A stretch of 64,000 nucleotides of DNA, taken from NCBI RefSeq assembly GCF_037948395.1, contig NZ_CP149940.1, positions 4,278,001 to 4,342,000 of the forward strand, given 5' to 3'. The notes below the pieces were generated by a model. That model was not told where the DNA came from and ran no database searches. It worked only from the letters and a program-made list of their open reading frames with translations. Positions 1 through 64,000 of this stretch are shown piece by piece. This stretch comes from Serratia nevei (lineage in GTDB: Bacteria; Pseudomonadota; Gammaproteobacteria; Enterobacterales; Enterobacteriaceae). The position numbers and the translations under genes are program-made. Each line of letters opens with the position of its first letter. The stretch's first letter is position 1.

Positions 1-1008
1 CTCTCCTGGTCGCCTTTTGTCGGTATGTTCATCGCTCGGGTTTCCCGCGGCCGAACCATCCGCGAATTTGTCACGGGCGTGCTGTTCGTCCCGGCAGGCT
101 TCACCCTCATGTGGATGACGGTGTTCGGCAACAGCGCCATTTACCTCATCATGGAACAGGGCGCGACAGACCTCGCCACTACGGTACAGCAAGACGTGGC
201 GTTGGCGTTGTTTAACTTCCTAGAGCATTTCCCGTTCTCCAGCGTGCTTTCGTTTATCGCCATGGCGATGGTGATCGTCTTTTTTGTCACGTCCGCCGAT
301 TCCGGCGCCATGGTCGTAGATACGCTGGCTTCGGGCGGCTCCAGCAACACGCCGGTTTGGCAACGCATTTTCTGGGCGTCGCTGATGGGCATCGTCGCCA
401 TCGCCTTGCTGATCGCCGGGGGGCTCAGCGCGCTGCAAACCGTCACCATCGCCAGCGCATTGCCGTTCTCGGCCATCTTGCTGATATCCATTTACGGTTT
501 GCTTAAAGCGCTGCGCCGCGACCTGACCAAGCGCGACAGCCAAAATATGGCCACCATCGCCCCCACCGCCGCCCGCAACCCCATTCCCTGGCAGCGCAGG
601 CTGCGCAATATCGCCTATCTGCCAAAACGCTCGCTGGTTAAGCGCTTTATGGATGAGGTTATCCAACCGGCCATGACGCTGGTGCAGGAAGAGCTGAGTA
701 AACAAAACACGCTCAGCAGCATCAACGCCACTGCGGAAGACCGCATTCGTTTCGAGGTCGATTTGGGCGATGAGCTTAACTTTATCTATGAAGTCAGACT
801 GCGCGGCTACAGTTCGCCGACGTTCGCTCTGGCCGGGCTGGATAACGATGAACAGCAAGCCGAGCAGCACAAGTATTATCGCGCGGAGATCTACCTGAAA
901 GAAGGTGGCCAGAACTACGATGTCATGGGCTGGAATCAGGAGCAGTTGATCAACGATATTCTCGACCAGTACGAGAAACACCTGCATTTCTTGCATCTGG
1001 TGCGCTAA
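1..1008 (+). CDS. betT: BetT-like choline/betaine (BCCT family) transporter, 3' part
   Basis: The reading frame is open from base 1 and the gene began before the window. About 335 residues remain. The first part has hydrophobic helices of the betaine/choline/carnitine transporter fold, including the conserved stretch FFVTSADSGAMVVDTLASGG and two further membrane segments. The last ~130 residues are hydrophilic, the long cytoplasmic tail typical of BetT, which acts in osmosensing in that family. The protein takes up choline with protons for glycine betaine synthesis at the inner membrane. The assignment to BetT rather than another BCCT member rests on the tail and on motif recall. A terminator follows directly. 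Confidence 0.85.
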   Translation, partial: LSWSPFVGMFIARVSRGRTIREFVTGVLFVPAGFTLMWMTVFGNSAIYLIMEQGATDLATTVQQDVALALFNFLEHFPFSSVLSFIAMAMVIVFFVTSADSGAMVVDTLASGGSSNTPVWQRIFWASLMGIVAIALLIAGGLSALQTVTIASALPFSAILLISIYGLLKALRRDLTKRDSQNMATIAPTAARNPIPWQRRLRNIAYLPKRSLVKRFMDEVIQPAMTLVQEELSKQNTLSSINATAEDRIRFEVDLGDELNFIYEVRLRGYSSPTFALAGLDNDEQQAEQHKYYRAEIYLKEGGQNYDVMGWNQEQLINDILDQYEKHLHFLHLVR

Positions 1009-1016
1009 AGGCCGAC

Positions 1017-1047
1017 ATGCCGTCCCGAGGGGCGGCATTTTTTTGCC
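1017..1047 (+). terminator. Rho-independent terminator after betT
   Basis: ATGCCG and CGGCAT pair around a G/C-rich centre and are followed by seven T's, 9 bases after the betT stop codon. This marks the end of the chromosomal transcript just before the integrated element. Confidence 0.85.
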
Positions 1048-1175
1048 CTGCTTTCCTCACCACGGCGCTGATGATGCTGATGGGATGGCGGACAACCAGT
1101 GATAACGCTTACAGGGGCAAAGGATTGGGTTGGAGTAATCTTTCGGAGAATCAGGATATTTTCAGGAGGGAGTGC

Positions 1176-1198
1176 TGGAGCGGTGAAGGGAGTAGAAC
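1176..1198 (+). other. Candidate left attachment site (degenerate copy of tRNA-Gly 3' end)
   Basis: TGGAGCGGTGAAGGGAGTAG and the next three bases align with the start of the tRNA-Gly gene's 3' end at 22080-22103: 21 of 24 columns match, with one missing G and two substitutions. It is in the same orientation as the copy beside the integrase, as expected of att repeats flanking an integrated element. The imperfect match means it could also be an old or decayed site. Confidence 0.5.
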
Positions 1199-1498
1199 GC
1201 CACCATAAAAACCCAGTTAAAACGGACAACATCGACTTTACAAAAACCAAACTACACACATTTCTATACACATTAGTTTTTGCTTGGGCCTCTATCCTCA
1301 CGTCTTTCCTATCTCAATGGCCAGAGTGGGAACGATCTGAACTGCTGACGCCAGACAGCACCAAATCTATTACGTGAAACTTGCCCCGGCTTCTGGCTAC
1401 CTACTCTAGTACCTAAGACTGCACAACGCTTGACCAAAGTTATCAACCCACTTTATAACTCTACAATACTTTAATCATCGATACAGATAGCTAACAAT

Positions 1499-1963
1499 AT
1501 GAATTATAAGCCTCTTATATTTACCCTATTAATAAGCCTACCGGCGATGGCATCAGAACCATCCCTTATCGTGTGTGAACCGCAAAATGCCAATGATCAA
1601 ACCGCTACAGGTATTTGGCCTGCACCATATTTGTCACAGAATCAACTATGTTTCGACATTCGAGTAGATTCCGGTAATGCATGCGTCAGTAACATGCAGA
1701 CCACGGCTTGGTTTACGGAGGCAGTAATCGTTGACATAGACGGTGAATCTCGGGGACGGGATGATACCTGGTTCAGAGTCGTGCACCCGACCATCACCGA
1801 CAAGAGCATTGAGTACAAAATAGAAGGCTCAAGGGATAAGAAAACTTGGGGGTTAGTATCAAACGTGTCAATTAATCGACTTTCAGGACAAGCTGTAGAT
1901 TGGCTTATTGGCGAACATGGCGGAACCGCTTACAAGTGCCATCTGGAAGGGCGAAAGATCTGA
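1499..1963 (+). CDS. Hypothetical secreted protein (154 aa)
   Basis: I do not recognise the family. The N-terminus MNYKPLIFTLLISLPAMASE is a clear Sec signal peptide with likely cleavage after AMA-S or nearby, so the mature ~135-residue protein should be periplasmic or secreted. The mature part has four cysteines, which could form two disulfides, and many Trp and Asp residues. Codon use is AT-richer than the core genes. It stands alone on the + strand between the att copy and the iteron cluster, the usual position for accessory cargo at the end of an island. No clear Shine-Dalgarno is visible; the upstream region is AT-rich. Confidence 0.6.
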   Translation: MNYKPLIFTLLISLPAMASEPSLIVCEPQNANDQTATGIWPAPYLSQNQLCFDIRVDSGNACVSNMQTTAWFTEAVIVDIDGESRGRDDTWFRVVHPTITDKSIEYKIEGSRDKKTWGLVSNVSINRLSGQAVDWLIGEHGGTAYKCHLEGRKI

Positions 1964-1999
1964 ATTGGCATAATGTGTATATATACAGAAAATGTGTCA

Positions 2000-2118
2000 G
2001 TTCAGTCAGTTCAGTTGGTTCATCTTGTAAAGATGGTTGTTTTATAAAGTTTTATTTTAAAAAAGCGAACCAACAGCATGCTGTTTTGAACCAACAAACG
2101 GGTTTTTCATGTTAGTTC
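2000..2118. repeat. Left iteron cluster with arm of 42-bp inverted repeat
   Basis: Bases 2000-2041 are the inverted copy of 13484-13525 with one mismatch in 42. The cluster has GTTGGTTC (2014-2021), GAACCAAC (2067-2074 and 2088-2095) and the variant GTTAGTTC (2111-2118). A perfect palindrome AACAGCATGCTGTT lies at 2072-2085 between two of the repeats. The same octamers recur just downstream of the primase-helicase gene. In P4 the alpha protein binds iterons at two separate sites, ori and crr; by analogy this is a candidate replication site. Function is inferred. Confidence 0.6.
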
Positions 2119-2237
2119 ATTGGCCATGCTTCGTTTCACTCAAGCAATGTCGCTAAGGCCCGTCAATCCATCAGAGGACTGTAACTTGCCGCTGTCTATA
2201 CCACTGCGGAATTAACCGCAAGTAAGGAGATAGCACA

Positions 2238-2477
2238 ATGAAAGCAGCGATTCGAAAACCACAACTCCTGGCGATGGTTCCCATGTCAGAGTCGCAGATC
2301 ACCAAACTGGAAAAGGCAGGAGACTTCCCGCAGCGCTTTGCACTGACCAACCGCACCGTTGCCTGGAACTTGGATGAAGTAGAAGCGTGGCTCGATAAGC
2401 AACAGGCCGAGAACACCGGCCGCACGCCGGATTATTCCCCCGATGTCCGCCAGCGCAAACAAAGGCCAGTACGCTAA
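2238..2477 (+). CDS. AlpA-like DNA-binding regulator (79 aa)
   Basis: Small helix-turn-helix protein of the AlpA/excisionase type. It has a two-helix HTH (MSESQITKLEKAGDFPQRF), then the strand-wing segment NRTVAWNLDEVEAWL that is typical of the family. AlpA proteins activate or repress genes for excision and early functions in P4-like elements. A good Shine-Dalgarno (AAGGAG, 7 bases before ATG) supports the start. Upstream, TGCGG-N6-CCGCA (2205-2220) is an inverted repeat that might be its operator. A second, distinct AlpA-like gene lies at the other side of the element (19305-19502). It heads a short run of small + strand ORFs. Confidence 0.7.
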   Translation: MKAAIRKPQLLAMVPMSESQITKLEKAGDFPQRFALTNRTVAWNLDEVEAWLDKQQAENTGRTPDYSPDVRQRKQRPVR

Positions 2478-2486
2478 GTTTAGGTG

Positions 2487-2576
2487 ATGCGCTACTACAT
2501 CCTGCAGTGCGCTAAAAACATGGCCGCGATCGCCACGCACGCTGCATTTATCGCGAAGCAGACGAAGGTTAAATGA
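2487..2576 (+). CDS. Possible 29-aa microprotein
   Basis: An ATG at 2487 opens a 29-codon frame (MRYYILQC...) that fills the gap between the AlpA-like gene and the next small gene. Its stop overlaps the Shine-Dalgarno GAGGGG of that gene. AGG lies close to the ATG, so initiation would be weak. No family likeness is seen. It may instead be spacer. Confidence 0.3.
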   Translation: MRYYILQCAKNMAAIATHAAFIAKQTKVK

Positions 2577-2584
2577 GGGGTAAC

Positions 2585-2734
2585 ATGAAAAAGATAACCA
2601 TCCAACCAAGAGACAAGTCGGTTTCATACCCACCGCGCGGGTTCGCTAAAGCAAGCGATGACCAGGTCATGAAAGCATTTGTCCATGGCCTTGAACGTTA
2701 TAAAAAAGTCATGAGCGAGCTGGCTAAGGTATGA
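2585..2734 (+). CDS. Hypothetical small protein (49 aa)
   Basis: The frame MKKITIQPRDKSVSYPPRGF onwards is preceded by the strong Shine-Dalgarno GAGGGG four bases before ATG. It ends with GTATGA, whose ATG starts the next gene, so the two are translationally coupled. The product is basic and predicted soluble and helical in its second half. Small coupled genes after an AlpA regulator are common in phage-like islands. Function unknown. Confidence 0.5.
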   Translation: MKKITIQPRDKSVSYPPRGFAKASDDQVMKAFVHGLERYKKVMSELAKV

Positions 2735-2910
2735 AAAATAACCTTAAACGACCCGCCAGATCTGTCGGTAGCTTGCTGGACCTGCTGCCATCAACGGACT
2801 ACACAAAACTGATCGACAAGCGGCCGGTAGAGAAAGCCATCGAGGATGACTGGAAAGCTGTAGGCGATGACATGTGGTCTGTTATTGGAAGAAGGGACGG
2901 CAAGAAGTAA
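2731..2910 (+). CDS. Hypothetical small protein (59 aa)
   Basis: It starts at the ATG overlapping the previous stop (ATGA) and ends at TAA 2908-2910. The basic N-terminus (MKNNLKRPARSVGSLL) is followed by an acidic middle and a KK end. No domain is recognised. Coupling to the 49-aa gene and the hairpin straight after the stop suggest it is the last gene of the small early operon that begins with the AlpA-like gene. Confidence 0.5.
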   Translation: MKNNLKRPARSVGSLLDLLPSTDYTKLIDKRPVEKAIEDDWKAVGDDMWSVIGRRDGKK

Positions 2911-2913
2911 AAA

Positions 2914-2931
2914 ACGGGGCGCAAGCCCCGT
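2914..2931 (+). terminator. GC hairpin after the small-gene run, probable terminator
   Basis: ACGGGGC-GCAA-GCCCCGT forms a 7-bp stem with a GCAA loop four bases after the stop at 2910. The following bases are TCGCTCTCTT, only moderately T-rich, so termination may be partial. Confidence 0.55.
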
Positions 2932-3023
2932 CGCTCTCTTGGATGTATCAGAGACAGACAAATGAGAGGCCGTCCGGGCGGCGATTGACTACAGTATTCA
3001 TTGTACTCATAATATACAGACAG

Positions 3024-3040
3024 GTTACCAAACTGGTAAT
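3024..3040 (+). promoter_or_regulatory. Palindromic operator before the Panacea antitoxin gene
   Basis: GTTACCA-AAC-TGGTAAT is a near-perfect inverted repeat 17 bases before the ATG at 3058, just downstream of a CATAAT-like -10. Toxin-antitoxin operons are usually autorepressed at such a site. The same GTTACC/GGTAAC half-sites recur at 17980-18022 and 18229-18250 in the element's regulatory region. Confidence 0.5.
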
Positions 3041-3057
3041 CGAAACGGAGGTTGACT

Positions 3058-3627
3058 ATGTTCAGCGAAAACAAAACAGCCCAAATGGCTGGTTACCTGC
3101 TGCTTAAACGCGGCGGGCGCATGGCATACATCAAGCTCATGAAGTTGCTGTACCTGGCAGATCGTGAGTACATGATCAGCTATGGTGACTCGATGACCGG
3201 CGACCGGGCTGTATCAATGAATAACGGCCCTGTGCTCTCTCGTACTTATGACTTACTGAAGTCTGGAAGCCCTGAGGAGGAATCACCTTGGGACGATTGG
3301 ATCTCTGGCGAGTCAAACTACGAAGTTTCCATCAAAAAGCATGTGCATGGTGTTGACGAAGAAGAAGCTTTTGATGAACTGAGCCGCGCCGACAAGAGGA
3401 TTTTAGATCGCGTTTTTGAACAGTTCGGGCATTACAAGCGCTTCGAGCTTTGCGATCTGACGCATCAAATCTGCCCTGAGTGGCAAGACCCGCATGGCTC
3501 ATCTGTTCCTATCAATCCAAAATCCATTTTCATGGCTGGAGGAAAGTCGGAAGAAGAAGCCAACCTCATTCTTGATAGAATGAGAGAGCGTGAACTCCTC
3601 AAGCAATTCAGTAGCGAGCTTGCATGA
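3058..3627 (+). CDS. Panacea-domain (SocA/DUF4065-type) antitoxin-like protein
   Basis: A 189-aa protein whose first ~130 residues match the Panacea/DUF4065 fold: GYLLLKRGGRMAYIKLMKLL, then LYLADREYMISYGDSMTGD, then the conserved small-residue run SMNNGPVLSRTYDLLK. This domain is known as a promiscuous antitoxin that neutralises unrelated toxins encoded next to it, and as the SocA antitoxin in Caulobacter. The start at ATG 3058 has GGAGG seven bases upstream; an in-frame TTG at 3052 is a less likely start. The stop overlaps the next gene's ATG (ATGA), so the two are coupled, as expected of a toxin-antitoxin pair. The specific activity is inferred. Confidence 0.8.
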   Translation: MFSENKTAQMAGYLLLKRGGRMAYIKLMKLLYLADREYMISYGDSMTGDRAVSMNNGPVLSRTYDLLKSGSPEEESPWDDWISGESNYEVSIKKHVHGVDEEEAFDELSRADKRILDRVFEQFGHYKRFELCDLTHQICPEWQDPHGSSVPINPKSIFMAGGKSEEEANLILDRMRERELLKQFSSELA

Positions 3628-4028
3628 CAACGTACTCACCATACAGGAAAGGCACTGTTCTCGCTCCTGTTGGTGGGTCCGATCACTTGCACGTTATTTG
3701 CAATGATCCTGTTCACTATCCTATCCATGGTTGTGACTGTGTGCTTGCAGTGAACATCACCACAATTTATCCCCCACCGGCACATCATGACCCTGCATGT
3801 ATACTGCGCGCCGGCGATCATCCCTTTATCCATCACGACAGCTATGTCTATTACGCTGACGCCATTATTTGGAAAGTACCGAATGTTGTCTCAAGAGAGC
3901 AAAGCGGGGAGATAACGATCCACAGAACAATGGACGAGGCAGTTTTTCAACAGGTATTGGCTGGTTTTGTTGCCTCTGACTTTACCACCGGAAAGATATT
4001 AAAGTTCTTCAGGCAACATTGTAATTAA
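3624..4028 (+). CDS. Candidate toxin partner of the Panacea antitoxin (134 aa)
   Basis: Translation is coupled to the antitoxin gene through ATGA. The sequence is beta-rich with the opening KGTVLAPVGGSDHLHVICND, then HGCDCVLAVNITTIYP and the histidine/aspartate-rich GDHPFIHHDSYVYYADAI. The start resembles the SH3-like barrel pattern of PemK/MazF-type RNases (a GxV(L/W) strand followed by a strand ending in xND), but the family is not secure. Conserved-looking His, Asp and Cys residues could be catalytic or metal-binding. Position, size and coupling make a toxin role the best guess; no toxin activity can be shown from sequence. A spacer of 47 bases separates it from the next gene. Confidence 0.6.
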   Translation: MTTYSPYRKGTVLAPVGGSDHLHVICNDPVHYPIHGCDCVLAVNITTIYPPPAHHDPACILRAGDHPFIHHDSYVYYADAIIWKVPNVVSREQSGEITIHRTMDEAVFQQVLAGFVASDFTTGKILKFFRQHCN

Positions 4029-4075
4029 ACCCTGTAATGGACTTTTGTTTTTACTGAATTATTTAGGGTGAATAA

Positions 4076-4567
4076 ATGACCGCTCCAATAACAATCGATA
4101 CGACATTAATAAGCGGAGTAATAAGTGCGGCTGTGGCTATTTTGGTGGCATGCGGCACTGTGATATGGACAACAAAGTCAAACAGAAAACTAGAAGAGAA
4201 GAAATTAAAGGACGCAAAGAAGGAAGAGCTATATCTATCCATAATAGATATGGAAAGAGCAATGTATCTTTACTTTGTTTGTGTAAGTCATTCATTCAAT
4301 AAAATTGAGTACAATATAGACGTAATTGATGCTGCAAGGGATAAAGCAATTGCGAAAATGGAGTTAATTACAACGGTCCATTTTATAGAATTAGGCATAG
4401 AGCGCGCTATGGAAGCCATTTCCCAGTTTGAACTTTCATATGTTTACTATCTAAGGGATGGATTTAAAAGGGAATTTTCAGCATCCGATGTTGTTAATGC
4501 AACAACTTTGTATAGAAACATAGAAAGAGAAACAACTGCACTTAAGGCAGAAGTAATGAAACTATAA
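4076..4567 (+). CDS. Hypothetical membrane-anchored protein (163 aa)
   Basis: Residues ~8-30 form one hydrophobic helix (LISGVISAAVAILVACGTVI). A Lys/Glu-rich segment follows, then a mostly helical cytoplasmic region likely to form a coiled coil. The gene is markedly AT-rich compared with the cassette opposite. A Shine-Dalgarno-like AGGGTG lies before the ATG. It is downstream of the toxin-antitoxin-like pair and ends in a shared terminator. N-terminally anchored helical proteins of this type are frequent island cargo, some in phage defence, but I recognise no family. Confidence 0.6.
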   Translation: MTAPITIDTTLISGVISAAVAILVACGTVIWTTKSNRKLEEKKLKDAKKEELYLSIIDMERAMYLYFVCVSHSFNKIEYNIDVIDAARDKAIAKMELITTVHFIELGIERAMEAISQFELSYVYYLRDGFKREFSASDVVNATTLYRNIERETTALKAEVMKL

Positions 4568-4590
4568 GCCCCCTAACGGGGCTTAGTTTT
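4566..4590. terminator. Bidirectional terminator between convergent genes
   Basis: AAGCCCC-CTAAC-GGGGCTT is a 7-bp stem, followed by AGTTTT on the + strand and preceded by A-rich sequence for the other direction. It sits on the stop codons of the + strand membrane gene and the end of the minus-strand cassette. Confidence 0.85.
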
Positions 4591-5047
4591 AGAACGTCCT
4601 TTTCATCCTTCTAATTCTTAAGAATAGAAGTGCAATTAGTATGATTGCAACTAAAGTCACTGGGGATGATATAAATCCAGTCGTAGTAGATAGATAGGAC
4701 ATCGGAGTTCCATCTACAACACCGCAAAGAATTTGTTCATTATAAATTTGTGATGTCCTATCATCTATAATTGCATTAAAAACATCTTTCTTAATACCAT
4801 GTTCTGGTATATTAACATGACCAATCCCATAGTGCATAAAAGCTTGCTCAGCTATACTTTTATCAACAAATTCAGAACTACTTTTTGCTGCTATGCCGTC
4901 TAACTTTGAATTTCTAAAGTATGAAACTAAAGCACTATCATGCCATCCAGATGATAATGAAGCGGTGAATACCTCACTGAAGGATGGCTGCATACTACAT
5001 AAGGACTGATTGCCCCCAGTCATGGGGTTATCTGTATATATTGCCAC
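4589..5047 (-). CDS. Short membrane-anchored paralogue of the second ejection-like protein (152 aa)
   Basis: The chosen start is GTG at 5047, which has AGGAGG four bases upstream and lies 13 bases after the previous stop; an ATG at 5095 would overlap that gene and lacks such a site. From this start the protein begins (V)AIYTDNP, matching MTIYTTKP at the start of the 562-aa protein. The match continues: AEQAFMHYGIGHVNIPEHGI against AEAGFKTYGVKSINVPPQGI. After residue ~110 the long protein's body is missing and is replaced by one membrane helix (SPVTLVAIILIALLFL) and a basic end. It looks like a duplicated N-terminal domain put on a membrane anchor. Function unknown. Confidence 0.65.
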   Translation of the reverse strand: MAIYTDNPMTGGNQSLCSMQPSFSEVFTASLSSGWHDSALVSYFRNSKLDGIAAKSSSEFVDKSIAEQAFMHYGIGHVNIPEHGIKKDVFNAIIDDRTSQIYNEQILCGVVDGTPMSYLSTTTGFISSPVTLVAIILIALLFLRIRRMKRTF

Positions 5048-5060
5048 GGCTCCTCCTTGA

Positions 5061-7613
5061 CTATCTTCCAAGCATAAACTGAGACGGTGGAACAATGAAG
5101 GTGTTCCCCTGTTCTTTTTCTACTCGATGGCGATACCGCTCCAGAGATCCAGGGCTAAGCCATTCTTGCGCACGGTTTAGAATAAGGTAGTTCATCGCCG
5201 GTCGCACTACATGCAGATTCATGAATGGTGTATGGTCGATACCAAACTTCAACAAGTCAGCCGCTTTTGCATCACCGTCTCTAGCTCGCAGGAACAGGTT
5301 ACGGATCTGATCAAGGTCACCAACGGTAGGACCCGCCAAGCTCGATGCCAAGCCACCACCAAACCGATTGTATTCACCAAACAGGAAGTCGCCCATAATG
5401 CCGAGACCGCCCCCCTGCGCAGCAGCAGCAAGGAACGTTTTTGCATCCGCCGGGCGTGGCGTCTGCCCTTTCAGTAACAACTTGGTTTGCATCGATACAT
5501 ATCCCAATGCAGTCATCCAAATGAACAACTGGGCAAGCCCCAGCTTTTCGCCGTTACCATTGCGCATGGCATTGGCTAGGCTGGTGAAGCGACTTTGCCC
5601 CAATTCTGCCGGCGTATAGCCACGACCATATATTTCTCGCCCAATGGTATTCTGCATAAAAGAGCCGGTAAACGATTTGAACTGGCCTCCAAAGCGAATA
5701 GCTTCACCAAGTGGAGTGCCAGGCTGCGTGCCCTGCTTCATCATTGCACGGGTTCTGGCGCTAGGCTCTGACATGGCAATGAGCACCCGATCAAGATAAT
5801 ACCCGCGTAGCTTACCTTCCAGAGACTCGCGCGCCGCAGCAATACTGGACTTATTGACTTGTAGTCCATCGGCGGCAACATATTCAGCGATCCGCTCGTC
5901 TGGAATATACCTAACGCCATTGGGGGTCATGTGCTGATTGCCACGGACGGTATCCATTTCCATGCTGCGATAAAGATTCCATTCACGCTCTGTGATTCCA
6001 CTGGAGTTAAGAACCCTGCGCAGATCTTCATTCATGGAAGTCCAAGCCGATTTTGAATTGCGCGCCATCCAATTGGACATAACCAATCCCATGGATTTTC
6101 GACTGTTCTCTGTCCACCAGTTCAGAAGGTTTAGCTTGAAGAAGGTGCGCTGCAACCGTGATATGCGCCCAGGCACCGACGTATCACCTGAGAATTTAGC
6201 TATCATCTCATCGCGCACTGAGTCAGTAAAAATCCCCATGTATCCAAGAATTTCCTTCTGATCTGCCGCGCTGTATCCCTTGAGCTTACCTGCAATGCTC
6301 TTCCCCATGGCATCCATTAAATTCATACCCTGGTAGCGTAGCTCCATCGCTGCGTTGCCAACGTCGTTAAACGAAGATATGACAGCCCCGCCAAGCTTGG
6401 TCATTCCCTCTACAGCCCTGATAGTCGCCCCGGCTCTGGCTATCGCTGAGTTGGCAGGTATGCTGTTGTACCCCAAAATTTCTGAAAGCTCATTTTCCAA
6501 AGCGCGCCGGCGCCCAGCAAAATCAGCCTCGGCTGCAGGATTGTTCAGCTTCTTGAGTCGTGCCTGTTGGGTTTCGAATAAATGACTGAACATATTTTCA
6601 GGGTTTGTGCCGAGCACGCGCATTACGCCGGTAGTCCTGGCGGAACTGGTTAGCCCTGACATAACTGATTCGCGAAGGTTGCCGACACCATAGGCCTTAT
6701 TGTACTCATGCCATGCAACGCCATCCTTAAAGTGTAAAACTCGCTCCTGGCTCGCACGCTTTGCCTGATTGGATCCTCCTTTAAATCCTGATAACCAATC
6801 TGACTTCTGATTACTCAAATGGATACCAGACGCCAGACCGTTATAGACGCTCTGCAAAAATTCGTCGCGATTGGCTACGCCATCGAAAGTTGACTGATCA
6901 AGTCGGGGAAGAATTGTATCCCGCCAGGCCTCATAGCCGGCACTACGGATTTTCGCCCAATCATGGCTTTGCCGTGTTATATAACCAGCCAGCTTGCCAA
7001 TGAATGATCCCGCGCGGTTGCTATCAAGCCTTGCCACCTCCTGCCATTTATTAATTATCTCGGCAAGTTTGATGGACTCTTTCGACAAACCTGCTGTTGG
7101 TTCTCCGCGACCCACCTTCCAAAGCGCATCGGCGATCTCTTGGTCATACTCTCCAGAGGATAGAGCCTTGGATAGACCTGACTGATCTAAATCATGCTCA
7201 AAGCCTGCAATGTACTTCCCCTCAAGCTGCCCCTGCTCGCGAGACGCCGAGGCGCGGAATCCTTCCGCAGCCTCATTGCGGGAAACCAATAGTGCTGATA
7301 GCGCTATATCTGGCCGATCGGCACCAAGAGATTCTTTGCTATTGTTTAAAAAGCTCTCAAGCTTAGTCCTGATCTTAAGGTTAATCGCCTTATTACGAGC
7401 CTCGATCACCCTGGCCAGCTTGTCGCCCCTGACCATTTCATCAGCAGCTTTCAGGGCAGCCTCTTCAAGAGTGATTGAGGCGTTCTCTGCCTGATAGCGA
7501 TCGATGTTTCTCCGAAGCTGTCCGAACACATCCTGCAGTTCATCATCTGACAAGTCACGTCCGGCGGCCTTAATCACCAATTTTTCACAGTCAGCCAAGT
7601 ATCGATTTGCCAT
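5061..7613 (-). CDS. Large phage internal-virion/ejection-like protein (850 aa)
   Basis: A long, mostly helical protein that I link to podophage internal or ejection proteins. The reasons are its size, its place after a transglycosylase-bearing protein, and its C-terminal region (FMNLHVVRPAMNYLILNRAQ, EWLSPGSLERYRHRVEKEQG), which recalls the ends of large virion proteins of lambdoid podophages. Residues ~1-130 are charged helices; later parts have Gly/Ala-rich stretches that could insert in membranes. ATG at 7613 overlaps the upstream stop (TGATG), so translation is coupled; a GTG one codon earlier is possible. No enzymatic motif is seen. Family assignment is by pattern recall and should be tested by profile or structure search. 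Confidence 0.6.
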   Translation of the reverse strand: MANRYLADCEKLVIKAAGRDLSDDELQDVFGQLRRNIDRYQAENASITLEEAALKAADEMVRGDKLARVIEARNKAINLKIRTKLESFLNNSKESLGADRPDIALSALLVSRNEAAEGFRASASREQGQLEGKYIAGFEHDLDQSGLSKALSSGEYDQEIADALWKVGRGEPTAGLSKESIKLAEIINKWQEVARLDSNRAGSFIGKLAGYITRQSHDWAKIRSAGYEAWRDTILPRLDQSTFDGVANRDEFLQSVYNGLASGIHLSNQKSDWLSGFKGGSNQAKRASQERVLHFKDGVAWHEYNKAYGVGNLRESVMSGLTSSARTTGVMRVLGTNPENMFSHLFETQQARLKKLNNPAAEADFAGRRRALENELSEILGYNSIPANSAIARAGATIRAVEGMTKLGGAVISSFNDVGNAAMELRYQGMNLMDAMGKSIAGKLKGYSAADQKEILGYMGIFTDSVRDEMIAKFSGDTSVPGRISRLQRTFFKLNLLNWWTENSRKSMGLVMSNWMARNSKSAWTSMNEDLRRVLNSSGITEREWNLYRSMEMDTVRGNQHMTPNGVRYIPDERIAEYVAADGLQVNKSSIAAARESLEGKLRGYYLDRVLIAMSEPSARTRAMMKQGTQPGTPLGEAIRFGGQFKSFTGSFMQNTIGREIYGRGYTPAELGQSRFTSLANAMRNGNGEKLGLAQLFIWMTALGYVSMQTKLLLKGQTPRPADAKTFLAAAAQGGGLGIMGDFLFGEYNRFGGGLASSLAGPTVGDLDQIRNLFLRARDGDAKAADLLKFGIDHTPFMNLHVVRPAMNYLILNRAQEWLSPGSLERYRHRVEKEQGNTFIVPPSQFMLGR

Positions 7614-9301
7614 CACATTTTACCTATCATGCAGCCAGCAGCGGCCTGGATACCTTTTTGCAGACTGGTATCGTTAGCTTCCTGACGAATTGTTTTAAGT
7701 TCTTCTTTGAGCTTTACATTGCCTGCAGAGTCAGCGAGCGCATTGAGAATGTTTAATTCAGCCTCAAAATCCTCTTGGGCATTTAGAAAATCGGCATCTT
7801 CACGTGTCGCGCGTTTAGCCTGTTGCTCCGCCGCAGCACTGACAGACCCTGCAACGGGATCGGGCTGAAGCTGGGATTGCCTTGAAAGTTGCTCAATGGC
7901 AGTTGGTCTTTTAACCGGATCCATAAGGTCAAAGAATGGGTCTACGTTGATATCCTCACCGCGCTTCACCTGAGCTATAGCGGCGCGCATAGCGTTTTCT
8001 CGAATGGAGATATCAGCATCATCAAATCTTTGGGAGGCCGTTCGAATACCGCGAGCAAGCGGGCTTTCCTGCAAGCCTTCTCTTATCTGTTGGGCACGTT
8101 GTTCAATCAGCGGCTTGGCTGATTCCGGTATAAGCCCTTTGCTTATATCAGCAATATCCTGCGCAGCCTTGGCCCCTTCGACATGATTATCTATCTGCTG
8201 TTGAAGTTCTGCGTTGCGTGACTCAAGAGCAGCTTTTTCATCAGCAATATCCTGGCGGGCCTTAGTTTGCGCCTCTTTAAATTTCATTCGTTCAGCCTGG
8301 TAAGCTGACGTTCTTTCTTTCAATGTTGCATCTAAAGATTGGGTTAGCTGATTATTCCTGGTCAATTCTGACCGTAAAGCATTAACGTTATCTATCTGCT
8401 GACCAGCTATAGCACGGCGCTGTTCGATAAAATCAGGAATAACATCGCTATATCCTGTTGAATACGCATAATCATCAATGCTTTTGGATATAGAGTTATT
8501 TAACTCCGACCGACTAGTCTCAGCCGGCACAATATCCAAGGCACGTGGAGGTGGCATTACCTCCATTGGCATAGCCGAATCAACAGGGATAATGGCTGGA
8601 TCACCAGCGTCAACAGCGACAGGAGCTGACTCCTGACGGCGGCCACGGACCATATCCGCAATGAAACCACCACCAGCATGAAGCGCACCACCAGCGATCA
8701 TCCCCATCAGCAAGTTTCCGCCGGCATCGCCAATGGTGTAATTGTCACCCTCCGCCGCAGCGCCCATAGCGGTAAATGGTAGTGTTGCCGCAGTTTGCGC
8801 CCCGCCCATCACCGCTCCTTGCCCAAAACGCTCAGCAGCCCTTCCAAGCATTGTTGCTGATCGGGCTTGCCCGAAGAATGGAACCAGCCCAATCGCAAGG
8901 TTACCCGGGTCAACCATATTCCCGCCAAGGTTCGCAACGAACTTAAGTGGAGAAGACACAAGGCCAGACGGGGCCGACTGAATAATGGCCTGACGCTCAA
9001 GTCTGTTGCGAGTTTCAGAAATTACGTTGTCATAGAAAGCCTTGCTAATCCCTTGCGGTGGGACATTGATAGACTTTACGCCATAAGTTTTGAAACCAGC
9101 CTCGGCTTCGTCTTTCGTCATCCGCGGGGATTCAGGGTCCATGTTCAATGCATCTGCTTGCGATGCGCGCGCCCATGAGTTTAGAGGCCCCTCCCTAAAT
9201 CCCTCGGTAAATTCAGCCGATAGACTTTCACCTAGCCCTGATTCTAAATTGGCAAGTGGCCTGGTAACCGATGGATCAGGCTTGGTTGTATAAATTGTCA
9301 T
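7613..9301 (-). CDS. Phage ejection-like protein with hydrophobic Gly/Ala-rich segment (562 aa)
   Basis: Three parts can be seen. Residues 1-115 are a domain shared with the small gene at 4589-5047. Residues ~115-215 are a Gly/Ala-rich hydrophobic stretch (LVSSPLKFVANLGGNMVDPG and onward, TAATLPFTAMGAAAEG) able to form membrane helices. The rest, from ~265, is strongly coiled-coil and Gln/Glu/Ala-rich. Such a hydrophobic plus coiled-coil build is typical of phage proteins released into the envelope to form a DNA channel. The ATG overlaps the upstream stop (ATGA), with GGAG upstream. It lies between two other large virion-like genes in the same coupled operon. Role inferred. Confidence 0.6.
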   Translation of the reverse strand: MTIYTTKPDPSVTRPLANLESGLGESLSAEFTEGFREGPLNSWARASQADALNMDPESPRMTKDEAEAGFKTYGVKSINVPPQGISKAFYDNVISETRNRLERQAIIQSAPSGLVSSPLKFVANLGGNMVDPGNLAIGLVPFFGQARSATMLGRAAERFGQGAVMGGAQTAATLPFTAMGAAAEGDNYTIGDAGGNLLMGMIAGGALHAGGGFIADMVRGRRQESAPVAVDAGDPAIIPVDSAMPMEVMPPPRALDIVPAETSRSELNNSISKSIDDYAYSTGYSDVIPDFIEQRRAIAGQQIDNVNALRSELTRNNQLTQSLDATLKERTSAYQAERMKFKEAQTKARQDIADEKAALESRNAELQQQIDNHVEGAKAAQDIADISKGLIPESAKPLIEQRAQQIREGLQESPLARGIRTASQRFDDADISIRENAMRAAIAQVKRGEDINVDPFFDLMDPVKRPTAIEQLSRQSQLQPDPVAGSVSAAAEQQAKRATREDADFLNAQEDFEAELNILNALADSAGNVKLKEELKTIRQEANDTSLQKGIQAAAGCMIGKM

Positions 9302-11994
9302 TGGCCACTCCTGTGCTGAAGAGCATTACCCAGTGGGTTTTCCGCAGGCTTCTGTTCCTGGTAGCCAGTAAACTCCCTCGCAGGTTCTCCACGCAGGCTG
9401 CGATAGACATCCGACAAATCATTATTGATAGCGCGGTTGTCCATCCCATCCGCTGGTGTGAACGTAGCCGGAGTTTTTAATTCATGTAAACGTGCATTGA
9501 TAAAACTTCTATCAGCGATCCCCAGCTTGGAGAGTTCATTGAATGGAACAAAGATAGGATTGCCATCAGCCCCATTGATATAGGTCCGATCTGCAGTTAG
9601 ATAAAGCCCTTTTTCGTCTTCACTGGTAACCCATTCAGCATTGTTTTTAATTCTGGACAAAGCCATTGCCCTACCAACTTCTGCAGGTAAGCGAGTGTCA
9701 CCCACAAAACCTTGCGGGTCTATATCTTCTGGCTTTAATTTTTCCAGGTAGTTATCTGTTCCGTCAGTAATATCACGGACATTTAGGTTCAATGATTTTG
9801 GCAGACGCCAAGTACCTTCAAATTCGTATTGGTCGCCAGCGATCTGGGTGAATGCCATCTTGGCAGCAGATGCCCCGTCCATGCCACGCGATGCATAAAT
9901 ATATGCAAGCCGCTTGCCCTGCTCATTGAAGTCTGAGTATGCCTTCAGGCCACCCCTTTGAGATGCTAGTGACACACCAAAATCAGCAAACTGATCTGAC
10001 CATTCACTTTCAACAGATGATGATTGTGTTCCAGCCGCCTTCTTTAATTCATCCGTTGATAGCTTTCTATTTTGGAACAATGCATTAGCTGCATTTGCGT
10101 TATCAACAGACATTACAACACTTAGTGCACTTCCCGACTTCCCCTGTAATTGCGAGATTACAGCTGGAGCCTGGCTTCCATAGCTCTGGGCGATAGATTG
10201 TACTGCCGCCACACTTTGTTCATTGCTGTTATCGATCTGGTGCAGAATGCTATTGACCATCTCGGTAGGGAGTATGTCTTTACTACGTATTCCCAAGCGC
10301 TCTTTTTCAGCCTGAATTCGCGATGCAAAGAATTCACCGGTTACCTGGCGTTGAGAAAATTGGTCATAGACATGTTTGATGACTGGAGAGTTCTGAAGAA
10401 GCCACGTTCCTGGATCATCCTCCCTTGCCTTCTGCACCTGCGCAAACTTACTGGCAACTTGAGCATATCGTTGCTGCTTAAACGTAAAATCTGGATCGCT
10501 AACATCTGGCTTCATGGCATTTACTGCCGCCATGCCCTGCTGCACGTCACCTTGCACAATCGTTTGATAGGCCGGTTGCATGGCAAGGGTTTGTTGGTAG
10601 CGTTGGTATGATTGCTGTAGTTGCATGCGCTCTTGCGGCGTGGCACTAAGCGGCATTGATGCGATCCATTCTCTATCAGTAATAGGCTCAGGAACTTTGA
10701 GACCAAGCTCAACGCGCGAAACATCATCCTGCATTCGGTTCTGTAACCCAATGCGTGCCGCTGAATTCTGAAGATCGTATAGCCCAGCAATTTTTGCCAT
10801 GGCCGCAGATTTGTTCTGAGGACTCATGGCCTGCCAATATGGTGTGTTCATTAATCCAGTAATCGAGGCGTTGACTGGAATTCCTGGAGCAGAACCAACC
10901 ACTTTCGAGACATAGTTACGTGTTTCTTCAAAGGGTATTTTTGCTGCAAATTCAGCAGAAGAAATCTCGCCTTTACGTGGATCGCCAATTTGCTTGATCC
11001 ATTTATCAACCTGACCGTGACCTGCATTGTATGCGGCCACAGCAAGCACGGAATCCCCGTCATAACGTTTCATCTGAGACTGAAAATAGGCATGCCCAAT
11101 AGTTGCGTTATAGCGCGGATCATTAAGCCACTTATCCCTATCCCATGATAGACCAGCAAGCTGAGCCGCCTCGGGCCCGGTAGCTTCAGTTACCTGTGCA
11201 ATGCCAACGGCTCCTTTTGATGACATCAGCGGTGAGCCATTATTATCAAACTGATTTCCACCGCTTTCGGCACGAATCATCGCAGAGAATAATTGATCGC
11301 TATTAGCACCATCCGTTACAGGGATTATCCCACCTGGCCCCATGGTCTGTTGATACATATTGGTGTAGGCGGTGCTAAAAGCAGCATTGGCTGCACCTTG
11401 ATACCATTGTTGCCAATTCGCCTCTATCTCTTCTGGACTCTGGCCATGGGCCGCACCGAAGTCCATTATCGCCTGGCGAGCAGAAAGAACCACTGGCACA
11501 AACTGCGCTGGGTTTTTAGCTTGGGTCAAAAAATTACTGAGTACGCCTTGCTGTTGACCCACTTCATACTGCTGCTTCTGCCCAACCTCATACTGCCGGA
11601 AGCGGTTACCGTAACTACGTCCCAGCGGCTGGATCTGCTGGTCAAATGCCTTACGCATATACTCAGGTATCGATTCACGAATCGATGCAGCTTTATCTGA
11701 TATCAGCCCGGCGCGAGCTTCTCCCTGTCCAACGGCATTTTTACCCTGCAGGGTTATCAAACCGTTCTGAGGGTTGTTGTAGAGGTCATCGGCATACATG
11801 GAAAACTGGTTAATCTTGTCCTGCATGTCAGCCAAATCGACCTTTTGCCTTTCTTGCTGGTACACATCCAGCCCCTTTGCGCCTACATCGGCCAGCGCTG
11901 TAAAGACATTGTCTTTCGGAATCCTCAAATCTTGAGTGTTAACCGGCGCCATCTGGGATTGCGATTGACGTTGATAAGTTGGGACGATTGGCAT
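9298..11994 (-). CDS. Internal-virion-like protein with lytic transglycosylase (SLT) domain (898 aa)
   Basis: Residues ~232-345 form a Slt/soluble lytic transglycosylase domain: catalytic Glu in MIRAESGGN (~243), SSKGAVGIAQVTEATG (~258-273) and the AVAAYNAGHGQVDKWI signature (~318-333). This enzyme cleaves the glycan strands of peptidoglycan. The N-terminal ~200 residues and the ~550 after the domain are helical and Gln-rich with no enzymatic motif. A transglycosylase domain inside a very long helical protein is the hallmark of phage internal virion proteins that drill the cell wall during DNA ejection (T7 gp16 is the classic case); a housekeeping murein enzyme would have a signal peptide, which is absent. 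The start follows a Shine-Dalgarno GGAGAG, five bases after the preceding small gene. Confidence 0.8.
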   Translation of the reverse strand: MPIVPTYQRQSQSQMAPVNTQDLRIPKDNVFTALADVGAKGLDVYQQERQKVDLADMQDKINQFSMYADDLYNNPQNGLITLQGKNAVGQGEARAGLISDKAASIRESIPEYMRKAFDQQIQPLGRSYGNRFRQYEVGQKQQYEVGQQQGVLSNFLTQAKNPAQFVPVVLSARQAIMDFGAAHGQSPEEIEANWQQWYQGAANAAFSTAYTNMYQQTMGPGGIIPVTDGANSDQLFSAMIRAESGGNQFDNNGSPLMSSKGAVGIAQVTEATGPEAAQLAGLSWDRDKWLNDPRYNATIGHAYFQSQMKRYDGDSVLAVAAYNAGHGQVDKWIKQIGDPRKGEISSAEFAAKIPFEETRNYVSKVVGSAPGIPVNASITGLMNTPYWQAMSPQNKSAAMAKIAGLYDLQNSAARIGLQNRMQDDVSRVELGLKVPEPITDREWIASMPLSATPQERMQLQQSYQRYQQTLAMQPAYQTIVQGDVQQGMAAVNAMKPDVSDPDFTFKQQRYAQVASKFAQVQKAREDDPGTWLLQNSPVIKHVYDQFSQRQVTGEFFASRIQAEKERLGIRSKDILPTEMVNSILHQIDNSNEQSVAAVQSIAQSYGSQAPAVISQLQGKSGSALSVVMSVDNANAANALFQNRKLSTDELKKAAGTQSSSVESEWSDQFADFGVSLASQRGGLKAYSDFNEQGKRLAYIYASRGMDGASAAKMAFTQIAGDQYEFEGTWRLPKSLNLNVRDITDGTDNYLEKLKPEDIDPQGFVGDTRLPAEVGRAMALSRIKNNAEWVTSEDEKGLYLTADRTYINGADGNPIFVPFNELSKLGIADRSFINARLHELKTPATFTPADGMDNRAINNDLSDVYRSLRGEPAREFTGYQEQKPAENPLGNALQHRSGQ

Positions 11995-11998
11995 GGAA

Positions 11999-12172
11999 CT
12001 ACTCTCCTACTTGTTGCAATGCCTTGCGTATTAGGCCGCGGGCAATATCTTGAAGGGAAGGCGCAACGCCAAGTGGGGATTTACTGCGTTCCTGCTCTTG
12101 AAGGCGCTTCATCGCCTCAACGCAATCGTGCTCAATAAGTATTGGCTTGGGGTTGAAGCGGGCATTTTTCAT
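11999..12172 (-). CDS. Small first gene of the ejection-like cassette (57 aa)
   Basis: The minus-strand frame opens at ATG 12172 (MKNARFNPKPILIEHDCVEA) and ends with GGAGAGTAG, so its last codons carry the ribosome binding site of the transglycosylase gene. The C-terminal half (SLQDIARGLIRKALQQ) is an amphipathic helix pair that resembles the second half of ribbon-helix-helix proteins; this is weak. It is the promoter-proximal gene of the five-gene cassette and could be its regulator or a small virion component. No other family likeness. Confidence 0.5.
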   Translation of the reverse strand: MKNARFNPKPILIEHDCVEAMKRLQEQERSKSPLGVAPSLQDIARGLIRKALQQVGE

Positions 12173-12785
12173 GTATGTAATCCCATGACTGGTTATGCAT
12201 ACAATGATACTTCAGGACGAAAAACACGCAAAATTAATTTTCTATTTAAATAAAAATAAATAGAAAAATATTCCATTAAATTAAGGTGAAGTAGTATTTA
12301 TTTTCATTAAGCAATCATGCATTAACCATTTGAAAGAAATAGATAACGTAATGATTTGGCGTATAAAAAGTGATAACTAAAGTGATGATGGTTAGTCTTG
12401 TGATTGTTTATTCATGGGATAGAACCGCCAAGCGGCGGAAACTGTGCTGTGTGACTTGCCGTGACTCGTCACGCTTTACCATGTGACACGTCACAGCGTC
12501 CTGAGCATCAGCTCTCACCAGATCTATGTCTGCCCACACGCAACTTCACCATTGCGGAGCGGTGTGGTGGTTGTTCCAGCCACAATTGTACTTCCTGTTG
12601 GCGGCGAGGTGTTTAGGTCGGAAAACCGCGTTCATGCCAAGGGGCGCTAAGGTGCCCAAATGCAGTGCTCTTTCCGTTGTGCCGCAACCGTTAACAACCT
12701 GAAGCTGTGTGCAAGATTTAGCTCAGCTTGCGCGAGCATTTTTTATGGTAAGTTATATGGCCCCTACACACATAAAGGATGTTTT
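12173..12785. promoter_or_regulatory. 613-bp divergent non-coding region with repeats and hairpins
   Basis: No gene is convincing here. The left part (12173-12400) is very AT-rich and must hold the promoter of the minus-strand cassette; an 11-bp AT inverted repeat lies at 12238-12267. Two GTGAC-NN-GTCAC palindromes follow at 12461-12494. The right part, about 12540-12785, is GC-richer and has several hairpins: GTGGTTG/CAGCCAC at 12567-12583, CGG-AAAA-CCG at 12619-12628 and GGGCGC/GTGCCC at 12642-12657. It may be a leader or small RNA for the gene at 12786, or a packaging or other cis site. Confidence 0.5.
12461..12494. promoter_or_regulatory. Tandem GTGAC-NN-GTCAC palindromes, candidate operators
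   Basis: GTGACTCGTCAC (12461-12472) and GTGACACGTCAC (12483-12494) are centred 22 bp apart, i.e. two helical turns, with an extra half-site GTGAC at 12451. Same-face tandem palindromes suggest cooperative binding by a dimeric regulator. The protein that binds is unknown. Confidence 0.5.
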
Positions 12786-13289
12786 ATGCGCCCTGACGAA
12801 TTTTTTTTCCCTCATATTTTCACTTATGAATCCCAGACGTTTTACGGTAACAAGGTAAATAGTAAAAACGAAATATTGATCACTCTAATTGATGAAACCT
12901 GCCCTTTTGATATAGGGAAACTCATAACTCTTCAGCAGGGGACAAAAGAGCGGCACTTTGAAATTCTAGATTATGATGTAAATCAAAGCCTTGATATTGG
13001 CGGCGGCGGTTATCCCTACTTAGCTAGCCTAAAAGTCAGAGCGTTGGATGTAAAGCCCACACCTCAACCAAATGTAACTAGCATTACATTCAATGGAGCA
13101 GTACATGCGGGGGGCGATTTTCAAGCTGGCTCTATTAACTCGATAACCAAAAATATAACTATTGAGCAGTTAGCAAAAGCTATTGAAGAAAGTAATGACC
13201 CTGAGGTGAAGAGTCTTTGGAGTAAATTGACCAATAACGCTTCATTTGCAGCTATTGCTGCAGGCGTGGCTCAATCATTGCTTGGCTGA
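12786..13289 (+). CDS. Hypothetical protein (167 aa), isolated + strand cargo gene
   Basis: ATG 12786 follows AAAGGA at good spacing; the open frame upstream to 12660 has no ribosome site. The N-terminal ~100 residues are beta-rich (MRPDEFFFPHIFTYESQTFY). A short linker NGAVHAGGDFQAGSINSI leads to a C-terminal helical part (ITIEQLAKAIEESNDPEVKS, then a hydrophobic end FAAIAAGVAQSLLG). A beta domain, a 'GxVxxGxxQxG' linker and a helical tail recur in small phage-defence-linked hypothetical proteins; that likeness is from memory and weak. The gene is AT-rich, has its own terminator and stands between the cassette and the replication iterons. Confidence 0.6.
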   Translation: MRPDEFFFPHIFTYESQTFYGNKVNSKNEILITLIDETCPFDIGKLITLQQGTKERHFEILDYDVNQSLDIGGGGYPYLASLKVRALDVKPTPQPNVTSITFNGAVHAGGDFQAGSINSITKNITIEQLAKAIEESNDPEVKSLWSKLTNNASFAAIAAGVAQSLLG

Positions 13290-13294
13290 GGTAA

Positions 13295-13321
13295 AAAGCC
13301 ACCTGCTGAGATGGTGGCTTT
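13295..13321 (+). terminator. Terminator after the 167-aa gene
   Basis: AAAGCCACC and GGTGGCTTT form a perfect 9-bp stem with a 9-base loop, five bases after the stop codon. Symmetric A and T flanks allow it to act in both directions. Confidence 0.8.
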
Positions 13322-13418
13322 ACACAACGCCCCTCAAAAGAGGCCATATTCGAGTTAATCTAGCAAAAACTCCATCCAGGATGGATATCTAAGATATCAA
13401 CAAGAAACCCAATAGTTT

Positions 13419-13529
13419 GTTAGTTCAAAAGTGCCATTTGTTGGTTCAGTGTTAGTTCAAAATGAACGATAATTCTCTTTTAGAACAACCATCTTTACAA
13501 GTTGAACCAACTGAACTGACTGAACCAAC
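13419..13529. repeat. Right iteron cluster with arm of 42-bp inverted repeat
   Basis: It contains GTTAGTTC (13419-13426, 13451-13458), GTTGGTTC (13440-13447) and GAACCAAC (13504-13511, 13522-13529). Bases 13484-13525 pair with 2000-2041 as an inverted repeat, 41 of 42 matching. It lies 24 bases beyond the stop codon of the primase-helicase gene, a likely place for that protein's binding sites. Candidate origin or crr-like element, by analogy with P4. Confidence 0.65.
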
Positions 13530-13552
13530 ATATTTTTATCACATGTATAGAT

Positions 13553-16342
13553 TTACTCTTCTGACTGTTCGCCTTCTGGCAAATGATGGATCACGTACAC
13601 ATTAATCTGCCGCCCATCTATGCGCGGTGATTTTCGCTGATAACCCCTTCCACTGGCTGGCAGTGTCAGCATTCCAGCTCCTGCCAAAACTTTGGCAAAA
13701 TGCTTCGAATTGAAACCCCGCGCTATCTCATCCTCGAAAGCTGCAGGAAACGTATAGAACACCATGGCATCACTATCATGCTTTCCCTTATCTCTGTAGC
13801 CAGCCAAATCACGTATAGGAAACCCCTGCGGGTCATAAGGTAGTGGTGCGAAGCGGCTCAAACCGTAGGCATTCAGGAAAGATTCTGTCTGCTCGATAAT
13901 CTGCTGGTGTTCTTTGTTGCCAGTACCGAACTCTTTGATCCAGGAGTTGAAATTGTGTTGTATCGCGTCTCGGCATTCCTGCTCATTCCATCCAGTAACA
14001 ACACAGCCGAGAAGTAATGCGGCTTCAAGTACAGCAAACCGCGCCGCTACCCGGTGAACCTGTTCGCCGTAATCTGCCGGGATTAGTGAGCGCCATCGTT
14101 CCTCAGCAGCTCTCACCGCAACTATGGCCTGTTGCTTGTGGTCAGCGAGGTGCTTAATCCAATAGCGTCCAGCGGCTCCATAGTTGTGCTGATAGGCATC
14201 TTTCAGGGCGTCGGCGTGAGCCTTTCCGTTAGGTGTTTCGTGATGGTGTTGTGACTTCTCCAGCGGGATGTTTAACAGGCGCACCAGTTGTCCAGCCTTC
14301 ACTTTGCGTCCAGCGGTAGCAATGAAGGTTTCAATGTCCATTTCCCCGGTACTGAGAGCCACTGTACGCCAACGCTTCAAATCACGGTTGCCGCCCTCCT
14401 TGGCCCCTTGCAGCTTACCGACGCCGTTAAACAAAGTGTAGGCAGATTTCGCTACACTATCCGGATCAGCACCTTGTCCCACCTCATCAAGCGGCATCAG
14501 GCCGTCATTGTGCGCAGCCGCCTCGTTGGCTATCCCTAGCGCGGTACCGAACCACGTCAAGCGCAAGCCATCTGGCTCACCGTACAGACTGCTGGCAATA
14601 TTGGCGGTCGTAGTCTTACCGGCACTGGATTGCTCGTAGAAGTGGATGCCGAACCCGTCAGCGCCGGCCAGCCCAATTAGTGGGGCTGCCAACGCAGCGC
14701 CGATACCTGCCATCATGGACGGGTTTCCCCTAGCCAAGCGCGCCACCGAATCACGCCAGCTTTCTGGCGTTCCCTTGACGGTATATCCGGCTGCCGCGGC
14801 ACTACGGCCATTGAATAGTACCGGTCTTTCAGGTGAACCGATTATTTCTCCGTCTGGCATGATATATGCCCCACATTGCCAGCCCGTAGCCTGTGCCACA
14901 CGCCAGATTTCGCGGGAGCCGCCACACTGCAGCCAGTCGGCTAGTGTCGCCCTGAGCGCGTTTTTTGTGGTCACGTTGACCCCACCCGCCTTAAGTGTTC
15001 TCCAACCCTCACGCTCGCCAATATCGGCCAAAGGGATAGCGGCGGTAGTAGGTGTGCTTTCACCCACCGGTAGCCAGCGAATAATCAGGTATTGGTCTTT
15101 GTCGTCCCTGCCGGTGCCGATCACTTCCAGCGGCGAACACAACCACGATTCATTGTTGATAACCTCACCACTCACTTGATCTACCTTCGGCGTGATCCAG
15201 AAAACGCCGTCCTTGCGGCTCTCAATGCGAGGTTTTAGCGGGTCAGCCTCTTGGTGGTCTTTTTTACCGCCCTCAATGGCTTTCAGTTGGACACTCACAC
15301 CTTCCCCCTTGGGTTGACACAGTGAATTGTTAAATGCCAGTACAGCGGCTTCTATCCCGTTCTGCTGGCGATAATCATCCCAATCAGCCTTGTACTCTGT
15401 CGGTGGTATTGATACCCACCCAGCGACAGCAGCAGCGGCTTTCTCTGCTGCGATCCGGCCCGTGTTCTTCCTCGGCTTACCGTGCTCGTCCAGTTCGCCC
15501 GGTTCGTGGTAGTCGTTATCCCCTGCAATGATGATTTGCGCGTCTGGATACCGGCGGTGCATCGCCTCCGCTACATGTAATAGGTTCCCGGCATCGATCG
15601 CGGCTACCGTCAGCGCGTCAGGGCGTATCAGGTGAGCGGTTAGGGTAGTTGCCAGCCCTTCACCAATAATCACCACTTTTGGGTGCTCTGGTCCACCAGC
15701 CAGGGTATGGGATGCTCCGCGCTTGGTGCCGTCCGTTACCTGACGTTTCTCACCTGCGGGGGTGATAGTCTGTGCTGCCGTGACTGCGCCGGTTTCATCA
15801 GTCAGGGCCACCAGCAAGCGGCCATCTTTCAGTGTGGGGAAGGTGAAGCCGGTCAGCCCCTTAGCCTTAAGATATTCAGGCTCGCTTTCCACTGCATCGA
15901 CAGTCAGTGATTGCCAGCGCCGGTTAAACTGCTGGCTCTTACGCTCATGATCTGCGGCTTCTGCCTGCCGGCGCTCCTGCTCACGTTGTTGCCGCTCAGC
16001 CTCCATTGCAGCCTTGTTCTGGCGAGTAGCTTCTGATCCGGTATCTGCTGCCCGGTAATCGATAGCCAGCACGTCAGCAACCATCCGAGCGGCTTCGGTA
16101 GCGTCGCACCGGTTTACTTTCTGGATGAGATCTAACCCGTCACCAGCTCCACATTGGTTGCAGAAATGGGAGCCGCGCCCGTTATCATCGAACCGAAACC
16201 GATCACGCCCGCCACAAGCAGGACATGCCACTTGCGCACGTGGGCTAACGGGAACGTCGATCCCCACCATCGGCAACACATCAGGCCAGCGGTTGGCTGC
16301 TAATTTGGTCACTTCGCGGATCAGGTCAATGTTACGCATCAT
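13553..16342 (-). CDS. P4 alpha-type primase-helicase
   Basis: About 929 aa from ATG 16342, chosen because GGGGGA lies four bases upstream; ATG 16354 is also in frame. Domains in order: zinc-ribbon primase motif CPACGGRDRFRFDDNGRG with the second pair CNQCG (~residues 33-60); Toprim domain with VVIIGEGLATTLTAHL (~225) and AGDNDYHEPGE (~270); a DUF927-type superfamily-3 helicase module with Walker A EQSSAGKTTTANI (~550) and acidic Walker B-like LMPLDEVGQG (~590). In P4 this protein makes primers, unwinds DNA and binds the origin iterons. It ends the long minus-strand operon and overlaps the preceding gene. GAACCAAC iterons follow the stop codon. Confidence 0.9.
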   Translation of the reverse strand: MMRNIDLIREVTKLAANRWPDVLPMVGIDVPVSPRAQVACPACGGRDRFRFDDNGRGSHFCNQCGAGDGLDLIQKVNRCDATEAARMVADVLAIDYRAADTGSEATRQNKAAMEAERQQREQERRQAEAADHERKSQQFNRRWQSLTVDAVESEPEYLKAKGLTGFTFPTLKDGRLLVALTDETGAVTAAQTITPAGEKRQVTDGTKRGASHTLAGGPEHPKVVIIGEGLATTLTAHLIRPDALTVAAIDAGNLLHVAEAMHRRYPDAQIIIAGDNDYHEPGELDEHGKPRKNTGRIAAEKAAAAVAGWVSIPPTEYKADWDDYRQQNGIEAAVLAFNNSLCQPKGEGVSVQLKAIEGGKKDHQEADPLKPRIESRKDGVFWITPKVDQVSGEVINNESWLCSPLEVIGTGRDDKDQYLIIRWLPVGESTPTTAAIPLADIGEREGWRTLKAGGVNVTTKNALRATLADWLQCGGSREIWRVAQATGWQCGAYIMPDGEIIGSPERPVLFNGRSAAAAGYTVKGTPESWRDSVARLARGNPSMMAGIGAALAAPLIGLAGADGFGIHFYEQSSAGKTTTANIASSLYGEPDGLRLTWFGTALGIANEAAAHNDGLMPLDEVGQGADPDSVAKSAYTLFNGVGKLQGAKEGGNRDLKRWRTVALSTGEMDIETFIATAGRKVKAGQLVRLLNIPLEKSQHHHETPNGKAHADALKDAYQHNYGAAGRYWIKHLADHKQQAIVAVRAAEERWRSLIPADYGEQVHRVAARFAVLEAALLLGCVVTGWNEQECRDAIQHNFNSWIKEFGTGNKEHQQIIEQTESFLNAYGLSRFAPLPYDPQGFPIRDLAGYRDKGKHDSDAMVFYTFPAAFEDEIARGFNSKHFAKVLAGAGMLTLPASGRGYQRKSPRIDGRQINVYVIHHLPEGEQSEE

Positions 16343-16688
16343 GCCGTCCCCCATTGCCCAATACAGTTGCGTACATATCTTTCTTTATGCACTGCCAGAC
16401 TGCCAAACCTCGCGGTGTCAGGTTGCCATCGTCTAGGCATTTACTAATCATTTGAATAATTAACAAATCCAACTGCGGGCAATTCAGCTTTAATGCATCC
16501 AAAAGGTAAGAATCAACCAAGTCACGGATGCCAGGCACACCCCCCATAATGGCAACATAGAGGGCTTCCCCATCCATGCCAAAATCGAACTGGCAGCCCT
16601 TGTTCTGCTGAATTACATAACGATACACAGCAACCGCATACTGGTTTGCGAGAGCATTCAGACGGGGATTTTTAGTGATGAGTTTCAT
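16332..16688 (-). CDS. Hypothetical protein of the P4-like operon (118 aa)
   Basis: The start at ATG 16688 (MKLITKNPRLNALANQY) has GGAGG upstream and overlaps the previous gene by 17 bases; the longer frame to 16739 has no support. The product is predicted helical and soluble with many Leu and Ile. Its 3' end overlaps the primase-helicase start by 11 bases, so it is translated together with it and may act in replication. I do not recognise a domain. Confidence 0.6.
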   Translation of the reverse strand: MKLITKNPRLNALANQYAVAVYRYVIQQNKGCQFDFGMDGEALYVAIMGGVPGIRDLVDSYLLDALKLNCPQLDLLIIQMISKCLDDGNLTPRGLAVWQCIKKDMYATVLGNGGRHDA

Positions 16689-17268
16689 TAGGTAAGCCCT
16701 CCGTGATGTAGGCCTGCAAGAATCCCTCATGTAACTCATTCAGTGTGTCGCGCCCAAACGCCGATATACCGACAATATTGCCGTTACTAATTTCAAGCAT
16801 TTGCTGATAGAACTTAACGATAAACTTTGCGCCCTCTTCAATTCCGTAGCGCTCGATACCAGTACCTTCAATGTTATTCGCGATAGCCAATCGCTCAATC
16901 TTCCGGTTTGTCACCATACCGCCATTCTGCCCGTGGAACTCTTCTCTTCCATTTATGGCCACCAAGTCAGCGATGTAAGCATCAGCCACCAGCCAGCGAT
17001 AAAGCACTACGAGGTTATGTGGGGAATGGTTCTCCGGGATGCCCCCCCACTCAGCTAGCAGTCGCAGCGCCAAAGAACGATTATCATCCCACTCTCCATC
17101 ATCAGCACGTATCAGTACATCAGCGAACGGGATTACTTCTTGCTCGTGGTATCTGTTATCGCTGTATTTCTGGTATACCTTCACGCCATCATGAATGGCC
17201 TCTGCATAGTATTCACCTGGTTGTTCAGTCACTTCTTTTACTTTTTGGAAAGGGATAACGTTGCTCAT
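16672..17268 (-). CDS. Hypothetical protein of the P4-like operon (198 aa)
   Basis: It starts at ATG 17268, four bases of which overlap the preceding stop (ATGA). It is acidic and soluble, with no membrane segment or signal peptide, and the Trp-rich region GEWDDNRSLALRLLAEWGGI. No known domain is seen. Its location in the middle of the coupled icd-DUF4222-primase operon suggests an early or replication-accessory role. Confidence 0.6.
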   Translation of the reverse strand: MSNVIPFQKVKEVTEQPGEYYAEAIHDGVKVYQKYSDNRYHEQEVIPFADVLIRADDGEWDDNRSLALRLLAEWGGIPENHSPHNLVVLYRWLVADAYIADLVAINGREEFHGQNGGMVTNRKIERLAIANNIEGTGIERYGIEEGAKFIVKFYQQMLEISNGNIVGISAFGRDTLNELHEGFLQAYITEGLPNETHH

Positions 17269-17489
17269 TCTGTCTCTCCCGCCTTGCTATCATCTGATGA
17301 TGCGGCATCATCGATAGCCTCATTGCACTGCAATTTACTTAGAAGATTGCTGCCAATGTTTTCTGCGGCATCGACTAAAAAACTCTGGCGTTCGGTATCT
17401 TCGACATCGTTAATCGTGCGTAAGATTGCTAACAGGCACTCTGTGTCATGGATAAGTGCCGCGGTGAGAAAATGAGTTGTATTAGTCAT
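17265..17489 (-). CDS. Hypothetical small acidic protein (74 aa)
   Basis: ATG 17489 has GGAGAG six bases upstream and overlaps the end of the DUF4222 gene. The frame continues upstream to 17567 but without a start signal. The protein is helical (THFLTAALIHDTECLLAILR) with a very acidic Ser/Asp-rich C-terminus. Coupled to the next gene through ATGA. Unknown function. Confidence 0.55.
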   Translation of the reverse strand: MTNTTHFLTAALIHDTECLLAILRTINDVEDTERQSFLVDAAENIGSNLLSKLQCNEAIDDAASSDDSKAGETE

Positions 17490-17661
17490 AGGTTTTCTCT
17501 CCGGCAAAGGTAAATTCAGATTCAAAGCGATTGAGCGGATACGTGCATTCAGCTTGATAACCAGCACGGATAAATATCACGCGATTGAAAATGCATGATT
17601 TGATGGTAATGAACTGACCTCGCTTATCTTGATAGCGTTCTTTTGGCATGGGTTTACGCAT
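17482..17661 (-). CDS. DUF4222-family small protein (59 aa)
   Basis: The reading frame MRKPMPKERYQDKRGQFITI ... GYQAECTYPLNRFESEFTF matches the DUF4222 pattern (DxRG at the start, a strand, then 'G(Y/H)xxECxxPLxxFExxF'). These short proteins are frequent in P4-like and lambdoid elements and have no known function. Shine-Dalgarno AGGAGG lies six bases before ATG 17661. It overlaps the Icd-like gene by eight bases and the following gene by eight bases, so the operon is fully coupled. Confidence 0.75.
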   Translation of the reverse strand: MRKPMPKERYQDKRGQFITIKSCIFNRVIFIRAGYQAECTYPLNRFESEFTFAGEKTYD

Positions 17662-17872
17662 GGCTTACCTCCTGAATCGGCAGGCGCCCAGCGAATGACA
17701 GGATGAAATGAGGGGCTAACACCTGGCGGGCTTCTTGTTCGGTGTAGGCCTCTACAGACATACGGCAAGGATTTGCCTTACGGTCTATACGTGATAACGC
17801 CAGAAAGCGCCAGGTGAACTTATTCTGGGTGAGCGAACTCCGCCCGGTTAAGGGTGTGATATGATCTGACAT
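17654..17872 (-). CDS. Icd/Kil-like host cell division inhibitor (72 aa)
   Basis: The C-terminal 50 residues are the family signature: KFTWRFLALSRIDRKANPCR, then SVEAYTEQEARQVLAPHFIL, SFAGRLPIQEV. Members are named after P1 Icd and the P4 kil region, whose products block host division; inhibition by this protein is inferred. I chose ATG 17872 (MSDHITPL), which has GAGG five bases upstream. The frame stays open up to ATG 18406 (250 aa in all), but that extension runs through a promoter region, a strong hairpin and the opposite-strand gene at 18024-18206. First gene of the primase operon. Confidence 0.7.
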   Translation of the reverse strand: MSDHITPLTGRSSLTQNKFTWRFLALSRIDRKANPCRMSVEAYTEQEARQVLAPHFILSFAGRLPIQEVSHA

Positions 17873-17910
17873 AGCTGCCTCGATACTGATTCTATCGTTG
17901 GTGGTAAGAG

Positions 17911-17939
17911 GCCCGGTTAGTGTTCCACCACTACCGGGC
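17911..17939 (-). ncRNA. Strong hairpin in the leader of the icd-primase operon, CI-RNA-like candidate
   Basis: GCCCGGTTAGTG and CACTACCGGGC pair with one bulged base, giving an 11-bp GC-rich stem with a six-base loop, 39 bases upstream of the Icd start. In P4, immunity is set by a small CI RNA from the leader of the same operon that forces early termination. The place fits; sequence identity to P4 CI was not established. Confidence 0.4.
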
Positions 17940-17979
17940 TTCGCTGTATTTACAAAATGATATTGATTTACCACAAAGC

Positions 17980-18022
17980 GGTAGTTACCATTTGTATCAC
18001 CATTATAATACCGGTAACTACC
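17980..18022. promoter_or_regulatory. Divergent promoter with paired GGTAGTTACC / GGTAACTACC operators
   Basis: GGTAGTTACC (17980-17989) and its reverse complement GGTAACTACC (18013-18022) flank a TTGTAT...TATAAT promoter-like core (18003-18008, readable on both strands). A regulator binding here would cover both the + strand YnfO-like gene and the minus-strand early operon. The half-site is shared with 3024-3040 and 18229-18250. Confidence 0.55.
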
Positions 18023-18023
18023 A

Positions 18024-18206
18024 ATGCAAGACGAAAAAGAAAAAAAGGCGTTTGACCGCAAAGGCAGCACTATGAAGCACATACGCTTTGAAGACTCACT
18101 ACTTGAACAAATTAACACCATTGCTGGGCAGGGAAATTTCAGCTCATGGGTTAAAGATTCTTGCCGAGATAGATTGCGTAAAGAAGGAATTGAACCAAAG
18201 GGTTGA
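18024..18206 (+). CDS. YlcI/YnfO-family small protein (up to 60 aa)
   Basis: MKHIRFEDSLLEQINTIAGQ followed by GNFSSWVKDSCRDRLRKEG matches the YlcI/YnfO family of phage-linked small ribbon-helix-helix-like proteins. ATG 18024 is given, but it has no ribosome site and lies about 9-15 bases after the predicted transcription start. ATG 18072, with AAAGG upstream and where the family motif begins, may be the true start (44 aa). It is the only + strand gene in the right half and runs opposite the extended Icd frame, so it is a candidate for the element's own repressor. Confidence 0.6.
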   Translation: MQDEKEKKAFDRKGSTMKHIRFEDSLLEQINTIAGQGNFSSWVKDSCRDRLRKEGIEPKG

Positions 18207-18226
18207 GCACCTCGACCTAATGAAAA

Positions 18227-18406
18227 TTGGTTACCCAGTAGATTGGTAACATACTGATTTTGTTCATAGCTCAAATTTGAGTCATGACCCCGAAGGGTTG
18301 CATTAGCAGTGCAGCCCTTCTTCATTTGTGCCAATCCACCAGCGGAACAGTAATGGATGCCGCCTAGGGGAAAGGCATCTTTCTGGCTGGAAGCGTGGTT
18401 ATGCAT
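18227..18406 (-). other. Conserved-looking leader frame between antirepressor and icd
   Basis: ATG 18406 overlaps the antirepressor stop (ATGCATAA) and has AGGGG upstream, so it is probably translated: MHNHASSQKDAFPLGGIHYC followed by SAGGLAQMKKGCTANATLRGHDSN. The wording recalls leader regions of Ash/Icd-type reading frames in enterobacterial P4-like islands. In this sequence the frame runs on without a stop to 17654. Whether it makes a separate short protein or a 250-aa fusion cannot be decided. Confidence 0.4.
18229..18250. promoter_or_regulatory. GGTTACC-GGTAAC inverted repeat, candidate operator
   Basis: GGTTACC (18229-18235) and GGTAAC (18245-18250) face each other just after the stop of the YnfO-like gene. 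Same half-site as at 3024-3040 and 17980-18022. Confidence 0.45.
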
Positions 18407-19208
18407 GCTCTGCCCCTAAACGTTTCGCCATCCAACGTTGTGATAATCGCGCCAGTTCTGCCTTGCGCTGGTGGTAGTCCTGCCCTAACTCGATCAACGT
18501 TATGTTGGTGCTTTCCAGATAGGTAAGGTGCTCCAATTGCTCCGCGTTCATGCTGTCACGCGGATCGCCGTCAATCCCGTTAACTTGAGCCCACTGCTTA
18601 GCTGACAGCCCACCCAGCACAATCCTGGCAATCATGTTGCTTTCATTGTTGTAGTGGTGCTGTAGCGTCTGCTTACCCTGTTCAGCGCGGGCAGTATCCA
18701 AAGCGACACACATTGGCTTAAACAGGTTAGCTGCACCTATGCGAGCCTTAAGCTGGCGACGGAACTGGGCGGCCACTTCTGGCGCACTGAGCTGTAATGC
18801 TTCTTCGCACTGAATGAAGTAACGGCGAACGGCACGCCCCTGCTCATTGCGTTCAACCATTGCCAACTCTTTAGCCATACCCAGGGTTATCAGGTAGTCA
18901 TGTTCGAGCTGTTGCCTGGCTTTTGCGCTCGCCCGTTTTGGCGCGCTCAAACTCTCAACAAACATATAATCGGCAGTGGCTATAAATCCATATTGGCTAA
19001 TACGGCCTTTAATCCAGTTAGTAAAGTCACGGCCTACACCCAGTGTTTTGTGTAATGCCTTCGCGCTCACAATATTACTTTCACGCCCACCTATCCGCCC
19101 ATGAGAGACCGGCACCAAAGATGCAAAGCTGCTGCCGTTAATATCGCTTTTACTTTCTTTATGATGTGTTTGTCCCCGACCAGTGTTGGCCGTTTTTTCA
19201 ATATCCAT
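18399..19208 (-). CDS. AntA/AntB-domain phage antirepressor (269 aa)
   Basis: Residues ~45-115 carry the AntA domain: ALHKTLGVGRDFTNWIKGRI, SQYGFIATADYMF, then the helix HDYLITLGMAKELAMVERN and GRAVRRYFIQCE. Such proteins counteract phage repressors or act as anti-immunity factors in P4- and P1-type elements. The C-terminal ~120 residues are helical and unassigned. The first 35 residues are polar and may be a linker. It lies 96 bases downstream of the AlpA-like gene on the same strand and overlaps the leader frame that follows. Confidence 0.8.
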   Translation of the reverse strand: MDIEKTANTGRGQTHHKESKSDINGSSFASLVPVSHGRIGGRESNIVSAKALHKTLGVGRDFTNWIKGRISQYGFIATADYMFVESLSAPKRASAKARQQLEHDYLITLGMAKELAMVERNEQGRAVRRYFIQCEEALQLSAPEVAAQFRRQLKARIGAANLFKPMCVALDTARAEQGKQTLQHHYNNESNMIARIVLGGLSAKQWAQVNGIDGDPRDSMNAEQLEHLTYLESTNITLIELGQDYHQRKAELARLSQRWMAKRLGAEHA

Positions 19209-19304
19209 TAGTTATCCCTCGCTAAAGCTTTTCATTGCTGCCGGTGAATATTGAATGCAACTCCCCGCAAGCACCCGCAAAATCTGAACTCCCGATGTTC
19301 TTTA

Positions 19305-19502
19305 TCAGGAAACCTCCTTGCGGGATTCAGCAATGCGTTGATTAACCCAGTCATCAATTTCACTTTCAACAAAAGCAATGGCACGAGTACCAATTTTTAC
19401 GGATGGGGGGAACTTTCCCTGAGACATAAGATGATAGATCCATGCCTTACTGTAGCCTGTGCGACGCTGAACATCATGCAACCGAATGAGTGATTGAGTC
19501 AT
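19305..19502 (-). CDS. AlpA-family transcriptional regulator (65 aa)
   Basis: Full-length AlpA/excisionase-type protein: LIRLHDVQRRTGYSKAWIYH is the helix-turn-helix, LMSQGKFPPSVKIGTRAIAF the wing, and ESEIDDWVNQRIA the closing helix. In the family such proteins activate integrase or excision genes of P4-like islands. An upstream CGAGGTATAT gives a weak ribosome site. It is separate in sequence from the AlpA-like protein at 2238-2477. It precedes the antirepressor on the same strand. Confidence 0.85.
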   Translation of the reverse strand: MTQSLIRLHDVQRRTGYSKAWIYHLMSQGKFPPSVKIGTRAIAFVESEIDDWVNQRIAESRKEVS

Positions 19503-19709
19503 ATATACCTCGTAAAGTCTGTTGTCGTTTACAAGACATATCGTCGCACAAAAAAAAGAGAAAGATTCAAAGCCTCAGGCATGAGGGTATTTATACTCAA
19601 CTTACCCTTAGGGTTGAGGGTAAGTTGCAATATCGTTTTGAATAACTACCCTGAGGGTAAGCCTAATTAGCCCTAGGGGGCAAGAAGAACACCCTTGCCC
19701 CTAGGGTTA
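19503..19709. repeat. Intergenic CCCTNAGGG-type repeats and two long hairpins
   Basis: CAACTTACCCT and AGGGTAAGTTG form an 11-bp perfect inverted repeat (19598-19627). ACCCTGAGGGT follows at 19648-19658. CCCTAGGGGGCAAG and CTTGCCCCTAGGG (19671-19706) form a second long hairpin ending just before the stop of the 153-aa gene. The second may be that gene's terminator. The first lies in the promoter region of the AlpA-like gene and may be an operator. Confidence 0.5.
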
Positions 19710-20171
19710 CTATCTCTTTATCGGGCAGGCAACCAGTTCTATAGACTCTGCCTGTCTCTTTGTATAACCTTTGTTTTGTAAATACGTGATGATGGCGTCT
19801 TGATTTCCGCGAGTAGCTCTATCATTTTCCGGATCGTATTTTTCCCACTCTTTATTCCGTATTTCTATAGCTAACAGCAATGGATCATCACTCCTATACT
19901 TCCCTAGTAACAAAGGAATCGCAGCTGAAAGCTTTCTATTTTTTTCTTTTAAAGACTCATTCTCTTGCATGAGTTTTTCTAGTGACACTTTTTCCTCTAT
20001 ACAATTAAATTCATCATATTCAAGTCGTATGCTTTCTTTAATTTCATCTAAGGGTATGTGCAAGAAAACACCTGTACCCTCTAAAAATTTCGCCAACTCA
20101 TCACGTCTGAAGCCATAGCTATCAAAATAATCAGCTTTTGTATTATCTACACTACCCCAGCCACCAGCCAT
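19710..20171 (-). CDS. Hypothetical protein (153 aa), partner of the SSB-tail protein
   Basis: AT-rich gene 15 bases after the gene upstream, so the two form an operon. The middle (~residues 58-85, VSLEKLMQENESLKEKNRKL) is a coiled coil. The end, RATRGNQDAIITYLQNKGYT followed by KRQAESIELVACPIKR, resembles the C-terminal module seen in many small integrase-adjacent proteins of P4-like islands, where a short helical domain ends in 'A.SI..(I/V)(A/V).P'. The start ATG 20171 has only a weak ribosome site (GAGGGTTAAAT). Function unknown. Confidence 0.6.
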   Translation of the reverse strand: MAGGWGSVDNTKADYFDSYGFRRDELAKFLEGTGVFLHIPLDEIKESIRLEYDEFNCIEEKVSLEKLMQENESLKEKNRKLSAAIPLLLGKYRSDDPLLLAIEIRNKEWEKYDPENDRATRGNQDAIITYLQNKGYTKRQAESIELVACPIKR

Positions 20172-20186
20172 ATTTAACCCTCCAAA

Positions 20187-20558
20187 TCAAAAAGGAATAT
20201 CATCATCAAAGTCCATTGGTGGCTCTGATGGATTACTCGCCATCAAACCAGAAGGAATTTTATTTACACTCGATTGAATCCTTACTATAGGCACGGCCCC
20301 ATCCTCCAAGACTATATCGAGAAGACGGTCAAACTCAGGATCCTCATTCCATTCGGTAGGCTCAATATCCCCACGTCTGTTTCGCCAAACAAACTCAGGC
20401 AACTGCCTGTTTTTTGTCAACCAAGAAAGCCACTTAGCTATTTCTGCATCAGTAACATGAGGTTGTAGGAGTCTAATGCGTTCAAACAATTCTCTGACCG
20501 AAATAAACTCTTGCTCCTTTGCCTCCAGATCAGCAAGGATATTTAAATTATTTCCCAT
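20187..20558 (-). CDS. Unknown protein ending in an exact SSB C-terminal interaction tail (123 aa)
   Basis: The last residues are PSEPPMDFDDDIPF. The end of E. coli SSB is EPPMDFDDDIPF, so 12 residues are identical. That tail docks SSB on its partners (PriA, RecO, RecQ, exonuclease I, the polymerase III chi subunit and others). The rest of the protein is not SSB: no OB-fold pattern is seen, and it starts with helices (SVRELFERIRLLQPHVTDAE, IAKWLSWLTKNRQLPEF) that could form a winged-helix-like domain, followed by a Pro/Ser linker. It may recruit or compete for the host replication and repair partners of SSB. It lies next to the integrase on the same strand. Confidence 0.75.
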   Translation of the reverse strand: MGNNLNILADLEAKEQEFISVRELFERIRLLQPHVTDAEIAKWLSWLTKNRQLPEFVWRNRRGDIEPTEWNEDPEFDRLLDIVLEDGAVPIVRIQSSVNKIPSGLMASNPSEPPMDFDDDIPF

Positions 20559-20701
20559 ACGCCACCTCGCGTCCTCTAATTTTGGCGGCTATGCCAGTCC
20601 GTAGAGGTGTACGGGTTTTCGGGGATCAGCCTAGACATAGCCTATTCTTTGGTAATCTATGCAAGTCTACTGCGGTCTACTATAACTGTCTATGCATCCA
20701 G

Positions 20702-21916
20702 TTATGCTCGTAGTCCAAATGTGCCGTGTACGACATTTTCGCCTTTCTCCAAGGTGTCCATGTAGTCTGCATACCACTGAAGCATCTCCCGCCGGCCATC
20801 CAGATACTGGGCATGGTTGTAGGTTCCACGAATGCTGTTCTTATCCACGTGAGCCAGTTGGGTTTCAATCCAAGCGGTGTTATACCCCTGTTCGTGGAGA
20901 ATAGTACTCATTGTGTGGCGGAAACCGTGCCCTGTGACGCGCCCAGCATAACCAATGCGCCTAACCAGCACATTCATAGCCATTTCACTGATTGGCTTGC
21001 TGTGGTGAATCCTGCCTGGAAACACGTAGCTGTAATGGCCCGTCAGGGGTTTTAGCTGCTCCAGAATGCTAATCGCCTGGTCGGATAGTGGTACGCAATG
21101 AGGGCGGCGCTTCTTCATGCGTTCGGGTGGAACTTCCCAAAGCCGCTTATCAAAATCAAACTCCGACCATTCAGCCTTACGCAGTTCTCCAGGCCTGGTT
21201 CCTGTGATAATAAGCAGACGCATAGCCAACTTAACGATTTGGCTGCCAGTGTATGTATTAAAGACGCGGAAAAACTCGGGCAGCTCGGAAACTGATAGGA
21301 AGGCATAGTGTTCTTTTTTATGCGGTGAGAACGCGCTGGCGAGATCCGGAGCTGGGTTATATTCAGCCCTACCGGTGACGATGGCATATTTCCATACCTC
21401 CCCGCACCGCTGGCGTACCTTGCGCAATTTCTCTGTTGCGCCGCGCTCATCCAGTTTAGAAAGCGTCCACATAAGCTCCATTGGCTTTATCTCGGCAATT
21501 GGCCGCTGGCCGATGTATGGGAAAACATCGCTCTCAAACGTTTTCATCATCTCTTCGGCGTATGATTCCGACCAGCGATCACGCCGCTTGCCGTACCACT
21601 CCCGCGCTATCCCCTCAAAGGTATTGCCGGTAACATCTTGCCGAGCTCGTTTCTGCTGCTTCCTGGCTTCGCTAGGGTTGATGCCCGATACCACCAGCTT
21701 TTTAGCTTCATCACGCTTCTGCCTTGCCTCGGTGAGTGAAACTGTGGGGTATGTACCGAGGGAAAGCATTTTGGGTTTGCCATCGAAACGATAGCGAAAA
21801 CGCCAACCCTTGGAGCCGTTCGGCTCAATGAGTATAGATAGCCCTCCGCCATCACTGAGTGTATAGGGCTTTTCTTGCGGCTTTGAGCGCCGTAGCTCAA
21901 GGTCTGTGAGGGGCAT
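20702..21916 (-). CDS. P4-type tyrosine integrase (404 aa)
   Basis: N-terminal DUF4102 arm-binding domain (MPLTDLELRRSKPQEKPYTL, DGGGLSILIEPNGSKGWRFR), then a core-binding region, then the catalytic domain with Arg in ITGTRPGELRKAEW (~residue 265), the H-x-x-R box in GHGFRHTMST (~350) and the closing Tyr in IRGTYNHAQYLDGRREML (~382). It cuts and joins att DNA for integration and excision. The start at ATG 21916 fits the family N-terminus and has GGAG upstream; the frame runs on to 21967 without reason. Location beside the tRNA 3' end shows glyU is the target. Confidence 0.93.
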   Translation of the reverse strand: MPLTDLELRRSKPQEKPYTLSDGGGLSILIEPNGSKGWRFRYRFDGKPKMLSLGTYPTVSLTEARQKRDEAKKLVVSGINPSEARKQQKRARQDVTGNTFEGIAREWYGKRRDRWSESYAEEMMKTFESDVFPYIGQRPIAEIKPMELMWTLSKLDERGATEKLRKVRQRCGEVWKYAIVTGRAEYNPAPDLASAFSPHKKEHYAFLSVSELPEFFRVFNTYTGSQIVKLAMRLLIITGTRPGELRKAEWSEFDFDKRLWEVPPERMKKRRPHCVPLSDQAISILEQLKPLTGHYSYVFPGRIHHSKPISEMAMNVLVRRIGYAGRVTGHGFRHTMSTILHEQGYNTAWIETQLAHVDKNSIRGTYNHAQYLDGRREMLQWYADYMDTLEKGENVVHGTFGLRA

Positions 21917-22079
21917 GTGTATAGCTCCGAGGTAAATCAAACGTCCTATACTCATTACTATACACATGGATGTATAGATTTGGGTAGATGTGCGTAGACG
22001 TTGAGATAACCAGATTTTACCGGGATACTTGTCTTTACTGGGTTTAGTAGGCTTTGGTGGACGTTGAGAGAAGTGTGTT
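21917..22079. promoter_or_regulatory. Integrase promoter and probable arm-type sites
   Basis: Between integrase and tRNA. GTGTATAG (from 21917) and CTATACAC (ending 21965) face each other around the integrase start region. GACGTTGAGA occurs twice as a direct repeat (21997-22006 and 22060-22069). Short repeats in att-proximal DNA usually bind the integrase arm domain or an excisionase; this is inferred. Confidence 0.4.
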
Positions 22080-22153
22080 TGGAGCGGGTGAAGGGAATCG
22101 AACCCTCGTATGCAGCTTGGGAAGCTGCCGTTCTACCATTGAACTACACCCGC
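22080..22153 (-). tRNA. glyU: tRNA-Gly (anticodon CCC)
   Basis: 74 bases with encoded CCA. Acceptor stem GCGGGTG/CACCCGC, D-arm GTTC/GAAC, anticodon stem GCAGC/GCTGC with loop TTCCCAA giving anticodon CCC, and T-arm GAGGG/CCCTT around TTCGATT. It reads GGG codons. The 3' end (22080-22103) is the presumed crossover region for the integrase next door, and the gene is intact after insertion. Confidence 0.97.
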
Positions 22154-22250
22154 ATCAGTGTGCGACAGGCATTATAACCGGTTATCGGCGGCGGGCAAGC
22201 GGAGATGGCGCGTAACTGTCGATGTTTTAAGCGGTTAAGTCCGGCGGGCG

Positions 22251-22280
22251 AAAAAAACCGGCGCAGTTGCCTGCACCGGT
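22251..22280 (-). terminator. Terminator of prfB-lysS
   Basis: On the minus strand ACCGGTGCAG-GCAA-CTGCGCCGGT is followed by seven T's, 20 bases after the lysS stop. Strong intrinsic terminator. Confidence 0.88.
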
Positions 22281-22299
22281 GGTTTCACGCTAAACGGAA

Positions 22300-23817
22300 T
22301 TATTTCTGTGGGCGCATCGCCGGGAACAGAATCACGTCGCGGATGGTATGGCTGTTGGTGAACAGCATCACCATACGGTCGATACCGATGCCCAGACCGG
22401 CGGTCGGCGGCAGGCCGTGCTCCAGCGCGGTGACGTAGTCTTCGTCGTAGAACATCGCTTCGTCGTCGCCGGCGTCTTTGGCGTTCACCTGATCGGCAAA
22501 GCGCTGAGCCTGGTCTTCGGCGTCGTTAAGCTCGGAGAAGCCGTTGCCGATTTCACGGCCGCCGATGAAGAACTCGAAGCGGTCGGTGATTTCCGGGTTA
22601 ACGTCGTTACGGCGCGCCAGCGGCGACACTTCAGCCGGGTACTCGGTGATGAAGGTCGGCTGAATCAGATGGCTTTCCGCCACTTCTTCGAAGATCTCGG
22701 TCACGACGCGGCCCAGACCCCAACTCTTCTCAACCTTGATGCCGATGGATTCAGCGATGGCTACCGCTTTGCCCATGTCGGCCAGGTCAGCCAGATCGGT
22801 TTCCGGGCGGTATTTCTTGATCGCCTCGGTCATGGTCAGCTTCTCGAACGGCTTGCCGAAGTCGAACACTTCGTCACCGTACTGCACCTGAGAGGTGCCC
22901 AGCACTTTCTCGGTCAGGGTGCGGAACAGCGTCTCGGTCAGCTCGATCAGGTCTTTGTAATCCGCGTAAGCCATGTAGAGTTCCATCATGGTGAACTCTG
23001 GGTTGTGACGCGGAGAAACGCCTTCGTTACGGAAGTTGCGGTTGATTTCGAACACGCGCTCAAAGCCGCCGACCACCAGACGCTTCAGATACAGTTCCGG
23101 CGCGATGCGCAGGTACATGTCGATATCCAGCGCATTGTGGTGCGTGATGAACGGACGCGCGGACGCGCCGCCCGGGATCACCTGCATCATCGGGGTTTCG
23201 ACTTCCATGAAGCCGCGTTCCACCATGAAGTTGCGGATAGCCGACATCACCTGAGAACGCACCTTGAAGGTGTTGCGCGATTCTTCGTTGGCGATCAGGT
23301 CCAGGTAACGCTGGCGGTAACGGGTTTCCTGATCCGCCAGGCCATGGAATTTGTCCGGCAGCGGGCGCAGCGCTTTGGTCAGCAGACGCAGCTCGGTGCA
23401 GTGGATCGACAGTTCGCCGGTCTTGGTTTTGAACAGCTTGCCGCGTGCGCCGAGGATATCGCCCAGGTCCCACTTCTTGAACTGGTCGTTGTACACGCCT
23501 TCAGCCAGATCGTCGCGCGCGACGTACAGCTGAATGCGGCCGCCCACGTCCTGCAGCGTGACGAAGGATGCCTTGCCCATAATACGGCGGGTCATCATGC
23601 GGCCGGCGACGGTCACTTCTACGCCCAGCGCTTCCAGCTCTTCGTTGTCTTTATCGCCATACGCGGCGTGCAGTTTGTCGGAGGTGGAGTCACGACGGAA
23701 GTCGTTCGGGAACGCAATGCCGTTCTCGCGCAGGCCGGCCAGTTTCTCGCGGCGGGACTGCAGTTCGTTATTGAGATCCAGCGCCTGATCGGCGCCCTGT
23801 ACTTGTTGTTCAGACAT
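22300..23817 (-). CDS. lysS: Lysyl-tRNA synthetase (class II)
   Basis: 505 aa, the usual length. N-terminal OB anticodon-binding domain ([20 protein letters not shown] at ~70), then the class II catalytic core: motif 1 region [20 protein letters not shown], motif 2 [20 protein letters not shown] and motif 3 [13 protein letters not shown] near the end. It charges tRNA-Lys in the cytosol. It lies 9 bases downstream of prfB, the conserved enterobacterial order, and ends at a terminator beside glyU. Confidence 0.97.
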
Positions 23818-23826
23818 TTCTATTCC

Positions 23827-24925
23827 TCATAACCCGGCTTTCAAACTTGCCTCAATGAATTTATCCAGGTCGCCATCCAGTACGGCCTGCGTGTTACGCG
23901 TTTCGACGTTGGTGCGCAAATCCTTGATGCGGGAGTCATCCAGCACGTAAGAACGGATTTGGCTGCCCCAGCCGATGTCGGACTTGTTGTCTTCCATCGT
24001 CTGCTTATCAGCATTTTTCTTTTGCATCTCAAACTCGTACAGCTTGGCTCGCAGCTGTTTAAACGCTTGATCCTTGTTCTTATGCTGAGAACGATCGTTC
24101 TGGCACTGCACCACGATGTTGGTTGGCAGGTGAGTAATACGTACGGCGGATTCGGTTTTGTTGACGTGCTGACCGCCCGCACCGGAGGCGCGGTACACGT
24201 CGATACGCAGATCCGCCGGGTTGATTTCGATATCGATATCGTCGTCGACTTCCGGGTAGATGAACACCGAGCTGAACGAGGTGTGGCGACGGCCGCCGGA
24301 GTCGAACGGGCTCTTGCGCACCAGGCGGTGAACGCCGGTTTCAGTGCGCAACCAGCCGAACGCGTAGTCGCCGATGATCTTGATGGTGGCAGACTTCAGG
24401 CCCGCGACGTCGCCGTCGGATTCTTCGATCACTTCGGTCTTGAAGCCCTTGGCTTCAGCCCAGCGCAGGTACATGCGCAGCAGCATGCTGGCCCAGTCCT
24501 GCGCTTCGGTGCCGCCGGAACCGGCCTGGATATCCAGGTAGCAGTCGGCGCTGTCGTATTCGCCGGAGAACATGCGGCGGAATTCCAACTGATCCAGCTT
24601 GCTCATCAGTTGATCCAGCTCGGCGACCGCTTCGTTGAAGGTCTCTTCATCGTCGGCTTCCACCGCCAGTTCCAGCAGCCCGCCGACGTCTTCGCCGCCC
24701 TGCTCCAGCTGATCGATGGTTTCAACGATGGCTTCCAGCGCGGCGCGCTCTTTGCCGAGCGCCTGTGCGCGCTCCGGCTCGTTCCAAACGTCCGGCTGCT
24801 CCAGCTCGGCGTTGACCTCTTCTAGGCGTTCCTTCTTGGCATCATAGTCAAAGATACCCCCTAAGAACCGCAGTCCGCTCGGACAGGTCCTGAATTCGGT
24901 TTTTTACCGGGTTAATTTCAAACAT
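23827..24925 (-). CDS. prfB: Peptide chain release factor 2, with programmed +1 frameshift
   Basis: ATG 24925 opens 25 codons ending CTT, then an in-frame TGA (24850-24848) in the classic context AGGGGGTATCTTTGAC. The internal Shine-Dalgarno AGGGGG and the CTT-TGA slip site shift the ribosome by +1, after which 340 codons follow, 365 aa in all as in E. coli. RF2 recognises UGA and UAA; low RF2 favours the shift, so synthesis is self-regulated. The SPF codon-reading tripeptide ([14 protein letters not shown]) and the catalytic GGQ ([13 protein letters not shown]) are present. Co-transcribed with lysS. Confidence 0.97.
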
Positions 24926-25048
24926 GGTTTCGTTCTTTTACGTTGATGTCGTCGATGGCGGAATGCCATTGGAACCGCTAATTCTAACGGATCCGGGCGG
25001 CAGTTTATAGCGAGTTGGTCAGTTTTTGTGGCGATCGGGAAGGATGCA

Positions 25049-25071
25049 GGGGATTGGAGAGCCCAATCCCC
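25049..25071 (-). terminator. Hairpin after recJ
   Basis: GGGGATTGG-AGAGC-CCAATCCCC is a 9-bp perfect stem 20 bases beyond the recJ stop and ahead of the prfB promoter. There is no clear T-run, so it may be a weak terminator or mRNA 3' end. Confidence 0.5.
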
Positions 25072-25091
25072 GAATTGTGTTCAATTTCGCC

Positions 25092-26825
25092 TCAGCGCGG
25101 CCAAAGATGCTGGATCAGCAGCTGCACGTTGCGGTTGCCGCGAAACTCGTTGACGTCGAGCTTGTAGGCCAGTTCGACCTCGCGCACGCTGCTGTCCGGC
25201 CACAGCGTGGTGTCCACGTTGAACGCGATGCCGTCGAGCAGCGGGCCGCCGCCGAGCGGTTCCACCATCAGCTTCAGGTGTTTCTCGCCCACCAGCCGCT
25301 GCTGCAGGATACGGAATTTGCCGTCGAAGGTCGGTTCCGGGAACGCCTGGCCCCACGGGCCGCCCTCGCGCAGCAGCTCCGCCGTCGTCAGCGACAGCTC
25401 CTGCATCGCCAGTTCGCCGTCGGACCAGATCACCCCTTCCAGCATCGCCGGATCGAGCCATTCTCCCACCAGCTCGCCGAAGCGCTGGCGGAACTCGTCG
25501 AACCTGGCCTCTTCCAGCGACAACCCGGCCGCCATCGCGTGGCCGCCGAACTTCATCATCAGGCCGGGGTTCAGCATATCCAGCCGCTCCAGCGCGTCAC
25601 GCATGTGCAGGCCGGGCACCGAACGGCCGGAGCCTTTCAGGATGCCGTCACCCGCCGGCGCGAACGCGATCACCGGGCGGTGGAAACGCTCTTTGATACG
25701 TGAAGCGAGGATACCCACCACGCCCTGGTGCCATTCCGGGTGATACATCGCCAGCCCGTAAGGCAGCTCGGTGCTGGTGCGCTCCAACTGGTCGCACAGC
25801 TGCAGGGCTTCCACCTGCATGCCCTGCTCAATCTCGCGCCGCGTCTGGTTCAACGCGTCGAGATCGTTGGCCAGCATACGCGCCTGCGCGATGTCGTCGC
25901 TCAGCAGCAGCGCCACGCCGATCGACATGTCGTCCAGCCTGCCGGCGGCGTTGAGACGCGGGCCGAGGGCGAAACCGAGATCGTTGGCCGCCAGCTGGCG
26001 GGCGTCGCGGTTGGCCACCTCAAGCAGCGCGCGGATGCCCGGTCGGCATTTGCCGGCGCGGATGCGGTTTAACCCCTGATACACCAGAATGCGGTTGTTG
26101 GCGTCCAGCGGCACCACGTCGGCCACGGTGCCGAGCGCCACCAGATCCAGCAGTTCCGCCAGATTGGGCATCGCCAGCGCGCGCTGTTCGAACCAGCCGC
26201 TGTCCCGCAGCCGGGCGCGCAGCGCCAACATCAGGTAGAACGCGACGCCCACTCCGGCCAGCGATTTGGACGGGAAGGCGCAGCCGCGCAGGTTGGGATT
26301 GACGATCGCTTCGGCCGCCGGCAGGGTCTCGCCCGGCAGATGGTGATCGGTCACCAGCACCTGCATGCCCTTGGCGTGCGCCACGTCGACGCCGGCATGC
26401 GAGGAGATGCCGTTATCGACGGTGACGATCAGCTCCGCGCCGCGCGCCGCCGCCTGCTCCACCACTTCGGGGCTCAGGCCGTAGCCGTCTTCAAAGCGGT
26501 TCGGCACCAGGTAGTCGACGGCTGCGCCGCCCATGCTGCGCAGCGCCAGCACAGTCAGCGCGGTGCTGGTGGCGCCGTCGGCGTCGAAATCGCCCACCAC
26601 CATGATGCGGCGACCGTCGGCCAGCGCCTGTTGCAGCAGGCTGACGGCGTCGTCGATGCCGTCCAGCTGTTGCCAGGGTAGCATGCCCTTGACGCCGCGC
26701 TCCAGCTCCTGCTCACCCTGCACGCCGCGCAGGGCGTAAAGCCGGCGCAGCAGCGGCGGCAAACTGGCGGGCAGATGCGTGTCGTCCGCCGCCGGACGGC
26801 GGCGTAGTTGCGTTTTAATACTCAC
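25092..26825 (-). CDS. recJ: Single-stranded-DNA-specific exonuclease RecJ
   Basis: 577 aa, full length. DHH phosphoesterase motifs are clear: VVGDFDADGATSTALTVLAL (~75), ELIVTVDNGISSHAG (~135), VTDHHLPGE (~160) and the C-terminal DHHA1 part with FGGHAMAAGLSLE (~460). RecJ degrades single-stranded DNA 5' to 3' in RecF-pathway recombination, mismatch and base-excision repair, and interacts with SSB. It starts six bases after dsbC, as in E. coli (xerD-dsbC-recJ). Confidence 0.96.
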   Translation of the reverse strand: MSIKTQLRRRPAADDTHLPASLPPLLRRLYALRGVQGEQELERGVKGMLPWQQLDGIDDAVSLLQQALADGRRIMVVGDFDADGATSTALTVLALRSMGGAAVDYLVPNRFEDGYGLSPEVVEQAAARGAELIVTVDNGISSHAGVDVAHAKGMQVLVTDHHLPGETLPAAEAIVNPNLRGCAFPSKSLAGVGVAFYLMLALRARLRDSGWFEQRALAMPNLAELLDLVALGTVADVVPLDANNRILVYQGLNRIRAGKCRPGIRALLEVANRDARQLAANDLGFALGPRLNAAGRLDDMSIGVALLLSDDIAQARMLANDLDALNQTRREIEQGMQVEALQLCDQLERTSTELPYGLAMYHPEWHQGVVGILASRIKERFHRPVIAFAPAGDGILKGSGRSVPGLHMRDALERLDMLNPGLMMKFGGHAMAAGLSLEEARFDEFRQRFGELVGEWLDPAMLEGVIWSDGELAMQELSLTTAELLREGGPWGQAFPEPTFDGKFRILQQRLVGEKHLKLMVEPLGGGPLLDGIAFNVDTTLWPDSSVREVELAYKLDVNEFRGNRNVQLLIQHLWPR

Positions 26826-26831
26826 CGGCGA

Positions 26832-27548
26832 TTAACCACCGGCTTTGGTGGCGGCCTGGTGCGCATCCAGCATGGCGGCCATTTCTTTTGGCCCCTGATA
26901 GCCCGGGATCATCATGCCGTTTTCCAGAATGATCGCCGGCGTGCCCTGAATGCCGAACTGCACGCCCAGCTCGTAATGCTTGCTGATGTCAGTTTTGCAG
27001 GTGGCCGGAGAGATGGCGTCGCCCTTCATGGCGGCGTCGAACGCCTTGGCCTTGTCGGCGGTACACCAGATAGACTTCATGTCTTTCTCAGCCTGGGAAG
27101 CCAGCCCCTGACGCGGGAACGCCAGATAACGCACGGTGATGCCCAGATCGTTGTACTCTTTCATCTGCTGGTGCAGCTTATGGCAGTAACCGCAGGTGAT
27201 ATCGGTGAACACGGTGATCACGTGTTTCTCTTTCGGCGCTTTGTAGACGATCATTTGATCTTTCAGCGCGTCCATCTTGCTGCTCAGCAGTTGGTTGGTC
27301 ACGTTGACCGGCTCTTTGCCGCTGACGTCGAACAGCGGGCCCTGCAGGATGTGCTTGCCGTCTTCGGAGGCGTACAGCACGCCGCTGTCGGTCAGCACGG
27401 TTTTCAGGCCGTTAACCGGCGAAGGCTGCACGTCCGCCTGCTGGATGCCCAGGCTGGCGAGCGCTTTTTTGATCGCCGCATCATCGGCATGGGCGGCACC
27501 GGTCACCGAAGCCACCAGCAGAGAGAGCAGCATTAAACCTTTTTTCAT
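26832..27548 (-). CDS. dsbC: Periplasmic disulfide isomerase DsbC
   Basis: 238 aa from ATG 27548; the frame extends upstream into xerD but MKKGLMLLSLLVASVTGAAH with cleavage after AHA is a typical signal peptide. An N-terminal dimerisation domain is followed by a thioredoxin fold with the active site FTDITCGYCHKLH and the cis-Pro loop GIQGTPAIIL. DsbC rearranges wrong disulfides in the periplasm and is kept reduced by DsbD. Second gene of the xerD-dsbC-recJ operon. Confidence 0.96.
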   Translation of the reverse strand: MKKGLMLLSLLVASVTGAAHADDAAIKKALASLGIQQADVQPSPVNGLKTVLTDSGVLYASEDGKHILQGPLFDVSGKEPVNVTNQLLSSKMDALKDQMIVYKAPKEKHVITVFTDITCGYCHKLHQQMKEYNDLGITVRYLAFPRQGLASQAEKDMKSIWCTADKAKAFDAAMKGDAISPATCKTDISKHYELGVQFGIQGTPAIILENGMMIPGYQGPKEMAAMLDAHQAATKAGG

Positions 27549-27574
27549 TGTTCCAATCCTTTCGAACCCGCCGC

Positions 27575-28474
27575 TCAGGCGCGCGGGTGATGCTGTTGAT
27601 GTAGCTGTTTCAGTCGTTCGGTCGCGACATGAGTATAAATTTGCGTGGTCGAGAGATCGCTGTGCCCTAACAACATCTGTACGACACGGAGATCGGCCCC
27701 ATGGTTCAGCAAATGGGTGGCGAACGCGTGCCGCAACACGTGCGGCGACAGACGTTCGCTGTCGATGCCCGCAAGGATGGCATAGTGTTTGATGCGATGC
27801 CAGAACGTCTGTCGGGTCATTTGCTGGCAACGGGTGCTGGGGAACAACACATCCAGCGTCTGGCCGTTGACCAGCCAAGGGCGGCCGTGTTCCAGATAAT
27901 TTTCGATCCAGTAGACTGCCTCTTCGCCCAGCGGCACCAGCCGCTCCTTGTTGCCCTTGCCGATCACCCGCACTACGCCCTGGCGCAGGCTGACGTCGCT
28001 GATGCTCAGCCCCACCAGTTCGGAAACCCGCAGCCCGGTGGCGTACAACACTTCGAGCATCGCCTTGTCGCGCAGTTCCAGCGGTTGATCGACGCAGGGC
28101 GCCTGCAGCAGCGCATCGACCTGCGCCTCGCTCAGATCCTTCGGCAAACGCTGCGGCAGTTTGGGAGACGCCAGCTGCGCGGTGGGATCGTCGGCGCGCA
28201 GTTTTTCGCGATACAGGTACTGAAACAGGCGGCGCATGGCGCTCAGCAAACGCGCGGAGCTGGTGGCCTTGTAGCCGCCGTCCACCCGCTCGGCGAGAAA
28301 GGCCTGCAGATCCAACGCCTGCGCCTGCAGCAAGGCGGTGTTTTGATGGCCAAGCCAGGTGCCCAGGGCCTGCAAATCCAGCCGGTAGGAGGCCAGCGTA
28401 TTTTCCGCCAGATTGCGCTCAAGCCACAGCGCATCCAGGAATTGTTCAATCAGCGCATTGTCTTGCTGTTGCAC
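27575..28474 (-). CDS. xerD: Site-specific tyrosine recombinase XerD
   Basis: 299 aa from GTG 28474, chosen because AGAGAGGA lies upstream and the length fits E. coli XerD (298); an ATG start at 28510 or 28495 would give a longer N-terminus. Catalytic residues: Arg in YATGLRVSELVGL, the HxLRH box in LSPHVLRHAFATHLLNHG, then LLGHSDLSTTQIYTHV with the nucleophilic Tyr. With XerC it resolves chromosome dimers at dif under FtsK control. First gene of the operon, divergent from fldB. Confidence 0.95.
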   Translation of the reverse strand: MQQQDNALIEQFLDALWLERNLAENTLASYRLDLQALGTWLGHQNTALLQAQALDLQAFLAERVDGGYKATSSARLLSAMRRLFQYLYREKLRADDPTAQLASPKLPQRLPKDLSEAQVDALLQAPCVDQPLELRDKAMLEVLYATGLRVSELVGLSISDVSLRQGVVRVIGKGNKERLVPLGEEAVYWIENYLEHGRPWLVNGQTLDVLFPSTRCQQMTRQTFWHRIKHYAILAGIDSERLSPHVLRHAFATHLLNHGADLRVVQMLLGHSDLSTTQIYTHVATERLKQLHQQHHPRA

Positions 28475-28580
28475 GCGGTCCTCTCTTTGTTGCATTTCCA
28501 CCCGCGCCATTATGCCTTAAGCCGACGCAAATCAGGTATACTCGCTGCAATTCTCTAAACAGCAACGTAACGGTTTACAC

Positions 28581-29099
28581 ATGAAGATTGGTCTGTTTTA
28601 CGGCTCCAGCACCTGCTACACCGAGATGGCGGCAGAAAAAATCCGTGAGATTCTGGGTGAAGACCTGGTCGACCTGCACAACCTGAAAGACGTCTCTCCC
28701 AAGCTGATGGAGGACTATTCCATTCTGATCCTCGGTATCCCGACCTGGGATTTCGGCGAACTGCAGGAAGACTGGGAAGCGATCTGGCCGCAGCTGCCGG
28801 CGCTGGATCTGAAAGGCAAGATCGTCGCCATGTACGGCATGGGCGATCAGCTCGGTTACGGTGAGTGGTTCCTCGACGCGCTGGGTATGCTGCACGATCA
28901 GATCGCGCCGCTGGGCGTGCAGTTCGTCGGCTTCTGGCCGACCGACGGCTTCGAGTTCACCAGCCCCAAACCGCTGAGCGCCGACGGCAAACACTTCGTC
29001 GGTCTGGCGCTCGATGAGGTCAACCAATACGATCTGAGCGAAGAGCGCCTGCAGCAATGGTGCGAGCAGATCCTGTTGGAGATGGAACCGCTGCTGTAG
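28581..29099 (+). CDS. fldB: Flavodoxin FldB
   Basis: 172 aa, the normal length. FMN phosphate loop [16 protein letters not shown] at the start, the aromatic isoalloxazine-contacting loops [12 protein letters not shown] and [14 protein letters not shown]. It is a small cytosolic electron carrier; FldB is SoxRS-induced in E. coli. The position next to xerD is conserved. A hairpin follows. Confidence 0.93.
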
Positions 29100-29105
29100 C
29101 CGCTG

Positions 29106-29126
29106 TCGGGCGCTGAACGCGCCCGA
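29106..29126. terminator. Convergent terminator between fldB and creD
   Basis: TCGGGCGC-TGAAC-GCGCCCGA, an 8-bp perfect stem, lies seven bases after the fldB stop and ten bases beyond the creD stop. T-rich tail is short on both sides. Confidence 0.7.
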
Positions 29127-29135
29127 TTTCCCCGC

Positions 29136-30500
29136 TTATTTCCACAGACGGAAGCGTGGCTCCTCTTCCCCAGCAGGTGTCTCCTTGGTCAACCGCGCCG
29201 GATCCGCCACCTGATACCAGTCCAGTTTGCGCGTCAACAGCATAATGCCCGCCAGAATGGCGAACAGCAGCCCTGCCCCCAGCACCAACGCATTGTCCTC
29301 CGACTGCAACAGCAAATAGAGCACGCCGTACAACAGCAATAGGCTCGCGGCGAACAGCGCACCGCGCAGCTTGCCGCGCAGTACGGCGCTCAGATAGAAG
29401 CCGATCAGACCGCTGCAGGCGATGCTGGCCGCCAGGTAAGCGAGAGCGAATCCCAGGTGTTCGGAGAAGGCCAGCAGAATCAGGTAGAACAACACCAGCG
29501 CCGCGCCCACCAACAGGTACTGAATTGGGTGCACCCGCAGCCCGGTCAGGGTTTCGAACAGGAAAAACGCCATAAACGTCAGCCCGATAAACAGCAGCGC
29601 GTATTTGACCGCGCGCTCGGCCAGCTGATAGTGATCGACCGGTTCGACCAGGCTGGCGCTGAAGGCCGGCAGCTTGTCCTCATCGATAATGCTATCGTCG
29701 TAATGGAACGCACTGTTGATATTGTTGGCGAACCAGGTGCTGCGCCAGCGAGCGCTAAACCCTTGCTCCGTCACCTTGCGTTCATCCGGCAGGAAGTTGC
29801 CGAGGAAATTCGGGTGCGGCCAGTTGCTTTGCAGCTGCAATTCGCTGCTGCGCCCCAGCGGCACCAGCGACAGGCTGCTGGTGCCCGCCAGCGTCAGGGT
29901 GAAGTCGGCGTTCAGCCCCTCTTTTTGTTGCAGCGCCGCCAGCGTCAACGGTGCGTGGATCCCCTGACGCAACGATCCCACGCCGGTGCCCGGTTCAAAC
30001 GCCACCGGCTGCGGTATTTCCAGAGGAGAAATGCTCTTGATGCCGCGAGAGTCGCTCAGCGCCACCAGCAGGAACGGCTGGCCGAGGGTCACGTTGGCAC
30101 GTTGCAAATCCGCCAGTTCCGGCTGGCCGAAACGCACCTTGAAGTTCAGCGGCCCCTGGTAAACCTGCGTCTGATAAATGCCCAGTTTACGCACCTCTAC
30201 TTTCGGCGCCCCCAGCACCTGAAGCGACTCCGGCAGCAAATAGCGGTAATGCTGCACCCGCTGCACTACCGTTTGTCCTTTCTCGTCTTTCTTCTCTTCT
30301 CGTTCGACGTAGGGAATGACAATCAACGGGCCGAGCACGCGCTGTGCCCCGCTGGTGCTTTCGCTTACCTGCCCGACCACGCTTTGCCGATAGCCGCTGC
30401 GTTCGTCGATCACGCTCATCAGTTGGGCGATGGGGATCAACATCACCACCATCAATCCCAGCAGCGTGGTTATTTTCCAGAAAAGTACCGATTTCATCAT
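29136..30500 (-). CDS. creD: Inner membrane protein CreD
   Basis: 454 aa (E. coli 450). It begins with one membrane helix (LFWKITTLLGLMVVMLIPIA), has a large periplasmic domain (QSTSG-type SESTSGAQRVLGPLIVIPYV), and ends with five or six helices from ~residue 300. CreD belongs to the CreBC regulon and affects envelope integrity; in Aeromonas and Pseudomonas relatives it links to beta-lactam response. Its exact activity is unknown. A perfect CreB box lies in the 80-bp gap behind creC, so it is probably switched on by CreB separately from creBC. Confidence 0.92.
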   Translation of the reverse strand: MMKSVLFWKITTLLGLMVVMLIPIAQLMSVIDERSGYRQSVVGQVSESTSGAQRVLGPLIVIPYVEREEKKDEKGQTVVQRVQHYRYLLPESLQVLGAPKVEVRKLGIYQTQVYQGPLNFKVRFGQPELADLQRANVTLGQPFLLVALSDSRGIKSISPLEIPQPVAFEPGTGVGSLRQGIHAPLTLAALQQKEGLNADFTLTLAGTSSLSLVPLGRSSELQLQSNWPHPNFLGNFLPDERKVTEQGFSARWRSTWFANNINSAFHYDDSIIDEDKLPAFSASLVEPVDHYQLAERAVKYALLFIGLTFMAFFLFETLTGLRVHPIQYLLVGAALVLFYLILLAFSEHLGFALAYLAASIACSGLIGFYLSAVLRGKLRGALFAASLLLLYGVLYLLLQSEDNALVLGAGLLFAILAGIMLLTRKLDWYQVADPARLTKETPAGEEEPRFRLWK

Positions 30501-30563
30501 GCTCGCTCCTCATAGGTAATGAGGCCACGATAAAACCCGCAGGTGAAATCAGAATGTGGTTAT

Positions 30564-30579
30564 GTGAAGGGAAGGTGAA
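30564..30579 (-). promoter_or_regulatory. CreB-binding box (cre tag) before creD
   Basis: Minus strand TTCACCTTCCCTTCAC is an exact match to the cre tag TTCAC-N6-TTCAC known for E. coli CreB targets, creD included. A third TTCAC lies at 30543-30547 towards creD. It is directly behind the creC stop codon. Confidence 0.88.
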
Positions 30580-30580
30580 G

Positions 30581-31999
30581 TCACAGCGATAACCTGAAAG
30601 TCGCTTCCACCCCGTGCGGCCGGCGGTTGCGCAGGTGAATGCCGCCATGATGCAGGCGGGCGACCTCCTGCACGAAGTTCAGCCCCAGCCCGCTGCTTTT
30701 TGGCCGTTCGGCGCGCGGCAGCGAATAAAAGCGCTCGAACACCTTATCGAGCGCATAGTCCGGAATGCCGCTGCCGTCATCGCAGACGCTGATGCAGTAA
30801 TGCTGTTCCCGCCGTTCGCCTCGCACGCTGACGCAACCGCCCGGCGGGGTAAAGTCGATCGCGTTGTCCAGCAGGTTGGTCAGCGCCTGGCTGATCAGCA
30901 ACGCATCGCCGTTCAGCGTCACCTCCGCCAACGCCTCCAGTTGCAACCTGACGCCGCGCTGCGTCGCCTGCGCCTCTTTGCCCGCCACCGTCTGGCTGAC
31001 CAGCGTCGCGATCGCGATGGGCGCGGTCTCCATGTCTGGCCGACTCTCCAGCCGCGCCTGCACCAGCAGTTTGTCCACCAGCTGCTGGATGCGTGCGCTT
31101 TGCTGCTCGATATTGGTGAGAAAACGCCGGGCGGTCTCCGGCGGCGGCAACTCTTGCAACAGCTCTGCCGCGCCCCTGATCGCCGCCAGCGGGCTTTTCA
31201 GCTCATGCGTCAGGGTATGTGCATACTGTTCGATATATGCTTTGCCTTCCAGCTTCAGTCGCATGCTCTCCAGCGCCTGCGCCAGCTGCGTCAGTTCCCG
31301 GCCGCCCACTTTGGGCAGCGGCGCGTTTTCTCCCTGCGCCACCCCGTCGGCATAGCGCACCAGCCGGCCTATCGAACGGGTGATCCACCAGACGAATACC
31401 GCCCCGATCAGCAACGCGATCCCCAGCAGCAATGCGCCGGCCCACAGAATGCGCCGTTCGCTGCGTTTGATCACCGGCGCCATGGTGCTGTTGGGTTTGC
31501 CCACGGTGAGCACGCCGATAATACGCCCTTGTTCTATCACCGGCGCGGCCACATACATCACCGAACTGTTTTCATCCTGCGGGTCGCTGCGGGTACTGCG
31601 GGCGCCGTACTGGCCGCGCAGCGTCCGATAAACGTCATTCCAGCGCGAATAGTCCTGCCCCTGCGCACGGCCGGCAGAATCGAAGATAACTCGCCCCTGG
31701 GTATCGGTAAGATAGACGTGGTATTCGCTGCGATCCTTGCGGATGCCGGAGATATTGGCGCCGATCGGCCGCTGGTTCAGCTGCGTAAACGCCTGCGCCA
31801 GTTGACCATGCGCCGCATCGCCGCGCTGCATGTCCTGACGGGCGATCTGCGCCAGCAGGTTAGCGGTGTCCACCAGCGTGCCTTCGGTAGCGCGCCGCAC
31901 GCCGGGCTTCACTTCCTGGACGAAAATGCTCAACACGAAGTACCCGGCCACCGCCACGATCAGAAAATATCCCAGCAGCAGGCGCAGCCCAATTTTCAT
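30581..31999 (-). CDS. creC: Sensor histidine kinase CreC
   Basis: 472 aa (E. coli 474). Membrane helix at the N-terminus (GLRLLLGYFLIVAVAGYFVL), periplasmic sensor, second helix at ~185-205, HAMP region, phospho-accepting His in HTLTHELKSPLAAIRGAAEL and ATP-binding N and G boxes (TNLLDNAIDFTPPGG, CDDGSGIPD, SSGLGLNFV). It phosphorylates CreB in response to growth on minimal or fermentative carbon conditions in E. coli. The start overlaps the creB stop (ATGA). Confidence 0.93.
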   Translation of the reverse strand: MKIGLRLLLGYFLIVAVAGYFVLSIFVQEVKPGVRRATEGTLVDTANLLAQIARQDMQRGDAAHGQLAQAFTQLNQRPIGANISGIRKDRSEYHVYLTDTQGRVIFDSAGRAQGQDYSRWNDVYRTLRGQYGARSTRSDPQDENSSVMYVAAPVIEQGRIIGVLTVGKPNSTMAPVIKRSERRILWAGALLLGIALLIGAVFVWWITRSIGRLVRYADGVAQGENAPLPKVGGRELTQLAQALESMRLKLEGKAYIEQYAHTLTHELKSPLAAIRGAAELLQELPPPETARRFLTNIEQQSARIQQLVDKLLVQARLESRPDMETAPIAIATLVSQTVAGKEAQATQRGVRLQLEALAEVTLNGDALLISQALTNLLDNAIDFTPPGGCVSVRGERREQHYCISVCDDGSGIPDYALDKVFERFYSLPRAERPKSSGLGLNFVQEVARLHHGGIHLRNRRPHGVEATFRLSL

Positions 32000-32691
32000 G
32001 GCTGGCGGCTCACGCTGTAGCCCAATCCGCGGTGGGTGTGGATGGGCGGCTCACCGGGTTCCACCGCACGCAGCTTGGCGCGCAGCGTTTTGATGTGGGT
32101 GTCGACGGTGCGATCCAGGCTTTCTTCCGCCTGCGCCCAAACGCTTTCCATCAGTTGCTGCCGCGAGAACACCCGTCCGGGCGCCAACAGCAGAGTCTTC
32201 AGCAGCAGGTATTCGTAACGGGTCAGCGGCAGCGGCCGCTGATGGTAGGAGATGGTGGCCGCGTCTTCGTCGAGCGTGAAAGCGCCGAAACGGTAGAGCG
32301 CGCTCTGTTGCAGGCGCTGCTGCTTATACAGGCGGCGCAAAATGGTGCGCACCCGTGCGCTAACCTCGCGAGGGGAGAACGGCTTGGCGACATAGTCGTC
32401 GGCGCCGATCTCCAGCCCGATCAGGCGATCTACTTCATCACTGCGGGCGGTAAGAAACAGAATCGGCAGATCGGCCGCCTGAGCCAGCAGGCGGCGACAC
32501 AATTCAAAGCCGTTGATATCCGGCAAACCGACATCGAGGATAGCGAGCGCGGGCGCGCCTTGCGCCAGCGCCTGCAACGCCGGTTCCGCGCGTTCGAACC
32601 AGCGCACCTCGAAGCCTTCGCTCTCCAGCGTGTAAACCAGCGTATCGGCAATGCTGGGTTCATCCTCCACCAACCAGAGTACGGGTTTCAT
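31996..32691 (-). CDS. creB: Response regulator CreB
   Basis: 231 aa OmpR-type regulator. The receiver domain has acidic pocket VEDEPS, phospho-acceptor in ILDVGLPDINGF (~53) and Lys in VAKPFSPREV; the winged-helix DNA-binding domain ends in HIKTLRAKLRAVEPGEPPIH and TVRGxGY-like THRGLGYSVS. It activates genes with cre tags, here creD. Its ATG overlaps the cptA stop, so in this genome creBC sit in the sdhE-cptA transcript. No creA is found next to it, unlike E. coli creABCD. Confidence 0.93.
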   Translation of the reverse strand: MKPVLWLVEDEPSIADTLVYTLESEGFEVRWFERAEPALQALAQGAPALAILDVGLPDINGFELCRRLLAQAADLPILFLTARSDEVDRLIGLEIGADDYVAKPFSPREVSARVRTILRRLYKQQRLQQSALYRFGAFTLDEDAATISYHQRPLPLTRYEYLLLKTLLLAPGRVFSRQQLMESVWAQAEESLDRTVDTHIKTLRAKLRAVEPGEPPIHTHRGLGYSVSRQP

Positions 32692-33113
32692 CAGGCCTCC
32701 TCGCCGTCACCCGCCGGCGGATACAGCAACAGCTGCCGCAGGTGGCGCCACTCCTCTTTGCTCATGCAGTCGGAAGCCAGCCACAACCGGCGGCGCTTTT
32801 TGCCCTCCGTCGACTGCAGCGTCAGCAGCATGCCGTAACCCGGCATCCACGGTTTTTTCGCCAGCCGCCACTCGCGGCCGTGCCAGCTGAAGCGCCGGTC
32901 CGCCAGCAGCCGCAGCTCGCCCTGCACCGCGGCGATGCGCTTTTGGCTGCGAATGCACTGAAACACCACCAGCGTCAGCAACACCAGCCAGAGCGGGCCC
33001 AAGCCTTCCGGCCAGGGCGAAATCAGGATCAGCAGGATCAGAACGCCGTGGGTCAACAGGGAAAACAGCTGAGTGCGCCAGGAAATGCGGATATCACATC
33101 GCCACTGGGCCAC
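32691..33113 (-). CDS. cptA: Membrane protein CptA (YgfX), partner of SdhE
   Basis: 140 aa with two adjoining membrane helices ([19 protein letters not shown] and [17 protein letters not shown]) followed by a cytosolic beta domain. YgfX proteins are inner membrane partners of SdhE; in E. coli the pair was described as a toxin-antitoxin system acting on FtsZ/MreB, and in Serratia it influences prodigiosin production. The gene overlaps sdhE by 20 bases, so translation is coupled. Confidence 0.9.
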
Positions 33114-33360
33114 GGTCTTTATTTCGCGTTTGGATCAGGGTCACCATTCTCTGCAGCTCGCTGTCCTGCGGCGCGCCATGATTCATCAGCCAGTTGAACA
33201 AATCGGGATCGTCGCACTCCAGCAGGCGGATGAACAACGCCTTGTCCGCGTCATTCAGGCTGTCGTATTCGTATTCGAAGAACGGCATGATGGAGATGTC
33301 CAGCTCGCGCATGCCACGGCGGCAAGCCCAGTGAATACGTGCTTTGTTGTTAATATCCAT
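33094..33360 (-). CDS. sdhE: FAD assembly factor SdhE (CptB/YgfY)
   Basis: 88 aa from [20 protein letters not shown]; an upstream ATG at 33375 adds MSHNN but the family starts at 33360. The RGxxE motif (RRGMRELD), needed for flavinylation, is present. SdhE helps attach FAD covalently to SdhA and FrdA. It heads a transcript with cptA and, by overlap, creBC, divergent from ygfZ. Confidence 0.95.
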
Positions 33361-33680
33361 GTTGTTATGACTCACCTCTTTTCAGCGCGGCAGCACCAGC
33401 GCAGGGTTCAAATGACACACTGTATGGCAACGCCGTCGCAATATAATTCCATCAGCCGGGGATCTGTCTGCAAGGGTGCCCAGGCCGCAAGCCTATAGAG
33501 TAACAATTTGACATACACGCCGGGAAGGCGCTTTGCTGCGGAAAACGTAATAAAGCGCAAAATGCCAAAAAAAGCGCCCCCCGGCCCCACGGCGCGAATA
33601 ACAGTTTGCAAAGCCCGCCGCCTCTTTTACCATGGGTTCAATACCCTTCAGGTAAGCTAAACGTTGAGCAGGAACTTACT
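33361..33680. other. Divergent promoter region sdhE / ygfZ
   Basis: A 320-bp gap with no credible gene. It must hold the back-to-back promoters of sdhE and ygfZ. No outstanding repeat or hairpin is seen. Confidence 0.5.
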
Positions 33681-34673
33681 ATGGCGCATAACATTCCATT
33701 CCCACCCCGTCAGCCCTCCGCTTCCACCCATCTGCCCCTGACGCTGATCTCGCTGGAAGATTGGGCGCTGGTGACGCTGAACGGGCCGGACACGGTGAAG
33801 TATCTCCAGGGCCAGGTGACGGCGGACATCGACGCGCTGGCGGCCGATCGGCACGTGCTGTGCGCCCACTGCGACGCCAAAGGCAAAATGTGGAGCAACC
33901 TGCGCCTGTTCCACCGTGGCGAAGGCTTCGCCTATCTGGAACGCCGCAGCGTGCTGGACAGCCAGCTGGCTGAAATCAAAAAATACGCGGTATTCTCCAA
34001 AGTCACCATCGCCGCCGATAACGATGCGGTGTTGCTGGGCGTCGCCGGTTTCCAGGCGCGCGCTGCGTTGGCGGGCCTGTTCGCTACGCTGCCGGATGCC
34101 GAACACCCGGTGGTGCAGGACAGCGAGACCACGATTCTGCACTTCAGTGCACCGGCGGAACGTTTTCTGCTGGTGACCCGCCCCGCCGTGGCCGAACAGC
34201 TGATCGGCAAACTGCATGACCAGGCGGAACTGAATGACAGCGGCCAGTGGCTGGCGCTGGAGATCGAAGCCGGCTATCCGGTTATCGACGCCGCCAACAG
34301 CGCACAGCTGATCCCGCAGGCCACCAACCTGCAGGCGCTGGAAGGCATCAGCTTCAGCAAGGGCTGCTATACCGGTCAGGAGATGGTGGCGCGCGCCAAA
34401 TTCCGCGGCGCCAACAAGCGTGCGCTCTACTGGCTGGAAGGTAAGGCGGCCCGCGCCCCGCAGGCGGCGGAAGATCTGGAGCTGCAGCTGGGTGAAAACT
34501 GGCGCCGCACCGGCACCGTACTGGCGTCGAGCCAACTGGCCGACGGCACGCTGTGGGTACAGGTGGTGATGAACAACGATTTGGACGCCGACAGCAAGCT
34601 GCGGGTGCGCGACGATGCCGCCAGCCAGCTGGCGATCAAACCTTTGCCGTACTCGCTGGCCGAAGAGAAATAA
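33681..34673 (+). CDS. ygfZ: Folate-binding Fe-S repair protein YgfZ
   Basis: 330 aa from ATG 33681 (AGGAAC upstream); the frame is open from 33606 without a start signal. The fold is that of GcvT-like folate-binding proteins. The YgfZ signature [12 protein letters not shown] with its essential Cys is present at ~residue 225. It supports iron-sulfur enzymes such as MiaB under oxidative conditions, using folate. Divergent from sdhE as in E. coli. Confidence 0.95.
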
Positions 34674-34678
34674 TCCAT

Positions 34679-34705
34679 CGGCCGCAGGCGCCCTGCCTGC
34701 GGCCG
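34679..34705. terminator. Convergent terminator between ygfZ and the DUF2165 gene
   Basis: CGGCCGCAGGC and GCCTGCGGCCG form an 11-bp stem five bases after ygfZ; TCTTCGTT follows on the + strand. Confidence 0.8.
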
Positions 34706-34711
34706 TCTTCG

Positions 34712-35209
34712 TTACTCGTCCAATTCCCCGTCGCGCTGCACCAGATAGATCAGCACCAGGATGATGGTGACGAAGAAGCGAAACGCATCGGGCACGCCGT
34801 TCCATTGTTTCGACATCCACATGCCAAACCACTCTCCCCCAATCGACATAAAGCCGACCTGCCAGGTGAGGAAGCCCAGCGTCAGCCCCACTACCGCCAG
34901 TTTTTTCCGGCCGTTAAAGGTTTTAGCGGGCAGTTTCAGGCCGCACAGCAGGCGCAGGCCGCCGATCCAGCACAGCAGCGCGGTCAGGCTCTCCAGCGCG
35001 ATGATGAAGATATAGCCGGCGTGATGCAGCCACGGCGTCTGTATCGAACGGTAGCCAATGGTGGCGTCGGGGAAAATGGTGTCCATCATAAAGACGTGGC
35101 GCACAAAGGCGAAGTTGGAGCCGTAATCGGTGATATTGCCGAAGGCCACCAGCGAAGCGAACAAAGCGATAGCGCAGACCAGCAGCGCTTTGGATAAGCG
35201 AACGATCAT
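34712..35209 (-). CDS. DUF2165 family membrane protein (165 aa)
   Basis: Four membrane helices: LSKALLVCAIALFASLVAFG, IFIIALESLTALLCWIGGL, KLAVVGLTLGFLTWQVGFM and FRFFVTIILVLIYLV. The motif GNITDYGSNFAFVRHVFMMD after helix 1 is typical of DUF2165. The family has no known function; it occurs as a small predicted inner membrane protein in Proteobacteria. Single gene with its own gap upstream, between ygfZ and trhA. Confidence 0.85.
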   Translation of the reverse strand: MIVRLSKALLVCAIALFASLVAFGNITDYGSNFAFVRHVFMMDTIFPDATIGYRSIQTPWLHHAGYIFIIALESLTALLCWIGGLRLLCGLKLPAKTFNGRKKLAVVGLTLGFLTWQVGFMSIGGEWFGMWMSKQWNGVPDAFRFFVTIILVLIYLVQRDGELDE

Positions 35210-35296
35210 CGTAATGAGTCCTGAACAAAGTTAAGAGAAAGAGTATGCGGGCTCAGAAATGAAAGAACGGGCTTGCTGGATACCCGAAAGAAGCAA

Positions 35297-35325
35297 GCGC
35301 CTCTTTTTTAAAACAAAAGAGGCGC
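35297..35325 (-). terminator. Terminator of trhA
   Basis: GCGCCTCTTTT and AAAAGAGGCGC pair over 11 bases. On the minus strand GAGGCGC is preceded by a T/A-rich loop; it lies 35 bases after the trhA stop and upstream of the DUF2165 gene. Confidence 0.7.
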
Positions 35326-35359
35326 CTGTTCAATACGCATTCAGACGTAGCGATAACGT

Positions 35360-36034
35360 TTAGACGTAGAGATAGATCGCCATGAAATGGCAGGCGCTGC
35401 CGCCGAGCACGAAGGCGTGCCAGATGGCGTGGCCAAAGCGGATGCGCTTGGAGGCGTAGAAAATCACGCCGAGGGTATAGACCACCCCGCCTATCGCCAG
35501 CAGCGTGACGCCGCCGGCCTCCAGCCGCGTAACCAGCTGATAAATCACGATCAGCGACAGCCAGCCCATCGTCAGGTAGGTCACCAGCGACAGGGCTTCA
35601 AAACGGTGGGCGAAGGCCAGCTTGAACAGCACGCCGAGCAGCGCCAACCCCCAGATTACCGCCATCAGGCCCTTCGCCAGCGGCGAATCCAGCCCCACCA
35701 GCAAAAACGGGGTGTAAGTCCCGGCAATCAGGAGATAAATGGCGCAGTGGTCAAATTTTTTCAGCCAATGCTTGGCCTTCTGATGCGGGATCGCATGGTA
35801 CAGCGTGGAAGCGAGAAACAGCAGGATCATGCTGCCGCCGTACAGACTGTAACTGGTGATGGCCGTCGCATCCGCGCCGGTATTCACCGCCTGCACCAAC
35901 AGCAACACCAGGCCGACGATACCGAACACCAGCCCGATGCCGTGGCTGATGCTGTTGGCGATCTCTTCCGCCCACGGATAAGCCGCGGCGACAATCTTAT
36001 TGTTCCCGGCTTTCACTACGTCCGTTTTCCCCAT
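35360..36034 (-). CDS. trhA: PAQR/hemolysin III family membrane protein TrhA (YqfA)
   Basis: 224 aa from ATG 36034 (MGKTDVVK); the frame adds MRV at 36043. Seven membrane helices with the family's conserved residues: [18 protein letters not shown] at the start, [27 protein letters not shown] and [20 protein letters not shown] with the metal-site His residues near the end. PAQR proteins are zinc-dependent hydrolase-like membrane proteins; TrhA affects membrane energetics/fluidity in E. coli. Divergent from the HD hydrolase gene. Confidence 0.9.
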
Positions 36035-36108
36035 AACGCGCAACCCCTCAAAATGCCCTGCTTTGTGCGAAATTAACGCAAAGCAGCTTAACTGAGAATA
36101 ATTCCAGT

Positions 36109-36120
36109 GTACACGTGTAC
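36109..36120. promoter_or_regulatory. Perfect 12-bp palindrome between trhA and the HD gene
   Basis: GTACACGTGTAC sits in the 183-bp divergent promoter region (36035-36217), with a related GAACGCGTGTAAC at 36137-36149. Candidate operator for an unknown dimeric regulator. Confidence 0.4.
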
Positions 36121-36217
36121 GCTAAAATAAAAATGTGAACGCGTGTAACCATCGAAATCGCTCGCCCGGTGGTCTACAATCGTCAGGCTTCAACCCACCC
36201 ACCTTGAGGTTTACACC

Positions 36218-36826
36218 ATGTCATCCGCTGTACCCGCGTTAGATTTCGGCTCAATGACCCAGGTCATCCAGTTCCTGATGGAAATCGATAAGTTGAAAGG
36301 CGTGCAACGCCGCACCAAAGTGCTGGGCACCCAGCGCCAGGAAAACTCCGCCGAACACAGTTGGCATTTCGCCATCGCCGCCATGAGCCTGGCGCCCTAC
36401 GCCGGTGATGACGTAAACATTCAGCGCGTGATCCAGATGGCACTGCTGCATGACATCGTGGAAATCGACGCCGGCGACGTGCTGGTCTACGATCTGGCGG
36501 CCCGCGCGGCGATCCACGATCAGGAAGTGGCGGCGGCGCGCCGTCTGTTCGGCATGTTGCCGGAGGCTCAGCGCGAGTATTTCACCGCTTTATGGCAGGA
36601 ATATGAAGATGGCGAAAGCGCCGATGCACGCTTCGCTTTGCTGCTGGATCGCACCATGCCGATGCTGATGAACCTGCACAATGAAGGCCAGAGCTGGGTA
36701 GAGAACGGCATCAGCCTGGAGCAGGTGCTGGCGCGCAATGCATCAATCGCCGATGTGCACCCCGAACTGTGGCACCACATGGAACAGCACCTGCGCGATG
36801 CACAGCGCAAAGGCTGGTTGAAGTAA
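36218..36826 (+). CDS. HD-domain hydrolase (5'-deoxynucleotidase-like, 202 aa)
   Basis: The metal-binding HD pattern is complete: His in ENSAEHSWHFAIAAMSL, HD pair in MALLHDIVEIDAGDVLVYD and the later Asp in LLLDRTMPMLMN. It belongs to the HD group with YfbR and HDDC2/YGK1, which dephosphorylate deoxynucleoside 5'-monophosphates; the exact substrate is inferred. GAGG lies before the ATG. Single gene, convergent with the sugar operon. Confidence 0.85.
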   Translation: MSSAVPALDFGSMTQVIQFLMEIDKLKGVQRRTKVLGTQRQENSAEHSWHFAIAAMSLAPYAGDDVNIQRVIQMALLHDIVEIDAGDVLVYDLAARAAIHDQEVAAARRLFGMLPEAQREYFTALWQEYEDGESADARFALLLDRTMPMLMNLHNEGQSWVENGISLEQVLARNASIADVHPELWHHMEQHLRDAQRKGWLK

Positions 36827-36858
36827 GTGAACCGGGCTGCCGCGGCAGCCCTTCAACG

Positions 36859-37785
36859 TCAAGCGAACGCCCGCTGGCGTTCCAACGCCTCCTCATAGCT
36901 CGGCATCGACCCCGCCGCCCCGGCGCGCTCCACGCAGACCGCCGCGTAGGCGGCGGCAAAGCGCACCGCATCGGCTAACGGCACCTGATTCGCCAGCTGC
37001 GCCGCCAGGGCGCCGTTAAACGCATCGCCCGCGCCAGTGGTGTCTTTCGGCTGCGCTGGAAACGCCGGGATCAGCTCGCTGTTTTCCCCGTCCGAGAACA
37101 ACGCCCCTTGCGTGCCCAAAGTCACGATCAGTAAGCGAATGCCTTTGGCATGCAGCACCTGCGCCGCCTGGCGCGCCGAAGCCACATCCCGCACCGGCAC
37201 GCCGGTCAGCAACGTACACTCGGTGGCGTTGGGCGTCAGCATATCGACCTGTGCCAGCAGGCTGTCCGGCACCGGCTGAAACGGCGCCGGGTTGAGAATG
37301 ATGAACGTCTGCGCCTCACGGGCGATGGCGATCACCTGCTCAATCGCCGGCAGATTGTTCTCCAGCTGGGTCAACAGAATGTCCGCCGCGGCGATCGCCG
37401 GCCGACACTGGCGCACCTCGTCTTCGCTGACCGTCAGGTTGGCGCCGGGATCGACGGCGATCATGTTCTCCGCCTCCTCACCGGCAACGTAGATAAGCGC
37501 ATTGCCGGTCGGGCAATCGCCGGTCGAGAACAGCGTCACCGCATCGAAACCAGCGGCGGCGAGGTGGCGCCGGGCGAAGGTGCCGAAGTCATCGCGCCCC
37601 ACCTTGCCGATATAATGCACCCTTGCCCCAGCGCGCAGCGCAGCGGTGGCCTGGTTGGCCCCCTTACCGCCCGCGCCCATCATGCTGTTGCGGGCGATCA
37701 GCGATTCGCCGGGCTGTGGAAAGCGCGCCATGCCGGCGACGATATCCAGGTTGAACGAACCGAACACGCAGACTTTGCCTTTCAT
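36859..37785 (-). CDS. PfkB/ribokinase-family sugar kinase
   Basis: 308 aa. PfkB signatures: MMGAGGKGANQATAALRAGA (substrate side, ~40) and DTTGAGDAFNGALAAQL (~250) with the catalytic Asp. Closest in pattern to RbsK. It would phosphorylate a sugar brought in by the ABC transporter of the same operon, at the expense of ATP. Last gene of the eight-gene operon; ATG overlaps the ROK kinase stop by four bases. Two kinases in one operon suggest two substrates or two steps. Confidence 0.88.
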   Translation of the reverse strand: MKGKVCVFGSFNLDIVAGMARFPQPGESLIARNSMMGAGGKGANQATAALRAGARVHYIGKVGRDDFGTFARRHLAAAGFDAVTLFSTGDCPTGNALIYVAGEEAENMIAVDPGANLTVSEDEVRQCRPAIAAADILLTQLENNLPAIEQVIAIAREAQTFIILNPAPFQPVPDSLLAQVDMLTPNATECTLLTGVPVRDVASARQAAQVLHAKGIRLLIVTLGTQGALFSDGENSELIPAFPAQPKDTTGAGDAFNGALAAQLANQVPLADAVRFAAAYAAVCVERAGAAGSMPSYEEALERQRAFA

Positions 37786-38690
37786 TGCGGGTACTCCCTG
37801 CTCAATTGGAGGTGGCGCCGGGCGGCCAGGCAGGCGCCTTTGCTGCCGGTTTCATCGGTCAGGCGGCTGATGGAGATCGCCAGCCCCTGCGCCGGCTGCG
37901 GCCCGCGCAAATGGCGGCGGATCTCTTGTTCCAGAAGTGCCAACGGGAAACCGCTCATGGCGATCACGCCGCCGCCCAGGATCAGCTGCTGGGGATCGAG
38001 CACGTTCATTTCGATGGCGATGGTCTGCGCCAATCGTTCGACGAAGCGCCGCAGATCCGGATGTTCGCCGTGGCGTTCGAACAGCCGTTCGAACGGCGTT
38101 TGCGCCGCGTTGGCGCGCGCCCAGCCGGTCAGCCAGTGGCCCGAGGTCAGGCTCTCGACGCAGCCCCGTTTACCGCACGGGCACTCACCCTGATGGCCCG
38201 GCCAGGGAATGTGCCCCAGCTCACCGGCGGCGCCGTGCGCCCCGTGATAAAAGTCGCCGTTCAGCCACAGGCTGTTGCCCATGCCGGTGCCCAGATACAG
38301 CCCCACCGCCACCTGCGGCAGCGCCGGCAGCTGCTGCAAGTCCCACCACAGCAGGTGATTGACGTCTTTATCCATCCGCACCGGCAGCGCCAGCGCATCG
38401 GCCAACAGCGCCGCCACCGGCTGGGCGTCCAGCGCCGGAATGAACGGCAGCGACAGCACCCGCGAGCGATCGCGGCTGAGGATCCCCGGCAGCCCGAGCA
38501 TCACCTGCGCCACCTGACGATCTTTGCAATGCCCGGCGATCAGGCGGCCCAACGCCACCAGCGGATCGGCCTGCCGTGCCCAATCGGCGGTCGCTATCTT
38601 GCGGTACCCGCTGAACTCGCCGTCATCATCCATCAACAGCAGGCGGGTATTGGTGCCGCCGACGTCTACGCCAAGAAAATGCCGCATCAT
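37782..38690 (-). CDS. ROK-family sugar kinase (AlsK-like)
   Basis: 302 aa. ATP-binding DxGGTxxR motif in FLGVDVGGTNTRLLLMD, sugar-site GTGMGNSLWLNGDFYHGAHG and ELGHIPWPGHQGECPCGKRG with the zinc-binding CxCGxxGC set. It resembles D-allose kinase AlsK, and its neighbour is AlsE-like, which supports an allose/allulose-type pathway; glucose or mannose kinase activity is also possible. Spacing to alsE-like gene is ten bases. Confidence 0.85.
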   Translation of the reverse strand: MMRHFLGVDVGGTNTRLLLMDDDGEFSGYRKIATADWARQADPLVALGRLIAGHCKDRQVAQVMLGLPGILSRDRSRVLSLPFIPALDAQPVAALLADALALPVRMDKDVNHLLWWDLQQLPALPQVAVGLYLGTGMGNSLWLNGDFYHGAHGAAGELGHIPWPGHQGECPCGKRGCVESLTSGHWLTGWARANAAQTPFERLFERHGEHPDLRRFVERLAQTIAIEMNVLDPQQLILGGGVIAMSGFPLALLEQEIRRHLRGPQPAQGLAISISRLTDETGSKGACLAARRHLQLSREYPQ

Positions 38691-38700
38691 GTCCCCCGCC

Positions 38701-39372
38701 TCAGGCCGCCTGCCGCATCTGATCCAGCATTTTTTCCCATGCCGTCTCCAGATCCGGATCGAGGTTGAACAGCCCGGAGCTGCCGACGATCAAGACTTCC
38801 GCGCCGGCGCCCATCAGATCGCGGTAGGTGCGCTGATTGCAGGATCCGTCGATCTCGATCAGATAGCTCAGGTTTTGTTGGCGTTTCAGATCGCGCAACT
38901 GGCGGATCTTTTCCAGCATTTCGGGAATGAACGGCTGCCCGGCATAGCCCGGATCGACGGTCATCACGGTGATCTTGTCCAGCAGATGAAGGTAGTGGCG
39001 GATAAACTCCACCGGCGTAGCCGGGTTCAGCACCACCCCCACTTTTTTACCCAGCGCGCGGATCTGGTTGATCACCCGGAACGCATCGCGGTTGATGGTT
39101 TCGGCGTGCGGGCAGATAAAGTCCGCGCCGGCACGGGCGATCGGGTCGATAAAATCGGTCGGGTTCTCCACCATCAGATGCACGTCCAGCAGCAACGAGG
39201 TGTGCGGGCGGATCTGTTCGATAAAGAACGGCGACAGCGTGATGTTTTTCACGTAGTGCCCGTCCATGATGTCGATATGCAGCATATCGGCGCGGCGGTT
39301 CAGCACCGCCAATTGCTGCCGGATATCCATCAGGCTCATGCACATCAGTGAAGGTGAAATCTGGTATTTCAT
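38701..39372 (-). CDS. alsE: Ribulose-phosphate 3-epimerase family enzyme (AlsE-like)
   Basis: 223 aa TIM barrel from ATG 39372 (MKYQISPSLMCMSLMDIRQQ). Metal and substrate residues: HIDIMDGHYVKNITLSP, LLLDVHLMVENPTDF, ITVMTVDPGYAGQPFIPEML and IEIDGSCNQRTY. The CNQ triad and SLMCM start are those of D-allulose-6-phosphate 3-epimerase AlsE rather than Rpe. It would interconvert allulose-6-phosphate and fructose-6-phosphate. Sits between the permeases and the ROK kinase. Confidence 0.85.
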   Translation of the reverse strand: MKYQISPSLMCMSLMDIRQQLAVLNRRADMLHIDIMDGHYVKNITLSPFFIEQIRPHTSLLLDVHLMVENPTDFIDPIARAGADFICPHAETINRDAFRVINQIRALGKKVGVVLNPATPVEFIRHYLHLLDKITVMTVDPGYAGQPFIPEMLEKIRQLRDLKRQQNLSYLIEIDGSCNQRTYRDLMGAGAEVLIVGSSGLFNLDPDLETAWEKMLDQMRQAA

Positions 39373-39402
39373 TAGCGTTATCCTGCGCAAAAGGGAAAAG
39401 GA

Positions 39403-40437
39403 TCAGTGGCCCGCTGCGGCTCTGGCCTGGGCCGCGCTGCGGCGCATCGCCCGCCGCTGCCGATAGCGATGGCGGAAAAACTTCAGCGCCAGCACTGCGA
39501 TCAGCACCGCGCCCCACATCGCCAGGCTGAAATGCGGGCTGACGTTCATCAGGTTCAAACCGGTGGCGATCACTTGCAGCACCACCAGCGCCAGGACCAC
39601 GCCGCTGACCCGGCCAAAACCGCCGAACGGATCGGTGCCGCCCAAAATGATCGCCAGCACCGTCAGCAGCAGATAAGAGTCGCCGTAGCCCATGCGCGCC
39701 GAGTTGAAGCGCGCCATCATCACCAGCCCGGCGATCACGCACAGCAGGCTGGAGAGGGTGTAAATGGCGATCAGCACCCGATGGGTATTCACGCCGCTGA
39801 AGTGGGTGGCGTTGATGTTGCTGCCACTCATGTAGATGCATTTGCCGAGCCGGGTTTTCTGCAAGAACAGCGCCAGCAGCACGGCAACCGCCAGGAAGAT
39901 CCACAGCGGTACCGGTACGCCCAGCACGCGCTCGGCGCCGATAAACCGCACGATCTCCGGCATGCCGCTCAGGGCCGCACCGCGCGTCAGATAGATACCG
40001 ATGCCGTTGACCGTGGTCATGGTTGCCAGCGTCACCAGAATCGGATGCGCGCCGACGTAGGCCACCAACGCGCCGGTCGCCGCGCCGATCATCACGGCCA
40101 GCAGCATCGCCGCCGCCAGCGCCAACACCAGCCACAGCGCCTGCAGCCCCAGCCCGGCGTCCGGCGGCAGATAGCTGATGAACAGCCAGGCCATCAGCAG
40201 GCTGGTCAGGTTGGCGCTGGCGATAATGCACAGGTTCAGGCCGCCGCTGAGGATCGGGATGAACATCGCCAGGGTCAGCAGGCCCAGCTCCGGCAGCTGG
40301 AACGCCACGCTGGTGAAGGTGGCGCCGCTGAAGAAGCGCCCCGGCATCAGCAGGCTGAAGGCCAGCACTACCGCCACCAGCAGCGCCAACAGGCCGACGG
40401 CAGTGCCGTCCGGACGAAATTTCAGGTAGTTGCCCAT
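39403..40437 (-). CDS. Sugar ABC transporter permease (RbsC/AraH type), first
   Basis: 344 aa with eight to ten membrane helices and the BPD_transp_2 loop LAIILGGTDPFGGFGRVSGV, which replaces the EAA loop in this family. It forms the channel with the other permease gene. Ten bases separate the two permease genes. C-terminus is basic (RHRYRQRRAMRRS). Inner membrane. Confidence 0.9.
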   Translation of the reverse strand: MGNYLKFRPDGTAVGLLALLVAVVLAFSLLMPGRFFSGATFTSVAFQLPELGLLTLAMFIPILSGGLNLCIIASANLTSLLMAWLFISYLPPDAGLGLQALWLVLALAAAMLLAVMIGAATGALVAYVGAHPILVTLATMTTVNGIGIYLTRGAALSGMPEIVRFIGAERVLGVPVPLWIFLAVAVLLALFLQKTRLGKCIYMSGSNINATHFSGVNTHRVLIAIYTLSSLLCVIAGLVMMARFNSARMGYGDSYLLLTVLAIILGGTDPFGGFGRVSGVVLALVVLQVIATGLNLMNVSPHFSLAMWGAVLIAVLALKFFRHRYRQRRAMRRSAAQARAAAGH

Positions 40438-40447
40438 CAGGCGCTCC

Positions 40448-41434
40448 TCAGGCGAAACCGACGTCGGTTTCTTTGCGTTTCTTGTAGTGGGTGACGGTAA
40501 TCGCCGCGACGATCACCAGGCCGATCACCACGTTCATGAAGTAGCTGGACACGCCGATCAGGTTGAGGCCGTTTTTCAGCACACCGATCAGGAATACGCC
40601 CATCAGCGTGCCGATCACGCTGCCCTTGCCGCCGTTCAGGCTGGCGCCGCCCAGCACCGCCGCCGCCAGTACATCGAGCTCACCGCCCACCAGCGCATTG
40701 GGCACCACCTCCCCCATGCGGTACACCTGCACCAGGCCGCCGATCGCCGCCATCACGCCCAGATAGCCATAGGCGAACAGGTGCAGCAGGCCGACGCGGA
40801 TGCCGATGCGCCGCGCCGACTCCGCATCGCCGCCGACGGCAAACAGCTGGCGCCCGAGGTGCGTCTTGTTCAGCAGCAGCCAGGTCAGCAGCGCCACCGC
40901 TAGCATCACCAGCGTCGGCAAACCGAGCTGATAGCTCTGTTCACCCAGCTGAAACGGCAGCACGCTGCGCGGCAGCGTCCACCAGTCCGGCAGCGCGTAC
41001 AGGCTGCGGCCGTTGGTCAGCCACATCAGCATGCCGAACAACAACGCCTGCATACTGATGGTGACGATGATCGAGACGATGCGCAGGCAGTAGATCAACA
41101 TCGCGTTGACCATGCCCAGCGCGGCGCCGATCGCCAACGCCAGCAGAATGCTGCCCGCCGGGCTGGCCAGCCCGTAGTGGGTCGCCAGCGTGGCGATCAG
41201 GTACTGCACCACCGAGGCCACCGCCGCGAAGGAGATATCGATACCGCCGGTCACCAGCACCACGAACAGGCCGAGGGCGAAAATGCCGCTCACCGCATAG
41301 CTTTCGCTGAGATCGAGCAGGTTTTGCACCGTCAAAAACCGATCGCTGAGCAGCGAAAAAACGATGACCGTCAGCAGCAGTACCCAGGCCAGGTAGCCTT
41401 CGTTGCCGCGCGGTTTCAGGCTGAATCTACGCAT
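40448..41434 (-). CDS. Sugar ABC transporter permease (RbsC/AraH type), second
   Basis: 328 aa, BPD_transp_2 family: eight or more helices and the loop LAAAVLGGASLNGGKGSVIG. GIDISFAAVASVVQ near the N-terminus is typical of this permease class. Overlaps the ATPase stop by eight bases. Two different permease genes imply a heterodimeric channel, as in the AI-2 (Lsr) and some pentose systems. Confidence 0.9.
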   Translation of the reverse strand: MRRFSLKPRGNEGYLAWVLLLTVIVFSLLSDRFLTVQNLLDLSESYAVSGIFALGLFVVLVTGGIDISFAAVASVVQYLIATLATHYGLASPAGSILLALAIGAALGMVNAMLIYCLRIVSIIVTISMQALLFGMLMWLTNGRSLYALPDWWTLPRSVLPFQLGEQSYQLGLPTLVMLAVALLTWLLLNKTHLGRQLFAVGGDAESARRIGIRVGLLHLFAYGYLGVMAAIGGLVQVYRMGEVVPNALVGGELDVLAAAVLGGASLNGGKGSVIGTLMGVFLIGVLKNGLNLIGVSSYFMNVVIGLVIVAAITVTHYKKRKETDVGFA

Positions 41435-42944
41435 TGACCGCCTCCGCCAGCTGTTGCTGGCTCACCTGCCCCGGCAGGTATTCGCCGATCACGCTGCCGC
41501 CGCTGAAGTGCAGCACCCGATCGCAGTTGTAATACACCTCCGGCACCTCGTCGGAGATCAGTAAAATGGCGATCCCCTCCTGCGCCAGCAGATGGATCAG
41601 TTGATAGATGCTGGCCTTGGCGCCAACGTCGACGCCGACGGTCGGCGAGTCGAGGATCAGGATCCGCGGCTGGGTCAGCACCCACTTGGCCAACACAATC
41701 TTTTGCTGATTGCCGCCGGACAGCGTCGAAACCGCCTGCTCCGGATCCGCCACCCGCACGCCAAGTTTGGCGATCCACTCCGCGACGATGCGATTCTTGC
41801 GGTAGTCGTCAATCAGGCGAAAACGCCCGCGCAGCTTATCGAGAATGGTCAGCACCGCGTTGTCCGCCACCGACTGTTGCTGCACCAGGCCGAGCGTCAG
41901 GCGATCCTCCGAGACGTAGCCGATACCGGCCTTGATCGCGTCCTCATGGCCGCGAAAGCGCACCGGTTTGCTGTCGAGGTAGAGCTTGCCGCTGTCCGGC
42001 CGGGTCATGCCGAACAGGCTCAGCGCCAGCTCGGTGCGCCCGGAGCCGAGCAGGCCGCATAGACCGAGCACCTCGCCCTGATGCAGCCGGAAGCTCACGT
42101 CCTGATACTGCCCGGTGCGGCTGAGGCGATCCGCCTCCAACATCACCCGATCCTTATTCATGCTCGGTGACTTCAGGCGATAGTCCAGCTTCAGACCGGT
42201 CATCAACTCGGTCAGACGATCGCCGGTGATCTCCGCCGCCGGCCAGGTGCCGATCTTGTTGCCGTCGCGGATCACCGTGACGCGATCCGAAATTTCCAGC
42301 ACCTCGTCCAGCCGGTGGCTGACGAACACCACGCAGATGCCTTTCGCTTTCAGGTAATCCACCGTGCGCAGCAGCTGATTGACCTCGGTGCGGGTCAGCG
42401 AGGCGGTTGGTTCATCCATGATCACCAGCCGCGCCTCCGCCACCAGCGCGCGGCAGATCGCCACCTGCTGGCGCTGGGCGATCGGCAGCTCCGCCACCCG
42501 TTTGTCGAGATCCAGATGGAAACTCAGCTCCTGCAACAGCCGCTCGGCGGTGCGCCGCAGCCGTGCCGGGCGGTACCATCCCAGCAGCCCATGCAGGTTG
42601 TGCTCGAAGGCGATGTTTTCCGCCACCGTCAGGTTGGGAAACAGCGACAGATCCTGGTAGATCACCTGAATGCCGAAGGCGCGCGCCTGATCCGGCGACA
42701 GCCGACCGAAGGTTTGCCCATCGATGGTGATGCGGCTGCCGTCGTCCGGTTGATACACGCCGGCGATCGCCTTGATCAACGTACTCTTGCCGCAGCCGTT
42801 GGTACCCGCCAGGCAGTGCACTTCCCCCGGCATCAGCGCCAGCGAGATAGCGTTCAGCGCACGCTGGCCGCCAAAGGTCATCGACAGCTGCTGCAGCGCG
42901 ATCAGCGGCGCGCCCTGCGTTGCCGTATTACCGGAAATCGCCAT
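41427..42944 (-). CDS. Sugar ABC transporter ATPase (RbsA/MglA type)
   Basis: 505 aa with two nucleotide-binding domains. Domain 1: Walker A GTNGCGKSTLIKA (~50), signature-like LPIAQRQQVAICRALV, Walker B RLVIMDEPTASL. Domain 2: degenerate Walker A GLLGSGRTELALSL, signature TLSGGNQQKIVLAKWV and Walker B RILILDSPTVGVDVGAK. This double-domain form is that of carbohydrate importers of the CUT2 class. Starts three bases after the binding-protein stop. Confidence 0.93.
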   Translation of the reverse strand: MAISGNTATQGAPLIALQQLSMTFGGQRALNAISLALMPGEVHCLAGTNGCGKSTLIKAIAGVYQPDDGSRITIDGQTFGRLSPDQARAFGIQVIYQDLSLFPNLTVAENIAFEHNLHGLLGWYRPARLRRTAERLLQELSFHLDLDKRVAELPIAQRQQVAICRALVAEARLVIMDEPTASLTRTEVNQLLRTVDYLKAKGICVVFVSHRLDEVLEISDRVTVIRDGNKIGTWPAAEITGDRLTELMTGLKLDYRLKSPSMNKDRVMLEADRLSRTGQYQDVSFRLHQGEVLGLCGLLGSGRTELALSLFGMTRPDSGKLYLDSKPVRFRGHEDAIKAGIGYVSEDRLTLGLVQQQSVADNAVLTILDKLRGRFRLIDDYRKNRIVAEWIAKLGVRVADPEQAVSTLSGGNQQKIVLAKWVLTQPRILILDSPTVGVDVGAKASIYQLIHLLAQEGIAILLISDEVPEVYYNCDRVLHFSGGSVIGEYLPGQVSQQQLAEAVNA

Positions 42945-42946
42945 GA

Positions 42947-43930
42947 TTACAGCCCCATCTTCACCAGCTTCGGCAGGTTTTGCTTATCCAGGCTTTCGGT
43001 GGCGTTGCCGAGAATGGTGTGCTGCTGCGCATCCACCTGCACCTTGCCCATGCCTTCGATGGTCATGCCGTCGGTGATTTTTTCTCCCTTATGCATCATG
43101 TCGGCGATGCGCACGAACACTTCGCCCGCCACCAGCGGATTCCAGATATAGCCACCCTTGATGGCGCCACGGTTGACCAGCGAAGCGCCCTGGCCCGGGC
43201 TGAACGGCCCGATGACGCAGATATCGTTGCTTTTGCCGCGGTTGAGCACCGCGCGCCCGGCGCCGATCGGCCCCTGTGAACCAAAGGCCAGCACGCCTTT
43301 CAGATCGGGATATTTGGCCATCAGATCGTTGGTGGTGCGCACGCTGTCATCCAGCGATTCGCCCACGCCGAACTTGTCGCCCACCAGCTGCATGTTCGGG
43401 TAGTGCTGCTTCTGGTAGTTGATCGCCGAGTCTGACCAGGTGATGTGCAGCGGCACCGTCAGGCTGCCGACATACACCGCGTACTTGCCCTGCTCTTTCA
43501 TGCAGGCGGCCAGCGCTTTCATGTGGTTGACGCCGTGCTGCGAGGCGTCCACCAGCTCAAAGTCCCAGTCGGCGTACTTTTGGCCGGGGGATTCGTGCAC
43601 GATCACCTTGATGCCCGCTTCCTGCGCGCGCTTGAGCACCGGCTCCAGCACCCGGGCGTCGTTCGGCACCACGCCGATGATGTCCACCTTCTGCGCGATC
43701 AGATCTTCGATGGCGCGCACCTGCAGCGCCGGGTCCGCCGCCGTCGGCCCGACCATCCAGGCGTCGATGCCGCGTTTGGCGCCCTCGCTTTTGATGCCGG
43801 CCTCCATGGCGTTGAACCAGGGAATGCCGCCGATCTTCACTACCACGCCCATTTTCAGCTTGTCCGCCGCCTGCGCGGAGACCGAAAGCAGCAGCGAGGC
43901 AAACAGACCGACCAGTACGGATTTTTTCAT
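42947..43930 (-). CDS. Periplasmic sugar-binding protein (CUT2/LsrB-like)
   Basis: 327 aa. Signal peptide MKKSVLVGLFASLLLSVSAQ with cleavage after AQA. The mature part is a Peripla_BP_4 fold: VVKIGGIPWFNAMEAGIKSE, GPTAADPALQVRAIEDLIAQ and VDIIGVVPNDARVLEPVLKR, a wording close to LsrB/RhaS-type binding proteins. It delivers a sugar to the permeases. The ligand cannot be read from sequence; neighbours point to a rare hexose such as allulose or allose. Confidence 0.9.
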   Translation of the reverse strand: MKKSVLVGLFASLLLSVSAQAADKLKMGVVVKIGGIPWFNAMEAGIKSEGAKRGIDAWMVGPTAADPALQVRAIEDLIAQKVDIIGVVPNDARVLEPVLKRAQEAGIKVIVHESPGQKYADWDFELVDASQHGVNHMKALAACMKEQGKYAVYVGSLTVPLHITWSDSAINYQKQHYPNMQLVGDKFGVGESLDDSVRTTNDLMAKYPDLKGVLAFGSQGPIGAGRAVLNRGKSNDICVIGPFSPGQGASLVNRGAIKGGYIWNPLVAGEVFVRIADMMHKGEKITDGMTIEGMGKVQVDAQQHTILGNATESLDKQNLPKLVKMGL

Positions 43931-43977
43931 TGTTCTCTCTCCACAAGTGTTGGCTGTAATAAGGGTTTTCGTTGTTG

Positions 43978-44796
43978 TTATCGCGCCGCCTTTTTCGCGG
44001 CGGGTGAAACTTCAATCACGTCTACGTTGTTCCAGGCCAGTTCCTGACGAAATTCGTCGTCGCTGAGCCGATCGGTGATTAAGGTATCTATCTCCCGGTA
44101 GTGGCAGATGCGCGCGAACGAGCGGCGGCCGAACTTGTTGCTATCCACCAGCAGGAACTTGCGCTCCGACGCCAGCAGCATCTGCTGCTTCAACCGCGCA
44201 TGGTGCTCGTTGCTCTCGCGGATGCCGCCGTCCTGACAGATGCCGTGGCAGGAGAAGAACAGCTTGTTGATCACAAACTCCTTCAACATCTGTTCCGCCA
44301 GCACGCCGATAAAATCCTCGTACTTGGCGGAATACTCGCCCCCCAGTCCGATGGTGCGCACGTTGGCCTTGCAGGCCAGCGTCTGGATGATGTGCAGCGA
44401 GTTGGTCAATACCACCAGAGAGATATCCGGCAGTTGGCGCGCCAAAAACCAGCTGGTGGAGCTGCTGTCCAGCAGCAGACAATCCCCCGGCGCGATAAAT
44501 TCCAGCGCGCGTTTGGCGATGCGCGTTTTCTGCTCCGGCGCCTCGTTGCTGCGCTGGCGGAAAGATTCCCCCTGGTCTATCTCGGCGGGCACATAGGTTT
44601 TCTCCACCGCCGGCGGCTCGACGAACACCGCACCGCCGTGGCTGCGCAGCAGCAGGCCGCGCCGTTCCAGCAAGGCCAAATCACGCCGCGCCGTCTCGAT
44701 AGAGATATGGCACAGCTGCGCCACCTCCTGCACCATCACGCGGCCGCGCTGGCTCAAGACTTCGGTGATAAAGCGATGACGTTCTACAGGCAGCAT
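43978..44796 (-). CDS. DeoR-family transcriptional regulator of the sugar operon
   Basis: 272 aa. N-terminal HTH_DeoR: HRFITEVLSQRGRVMVQEVA, LCHISIETARRDLALLERRG, LLLRSHGGAV. C-terminal sugar-phosphate sensor domain with the LDSSSTSWFLA loop (~110) and the SCHGICQDGGIRESN region (~195). It probably represses the operon until a sugar phosphate binds. First gene, 47 bases before the binding protein; repeated TGACCGTT half-sites lie upstream. Confidence 0.88.
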   Translation of the reverse strand: MLPVERHRFITEVLSQRGRVMVQEVAQLCHISIETARRDLALLERRGLLLRSHGGAVFVEPPAVEKTYVPAEIDQGESFRQRSNEAPEQKTRIAKRALEFIAPGDCLLLDSSSTSWFLARQLPDISLVVLTNSLHIIQTLACKANVRTIGLGGEYSAKYEDFIGVLAEQMLKEFVINKLFFSCHGICQDGGIRESNEHHARLKQQMLLASERKFLLVDSNKFGRRSFARICHYREIDTLITDRLSDDEFRQELAWNNVDVIEVSPAAKKAAR

Positions 44797-45150
44797 GTTT
44801 CTTTTCTCCTCCAGGACGATGATTACGATATCGATTTGCCGCGCCGCGTTTTGCGCGCAGACGCAAAGCGCATCGCCCCGCGATCGGTCAACGATGGCGG
44901 TGTGATAGTTGTCAAAAAAATCGGGAAGGAAATGAAATGAATAATTACGAAAGTGTGGAGTAACAGGCAGTTATGATGCGTGTGCGTCTTAGACAGACAG
45001 GAGAGAAACGGTAAACGGTCACAATTCCACGTTCCGCAACATGACCGTTAATGACCGTTTTTGTGGTTTTGACCGAACGCTGCCGAGCGGCAGCTAATGC
45101 TGGTAGGCAATACACTCCGCACGACGGGATGTCAAAACCCCCTCATGCGT
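44797..45150. promoter_or_regulatory. Promoter region of the sugar operon with repeated operators
   Basis: A 354-bp gap without a gene. It holds half-sites AACGGT (45007-45012), AACGGTCA (45014-45021), TGACCGTT (45042-45049, 45052-45059) and TGACCGAAC (45070-45078), i.e. two tandem pairs facing each other. The DeoR-type regulator next door is the likely ligand. GCTGCC-GAGC-GGCAGC (45079-45094) is a hairpin, possibly the SDR gene's terminator. Confidence 0.6.
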
Positions 45151-45897
45151 TCAACGCCCGCCTGCGGCCTCGATAAAAGTGCCGGTCACGTAAGACGCAG
45201 CGTCAGACAGCAGCCAGGCGATCGCCTCCGCCACTTCCTGCGGCTGCCCGCCGCGCTGCATCGGTAAACTGTCCTTCACGCGATCCACCCGGCCGGGCTC
45301 GCCGCCGCTGGCGTGCATCTCGGTATAGATGAATCCGGGCCGCACGCCGTTGACGCGGATGCCCTGCGCCGCCACCTCGCGTGATAACCCGATGGTCAGG
45401 GTATCGACGGCGCCTTTCGAGGCGGCGTAATCGACGTATTCTCCGGCAGCCCCCAACCGGGACGCCGCGGAGGAAACGTTGACGATAGCGCCTCCCTGCC
45501 CGCCATGGCGCAGCGCCATGCGCTTCACCGCCTCGCGGCAACACAGGAAGTAACCGGTCACGTTGGTGCCGAGCACCTGATTGATGCGCTCGGCGGTTAA
45601 TTGTTCAATGTTCGCCTGCTGGAACAGAATCCCGGCATTGTTGACCAGCGCGCTGAGCGTGCCCAGCCCGGCGTCCAGCGCAGCGAACATCGCCATCACC
45701 TGTGCTTCATCGGCCACGTCGGCCTGCAGCGCCAGCGCCTTGCCGCCCTGCGCCTCAATCTCCGCCACCACCTGCCGCGCCGCGCTTTCGTCGCGCAGGT
45801 AATTCACCCCCACCGCATAGCCCTGCCGGGCCAGCAGCAAAGCGGTCGCACGACCAATTCCCCGGCTCGCGCCTGTGACCAATGCCACTTTCGTCAT
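45151..45897 (-). CDS. Short-chain dehydrogenase/reductase (248 aa)
   Basis: Classical SDR: NAD(P) loop VTGASRGIGRATALLLARQG, NNAG in LSALVNNAGILFQ, catalytic Ser in NVSSAASRLGAAGEYVDYAA and the YxxxK pair in VDYAASKGAVDTL. The arginine in the loop (ASRG) suggests NADPH. FabG-like in pattern (glucose dehydrogenase/ketoacyl reductase group), but the substrate is unknown. Single gene, with an operator-rich region downstream. Confidence 0.88.
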   Translation of the reverse strand: MTKVALVTGASRGIGRATALLLARQGYAVGVNYLRDESAARQVVAEIEAQGGKALALQADVADEAQVMAMFAALDAGLGTLSALVNNAGILFQQANIEQLTAERINQVLGTNVTGYFLCCREAVKRMALRHGGQGGAIVNVSSAASRLGAAGEYVDYAASKGAVDTLTIGLSREVAAQGIRVNGVRPGFIYTEMHASGGEPGRVDRVKDSLPMQRGGQPQEVAEAIAWLLSDAASYVTGTFIEAAGGR

Positions 45898-45992
45898 ATT
45901 GTTTTTCTCTGCTTGGCGATATCAACACAGCGGCCTGTGCACAGGCGCCCCGTTTGCCCGTCAGAGTATAGAGCCACGCGCTAAAAAACGCT

Positions 45993-46226
45993 TTAAAGCT
46001 GAGCCAGGCGGCGCAGCTGCTTTTTAATGCGCGCTTTGACGCAGCCGTAGGCGTCCGGCGTCGTCACCTGATGCCCCCGTTGTAAGCCGGCAGCATGCAG
46101 GCCGCTATGGCCATGGCTCTGGGCGTCGCCGCGAAAAGACAGCATCAACAGAACGAGCACGGCCGCCACGCCTGCATATATCAGCCGCCGCGAGGTGCCC
46201 GCGAGCGGGGAACCGTCAGTCTGCAT
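45993..46226 (-). CDS. Hypothetical small membrane protein (77 aa)
   Basis: Start at ATG 46226, with GGAGCG four bases upstream; the longer frame to 46280 lacks a ribosome site. One hydrophobic helix (LIYAGVAAVLVLLMLSF), then a His/Gly-rich stretch (GDAQSHGHSGLHAAGLQRGH) that could bind metal, and a basic C-terminus. It is transcribed divergently from the two-component genes (190 bp apart), so it might be one of their targets. Family unknown. Confidence 0.6.
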   Translation of the reverse strand: MQTDGSPLAGTSRRLIYAGVAAVLVLLMLSFRGDAQSHGHSGLHAAGLQRGHQVTTPDAYGCVKARIKKQLRRLAQL

Positions 46227-46415
46227 GTTTCGCTCCTTCTGTTGTGGTATCGAATGGCAGCAAAATAACTGAAATTCCACCGCGTTCCCTTAACGCGAGA
46301 TTAAAGCCAGATTAAGGTTTGCTTAAGAACGCGCAGGCAAAGCGAGTTTCCCCGTTGTCTTCCCGGCAGGGTTATAGTTAGATAATCGCGACTTGAAGAT
46401 CTCAGCGGAACAAAC

Positions 46416-47075
46416 GTGAACATACTGTTGGTGGAAGACGACCTGCAATTAGGCAAGGCGCTGTGCCGCGCATTGGAGCTCACCGGCTTTAATTTGTGCT
46501 GGGTGCGCCTGCTCGCGGACGCGGAAAATAAACTTTCACCCGGCGGGTTCGATCTGATGCTGTTGGATCTTACGCTGCCGGACGGCGACGGTTTGCAAAA
46601 GCTAATCGCCTGGCGCGCCGCCGGGCAAAATATCCCCATCATCATCCTGACCGCCCGCGACCGCATCGAAAGCCTGGTGAACAGCCTGGATTCCGGCGCG
46701 GACGACTTTCTGGCCAAACCCTTTGCGCTGCCCGAGCTCATCTCACGCGTCAAGGCGGTCAACCGACGCATGGCGGGCTTCGCTTCGCAAACCTGGAGCC
46801 TCGGCACGCTGTATCTCGACCCGGTAAACCATCAGGTGACGCTGGATAACGAACTGCTGATGCTGTCGAAAAAAGAGTATCACCTGCTGCACGAGCTGAT
46901 GCGCTGTGCCGGCACCGTGGTGCGCAAAGCGGTGTTGGAACAGCGGCTGTTCGGCCACGGCGACAGCGTGGAAAGCAACTCGCTGGAAGTGCACATGCAT
47001 AATTTACGGCGCAAGATCGGTAAAGAAAGAATTATTACCGTACGCGGCATTGGTTATTTGCTGAAGAAAGAGTAG
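46416..47075 (+). CDS. OmpR-type response regulator (QseB/PmrA-like)
   Basis: 219 aa; starts at GTG 46416. Receiver: VEDDLQLGKALCRALE, phospho-Asp in MLLDLTLPDGDGL (~51), switch Lys in FLAKPFALPEL. Winged-helix effector domain ends in SLEVHMHNLRRKIGKERIIT, VRGIGYLLKKE. The sensor follows four bases later. Target genes cannot be told; the divergent small membrane protein and the downstream GNAT gene are candidates. Confidence 0.85.
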   Translation: MNILLVEDDLQLGKALCRALELTGFNLCWVRLLADAENKLSPGGFDLMLLDLTLPDGDGLQKLIAWRAAGQNIPIIILTARDRIESLVNSLDSGADDFLAKPFALPELISRVKAVNRRMAGFASQTWSLGTLYLDPVNHQVTLDNELLMLSKKEYHLLHELMRCAGTVVRKAVLEQRLFGHGDSVESNSLEVHMHNLRRKIGKERIITVRGIGYLLKKE

Positions 47076-47079
47076 CAGG

Positions 47080-48489
47080 ATGATCGGTTTCAAATCCTTC
47101 TTTATGCGCACCATTATTTTCCAGGTCCTGGCCATTTTATTATTGTGGGGGATCCTCGTCGCCTGGGTGAAATATTGGTATTACCCCGACATGGAAAAAT
47201 ATTTCGATAACCAGCAACGCATTGTCGCTGTGGGTATCGCCAATATTCTCGATGAAACCGGCACCGACAATATCGATTACCGCGGCATCATCAAGACCAT
47301 TGAAGGCATGTACATTGATTCCATCAATAACGGCATGCAGGATCAAATCGATTACCACCCGCTGTTCGTGGTTTACGATCGGGACAACCGGGTGCTTTAC
47401 AGTTCGCAAACGCAGGGAGAACCGCTGCGCCTGCCGCCTTCGGTGCTGTCCGGCTCCGTTAAGTACGCCGGCGCCAACTGGCATCTTGCCGGCAGCTGGA
47501 GCGAAAAGCGCCAATATCGGGTGATCGTCGGCGAGTCGTTCAACGATCGCACCACGCTGTTCGGTAACCCGGCGGAAAGCACCGCCATGCCGCTGCTGGG
47601 CATTCTGGCGGCGATCATCATCACCCTGCTGTTTACCGCCTACTTCAGCCTGCGGCCGCTGCGCCAGATCGCCCGCACCATCTCCGATCGCCAGCCGGGT
47701 AACCTGTCGCCGATCAACGTCAGCGAGCAGTATCAGGAAATCCGGCCGGTGGTGGTGGAGGTCAACAAGCTGATGGCGCGCATCGACGCCGCCAACCAGC
47801 GCGAAAAACGCTTTATGGCCGATGCGGCACACGAACTGCGCACGCCGATCGCCGCCGTGCTGGCGCAGCTGCATCTGCTGACCCAGGTCTCGGAGCAGCA
47901 GGAGCGCCGGGAGATCATCGGCGACATGCAGCAGGGGCTGGATCGCGCGGCGTCGCTGTCGCGCCAGCTGATCAACCTGGCCAAGCTGGAGGCGGAGGAT
48001 TTTCCGCTGAAAATCGAGGCGGTGGACATCTACGCCGACATTGGCAAATGCATCGCGCAGCACGTCCCCTATGCGCTGGAAAAGGATGTGGAACTTTCAC
48101 TCGACGGCAGCGAGGACGTGGTGATAAACACCGATCGCCATGCGCTGATCGCCATCTTCACCAATCTGCTGGACAACGCGCTCAAGTACGCGCCGCCCGG
48201 TAGCCGCATCGAAGCCAATATCCGTTCGCTGGCACCGCTCGGCTGCTATATTACGTTGCGCGACAACGGCCCCGGAGTGAGCGAAGAGCACCTTCCGCGC
48301 CTGTTTGAACGCTTTTACCGCGTGCCCGGCACGCAGCAAACCGGCAGCGGGCTGGGATTGGCCATCGCCCGGAACCTGGCCGACAAAATCGGCGCGCAGC
48401 TGCGCGTCACTGAAGGCCTCGACGATCGCGGCATCGGTTTTATTATCGATTTGCCGGAAAGTTACCGGCCACAGACTGAGAGTGAATAA
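47080..48489 (+). CDS. Sensor histidine kinase of the QseC/PmrB type
   Basis: 469 aa. Two membrane helices (FQVLAILLLWGILVAWVKYW and MPLLGILAAIIITLLFTAYF), a ~130-residue periplasmic sensor between them, HAMP, phospho-accepting His in FMADAAHELRTPIAAVLAQL and ATPase boxes TNLLDNALKYAPPG, LRDNGPGVSEEHLPRLFERF, GSGLGLAIARNLA. It phosphorylates the regulator before it. The signal is unknown. Confidence 0.87.
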   Translation: MIGFKSFFMRTIIFQVLAILLLWGILVAWVKYWYYPDMEKYFDNQQRIVAVGIANILDETGTDNIDYRGIIKTIEGMYIDSINNGMQDQIDYHPLFVVYDRDNRVLYSSQTQGEPLRLPPSVLSGSVKYAGANWHLAGSWSEKRQYRVIVGESFNDRTTLFGNPAESTAMPLLGILAAIIITLLFTAYFSLRPLRQIARTISDRQPGNLSPINVSEQYQEIRPVVVEVNKLMARIDAANQREKRFMADAAHELRTPIAAVLAQLHLLTQVSEQQERREIIGDMQQGLDRAASLSRQLINLAKLEAEDFPLKIEAVDIYADIGKCIAQHVPYALEKDVELSLDGSEDVVINTDRHALIAIFTNLLDNALKYAPPGSRIEANIRSLAPLGCYITLRDNGPGVSEEHLPRLFERFYRVPGTQQTGSGLGLAIARNLADKIGAQLRVTEGLDDRGIGFIIDLPESYRPQTESE

Positions 48490-48494
48490 CGATC

Positions 48495-49025
48495 ATGAGC
48501 GCCCCTGTTCTGCTGCAGCGGCAGCAACTCGACCGCCTATGGGATATCGACCGCAGTGAAGTCATCGACACCCTGTATCGCCTGCAGGACGGCAAGCTGC
48601 AAGCCTACCCGGACTACTACGACGTGCGCGGTTGGGATCCGCACGACCAGGAAACCTATACGCCAATCCACGAAGCCTGCTTCGATCGCGGCGGCGCGTT
48701 CTTCGCGCGGTTCGAAGGCGAGGAGATCGTCGCGGCGGCGGCGCTGGACACCGAGCCGCGCGGCCCGCAGCGGGATCTGCGCCAGCTGCTGTTCTTTTAC
48801 GTCAGCGCGCACCAACGCGGCCTGGGGCTGGGCAAGCAGCTGTTTCAACTCTGCCTGCGTCAGGCGGCGCAGGAAGGCGCCGCCGGGCTATACGTCTCCT
48901 CCATCCCTAACAAAAGCACCGTAGACTTCTATCTGGCGCAGGGCTGCCGGCTCATCGAGCGCCCGGATGCCGAGCTGTTCGCCCGTGAGCCGGAGGATAT
49001 TCACCTGGTCTGCCCTTGCCGTTAA
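48495..49025 (+). CDS. GNAT-family N-acetyltransferase (176 aa)
   Basis: Acetyl-CoA motif A is clear: FFYVSAHQRGLGLGKQLFQL (R/QxxGxG). The following AAQEGAAGLYVSSIPNKSTV and FYLAQGCRLIERP are the usual strand and Tyr-containing end. The N-terminal part (HDQETYTPIHEACFDRGGAF) is the variable acceptor side, so the substrate is unknown. It begins five bases after the kinase stop and is probably in the same transcript. Confidence 0.85.
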   Translation: MSAPVLLQRQQLDRLWDIDRSEVIDTLYRLQDGKLQAYPDYYDVRGWDPHDQETYTPIHEACFDRGGAFFARFEGEEIVAAAALDTEPRGPQRDLRQLLFFYVSAHQRGLGLGKQLFQLCLRQAAQEGAAGLYVSSIPNKSTVDFYLAQGCRLIERPDAELFAREPEDIHLVCPCR

Positions 49026-49035
49026 CGGCAAGGGC

Positions 49036-50001
49036 CTAACGGGCGATGCGTATCACCGAACGCACGTCGCTTTTCTTGTTCAGATCCCACACCTCGGCGA
49101 TCTCCGCCAACGCGTGCTCCTGCGTCTCGATAGTGAGCGCGCCCGTCGCCGCCAGCGCCAGAATTTCGGTCGCGTAGCGCTGCATCTCCGGGATCGGCGG
49201 GAAGTTGCCGGTGCCGCTGCCGAGGATCTGCAGCTGATTGCTGCGCAATACCGCCGCCGGCAGCCGGATGTCCGGCGCGGCCATCGAGCCGACGTTGACC
49301 AGGCGAATGCCGCGCCCGCCGGCGTAAGACGAGAGATCGTGATTATTGAGCGTCGCGAGCAGCGCTTCGGTCGCCGGGCCCCAGATATAATCGACGATCA
49401 CCTGATAACCGCCCGGCCCCGCCGCCGCCGCGAAGGCCTGCGTCAGCGCCTCGCCCTGCAGGCTCAGATCCACCGTGGCATCCACGCCCAACGCCTCCAA
49501 CACGCTCAGCCGACGGCCGGCGGCAACGATGCGCCCGGCTCCCGCCTGACGCGCCGCCGCAACCGCCAGTTTGCCCGAGGTGCCGGTAGCGCCGATGATC
49601 AGCACCGTTTCACCGGGCTGCAGATCCGCTCGCCAGCGCAGCGGCAGCCAGGCGGCGAAGGCCGGGTTGATCAGCGCCGCCGCCGTGGCGTCGTCTACCG
49701 CCTCCGGCACCGGCACCGTCCATGACGCGACGCTGCGCTCAGCCATCGCACCGTAAGGACGGCGGAAGGAGGCGAAATAGACCCGTTGCCCGTCGGCCGT
49801 CCGGCCCACGCCGTCGGTGCCGGGCACAATCGGCAGCTGCTTGGGGCTGGAGTAATGGGTGCCGGCGACGGTAGCGCGATCCAGCTGTTTGATGCCGGCC
49901 GCCAGAACCTCGATCGGCACTTCATTCGCCTGCGCCTGGGGCTCCTCAAAGGTGCCGAAAACCGGGGCTTGCCCCAGCGCTGTTACGATTGCCGCTTGCA
50001 T
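49036..50001 (-). CDS. Zinc-type alcohol dehydrogenase/quinone oxidoreductase family protein (321 aa)
   Basis: MDR superfamily: GroES-like N-terminus (PIVPGTDGVGRTADGQRVYF) and Rossmann domain with VLIIGATGTSGKLAVAAARQ. The cysteine and histidine residues of the catalytic zinc site are not seen, so it is more like NADPH quinone oxidoreductases. Substrate unknown. Single gene, convergent with the GNAT gene and followed upstream by the gcv terminator. Confidence 0.85.
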   Translation of the reverse strand: MQAAIVTALGQAPVFGTFEEPQAQANEVPIEVLAAGIKQLDRATVAGTHYSSPKQLPIVPGTDGVGRTADGQRVYFASFRRPYGAMAERSVASWTVPVPEAVDDATAAALINPAFAAWLPLRWRADLQPGETVLIIGATGTSGKLAVAAARQAGAGRIVAAGRRLSVLEALGVDATVDLSLQGEALTQAFAAAAGPGGYQVIVDYIWGPATEALLATLNNHDLSSYAGGRGIRLVNVGSMAAPDIRLPAAVLRSNQLQILGSGTGNFPPIPEMQRYATEILALAATGALTIETQEHALAEIAEVWDLNKKSDVRSVIRIAR

Positions 50002-50059
50002 GGTGACTCCTCAAATCGTGGGAACGTACAGAAAAGAATAGGCCGCAATAAAATAAAAA

Positions 50060-50084
50060 GGGACACCGCATGATGCGGTGTCCC
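50060..50084 (-). terminator. Terminator of the gcvTHP operon
   Basis: GGGACACCGCA-TGA-TGCGGTGTCCC is an 11-bp perfect stem; on the minus strand it is followed by TTTTTATTTTATT. It lies 26 bases after the gcvP stop. Confidence 0.93.
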
Positions 50085-50109
50085 CCGAACACAAACTTTG
50101 CCGAACGTG

Positions 50110-52989
50110 TTATTCGTAATCGCTCATCGGCACGCAAGAACAGAACAGGTTACGGTCGCCGTAGACGTCGTCCAAACGCTTAACGCTCGGCCAGTACTTG
50201 TTCTCACGCACGCCGGCCACCGGGAACACCGCCAGCTCGCGGCTGTACGGGTGCTGCCAGTCGCTGACCAGCTCCGCCTGCACGTGCGGCGCATTCACCA
50301 GCGGGTTATCTTCCAGCGGCCATTCGCCTTTGGCGACGCGATCGATCTCGCTGCGGATCGCCAGCATCGCATCGATAAAGCGATCCAGTTCCACCTTGCT
50401 TTCCGACTCGGTCGGCTCAACCATCAGCGTGCCCGCGACCGGGAACGACATGGTCGGTGCGTGGAAGCCGAAGTCGATCAGGCGCTTGGCGATGTCCATT
50501 TCGCTGATGCCGGTCTCTTCCTTCAGCGGACGAATATCGAGGATACATTCGTGCGCCACGCGGTGATCGCGGCCGGTATACAGAATCGGGTATGCGCCTT
50601 TCAGGCGGGTAGCGATGTAGTTGGCGTTCAGGATCGCCATCTGGCTGGCCTGCTTCAGGCCTTCCGCGCCCATCATGCGGATGTACATCCAGCTGATAGG
50701 CAGGATGGAGGCGCTGCCGAACGGCGCTGCGGAAACTGCGCCCTGCTGGGTGGTTACGCCGTCGATCTGCACGACGCTGTGGCCCGGCACGAACGGCGCC
50801 AGGTGCGCTTTCACGCCGATCGGGCCCATGCCCGGGCCGCCGCCGCCGTGCGGGATGCAGAAGGTTTTATGCAGGTTGAGGTGCGAAACGTCCGCGCCGA
50901 TGTAGCCTGGCGTGGTGATGCCCACCTGGGCGTTCATGTTAGCGCCGTCCAGATACACCTGACCGCCGAACTGATGCACGATCTGGCACACTTCGCGGAT
51001 GGTTTCTTCATACACGCCGTGGGTCGACGGGTAGGTCACCATGATGCAAGAGAGTTCTTCGCCCGCCTGCTCTGCCTTGACGCGCAGATCGTGCAGATCG
51101 ATGTTACCGTTCTTGTCGCAGGCGACCACCACCACGCTCATGCCCGCCATTTGGGCAGAGGCCGGGTTGGTGCCGTGTGCCGAGCTCGGGATCAGGCAGA
51201 CGTGGCGGCCCGCTTCGTTACGGCTTTCGTGGTAGCGACGGATCGCCAGCAGGCCGGCGTATTCGCCCTGCGCGCCGGAGTTCGGCTGCATGCACACCGC
51301 GTCATAACCGGTCAGCTGTACCAGCCACTGAGACAGTTGGCCGATCATCTGCTGGTAGCCGGCAGCCTGCTCCGGCGGGCAGAACGGATGCAGCTCGGAG
51401 AATTCAGGCCAGGTGATCGGGATCATCTCCGCCGCGGCGTTCAATTTCATGGTGCAAGAACCCAGCGGGATCATCGCCTGGTTCAGCGCCAGATCCTTAC
51501 GTTCCAAACGGTGCATGTAACGCATCATCTCGGTTTCGCTGTGATAGCGATTGAATACCGGATGGGTCAGGATCGGATCCTGACGCAGCATGGCGGCCGG
51601 GATCGATTGGCTGCTCTTGCTCACCGCCGCGTCCAGCGCGTCGATGTCCAGGCCGTGGTTGTCGCCGGCCAGCAGTGCGAACAGCGTCTGCACGTCTTCA
51701 CGCGAGGTGGCTTCGTCCAGCGTGATGCCTACGGCGCCGTGGATATCGGTACGCAGGTTGATGCCGAAGCTCAGCGCGCGTTCCAGCACCGCCGCTTTGT
51801 CTTTCACTTCAACGGTCAGGGTGTCGAACCAGGTGTTGTGACGCAGCGTCAGGCCGGCCTTCTGCAGCCCGGCGGCCAGAATGTCGGTCAGGCGATGGAT
51901 ACGCCCGGCGATGCGCTGCAACCCCTGTGGGCCGTGGTACACCGCGTACAGGCTGGCGATGTTGGCCAGCAGCACCTGCGAGGTACAGATATTCGAGTTG
52001 GCCTTCTCGCGGCGGATATGCTGCTCGCGGGTCTGCATCGCCATGCGCAGCGCGGTGTTGCCGGCGGCATCACGGGAAACGCCGATGATGCGGCCCGGCA
52101 TCGAGCGCTTGAACTCGTCGCGGCAGGCGAAGAAGGCGGCGTGCGGGCCGCCGTAGCCCATCGGCACGCCGAAGCGCTGCGCGGAGCCGAACACCACGTC
52201 GGCGCCCTGCTTGCCCGGCGCGGTCAGCAGCACCAGGGCCATGATGTCGGCGGCCACGCTGGTGATGATTTTGCGCGATTTCAATTCAGCCAGCAGCGCG
52301 CTGTAGTCGTGCAGCTCGCCGGTGGTGCCCACCTGTTGCAGCAGCACGCCGAACACGCCGTCCAGCTCCAGCACTTTTTCCGCTTTATCGACGATGACGT
52401 CGAAGCCGAAGGTTTCCGCGCGGGTGCGCACCACGTCCAGCGTCTGTGGATGCACGTCGTCAGCCACGAAGAAGCGGTTGGCGTCTTTCAGCTTGCTGGC
52501 GCGTTTGGCCAAGGCCATCGCTTCGGCGGCGGCGGTGGCTTCATCCAGCAGCGAAGCGGAAGCCAGATCCAGGCCGGTCAGATCGAGGGTCACGGTCTGG
52601 AAGTTCAGCAGCGCTTCCAGGCGGCCCTGCGACACTTCCGGCTGATAAGGGGTATAAGCGGTGTACCAACCCGGATTTTCCAGCATGTTGCGCAGGATCA
52701 CCGGCGGCGTCAGCACGGCGCTGTAGCCCATGCCGATATAGGATTTGTAGCGCTGATTTTGCGAGGCGATCGCCTTCAGCTCAGCCAGCGCCTGGTGTTC
52801 GGTCGCCGCGTCGCCGACCGGCGGCGGCCCCGGCAGCTGAATGTCCGCCGGCACGATCTGTTGGATCAGCGCGCTGAGCGAGCGAGCGCCCACCGCTGCC
52901 AGCAACTCCTGGCGTTGTTCCGCAGAAGAGCCGATGTGGCGTTCAATGAACGCTTCGCTGTGTTCGAGTTGGCTGAGTGTCTGAGTCAT
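50110..52989 (-). CDS. gcvP: Glycine decarboxylase (P protein) GcvP
   Basis: 959 aa from ATG 52989 ([20 protein letters not shown]); the open frame reaches 53079 without a start signal. The pyridoxal-phosphate lysine is in [20 protein letters not shown] (~705). It decarboxylates glycine and passes the aminomethyl group to the lipoyl arm of GcvH. Last gene of gcvT-gcvH-gcvP; a hairpin lies in the 92-bp gap behind gcvH. Confidence 0.97.
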
Positions 52990-53045
52990 TGCTACAAATT
53001 CCTGAATGCTTGCGTGATACGGGATATAGCTTGAGCGGTAACTAA

Positions 53046-53072
53046 AACGCCCCGGCCAAAAGGCCTGGGGCG
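53046..53072 (-). terminator. Hairpin between gcvH and gcvP, possible attenuator
   Basis: On the minus strand ACGCCCCAGGCC-TTTT-GGCCGGGGCGT folds with one mismatch and is followed by TTTAG, ten bases after the gcvH stop. It could reduce transcription into gcvP or protect the gcvTH mRNA end. Confidence 0.6.
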
Positions 53073-53081
53073 TGGTCACGA

Positions 53082-53468
53082 TTACTCGTCGATCGAGGCC
53101 TGATAAGCCGCGGCGTCCAGCAGGTTCGCCAGCTCGCCTTCGTCGGCGGCTTTAATCTGGAACAGGAAGCCGTCACCGTAAGGCTCGCTGTTCACCAGCT
53201 CCGGGGAGCTTTCCAGCTCGCCGTTCACCGCCACGATTTCGCCGCTGATCGGCGCGTAAATGTCCGACGCCGCCTTGACGGACTCCGCCACGGCGCAATC
53301 TTCACCGGCGGCGACTTTGCGGCCCACTTCCGGCAGATCGACAAACACCATATCGCCCAGCAGTTCCTGCGCGTGTTCGGTGATGCCTACGGTGTAAACG
53401 CCGTTACCTTCTGAACGAACCCACTCGTGGGAGGATGCGTATTTCAATTCTGTTGGCACATTGCTCAT
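53082..53468 (-). CDS. gcvH: Glycine cleavage H protein
   Basis: 128 aa, full length. The lipoyl-lysine lies in [20 protein letters not shown] (~residue 65). It shuttles the aminomethyl group between P, T and L proteins. Starts 46 bases after gcvT with GGAGTAAC upstream. Confidence 0.97.
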
Positions 53469-53514
53469 CGCCGGTTACTCCTTCGAAGAAATAAAAGAAT
53501 CAATCAATAAAAAA

Positions 53515-54612
53515 TCAATTTGTCAGCGGCTTGCCGGCGCGAACGAAACCGGGCTTGGTCACTTTGACCGGCATTTCACGGTTGCGGATCTGCACGATGG
53601 CCTGCTCGCCGATACCTGCCGGCACGCGCGCCAGCGCGATGCTGAAGCCCAGCGTCGGAGAGAACGAACCGCTGGTGATCACGCCTTCGTGGGTTTGCCC
53701 CGCCGCGTCGGTGAAACGCACCGGCAGCTCATTACGTAATACGCCTTTTTCCGTCATGATCAAGCCGACCAGTTGCTCGGTGCCCTGCTCGCGCTGTTGT
53801 TCCAGCGCTTCGCGGCCGATGAAACGACGATCTTCCGGCTGCCAGGCGATGGTCCAGCCCATGTTGGCGGCCAGCGGTGAAACGCCTTCGTCCATCTCTT
53901 GCCCGTAGAGGTTCATGCCCGCTTCCAGACGCAGCGTGTCGCGCGCGCCCAGACCGGCCGGCTTGACGCCCGCGGCCAGCAATTTTTGCCAGAAATCCGC
54001 CGCCTGCTCTTTCGGCAGCGCGATCTCATAGCCGGCCTCGCCGGTGTAACCGGTGGTGGCGATGAACAGCTCGCCGGCCTGCACGCCGAAGAACGGCTTC
54101 ATGCCTTCGACCGCACTTTTTTGTTCCGGGGTGAACAGCGTGCCGGCACGCTCTTTGGCCTGCGGGCCCTGTACCGCGATCAGCGCCAGATCGTCGCGCA
54201 CCGTCAGCGCAACGCCATACGGCGCGGCGTGCTCTTCAATCCAGGCCAGGTCTTTGTCGCGCGTGGCGGAGTTCACCACCAGGCGGAAATAGTCTTCAGT
54301 GAGGAAATAAACGATCAGGTCGTCGATCACGCCGCCGGAGGCATTCAGCATGCCGGTGTACAGCGCCTTGCCGGGTTGGGTCAGTTTGGCGACGTCGTTC
54401 GCCAGCAGGTAGCGCAGGAACTCTCGGGTGCGGGCGCCGTGCAGATCCACGATGGTCATGTGAGACACGTCGAACATGCCGGCATCCTGACGCACCGCGT
54501 GGTGCTCATCGAGCTGCGAGCCGTAGTGCAGCGGCATCATCCAGCCGTGAAAGTCTACCATGCGCGCACCGCACGCCACGTGCTGGTCGTACAGTGGGGT
54601 TTGCTTTGCCAT
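53515..54612 (-). CDS. gcvT: Aminomethyltransferase (T protein) GcvT
   Basis: 365 aa (E. coli 364). Folate-binding fold with [20 protein letters not shown] at the start, [14 protein letters not shown], and [20 protein letters not shown] in the middle. It releases ammonia and forms 5,10-methylene-tetrahydrofolate from the H-protein-bound group. First gene of the operon; in E. coli GcvA, GcvR, Lrp and PurR control it from the long upstream region, which is present here too. Confidence 0.96.
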
Positions 54613-55118
54613 CTTTTCCCTCTTTCCACTCGTCGCTAGAAGTTAGGGTGCTGCCACGCAATGCGGCGGAGCCTGGCTCGCGGCCCGATCGCCATGGCGC
54701 ACTGACTGCTCAACACAAATGCTGCGCCGGGACGGGCGGAAACTGCGTGCAACCGCCGTGACGCAAACGATACCTTTCCCTCGAACTTATCACCGAACGA
54801 CCACATTAACCATAAGTTAAAATAGGCTCATCGCCGTTCCAGGGCGGTAAAATGCCGGGCTAGTGTGCAGAGTTTTTCACTGGAAAAATGCGCTTTAAGG
54901 CACAAAATTAACAATTAAAGCGGCAAAACTCCGAAGTTATATAACAAACCGACGGCCGCGCATGAGATTCCGACTTTTGATAACCGAACATGGAATTAGA
55001 AAAAGTAATGATAAAAAGAGGCTGAAATTAGATTATTTCAAATGAAGGGTTATATAAGGAAAGACGATGGCATAAGGCGAGAAGCGCGAGCCCGCTGGGG
55101 GCTCGCAGAAGGCAGGTA
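54613..55118 (-). promoter_or_regulatory. Upstream region of gcvTHP
   Basis: A 506-bp gap with no credible gene. Its right part (54780-55070) is AT-rich with many A/T tracts, suiting Lrp and GcvA binding as known for E. coli gcv; no exact operator is claimed. No glycine riboswitch core was recognised. The hairpin at 55089-55108 belongs to ubiI. Confidence 0.5.
55089..55108 (-). terminator. Hairpin after ubiI
   Basis: GCGAGCCC-GCTG-GGGGCTCGC forms an 8-bp stem starting about ten bases beyond the ubiI stop, T-poor on the distal side. Confidence 0.6.
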
Positions 55119-56321
55119 TCAGGCAAGCCACTCGGGCAGATCGTTCAGGCCCATCGCCTGACGCACCAGCTTTGGCTTGACGCCCGGCAGGCTGTCCGCC
55201 AGCCGCAGTCCCACGTCGCGCAGCAGCTTTTTGGCCGGGTGGTTGCCGTCGAACAGTTCGCGGAAACCCTGCATGCTGGCCAGCATCACCGCCGCGCCAT
55301 GTTTGCGGCGGCGCTCATAGCGGCGCAGATAGAGGTGCTGGCCGATATCCTTGCCCTGCCGCTGCAGGCGGCGCAGTTCGGCAATCAGCTCGGCGGCGTC
55401 CATAAAGCCCAGGTTCACGCCCTGTCCGGCCAGCGGATGCACGGTATGCGCCGCATCGCCCACCAGCGCCAGGCGGTGCGCGGCGAAGCTGCGCGCATAG
55501 CGGCCGGTCAGCGGGAACGCCAACCGCTCGCTTTCCAGGCTGCAGGCGCCCAGACGCATATCGAAGGCCATCGCCAGTTCGCGGTTGAACTGCTCCGGCT
55601 CAAGCTGTTTGAGCCGCTCGGCGTCTTCCGGCGTCACCGACCAGACGATGGAACTCAAATGCGGATCGCTGAACGGCAGGAACGCCAGAATGCCGTCGCC
55701 GTGGAAAATTTGCCGCGCCGTCGCCTGATGCGGCTCTTCGGTGCGAATGGTGGCAACCAGCGCATGGTGGCGGTAATCCCAGAAGGTGAGCGGGATGTCG
55801 GCGTGCTGGCGCAGCCACGACTGGGCACCGTCGGCGCCGATCACCAGACGGGCGGTCAGCATGCGCCCGTCCTCCAGCGTAACGAAGGCATCGTTCTCGC
55901 CCCACGCCACCTGCTTGAGCGCGGCCGGGGTAATCAGCGTGATGTCCGACAGGCTTTCGGCGCGTTTCCACAGCGCCTGCTGGATCACCGAGTTTTCGAT
56001 AATGTGGCCGAGATGGCTGAAGCCGCACTCGTCGCCGCGGAAGGCGATTTTGCCGAAGCTGTCGCGCTCCCACACTTCCATCGCGTTGTAAGCGCTGGCG
56101 CGCTGCTGGAGAATGTCGTCCCACACGCCGATGTGCTGCAGCAAACGCTCGCTGGCGGCATTGATGGCGGAGACGCGCAGCGCAGGCTGCTCCGACGGCG
56201 GCGCCATGTCCGGCTGGCGTTGTTCCAGCACCGCCACGCGCAGCCCGCTGCCCTGCAGGCCGCAGGCCAACGCCAGCCCCACCATACCGCCACCGGCGAT
56301 AATCACGTCAAATGATTGCAT
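55119..56321 (-). CDS. ubiI: FAD-dependent 2-octaprenylphenol hydroxylase UbiI
   Basis: 400 aa, normal length. FAD site IIAGGGMVGLALACGLQGSG, the DG motif LVIGADGAQSWLRQHADI and GDAAHTVHPLAGQGVNLGFM. UbiI adds the C5 hydroxyl in ubiquinone synthesis. Follows ubiH after 51 bases in the pepP-ubiH-ubiI operon. Confidence 0.95.
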   Translation of the reverse strand: MQSFDVIIAGGGMVGLALACGLQGSGLRVAVLEQRQPDMAPPSEQPALRVSAINAASERLLQHIGVWDDILQQRASAYNAMEVWERDSFGKIAFRGDECGFSHLGHIIENSVIQQALWKRAESLSDITLITPAALKQVAWGENDAFVTLEDGRMLTARLVIGADGAQSWLRQHADIPLTFWDYRHHALVATIRTEEPHQATARQIFHGDGILAFLPFSDPHLSSIVWSVTPEDAERLKQLEPEQFNRELAMAFDMRLGACSLESERLAFPLTGRYARSFAAHRLALVGDAAHTVHPLAGQGVNLGFMDAAELIAELRRLQRQGKDIGQHLYLRRYERRRKHGAAVMLASMQGFRELFDGNHPAKKLLRDVGLRLADSLPGVKPKLVRQAMGLNDLPEWLA

Positions 56322-56372
56322 GCTGCTCGATTTCCTTAAATAACGCGCGCCACAGGGCGCCCGATTCTGTGT

Positions 56373-57551
56373 CTAACGTTCCACCCAGCCCAGCGTGCGC
56401 TTGGCGAAGGCGTCGCGCACCGCCGGCAAACGCGCCATCGCCATCAGCCCCAGATTACGGCCGACCACCAGCGGGGCATAACGGTTGGCGAACAGGCGGA
56501 TCAATCCGTCGGTCACGCCGATCGTCGCCTGCTGATCGTTTTGCCGCCGCTGCTGATAGCGGCTCAGCAGCGCATAACCGCCGGCGTCTTCGCCGCTGTC
56601 TACTGCTTCCGCCAGCGTTTCCGCCAGCGACATCACGTCGCGCAGGCCGAGGTTAAACCCCTGCCCGGCGATCGGATGCAGCGTCTGCGCCGCGTTGCCC
56701 ACCAGCGCCAGACGATGGCTGACATGACGATCGGCGGTCAGCAGGCTGAGCGGATAACTGTGCCGTTTACCGGCCTTGAGGATACGCCCCAGCCGCCAGC
56801 CGAAGGCCCGTTGCAGCTCGGCGATAAAACGCTCGTCGTCCCAGGCATCCACCCGGGCGCGATCTTCGCGCGCGTGGCACCACACCAGCGAACTGCGCCC
56901 CTGCGACATCGGCAGCAGCGCCAGCGGCCCGTAGCGGGTAAAACGCTCGAAGGCGCGCCCCTGCGGATCTTCCGCCGTGGTGACGTTGGCGATGGTGGCG
57001 AACTGCGGATACTCCTCCTGCCGCCACTGCACGTTGCAGGCCTGCGCCAGCGCCGAACGCGAACCGTCGGCCGCCACCAGCAGCTGCCCGCACAGCCGCA
57101 GACCGGTATCCAGTTGCACTTCCGCCCGCTCTGCGGTGCGAATCACGTCCACCACCCGCGCGGGGCAATGCAGCGTAACACCCGGCGCCTTCGCCAGCAG
57201 CGCGAACAGCCGCTGCCCGGCGTCGTGCAGTTCGATCACCTGGCCAAGCGCATCGACCTGATAATCCTGCGCCCGCAGATTCACGAAACCGGCATGGCCG
57301 CGATCGCTGACGTGCACCTGAGTGATCGGCGTGGCGCAGTCGCGCAGCGCCGGCCAAACACCGATGCGCGCCAGCTGTTGGCAGGTGCCCTGCGCCAATG
57401 CGATGGCGCGGGCGTCAAAGCCCGGATGGCTGCGGTCATCCGGCCGAGTCGCCTCGACCAGATCCACGGCCATTCTTCCCTGAGTAAGCGACGAGATAGC
57501 CAGCGCCAGCGTCGCGCCCGCCATACCGCCACCAACGATAATTACGCTCAT
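56373..57551 (-). CDS. ubiH: 2-octaprenyl-6-methoxyphenyl hydroxylase UbiH
   Basis: 392 aa (E. coli 392). FAD site VGGGMAGATLALAISSL, DG motif LLVAADGSRSALAQACN and VGNAAQTLHPIAGQGFNLGL, in which Asn replaces the usual Asp as in E. coli UbiH. It hydroxylates C1 of the ubiquinone ring. Four bases after pepP. Confidence 0.95.
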   Translation of the reverse strand: MSVIIVGGGMAGATLALAISSLTQGRMAVDLVEATRPDDRSHPGFDARAIALAQGTCQQLARIGVWPALRDCATPITQVHVSDRGHAGFVNLRAQDYQVDALGQVIELHDAGQRLFALLAKAPGVTLHCPARVVDVIRTAERAEVQLDTGLRLCGQLLVAADGSRSALAQACNVQWRQEEYPQFATIANVTTAEDPQGRAFERFTRYGPLALLPMSQGRSSLVWCHAREDRARVDAWDDERFIAELQRAFGWRLGRILKAGKRHSYPLSLLTADRHVSHRLALVGNAAQTLHPIAGQGFNLGLRDVMSLAETLAEAVDSGEDAGGYALLSRYQQRRQNDQQATIGVTDGLIRLFANRYAPLVVGRNLGLMAMARLPAVRDAFAKRTLGWVER

Positions 57552-57555
57552 TCCG

Positions 57556-58869
57556 TTACCTTGCCGCCGCCATCAAAGCCTCGATGGCATCGGCGTCTTT
57601 CACCACGGTGGCGGTCAGGTTTTCGTTGCCGTCGGCGGTGATCACGATGTCGTCCTCGATGCGGATGCCGATGCCGCGGTATTCCGCCGGCACGTCCGCA
57701 TCCGGCGCAATGTACAGCCCCGGTTCCACGGTCAGCACCATGCCCGGCTCCAGCAGCCGATCGCGGCTCGGCGTGCCGTAGTGGCCGACGTCGTGCACGT
57801 CGAGGCCCAGCCAGTGGCTCAGCCCGTGCATGAAGAACTGCCGGTGCGCTTGTTCGGCGAGCAGCTGGTCGACTTCACCTTTCAAGACGCCCAGTTCCAC
57901 CAGCCCGACCACCATGATGCGCACCACTTCGTCGTTGACTTCACGGATGCTGGTGCCGGGTTTGAACAATGCCAAAGCGCGCAGCAGCGACGCCAGCACA
58001 ATGTCGTACACCGCGCGCTGCGGCTTGCTGAACTTGCCATTGACCGGGAAGGTGCGGGTAATGTCGCCGGCGTACCCCTGATACTCGCAGCCGGCGTCGA
58101 TCAGCACCAAATCGCCGTCGCGCATCTGGCTCTCGTTCTCGGTGTAGTGCAAGATGCAGCCGTTTTCGCCGCTGCCGACGATGGTGTTGTAAGACGGGTA
58201 GCGGGCGCCGAGGCGGGTGAATTCATGGTGAATTTCCGCTTCCAGCTGGTATTCGAACATGCCAGGACGGCATTTTTCCATCGCGCGGGTATGCGCCAGC
58301 GCACTGATCTCACCGGCGCGGCGCATCACCGCCAGCTCTTCCGGCGATTTGAACAGGCGCATGTCGTGCAGCCACGGCCGCCAGTCGGTCACGGTGGCCG
58401 GCGCCTGCAGATTCTGGCGGAACCCCTTGCGCAGCTTGTCCAGCGCATCGAACAGGATCTGATCGGCGTAGGCGTATTCGCCCTGCGCGTGGTAGACCAC
58501 GTCCAGGCCGTTGAGCAGCAGGTGCAGCTGATCATTGATTTCATCGAACGGTAGCGCGCGATCCACGCCCAGCTTCGCCGGCGCAGCGTCTTGCCCCAGG
58601 CGGCGGCCAAACCAGATTTCCGCCGTCAGATCGCGCACCCGGTTGAACAACACGCTGTGGTTGTGCGTTTCGTCGCTTTTGATCAGCACCAGCACCGCCT
58701 CCGGCTCATTGAAGCCGGTCAGGTACCAAAAGTCGCTGTTCTGCCGATAGGGATAGTCTGAATCTGCACTGCGCGTCGTTTCCGGCGCAGAGAAAATAAC
58801 CGCCGCACTGGCCGGCGCCATTTTCGCCAACAGCGCCTGACGGCGGTTGTTGAATTCCTGCTGAGTCAT
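57556..58869 (-). CDS. pepP: Xaa-Pro aminopeptidase PepP
   Basis: 437 aa (E. coli 441). The pita-bread metallopeptidase ligands are present: Asp in LVLIDAGCEYQGYAGDITRT, His in GLSHWLGLDVHDVG, Glu in LTVEPGLYIA and GIGIRIEDDIVIT. It binds two Mn ions and removes N-terminal residues before proline in the cytosol. Conserved between ygfB and ubiH. Confidence 0.96.
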   Translation of the reverse strand: MTQQEFNNRRQALLAKMAPASAAVIFSAPETTRSADSDYPYRQNSDFWYLTGFNEPEAVLVLIKSDETHNHSVLFNRVRDLTAEIWFGRRLGQDAAPAKLGVDRALPFDEINDQLHLLLNGLDVVYHAQGEYAYADQILFDALDKLRKGFRQNLQAPATVTDWRPWLHDMRLFKSPEELAVMRRAGEISALAHTRAMEKCRPGMFEYQLEAEIHHEFTRLGARYPSYNTIVGSGENGCILHYTENESQMRDGDLVLIDAGCEYQGYAGDITRTFPVNGKFSKPQRAVYDIVLASLLRALALFKPGTSIREVNDEVVRIMVVGLVELGVLKGEVDQLLAEQAHRQFFMHGLSHWLGLDVHDVGHYGTPSRDRLLEPGMVLTVEPGLYIAPDADVPAEYRGIGIRIEDDIVITADGNENLTATVVKDADAIEALMAAAR

Positions 58870-58924
58870 TACCTTCTCCTGAAATCATGCCATCCGCACC
58901 GCCGGCGGAGGGGCGATAAGACGC

Positions 58925-59503
58925 TTAGTGCAACGTCGGTTTGATGTTTTCCGGCGCCGTTGGTTTGTGACGGGTGAATTCGCCGTGGCACATGATGGCG
59001 GCAACCCGCACATACTCCGCCACTTCTTCCAGCGACTGTTCCAATTCTTCCTGATCTTCGTCTTCGTCGTAGCCCAACTGCGCGATGTTGCGCAGATCGT
59101 CGATCGCTTCCCCGACTTCGTCTTTCACCTGGGCCAGCTTCGGCTGCATCATCCCCAGGCCGAGCAGGAAGTGGTTGACCCAACCGGCCAGCGCGTCGGC
59201 GCGATCGAACACGCTGACGATCTCCCCTTCCGGCAGCATCAGTTGGAACAGGAATTCGTCGTCTTCGAGCGTTTCGCGCGTCACTTCATACAGCTGTTGC
59301 AGCGGTTGGCTGAGCGCCTGCGGGAAGGCGACGCCTTCGTTGGTCAGATCGTGCACCAGCGCCTGCCAGCCGGCATCACGGCTGCCGCCGCACAACAGGC
59401 CGCTGATCAGGCCATGCATTTCTGCCGCGGTCAGCGCCACCGACTGCTGGTTGAGGGCCACGGTCAAAGATTGGTAACTTGGAAATGTATTCTGTATAGA
59501 CAT
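58925..59503 (-). CDS. ygfB: UPF0149 family protein YgfB
   Basis: 192 aa, exactly the E. coli length, from ATG 59503 ([20 protein letters not shown]). Family motifs [17 protein letters not shown] and [17 protein letters not shown] are present. Function in enterobacteria is not settled; in Pseudomonas YgfB modulates AmpDh3 and beta-lactam tolerance. First gene of ygfB-pepP-ubiH-ubiI, divergent from zapA. Confidence 0.93.
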
Positions 59504-59822
59504 GCGCATTCGTCATCGTTGGCAGGATAAGTTCGTGTTATGCTACCACCAAGGTCCGTCGCTATACCAGATAAGCGCGACACCTCAGTGGCTAGTTATA
59601 ATCGCGATGTGGCAGGTTTCACACTGCGCCGTCGGGTGGCGAAAGTGCGGTAAATACGCATTTTGAAACCCTTTTTTGACTGGCAATGTGCGCCACAGTA
59701 GATTACAACCAGGTACTGAAAAAGGGGTTGTATCTTGGTACCGAGGTATATATAGTGGCGCCCGCTTTGACGGCCCGGCCAGGGCGGACAAGGCTGGCGC
59801 GAAATTTAGGCAGGAAGGTGGC
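59504..59822. promoter_or_regulatory. Divergent promoter region ygfB / zapA
   Basis: A 319-bp gap without a gene. TTGTAT...GGTATATATAGTGG near 59728-59756 looks like a -35/-10 pair for zapA. GGTAC occurs at 59711-59715 and 59737-59741. Nothing else stands out. Confidence 0.45.
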
Positions 59823-60152
59823 ATGTCTGCACAACCGGTAGATATTCAAATTTTTGGCCGCTCGTTAAGAGTCAATTGCCCGCCAGAACAACAAGATGCG
59901 TTGAATATGGCGGCGGACGATCTTAACCAACGGTTGCAAGATCTTAAAGTTCGCACTAGAGTCTCCAATACTGAGCAACTGGTTTTCATCGCGGCATTGA
60001 ACGTCTGTCACGAACTTGCTCAAGAACGGTTGAAAACCCGTGACTATGCGTCCAATATGGAACAACGCATACGGATGCTGCAGCAGACCATTGAACAAGC
60101 GCTGCTTGAACAAGGTCGCATCTCTGAACGTCAGGATGCACAATTCGAATAA
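59823..60152 (+). CDS. zapA: Cell division protein ZapA
   Basis: 109 aa, the usual length. The N-terminal globular part [20 protein letters not shown] binds FtsZ, and the C-terminal coiled coil ([20 protein letters not shown]) forms tetramers that bundle FtsZ filaments. GGAAGGTGGC precedes the ATG. The 6S RNA gene follows 40 bases later, the conserved order. Confidence 0.96.
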
Positions 60153-60192
60153 CTTAAGTTGTTGAAATCACAGTTTCGGCAACGAGTACAAA

Positions 60193-60375
60193 ATTTCTCT
60201 GAGATGTTCGCCAGCGGGCCAGTCCCCTGAGCCGATATTTAGTACAAACAGAATGTGTTGCTCCGCGATCGGTGAGCACGCTCGGTGCGCCGAGAAGCCT
60301 TAAGATTGCGACGGCACGTTCACCTTGAACCATGGGTTCAAGGGTTACAGCCTGCGACGGCATCTCGGAGATTCC
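60193..60375 (+). ncRNA. ssrS: 6S RNA
   Basis: About 183 bases that follow E. coli ssrS almost base for base: 5' ATTTCTCTGAGATGTTCGCC and 3' GCATCTCGGAGATTCC, which pair to close the long hairpin with the central open bubble. 6S RNA mimics an open promoter and inhibits sigma-70 RNA polymerase in stationary phase. It lies between zapA and fau as in other enterobacteria. Confidence 0.97.
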
Positions 60376-60427
60376 CCTTCTCAGCGGTTTGTGTGTGCCG
60401 AACGCCACACTGAGCAAGCCTGATACG

Positions 60428-61036
60428 ATGCCTTTTCAACCCCAATTCGCGCAGCAGCGCCAAGCCATTCGCCAACTCATTCGCCAACGCCGACGCGAAC
60501 TTACGCCGGATCAGCAACGCTTTGCCGCAGACAAGATAACCGAGCGCCTTGCCGCACATGCACGCATTCAGGCGGCGCACAGCATCGCGGTATTCCTGTC
60601 GTTTGACGGTGAACTCGACACCGGGCCGCTGATAGAGCAACTGTGGACGCTCGGAAAACGGGTTTACCTGCCGGTGCTGCACCCGTTCAGCCCGGGCCAT
60701 CTGCTGTTCCTGCGCTATGCGCCGGAAACGCCGCTGGTGCGCAATCGCTTCAATATTCTCGAACCGCGCCTCGATGTGCGCCAGGTGTTGCCGCTGGGCG
60801 AGCTAAACGTCGTGCTGACGCCGCTGGTGGCATTCGATCATACCGGGCAGCGTCTGGGTATGGGGGGCGGCTTTTACGATCGCACCCTGCAAAACTGGCA
60901 GAGCGACGGCCCCTATCCCATCGGGCTGGCCCATGATTGCCAGCAGGTGGAGCACCTGCCGACCGAGCACTGGGATATCCCGCTACCGGAAATCCTCACC
61001 CCGCTCTGCAGCTGGGCGTGGCACGAACCTAAATAG
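60428..61036 (+). CDS. fau: 5-formyltetrahydrofolate cyclo-ligase
   Basis: 202 aa from ATG 60428; the frame is open from 60332 but that part is 6S RNA. N-terminal IRQLIRQRRRELTPDQQRFA and the C-terminal signature QRLGMGGGFYDRTLQNW with GLAHDCQQ are those of the family. It converts 5-formyl-THF to 5,10-methenyl-THF with ATP. In E. coli the gene (ygfA) is co-transcribed with 6S RNA and affects persister formation. Confidence 0.95.
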   Translation: MPFQPQFAQQRQAIRQLIRQRRRELTPDQQRFAADKITERLAAHARIQAAHSIAVFLSFDGELDTGPLIEQLWTLGKRVYLPVLHPFSPGHLLFLRYAPETPLVRNRFNILEPRLDVRQVLPLGELNVVLTPLVAFDHTGQRLGMGGGFYDRTLQNWQSDGPYPIGLAHDCQQVEHLPTEHWDIPLPEILTPLCSWAWHEPK

Positions 61037-61067
61037 CAAAAGGCCGGATCGCTCCGGCCTTTTTCGT
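61037..61067. terminator. Bidirectional terminator between fau and serA
   Basis: AAAGGCCGGA-TCGC-TCCGGCCTTTTT is a 9-10-bp stem with A's before and T's after, 5 bases beyond fau and 20 beyond serA. Confidence 0.92.
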
Positions 61068-61084
61068 TGCGGCATGCCGCCTAA

Positions 61085-62323
61085 TCAGAACAGCAGACGG
61101 GCGCGAATGGTGCCGTCGATGGCCTTCATGCGCTGCAGCGCGGCGTCGGCGCGCGCGGTTTCCGCTTCAATGTCGATCACCACGTAGCCGATTTCCGGCC
61201 CGGTTTGCAGATACTGCGCGGCGATGTTAACCCCCTCTTCGGCGAAGATCTGGTTAATCTGCGTCAGCACGCCCGGACGGTTTTCGTGGATGTGCAGCAG
61301 GCGGCTGGCGTTCGGGCCATGCGCCGGGAGCGACACTTCCGGGAAGTTGACGGCGGACAGGGTCGATCCGTTGTCGGAGTATTTCGCCAGCTTGCCGGCC
61401 ACTTCGTCGCCGATGTTCTCCTGCGCTTCCTGAGTGGAGCCGCCGATGTGCGGCGTCAACAACACGTTGTCGAACTCACACAGCGGCGAGTTGAACGGAT
61501 CGCTGTTGGTTGCCGGCTCTTCCGGGAAGACGTCGATCGCCGCGCCCGCCAGGTGATTGCTGGCCAGCGCATCGCACAGCGCGGGAATATCCACCACGGT
61601 GCCGCGCGAGGCGTTGATCAGAATGGCGCCTGGTTTCATCAGCGCCAGCTCTTCCGCTCCCATCATGTTCTTGGTGGCCAGCGTTTCCGGCACGTGCAGC
61701 GTCACCACGTCGCTCATATTGAGCAGATCGGACAGATGGCGCACCTGCTGCGCATTACCTAACGGCAGCTTGTTCTCGATATCGTAGAAGAACACCTTCA
61801 TGCCCAGCCCTTCGGCCAGAATGCCAAGCTGGGTGCCGATATGGCCGTAGCCGATGATACCCAGCTTTTTACCGCGCGCCTCATAGGAGCCCACGGCCAG
61901 TTTGTGCCACACGCCGCGGTGCGCCTTGGCGTTGGCGGCCGGAATGCCGCGCAGCATCAACAGCAGCTCGCCCAGCACCATTTCGGCCACGGATCGGGTA
62001 TTGGAGAAGGGGGCGTTGAAGACCGGAATACCGCGCTTGGTCGCCGCTTTCAGATCAACCTGGTTGGTGCCGATGCAGAAGCAGCCCACCGCCACCAGTT
62101 TTTCTGCGGCGGCAAACACCTCTTCGGTCAGATGCGTACGCGATCGGATGCCGACGAAGTGTGCATCGCGGATGGATGCCTTCAGCGATTCGGTGTCTAA
62201 CGCACCCTTGTGGTATTCGATGTTGGTATAACCGGCGGCACGTAAATTATCGACCGTGCTCTGATGAACCCCTTCCACCAACAGGAATTTAATCCTGTCT
62301 TTCTCCAATGATACTTTTGCCAT
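61085..62323 (-). CDS. serA: D-3-phosphoglycerate dehydrogenase
   Basis: 412 aa (E. coli 410). NAD site GIIGYGHIGTQLGILAEGLG, catalytic Arg in INASRGTVVDIPAL, Glu in IDVFPEEPA and His in LLTPHIGGSTQEAQENIG. C-terminal ACT domain (ENRPGVLTQINQIFAEEGVN) binds serine for feedback inhibition. First step of serine synthesis. Single gene with a 292-bp upstream gap. Confidence 0.97.
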   Translation of the reverse strand: MAKVSLEKDRIKFLLVEGVHQSTVDNLRAAGYTNIEYHKGALDTESLKASIRDAHFVGIRSRTHLTEEVFAAAEKLVAVGCFCIGTNQVDLKAATKRGIPVFNAPFSNTRSVAEMVLGELLLMLRGIPAANAKAHRGVWHKLAVGSYEARGKKLGIIGYGHIGTQLGILAEGLGMKVFFYDIENKLPLGNAQQVRHLSDLLNMSDVVTLHVPETLATKNMMGAEELALMKPGAILINASRGTVVDIPALCDALASNHLAGAAIDVFPEEPATNSDPFNSPLCEFDNVLLTPHIGGSTQEAQENIGDEVAGKLAKYSDNGSTLSAVNFPEVSLPAHGPNASRLLHIHENRPGVLTQINQIFAEEGVNIAAQYLQTGPEIGYVVIDIEAETARADAALQRMKAIDGTIRARLLF

Positions 62324-62615
62324 TTACCCGACCCTATGTTCAGACTTCAGAAGCGGCTGTGACGACACAGCTCCCATCCAACATAACAAAAATAACGCGG
62401 GCGGCAATACAAACGATTGCCTGCCCGGCAGGACAAGGCGCAGCGTTGATGGCGGTTTACGGCAGAAAATGCCATAGGGAAAGTTTTCGGCAGAAGCTTT
62501 GGGGAGTCAGGTTTCACAATGTGACATAAGTCACCAAATTTGCCGTTTTTCAGAAAAGATATTTTAACCGAAGAATTATGCGGCCCGGCGCTACCGGGCC
62601 ACAGACGGCGGAGGC
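62324..62615. promoter_or_regulatory. Region between serA and rpiA
   Basis: No gene seen in 292 bp. The serA promoter must lie in the left part. GGCCCGG-CGCTA-CCGGGCC (62582-62600) is a 7-bp hairpin 16 bases beyond the rpiA stop and probably its terminator, though the T-run is weak. Confidence 0.5.
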
Positions 62616-63272
62616 TTATTTGACCACTTTCACGCCTTCCGGAGTGCCGACCAGCGCCACGTCCGCGCCGCGGTTGGCGAACAGCCCCACGGTCACCACG
62701 CCGGCGATGCCGTTAATCTTGTTCTCCAGCGCGATGGCGTCGGTGATGCTCAGGTTATGCACATCGAGGATCACGTTGCCGTTGTCGGTCACCACGTTCT
62801 GACGATACTCCGGCAGGCCGCCGAGTTTCACCAGCTCACGCGCCACGTAAGAGCGGGCCATCGGGATCACTTCCACCGGCAGCGGGAACTTGCCCAGCAC
62901 GTCCACCTGCTTGCTGGCATCGACGATGCAGATGAATTTCTTGGCGATGGCGGCGATGATCTTCTCGCGCGTCAGCGCAGCGCCGCCGCCCTTGATCATC
63001 TGCATATGGCCGTTGATTTCGTCCGCACCGTCCACATAGATATCGAGCGAGTCCACTTCGTTGCTGTCGAACACGTGGATGCCGAGGCTTTTCAGCTTGG
63101 CGGTGGAGGCGTCGGAGCTGGACACCGCGCCTTCGATCTGGTGCTTGATGGAGCCCAGCGCGTCAATAAAGTGGGCGGCGGTAGAGCCGGTGCCGACCCC
63201 GACGATGGTGCCCGGCGTCACGTATTCCAGCGCCGCCCAACCCACCGCTTTTTTCAGTTCATCCTGCGTCAT
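62616..63272 (-). CDS. rpiA: Ribose-5-phosphate isomerase A
   Basis: 218 aa from ATG 63272 ([20 protein letters not shown]). Motifs: [19 protein letters not shown] (phosphate loop), [19 protein letters not shown] and [16 protein letters not shown]. It interconverts ribose-5-phosphate and ribulose-5-phosphate in the pentose phosphate pathway. Divergent from argP, as in E. coli. Confidence 0.97.
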
Positions 63273-63475
63273 AATATGTCCCTTGCCTCTGTACGAAAAC
63301 GTGTGCGTATTATAGGGTAAAACGCTGTTTTTCACGCCGGCAGGATCACACTTATTTACCGCAGCCCGCATTTTTACCCGCTTGGCGGCGAGGTGGGGGC
63401 GTGATTTTCCACCTGCGCCGTGCGCAAAATGTGGCATAGTGCCGGTATCATTCTAATTTAAGGGATATCTTTCCG

Positions 63476-64000
63476 ATGAAACGCCCAGACTATCGTACGC
63501 TGCAAGCGCTGGACGCGGTGATCCGTGAGCGCGGCTTCGAGCGCGCCGCTCAAAAACTCTGTATCACGCAATCGGCGGTATCCCAACGCATCAAACAGCT
63601 GGAAAACCTGTTCGGCCAACCGCTGCTGGTTCGTACCGTGCCGCCGCGCCCGACCGAACAAGGGCAAAAGCTGCTGGCGCTGCTGCATCAGGTGGAGTTG
63701 CTGGAAGAAGAGTGGCTGGGCAACGACACCGGCGTCGACACGCCGCTGCTGCTGTCGCTGGCGGTCAACGCCGACAGTCTGGCAACCTGGCTGCTGCCGG
63801 CGCTGAAGCCGGTGCTGGCGGACTCCCCCATTCGCCTGAATCTGCAGGTGGAAGATGAAACCCGCACCCAGGAGCGGCTGCGCCGCGGTGAGGTGGTGGG
63901 CGCAGTGAGTATTCAGCCGCAGCCGCTGCCGAGCTGCCTGGTGGATCGGCTGGGGGCGCTGGATTACCTGTTCGTCGCCTCCAGCGGCTTCGCCGAGCGC
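63476..64000 (+). CDS. argP: LysR-type regulator ArgP (IciA), 5' part
   Basis: 175 residues before the window ends. N-terminal LysR helix-turn-helix: [40 protein letters not shown]. Start [16 protein letters not shown] matches ArgP, which controls argO and lysine/arginine-linked genes with lysine and arginine as opposing effectors. The effector domain begins at about residue 90. Divergent from rpiA. Confidence 0.95.

Follow-up and report, generated by a model that had tools for sequence, protein, structure and literature searches.

A podophage-type DNA-ejection cassette in a P4-related island of Serratia nevei

What use would a satellite-like element with no detected head or tail genes make of podophage DNA-ejection proteins? 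The question is raised by a 20.9-kb island of Serratia nevei found in the window, i.e. the whole 64,000-nt stretch of DNA analysed here (NZ_CP149940.1, positions 4,278,001–4,342,000, forward strand; Table 1).

A P4-related island with an ejection cassette

The island sits in the 3′ end of a tRNA-Gly gene; tRNA integration is also a trait of P4. Four of the eleven relatives' loci compared (L071, L072, L074 and L075) display an empty site, in which the window sequence up to 1198 is joined to that from 22080 onwards, and homology to the relatives' loci begins at 22078–22080, at the edge of tRNA-Gly. The repeat flanking the island spans 24 columns, of which 21 match, two mismatch and one is a gap; no exact tRNA repeat of at least 12 nt was found, because the left att copy is imperfect and contains this gap and the two mismatches.

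Table 1. Features of the island, in window coordinates
Feature	Position	Strand	Evidence
Whole island, P4-related satellite-like element	about 1199..22079	.	Empty-site comparison and flanking repeat
AlpA regulator at the far end of the island	2238..2477	+	PF05930
152-aa relative of the N-terminus of the 562-aa protein, with C-terminal hydrophobic segment	4589..5047	-	phrog_3003 N-terminus, E 7.9e-15
850/851-aa virion structural (ejection) protein	5061..7616	-	phrog_684, E 8.2e-230
562-aa ejection protein, hydrophobic part and coiled coil	7613..9301	-	phrog_3003, E 7.8e-158
898-aa ejection protein with SLT transglycosylase domain	9298..11994	-	phrog_1044, E 1.4e-182; PF01464
57-aa island-specific leader protein, marks the slot	11999..12172	-	Homologues in family genomes, no phage-record match
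933-aa Toprim/DUF927 primase-helicase, replication half	13553..16354	-	PF06048, PF08273, PF13362; DNA primase phrogs
AntA-type antirepressor	18399..19208	-	PF08346
AlpA-like regulator	19305..19502	-	Homologues in sibling islands
Tyrosine integrase	20702..21967	-	PF00589, PF22022, PF13356
tRNA-Gly(CCC), integration site	22080..22153	-	ARAGORN

The replication half had been called P4-like in a preliminary description of this DNA, and the primase, integrase and AlpA families present in the island bear this out, together with its appearance among the matches listed for P4 cI and orf88. Excisionase/regulator phrogs are matched by two of the island ORFs. Relatives of the genes of the P4 satellite (NC_001609) are common to many of the 32 islands surveyed (int in 26, alpha in 24, cI in 13 and orf88 in 25). 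P4 sid, delta and psu have no relative in any of the 32 (tblastn at 1e-3), and we therefore file the window island only as P4-related; in these islands an injection module takes the place of the three P4 genes, and the window island is longer than P4, which measures 11.6 kb.

The cassette itself consists of five minus-strand ORFs (57, 898, 562, 850/851 and 152/168 aa), which are intact and, as previously described, coupled: the stop of the 57-aa gene and the start of the 898-aa gene lie 4 nt apart, and the following two junctions are 4-nt overlaps. The E-values of the three large proteins against phrog_1044, phrog_3003 and phrog_684 are such that these matches to podophage families are not due to chance. 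The homology to phage virion families, seen both with the phrogs and in tblastn searches with the Tr60_Ab31 and BUCT708 proteins, covers most of the protein length, and the order of the genes is that found in phages. The profile searches thus link the large proteins to podophage virion families, in agreement with the internal virion set recognized initially, and the window genes are, as judged by homology, derived from podophages. More specifically, the lytic transglycosylase domain attributed to the 898-aa protein corresponds to PF01464 (SLT; residues 232–339, E 1.9e-18). The 562-aa protein, whose main family phrog_3003 is labelled as of unknown function, also matches phrog_342 (internal virion protein with endolysin domain; E 4.1e-11). 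The fifth gene, with a best start at GTG 5047 (152 aa) and GGAGGA just upstream, matches phrog_3003, to which the 562-aa protein belongs, over the ~130 N-terminal positions of that family; a similar gene occupies the equivalent position in prophage L015. Note that 23 plasmid records match the 850-aa protein, with less than 26% identity in the best 15 of the 23.

Structure searches were less telling. The AlphaFold model of the 562-aa protein is almost all helix, with low overall confidence (mean pLDDT 63, pTM 0.34) and its most confident part at about residues 270–410. When this low-confidence model was used for a fold search of a viral library, four matches were obtained at E <= 0.001, with a TM-score of about 0.2 and none of them virion-named; a phage lysozyme followed at E 0.005, and no tape measure had an E-value below 0.03. 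Profiles of the 562- and 850-aa proteins gave no meaningful sequence match in the PDB (best E 0.38 and 0.72, respectively).

The same gene order (SLT protein, ~560 aa, ~850 aa) is found in L003, L004 and prophages, and the same three genes stand in the same order in the temperate podophages Tr60_Ab31 and BUCT708 and in IMG/VR prophages such as L196–L200 and L202–L206. These podophages and prophages, however, also carry head and tail genes, whereas the window island has the ejection block only. Portal, capsid, terminase and tail families are all missing from the best 25 of the 48 families matched in a scan of the 19 other island ORFs, and neither portal, capsid nor large terminase was detected in the window island or in ECO-type islands; the earlier statement that no such gene is visible therefore agrees with the matches listed for these 19 ORFs. 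Tr60_Ab31 ORF13, annotated as internal virion B, has no match in the window cassette and is present in L201 and many prophages.

Sibling islands and exchange with phages

P4-type islands had been put forward as the place to look for cassettes of this kind, and capsid-less ejection cassettes were indeed found in sibling islands, namely in two E. coli genomes (EC2001 and LR-33, near-identical to each other) and three IMG/VR contigs (L194, L195 and L201). A first scan of genome contigs found no relative and a second one a single full prophage; in the phrog_684 survey, which comprised 19 genomes, the eight with weak or short matches were left out of examination. The sibling cassettes are full-length and contain no pseudogene. 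Among the three comparable copies (ECO, L194 and L195), dN/dS lies between 0.04 and 0.21, SLT protein included: the cassette is under purifying selection. In the trees, the window, ECO, L194 and L195 copies form a clade apart from all phage copies included, with modest support in the case of the SLT protein (81/85) and with the window branch flagged as long in the SLT and 562 trees.

Over 5.0 kb, the L201 backbone shares 98.6% identity with the E. coli island, whereas its ejection block shares 89% identity with the one in full podophages and prophages. Each edge of this phage-like block lies no more than about 12 nt away from the ejection genes. Modules are exchanged between islands and phages.

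A variable slot beside the 57-aa gene

Homologues of the 57-aa protein exist in 27 of 392 family genomes, own genome included, while none of 50,697 phage records matches it at E 0.01; the leader marks a P4-related island family. Its sequence is suggestive of a ribbon-helix-helix protein, and profile searches against solved structures yielded no informative match. Injection or tail-tip genes occupy the slot beside the 57-aa gene in 16 of the 27 islands, two of which (G106 and G219) have broken slot genes; in the other 11, no injection gene was seen in the slot. The slot contents differ: some are podophage ejection proteins, which fall into two unrelated kinds, and others are tape measures, baseplate hubs or a tail fibre. 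In G421 and G465, the slot contains equivalents of the head morphogenesis and DNA ejection genes of Sf101 and of the next two genes; the ejection system of this P22-like phage differs from the window cassette, so that it bears on these two slots and not on the window proteins. Such varied injection parts at one place in related islands suggest that the islands refit helper particles with an injector of their own.

Resident helpers were sought through second copies of the slot genes. The host genome of the window (G000) has no second phrog_684 or phrog_3003 locus, and no resident helper of such type was seen; likewise, there is no second phrog_598 locus in G421 or G465. In five of the seven tape-measure genomes, phrog_1107 detects the island locus only. 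G288 has a second locus, and nothing closely similar to its tape-measure slot was found in the E. coli genomes. In G102, where the island tape measure is best matched by phrog_2854, phrog_1107 matches lie on another contig.

Possible role of the cassette

The reading that we favour, with somewhat more confidence than doubt, is that the island is a P4-related satellite whose podophage ejection core enters helper-built heads and provides a DNA conduit chosen by the satellite. It builds on the anatomy of the island, the homology of its genes, the lack of detected head and tail genes, the recurrence of the cassette, purifying selection and module exchange with phages. The late slot headed by the 57-aa protein would encode the ejection core; during growth of a compatible podophage in the same cell, the satellite would produce its three ejection proteins, these would enter the heads built by this helper, and the resulting chimeric particles, when they contain satellite DNA, would deliver it through the satellite-chosen injector. 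We infer that the island is mobilised in this way, by such a helper, and to its own benefit. What the satellite would probably gain is access to cells, helper lysogens among them, in which the helper's ejection proteins are blocked by exclusion proteins or by the inner membrane; P22 hybrids with HK620 ejection genes are reported to be partly resistant to SieA (PMC10883804). A further advantage may lie in the impairment of helper virions.

The closest functional parallel is provided by the Vibrio PLE satellites, reported to contribute a tape measure, a tail assembly chaperone and a baseplate hub of their own (PMC12987554, Nature 2026). Of these, tape measure and hub are incorporated into PLE virions, and tmp deletion lowers transduction by 96–99.9% (PMC12987554). 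Like these satellites, the window island encodes injection or tail-core proteins without a full virion set, and some islands of the family carry a tape measure or a hub; the likeness is one of function, and incorporation into particles has been reported for PLE, whereas the window island is known from its genes. The PLE helper ICP1 has contractile tails, and podophage ejection proteins are not known to be among the parts that PLE satellites supply (PMC12987554). The same source mentions putative tmp genes in some cf-PICI, which also supply part of the virion; the portal, capsid and terminase characteristic of cf-PICI are lacking from the genes detected in the window island and ECO-type islands. 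The preliminary description had regarded satellite-encoded ejection proteins as undescribed: PLE satellites narrow this claim for inner-tail parts (PMC12987554), while podophage ejection cassettes, and a slot whose content ranges across phage shapes, seem to be new.

Could the cassette act solely against the helper? Ejection proteins, tape measures or hubs, if mis-incorporated, might spoil helper virions without serving satellite delivery. Satellites and prophages that block tail assembly are indeed reported (Tai, PMC11364771; Rta, PMC12987554), and slot content differs between islands as in an arms-race locus. We nevertheless deem pure interference unlikely: a poison would not need a complete ejection set, the three large genes, SLT protein included, remain full-length with low dN/dS, and the loss of transfer caused by tmp deletion in PLE also argues against it.

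Expression of the cassette in the dormant state, resulting in superinfection exclusion with, for instance, the membrane-anchored N-terminal copy as a decoy, is in our judgement quite improbable. The 152-aa protein does join an ejection-protein N-terminus to a C-terminal hydrophobic segment, and exclusion proteins like SieA are reported to act on ejection proteins (PMC10883804), but the similar extra gene of prophage L015 means that this protein is not island-specific, in the EC2001 island its place is taken by another small gene, and the retention of three complete ejection proteins would be left unexplained.

A decayed prophage remnant adjoining an unrelated island, the alternative set out in the preliminary description, is hardly credible and we reject it: the podophage origin of the genes and the broken slots of G106 and G219 speak for it, but intact, diverged copies recur in the same layout in five other sequences, dN/dS is low between the three comparable copies, the window groups with islands and not phages, the L201 block was exchanged with edges close to its ejection genes, unrelated injection modules occupy the equivalent place elsewhere, and no phage head or tail remnants were detected around the cassette.

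If the satellite-delivery reading holds, it may extend to the family. We would give even chances to the proposal that enterobacterial P4-related satellites have a dedicated, exchangeable injection slot matched to the shape of the helper, the chimeric particles having a DNA-entry step governed by the satellite and so being able to enter cells closed to the helper itself. Piracy of heads and packaging was known before, and since 2026 the PLE work has described how one lytic phage has its tape measure and hub replaced (PMC12987554). Islands that are fixed in their replication half and vary only in their injection parts, from those of short-tailed to those of long-tailed phages, would place DNA entry among the general targets of satellite piracy, which would account for satellites changing helper or passing superinfection exclusion. 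L201 and the E. coli EC2001 island, which have a common left backbone and different ejection blocks, constitute a natural test pair.

The island and its ejection cassette

The island extends from about 1199 to 22079. In 4 of the 11 relatives' loci compared (L071, L072, L074 and L075) the site is empty, with window position 1198 joined to the tRNA-Gly gene at 22080; from a reading of the ORF there, the flank ending at 1198 appears to be the betT side. The flanking repeat is imperfect (21 matches over 24 columns). Five coupled minus-strand genes encoding internal-virion-like proteins had been proposed between 4589 and 12172; these genes are real, intact and tightly coupled, and profile searches align most of each of the three large products with phage families. 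The three large genes, hereafter the cassette, occur in the same order in two temperate podophages, Tr60_Ab31, where the tail genes flank them on one side and the fibre gene on the other, and Stenotrophomonas phage BUCT708, where they lie 3' of a head–tail adapter gene. The 562-aa protein was modelled as a helical structure at low confidence (mean pLDDT 63); a viral fold search with this model and sequence searches of solved structures both failed to identify it.

Features of the window island and gene content of the slot (the place next to the 57-aa gene) in related genomes
Feature	Position (strand)	Match or content
898-aa protein	(-)	phrog_1044 (label endolysin), E 1.4e-182; SLT domain PF01464
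562-aa protein	(-)	phrog_3003 (label unknown function), 7.8e-158; weaker match to phrog_342, internal virion protein with endolysin domain
851-aa protein	(-)	phrog_684, virion structural protein, 8.2e-230
Fifth gene, 152 aa	4589-5047 (-)	best start GTG 5047; matches N-terminal ~130 positions of phrog_3003
Left end	1499-1963 (+)	154-aa secreted-looking protein, phrog_26680
Far end	3052-4028 (+)	SocA/Panacea-domain protein, then overlapping 134-aa gene
G421 slot		P22-type: head morphogenesis-like (weak match), DNA ejection, two more genes
G465 slot		P22-type, four genes; last 412 aa, stops 58 nt before contig end
G318, G295, G271, G448, G288, G102, G259 slots		tape measure
G106 slot		truncated tape measure
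G481, G467, G078, G219 slots		hub or phrog_817 tail protein (broken in G219)
G424 slot		tail fibre

Outside the cassette, the island encodes an integrase, AlpA-like regulators, an AntA antirepressor and a Toprim/DUF927 primase. When its 19 other ORFs were scanned against PHROG, the best 25 of 48 families, ranked by member number and then E-value, comprised integrase, primase, regulators and unknowns; portal, capsid, terminase and tail families were absent from these 25. In the host genome, the cassette families that were searched for turned up once only, in this island.

The 152-aa protein, a relative of the N-terminus of the 562-aa protein, is closed at its C-terminus by a hydrophobic segment and might, held in the membrane, act as a decoy for ejection proteins entering the cell. 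An extra gene resembling it is present in prophage L015 (at 12564). In the E. coli-type islands described below and in prophage L203 (12553), the place of the window's 152-aa gene, directly after the transglycosylase-containing cassette, is taken by a small protein; the one at this position in strain EC2001 (L081 3799-4182) is annotated as Rap1a/Tai family. The SocA/Panacea-domain gene and the gene overlapping it are a possible toxin–antitoxin pair, and a gene similar in appearance to the 154-aa one, and also of 154 aa, lies beyond the slot in island G219.

Sibling islands, selection and exchange with podophages

With the whole 22-kb stretch as query, 100 of 5,426 E. coli genomes matched, in no case across more than 80% of this stretch. 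The longest two matches came from EC2001 (food, China) and LR-33 (human, Ecuador). At tRNA-Gly both genomes have an island of the window type that encodes an integrase, a DUF927 primase, a homologue of the 57-aa protein and the three ejection proteins, and has no annotated head genes; they are also the only two of these genomes with a near match to the cassette itself (mutual identity at least 99%). In LR-33 an IS3-family element has inserted into the island upstream of its slot (L082 11291-12411), and the cassette is intact. A scan of IMG/VR yielded 36 cassette loci: portal, capsid or tail-tubular genes adjoin the cassette in 31, three (L194, L195 and L201) are islands with primase and 57-aa gene, and two (L208 and L219) display neither set of markers. 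Among the 31 non-cassette ORFs of the E. coli island, L194, L195 and L201, the sole virion family in the best 25 of 53 was phrog_418, internal virion protein, a match taken to be the 179-aa protein of L201. The family phrog_684 is present in 19 of 392 family genomes, with weak or short matches in 8 of them; in the ten strong-match genomes other than the window, a portal-gene match lies near every one of the 11 loci, which marks these as prophages.

The cassette genes were checked in six islands (window, EC2001, LR-33, L194, L195 and L201) and are full-length in all of them. Among the E. coli island, L194 and L195, dN/dS is 0.13–0.21 for the SLT gene, 0.08–0.09 for the 562-aa gene and 0.04–0.06 for the 850-aa gene; the corresponding values are 0.11, 0.10 and 0.05 between L201 and phage L206, and 0.07, 0.06 and 0.02 between phages L206 and L197. 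Between the window and the E. coli island, dS is saturated. In the trees, the window, E. coli, L194 and L195 copies form a group that includes no phage copy; its support is 100/100 for the 850-aa protein, 100/99 for the 562-aa protein and only 81/85 for the SLT protein, the window branch being flagged as long in the latter two. L201 is nested within a phage clade, so that at least two phage–island changes are needed.

L201 is the clearest case of exchange. Over its first 5,012 nt it matches the E. coli island at 98.6% identity, this similarity picks up again at 14,002 (89.8% over 971 nt), and positions 5111-12557 match the full prophages L204, L206 and L228 at 89%; most of the stretch from 12,557 to 14,002 closely matches neither. 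The phage-like block begins 12 nt before the 179-aa gene, which resembles Tr60_Ab31 ORF13 (annotated internal virion B; no counterpart found in the window), and ends a few nt past the last ejection gene. In L195, about 1 kb directly past the cassette (13216-14208) shares 98% identity with the corresponding place in prophage L205, another sign that islands and podophages have exchanged DNA recently.

The slot in related islands and a possible role in helper particles

A search of 50,697 phage records with the 57-aa protein gave no hit. Within the family, 27 of 392 genomes encode it, representing 24 of 154 genera; widening the survey to the order gave hits in 4 of 384 genomes, each a member of this family and already counted in the 27. 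A DUF927-primase match lies upstream of its gene in 20 of 28 loci. The neighbours of this gene were read in all 27 genomes, with key products profile-scanned: injection or tail-tip genes follow it in 16, window included (see table). In the other 11 (G375, G351, G301, G076, G199, G225, G454, G212, G387, G414 and G221), this reading and the scan of key products showed no injection or tail-tip gene. A gene resembling a small terminase (phrog_57) is present in G375, with apparent look-alikes in G351, G301 and G076, and the G454 slot stops at the contig edge. G025, of the same genus and outside the 392-genome sample, has a tape measure and a hub.

Fifty-five virion and packaging proteins from four phages were searched against 32 islands. 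Fourteen matched, of which 12 are ejection-block or tape-measure proteins; the remaining two are an unnamed protein adjoining the large terminase in Klebsiella phage 2, whose match in G288 lies past the tape measure, and part of a large terminase, matched in G078 at 13 kb from the slot. Relatives of P4 int, alpha, cI and orf88 were found in 26, 24, 13 and 25 of the 32 islands, respectively, and sid, delta and psu in none; judged by gene content, the islands are therefore best named P4-related, not P4.

Beyond the anatomy, homology, recurrence, selection and exchange observed here, it is likely that the islands get mobilised, that their ejection or slot proteins join helper-built particles and that these proteins bring satellite DNA into the cell, because of results in two other systems. 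According to the accessible text on the Vibrio PLE satellites (helper ICP1), their own tape measure and hub are incorporated into virions, and PLE transfer drops on tmp deletion (PMC12987554); another study reports that P22 hybrids whose ejection genes come from HK620 partly resist exclusion by the SieA protein (PMC10883804). A satellite needing entry to helper lysogens would gain from ejection proteins differing from the helper's. No report of a satellite encoding podophage ejection proteins was found in the accessible parts of the open literature: in those of PMC6893505 and PMC13216270, satellite terms stand in the text and ejection-protein terms solely in the references, and a Pseudomonas satellite is stated to be without structural-protein genes (PMC4936722, in part). 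The available PLE text calls the tape measure previously unreported in any other satellite and shows putative tmp genes for capsid-forming PICIs (PMC12987554).

In L134, L138, L146, L151 and L054, the 57-aa gene is separated from the tape measure by a gene for a 108–109-aa protein (phrog_19131 in L134, the only copy scanned), whose position makes it a candidate tail assembly chaperone, a possible counterpart of the one in PLE satellites. The G106 island (L054 943-14902) has a tape measure cut to 210 aa, followed in the fetched stretch by genes of 581 and 3660 aa that look like a two-partner secretion pair. Finally, the tail-fibre gene of the G424 island lies close to a small-terminase-like gene within the slot (L165 16471-17334), and this fibre hints at receptor retargeting.
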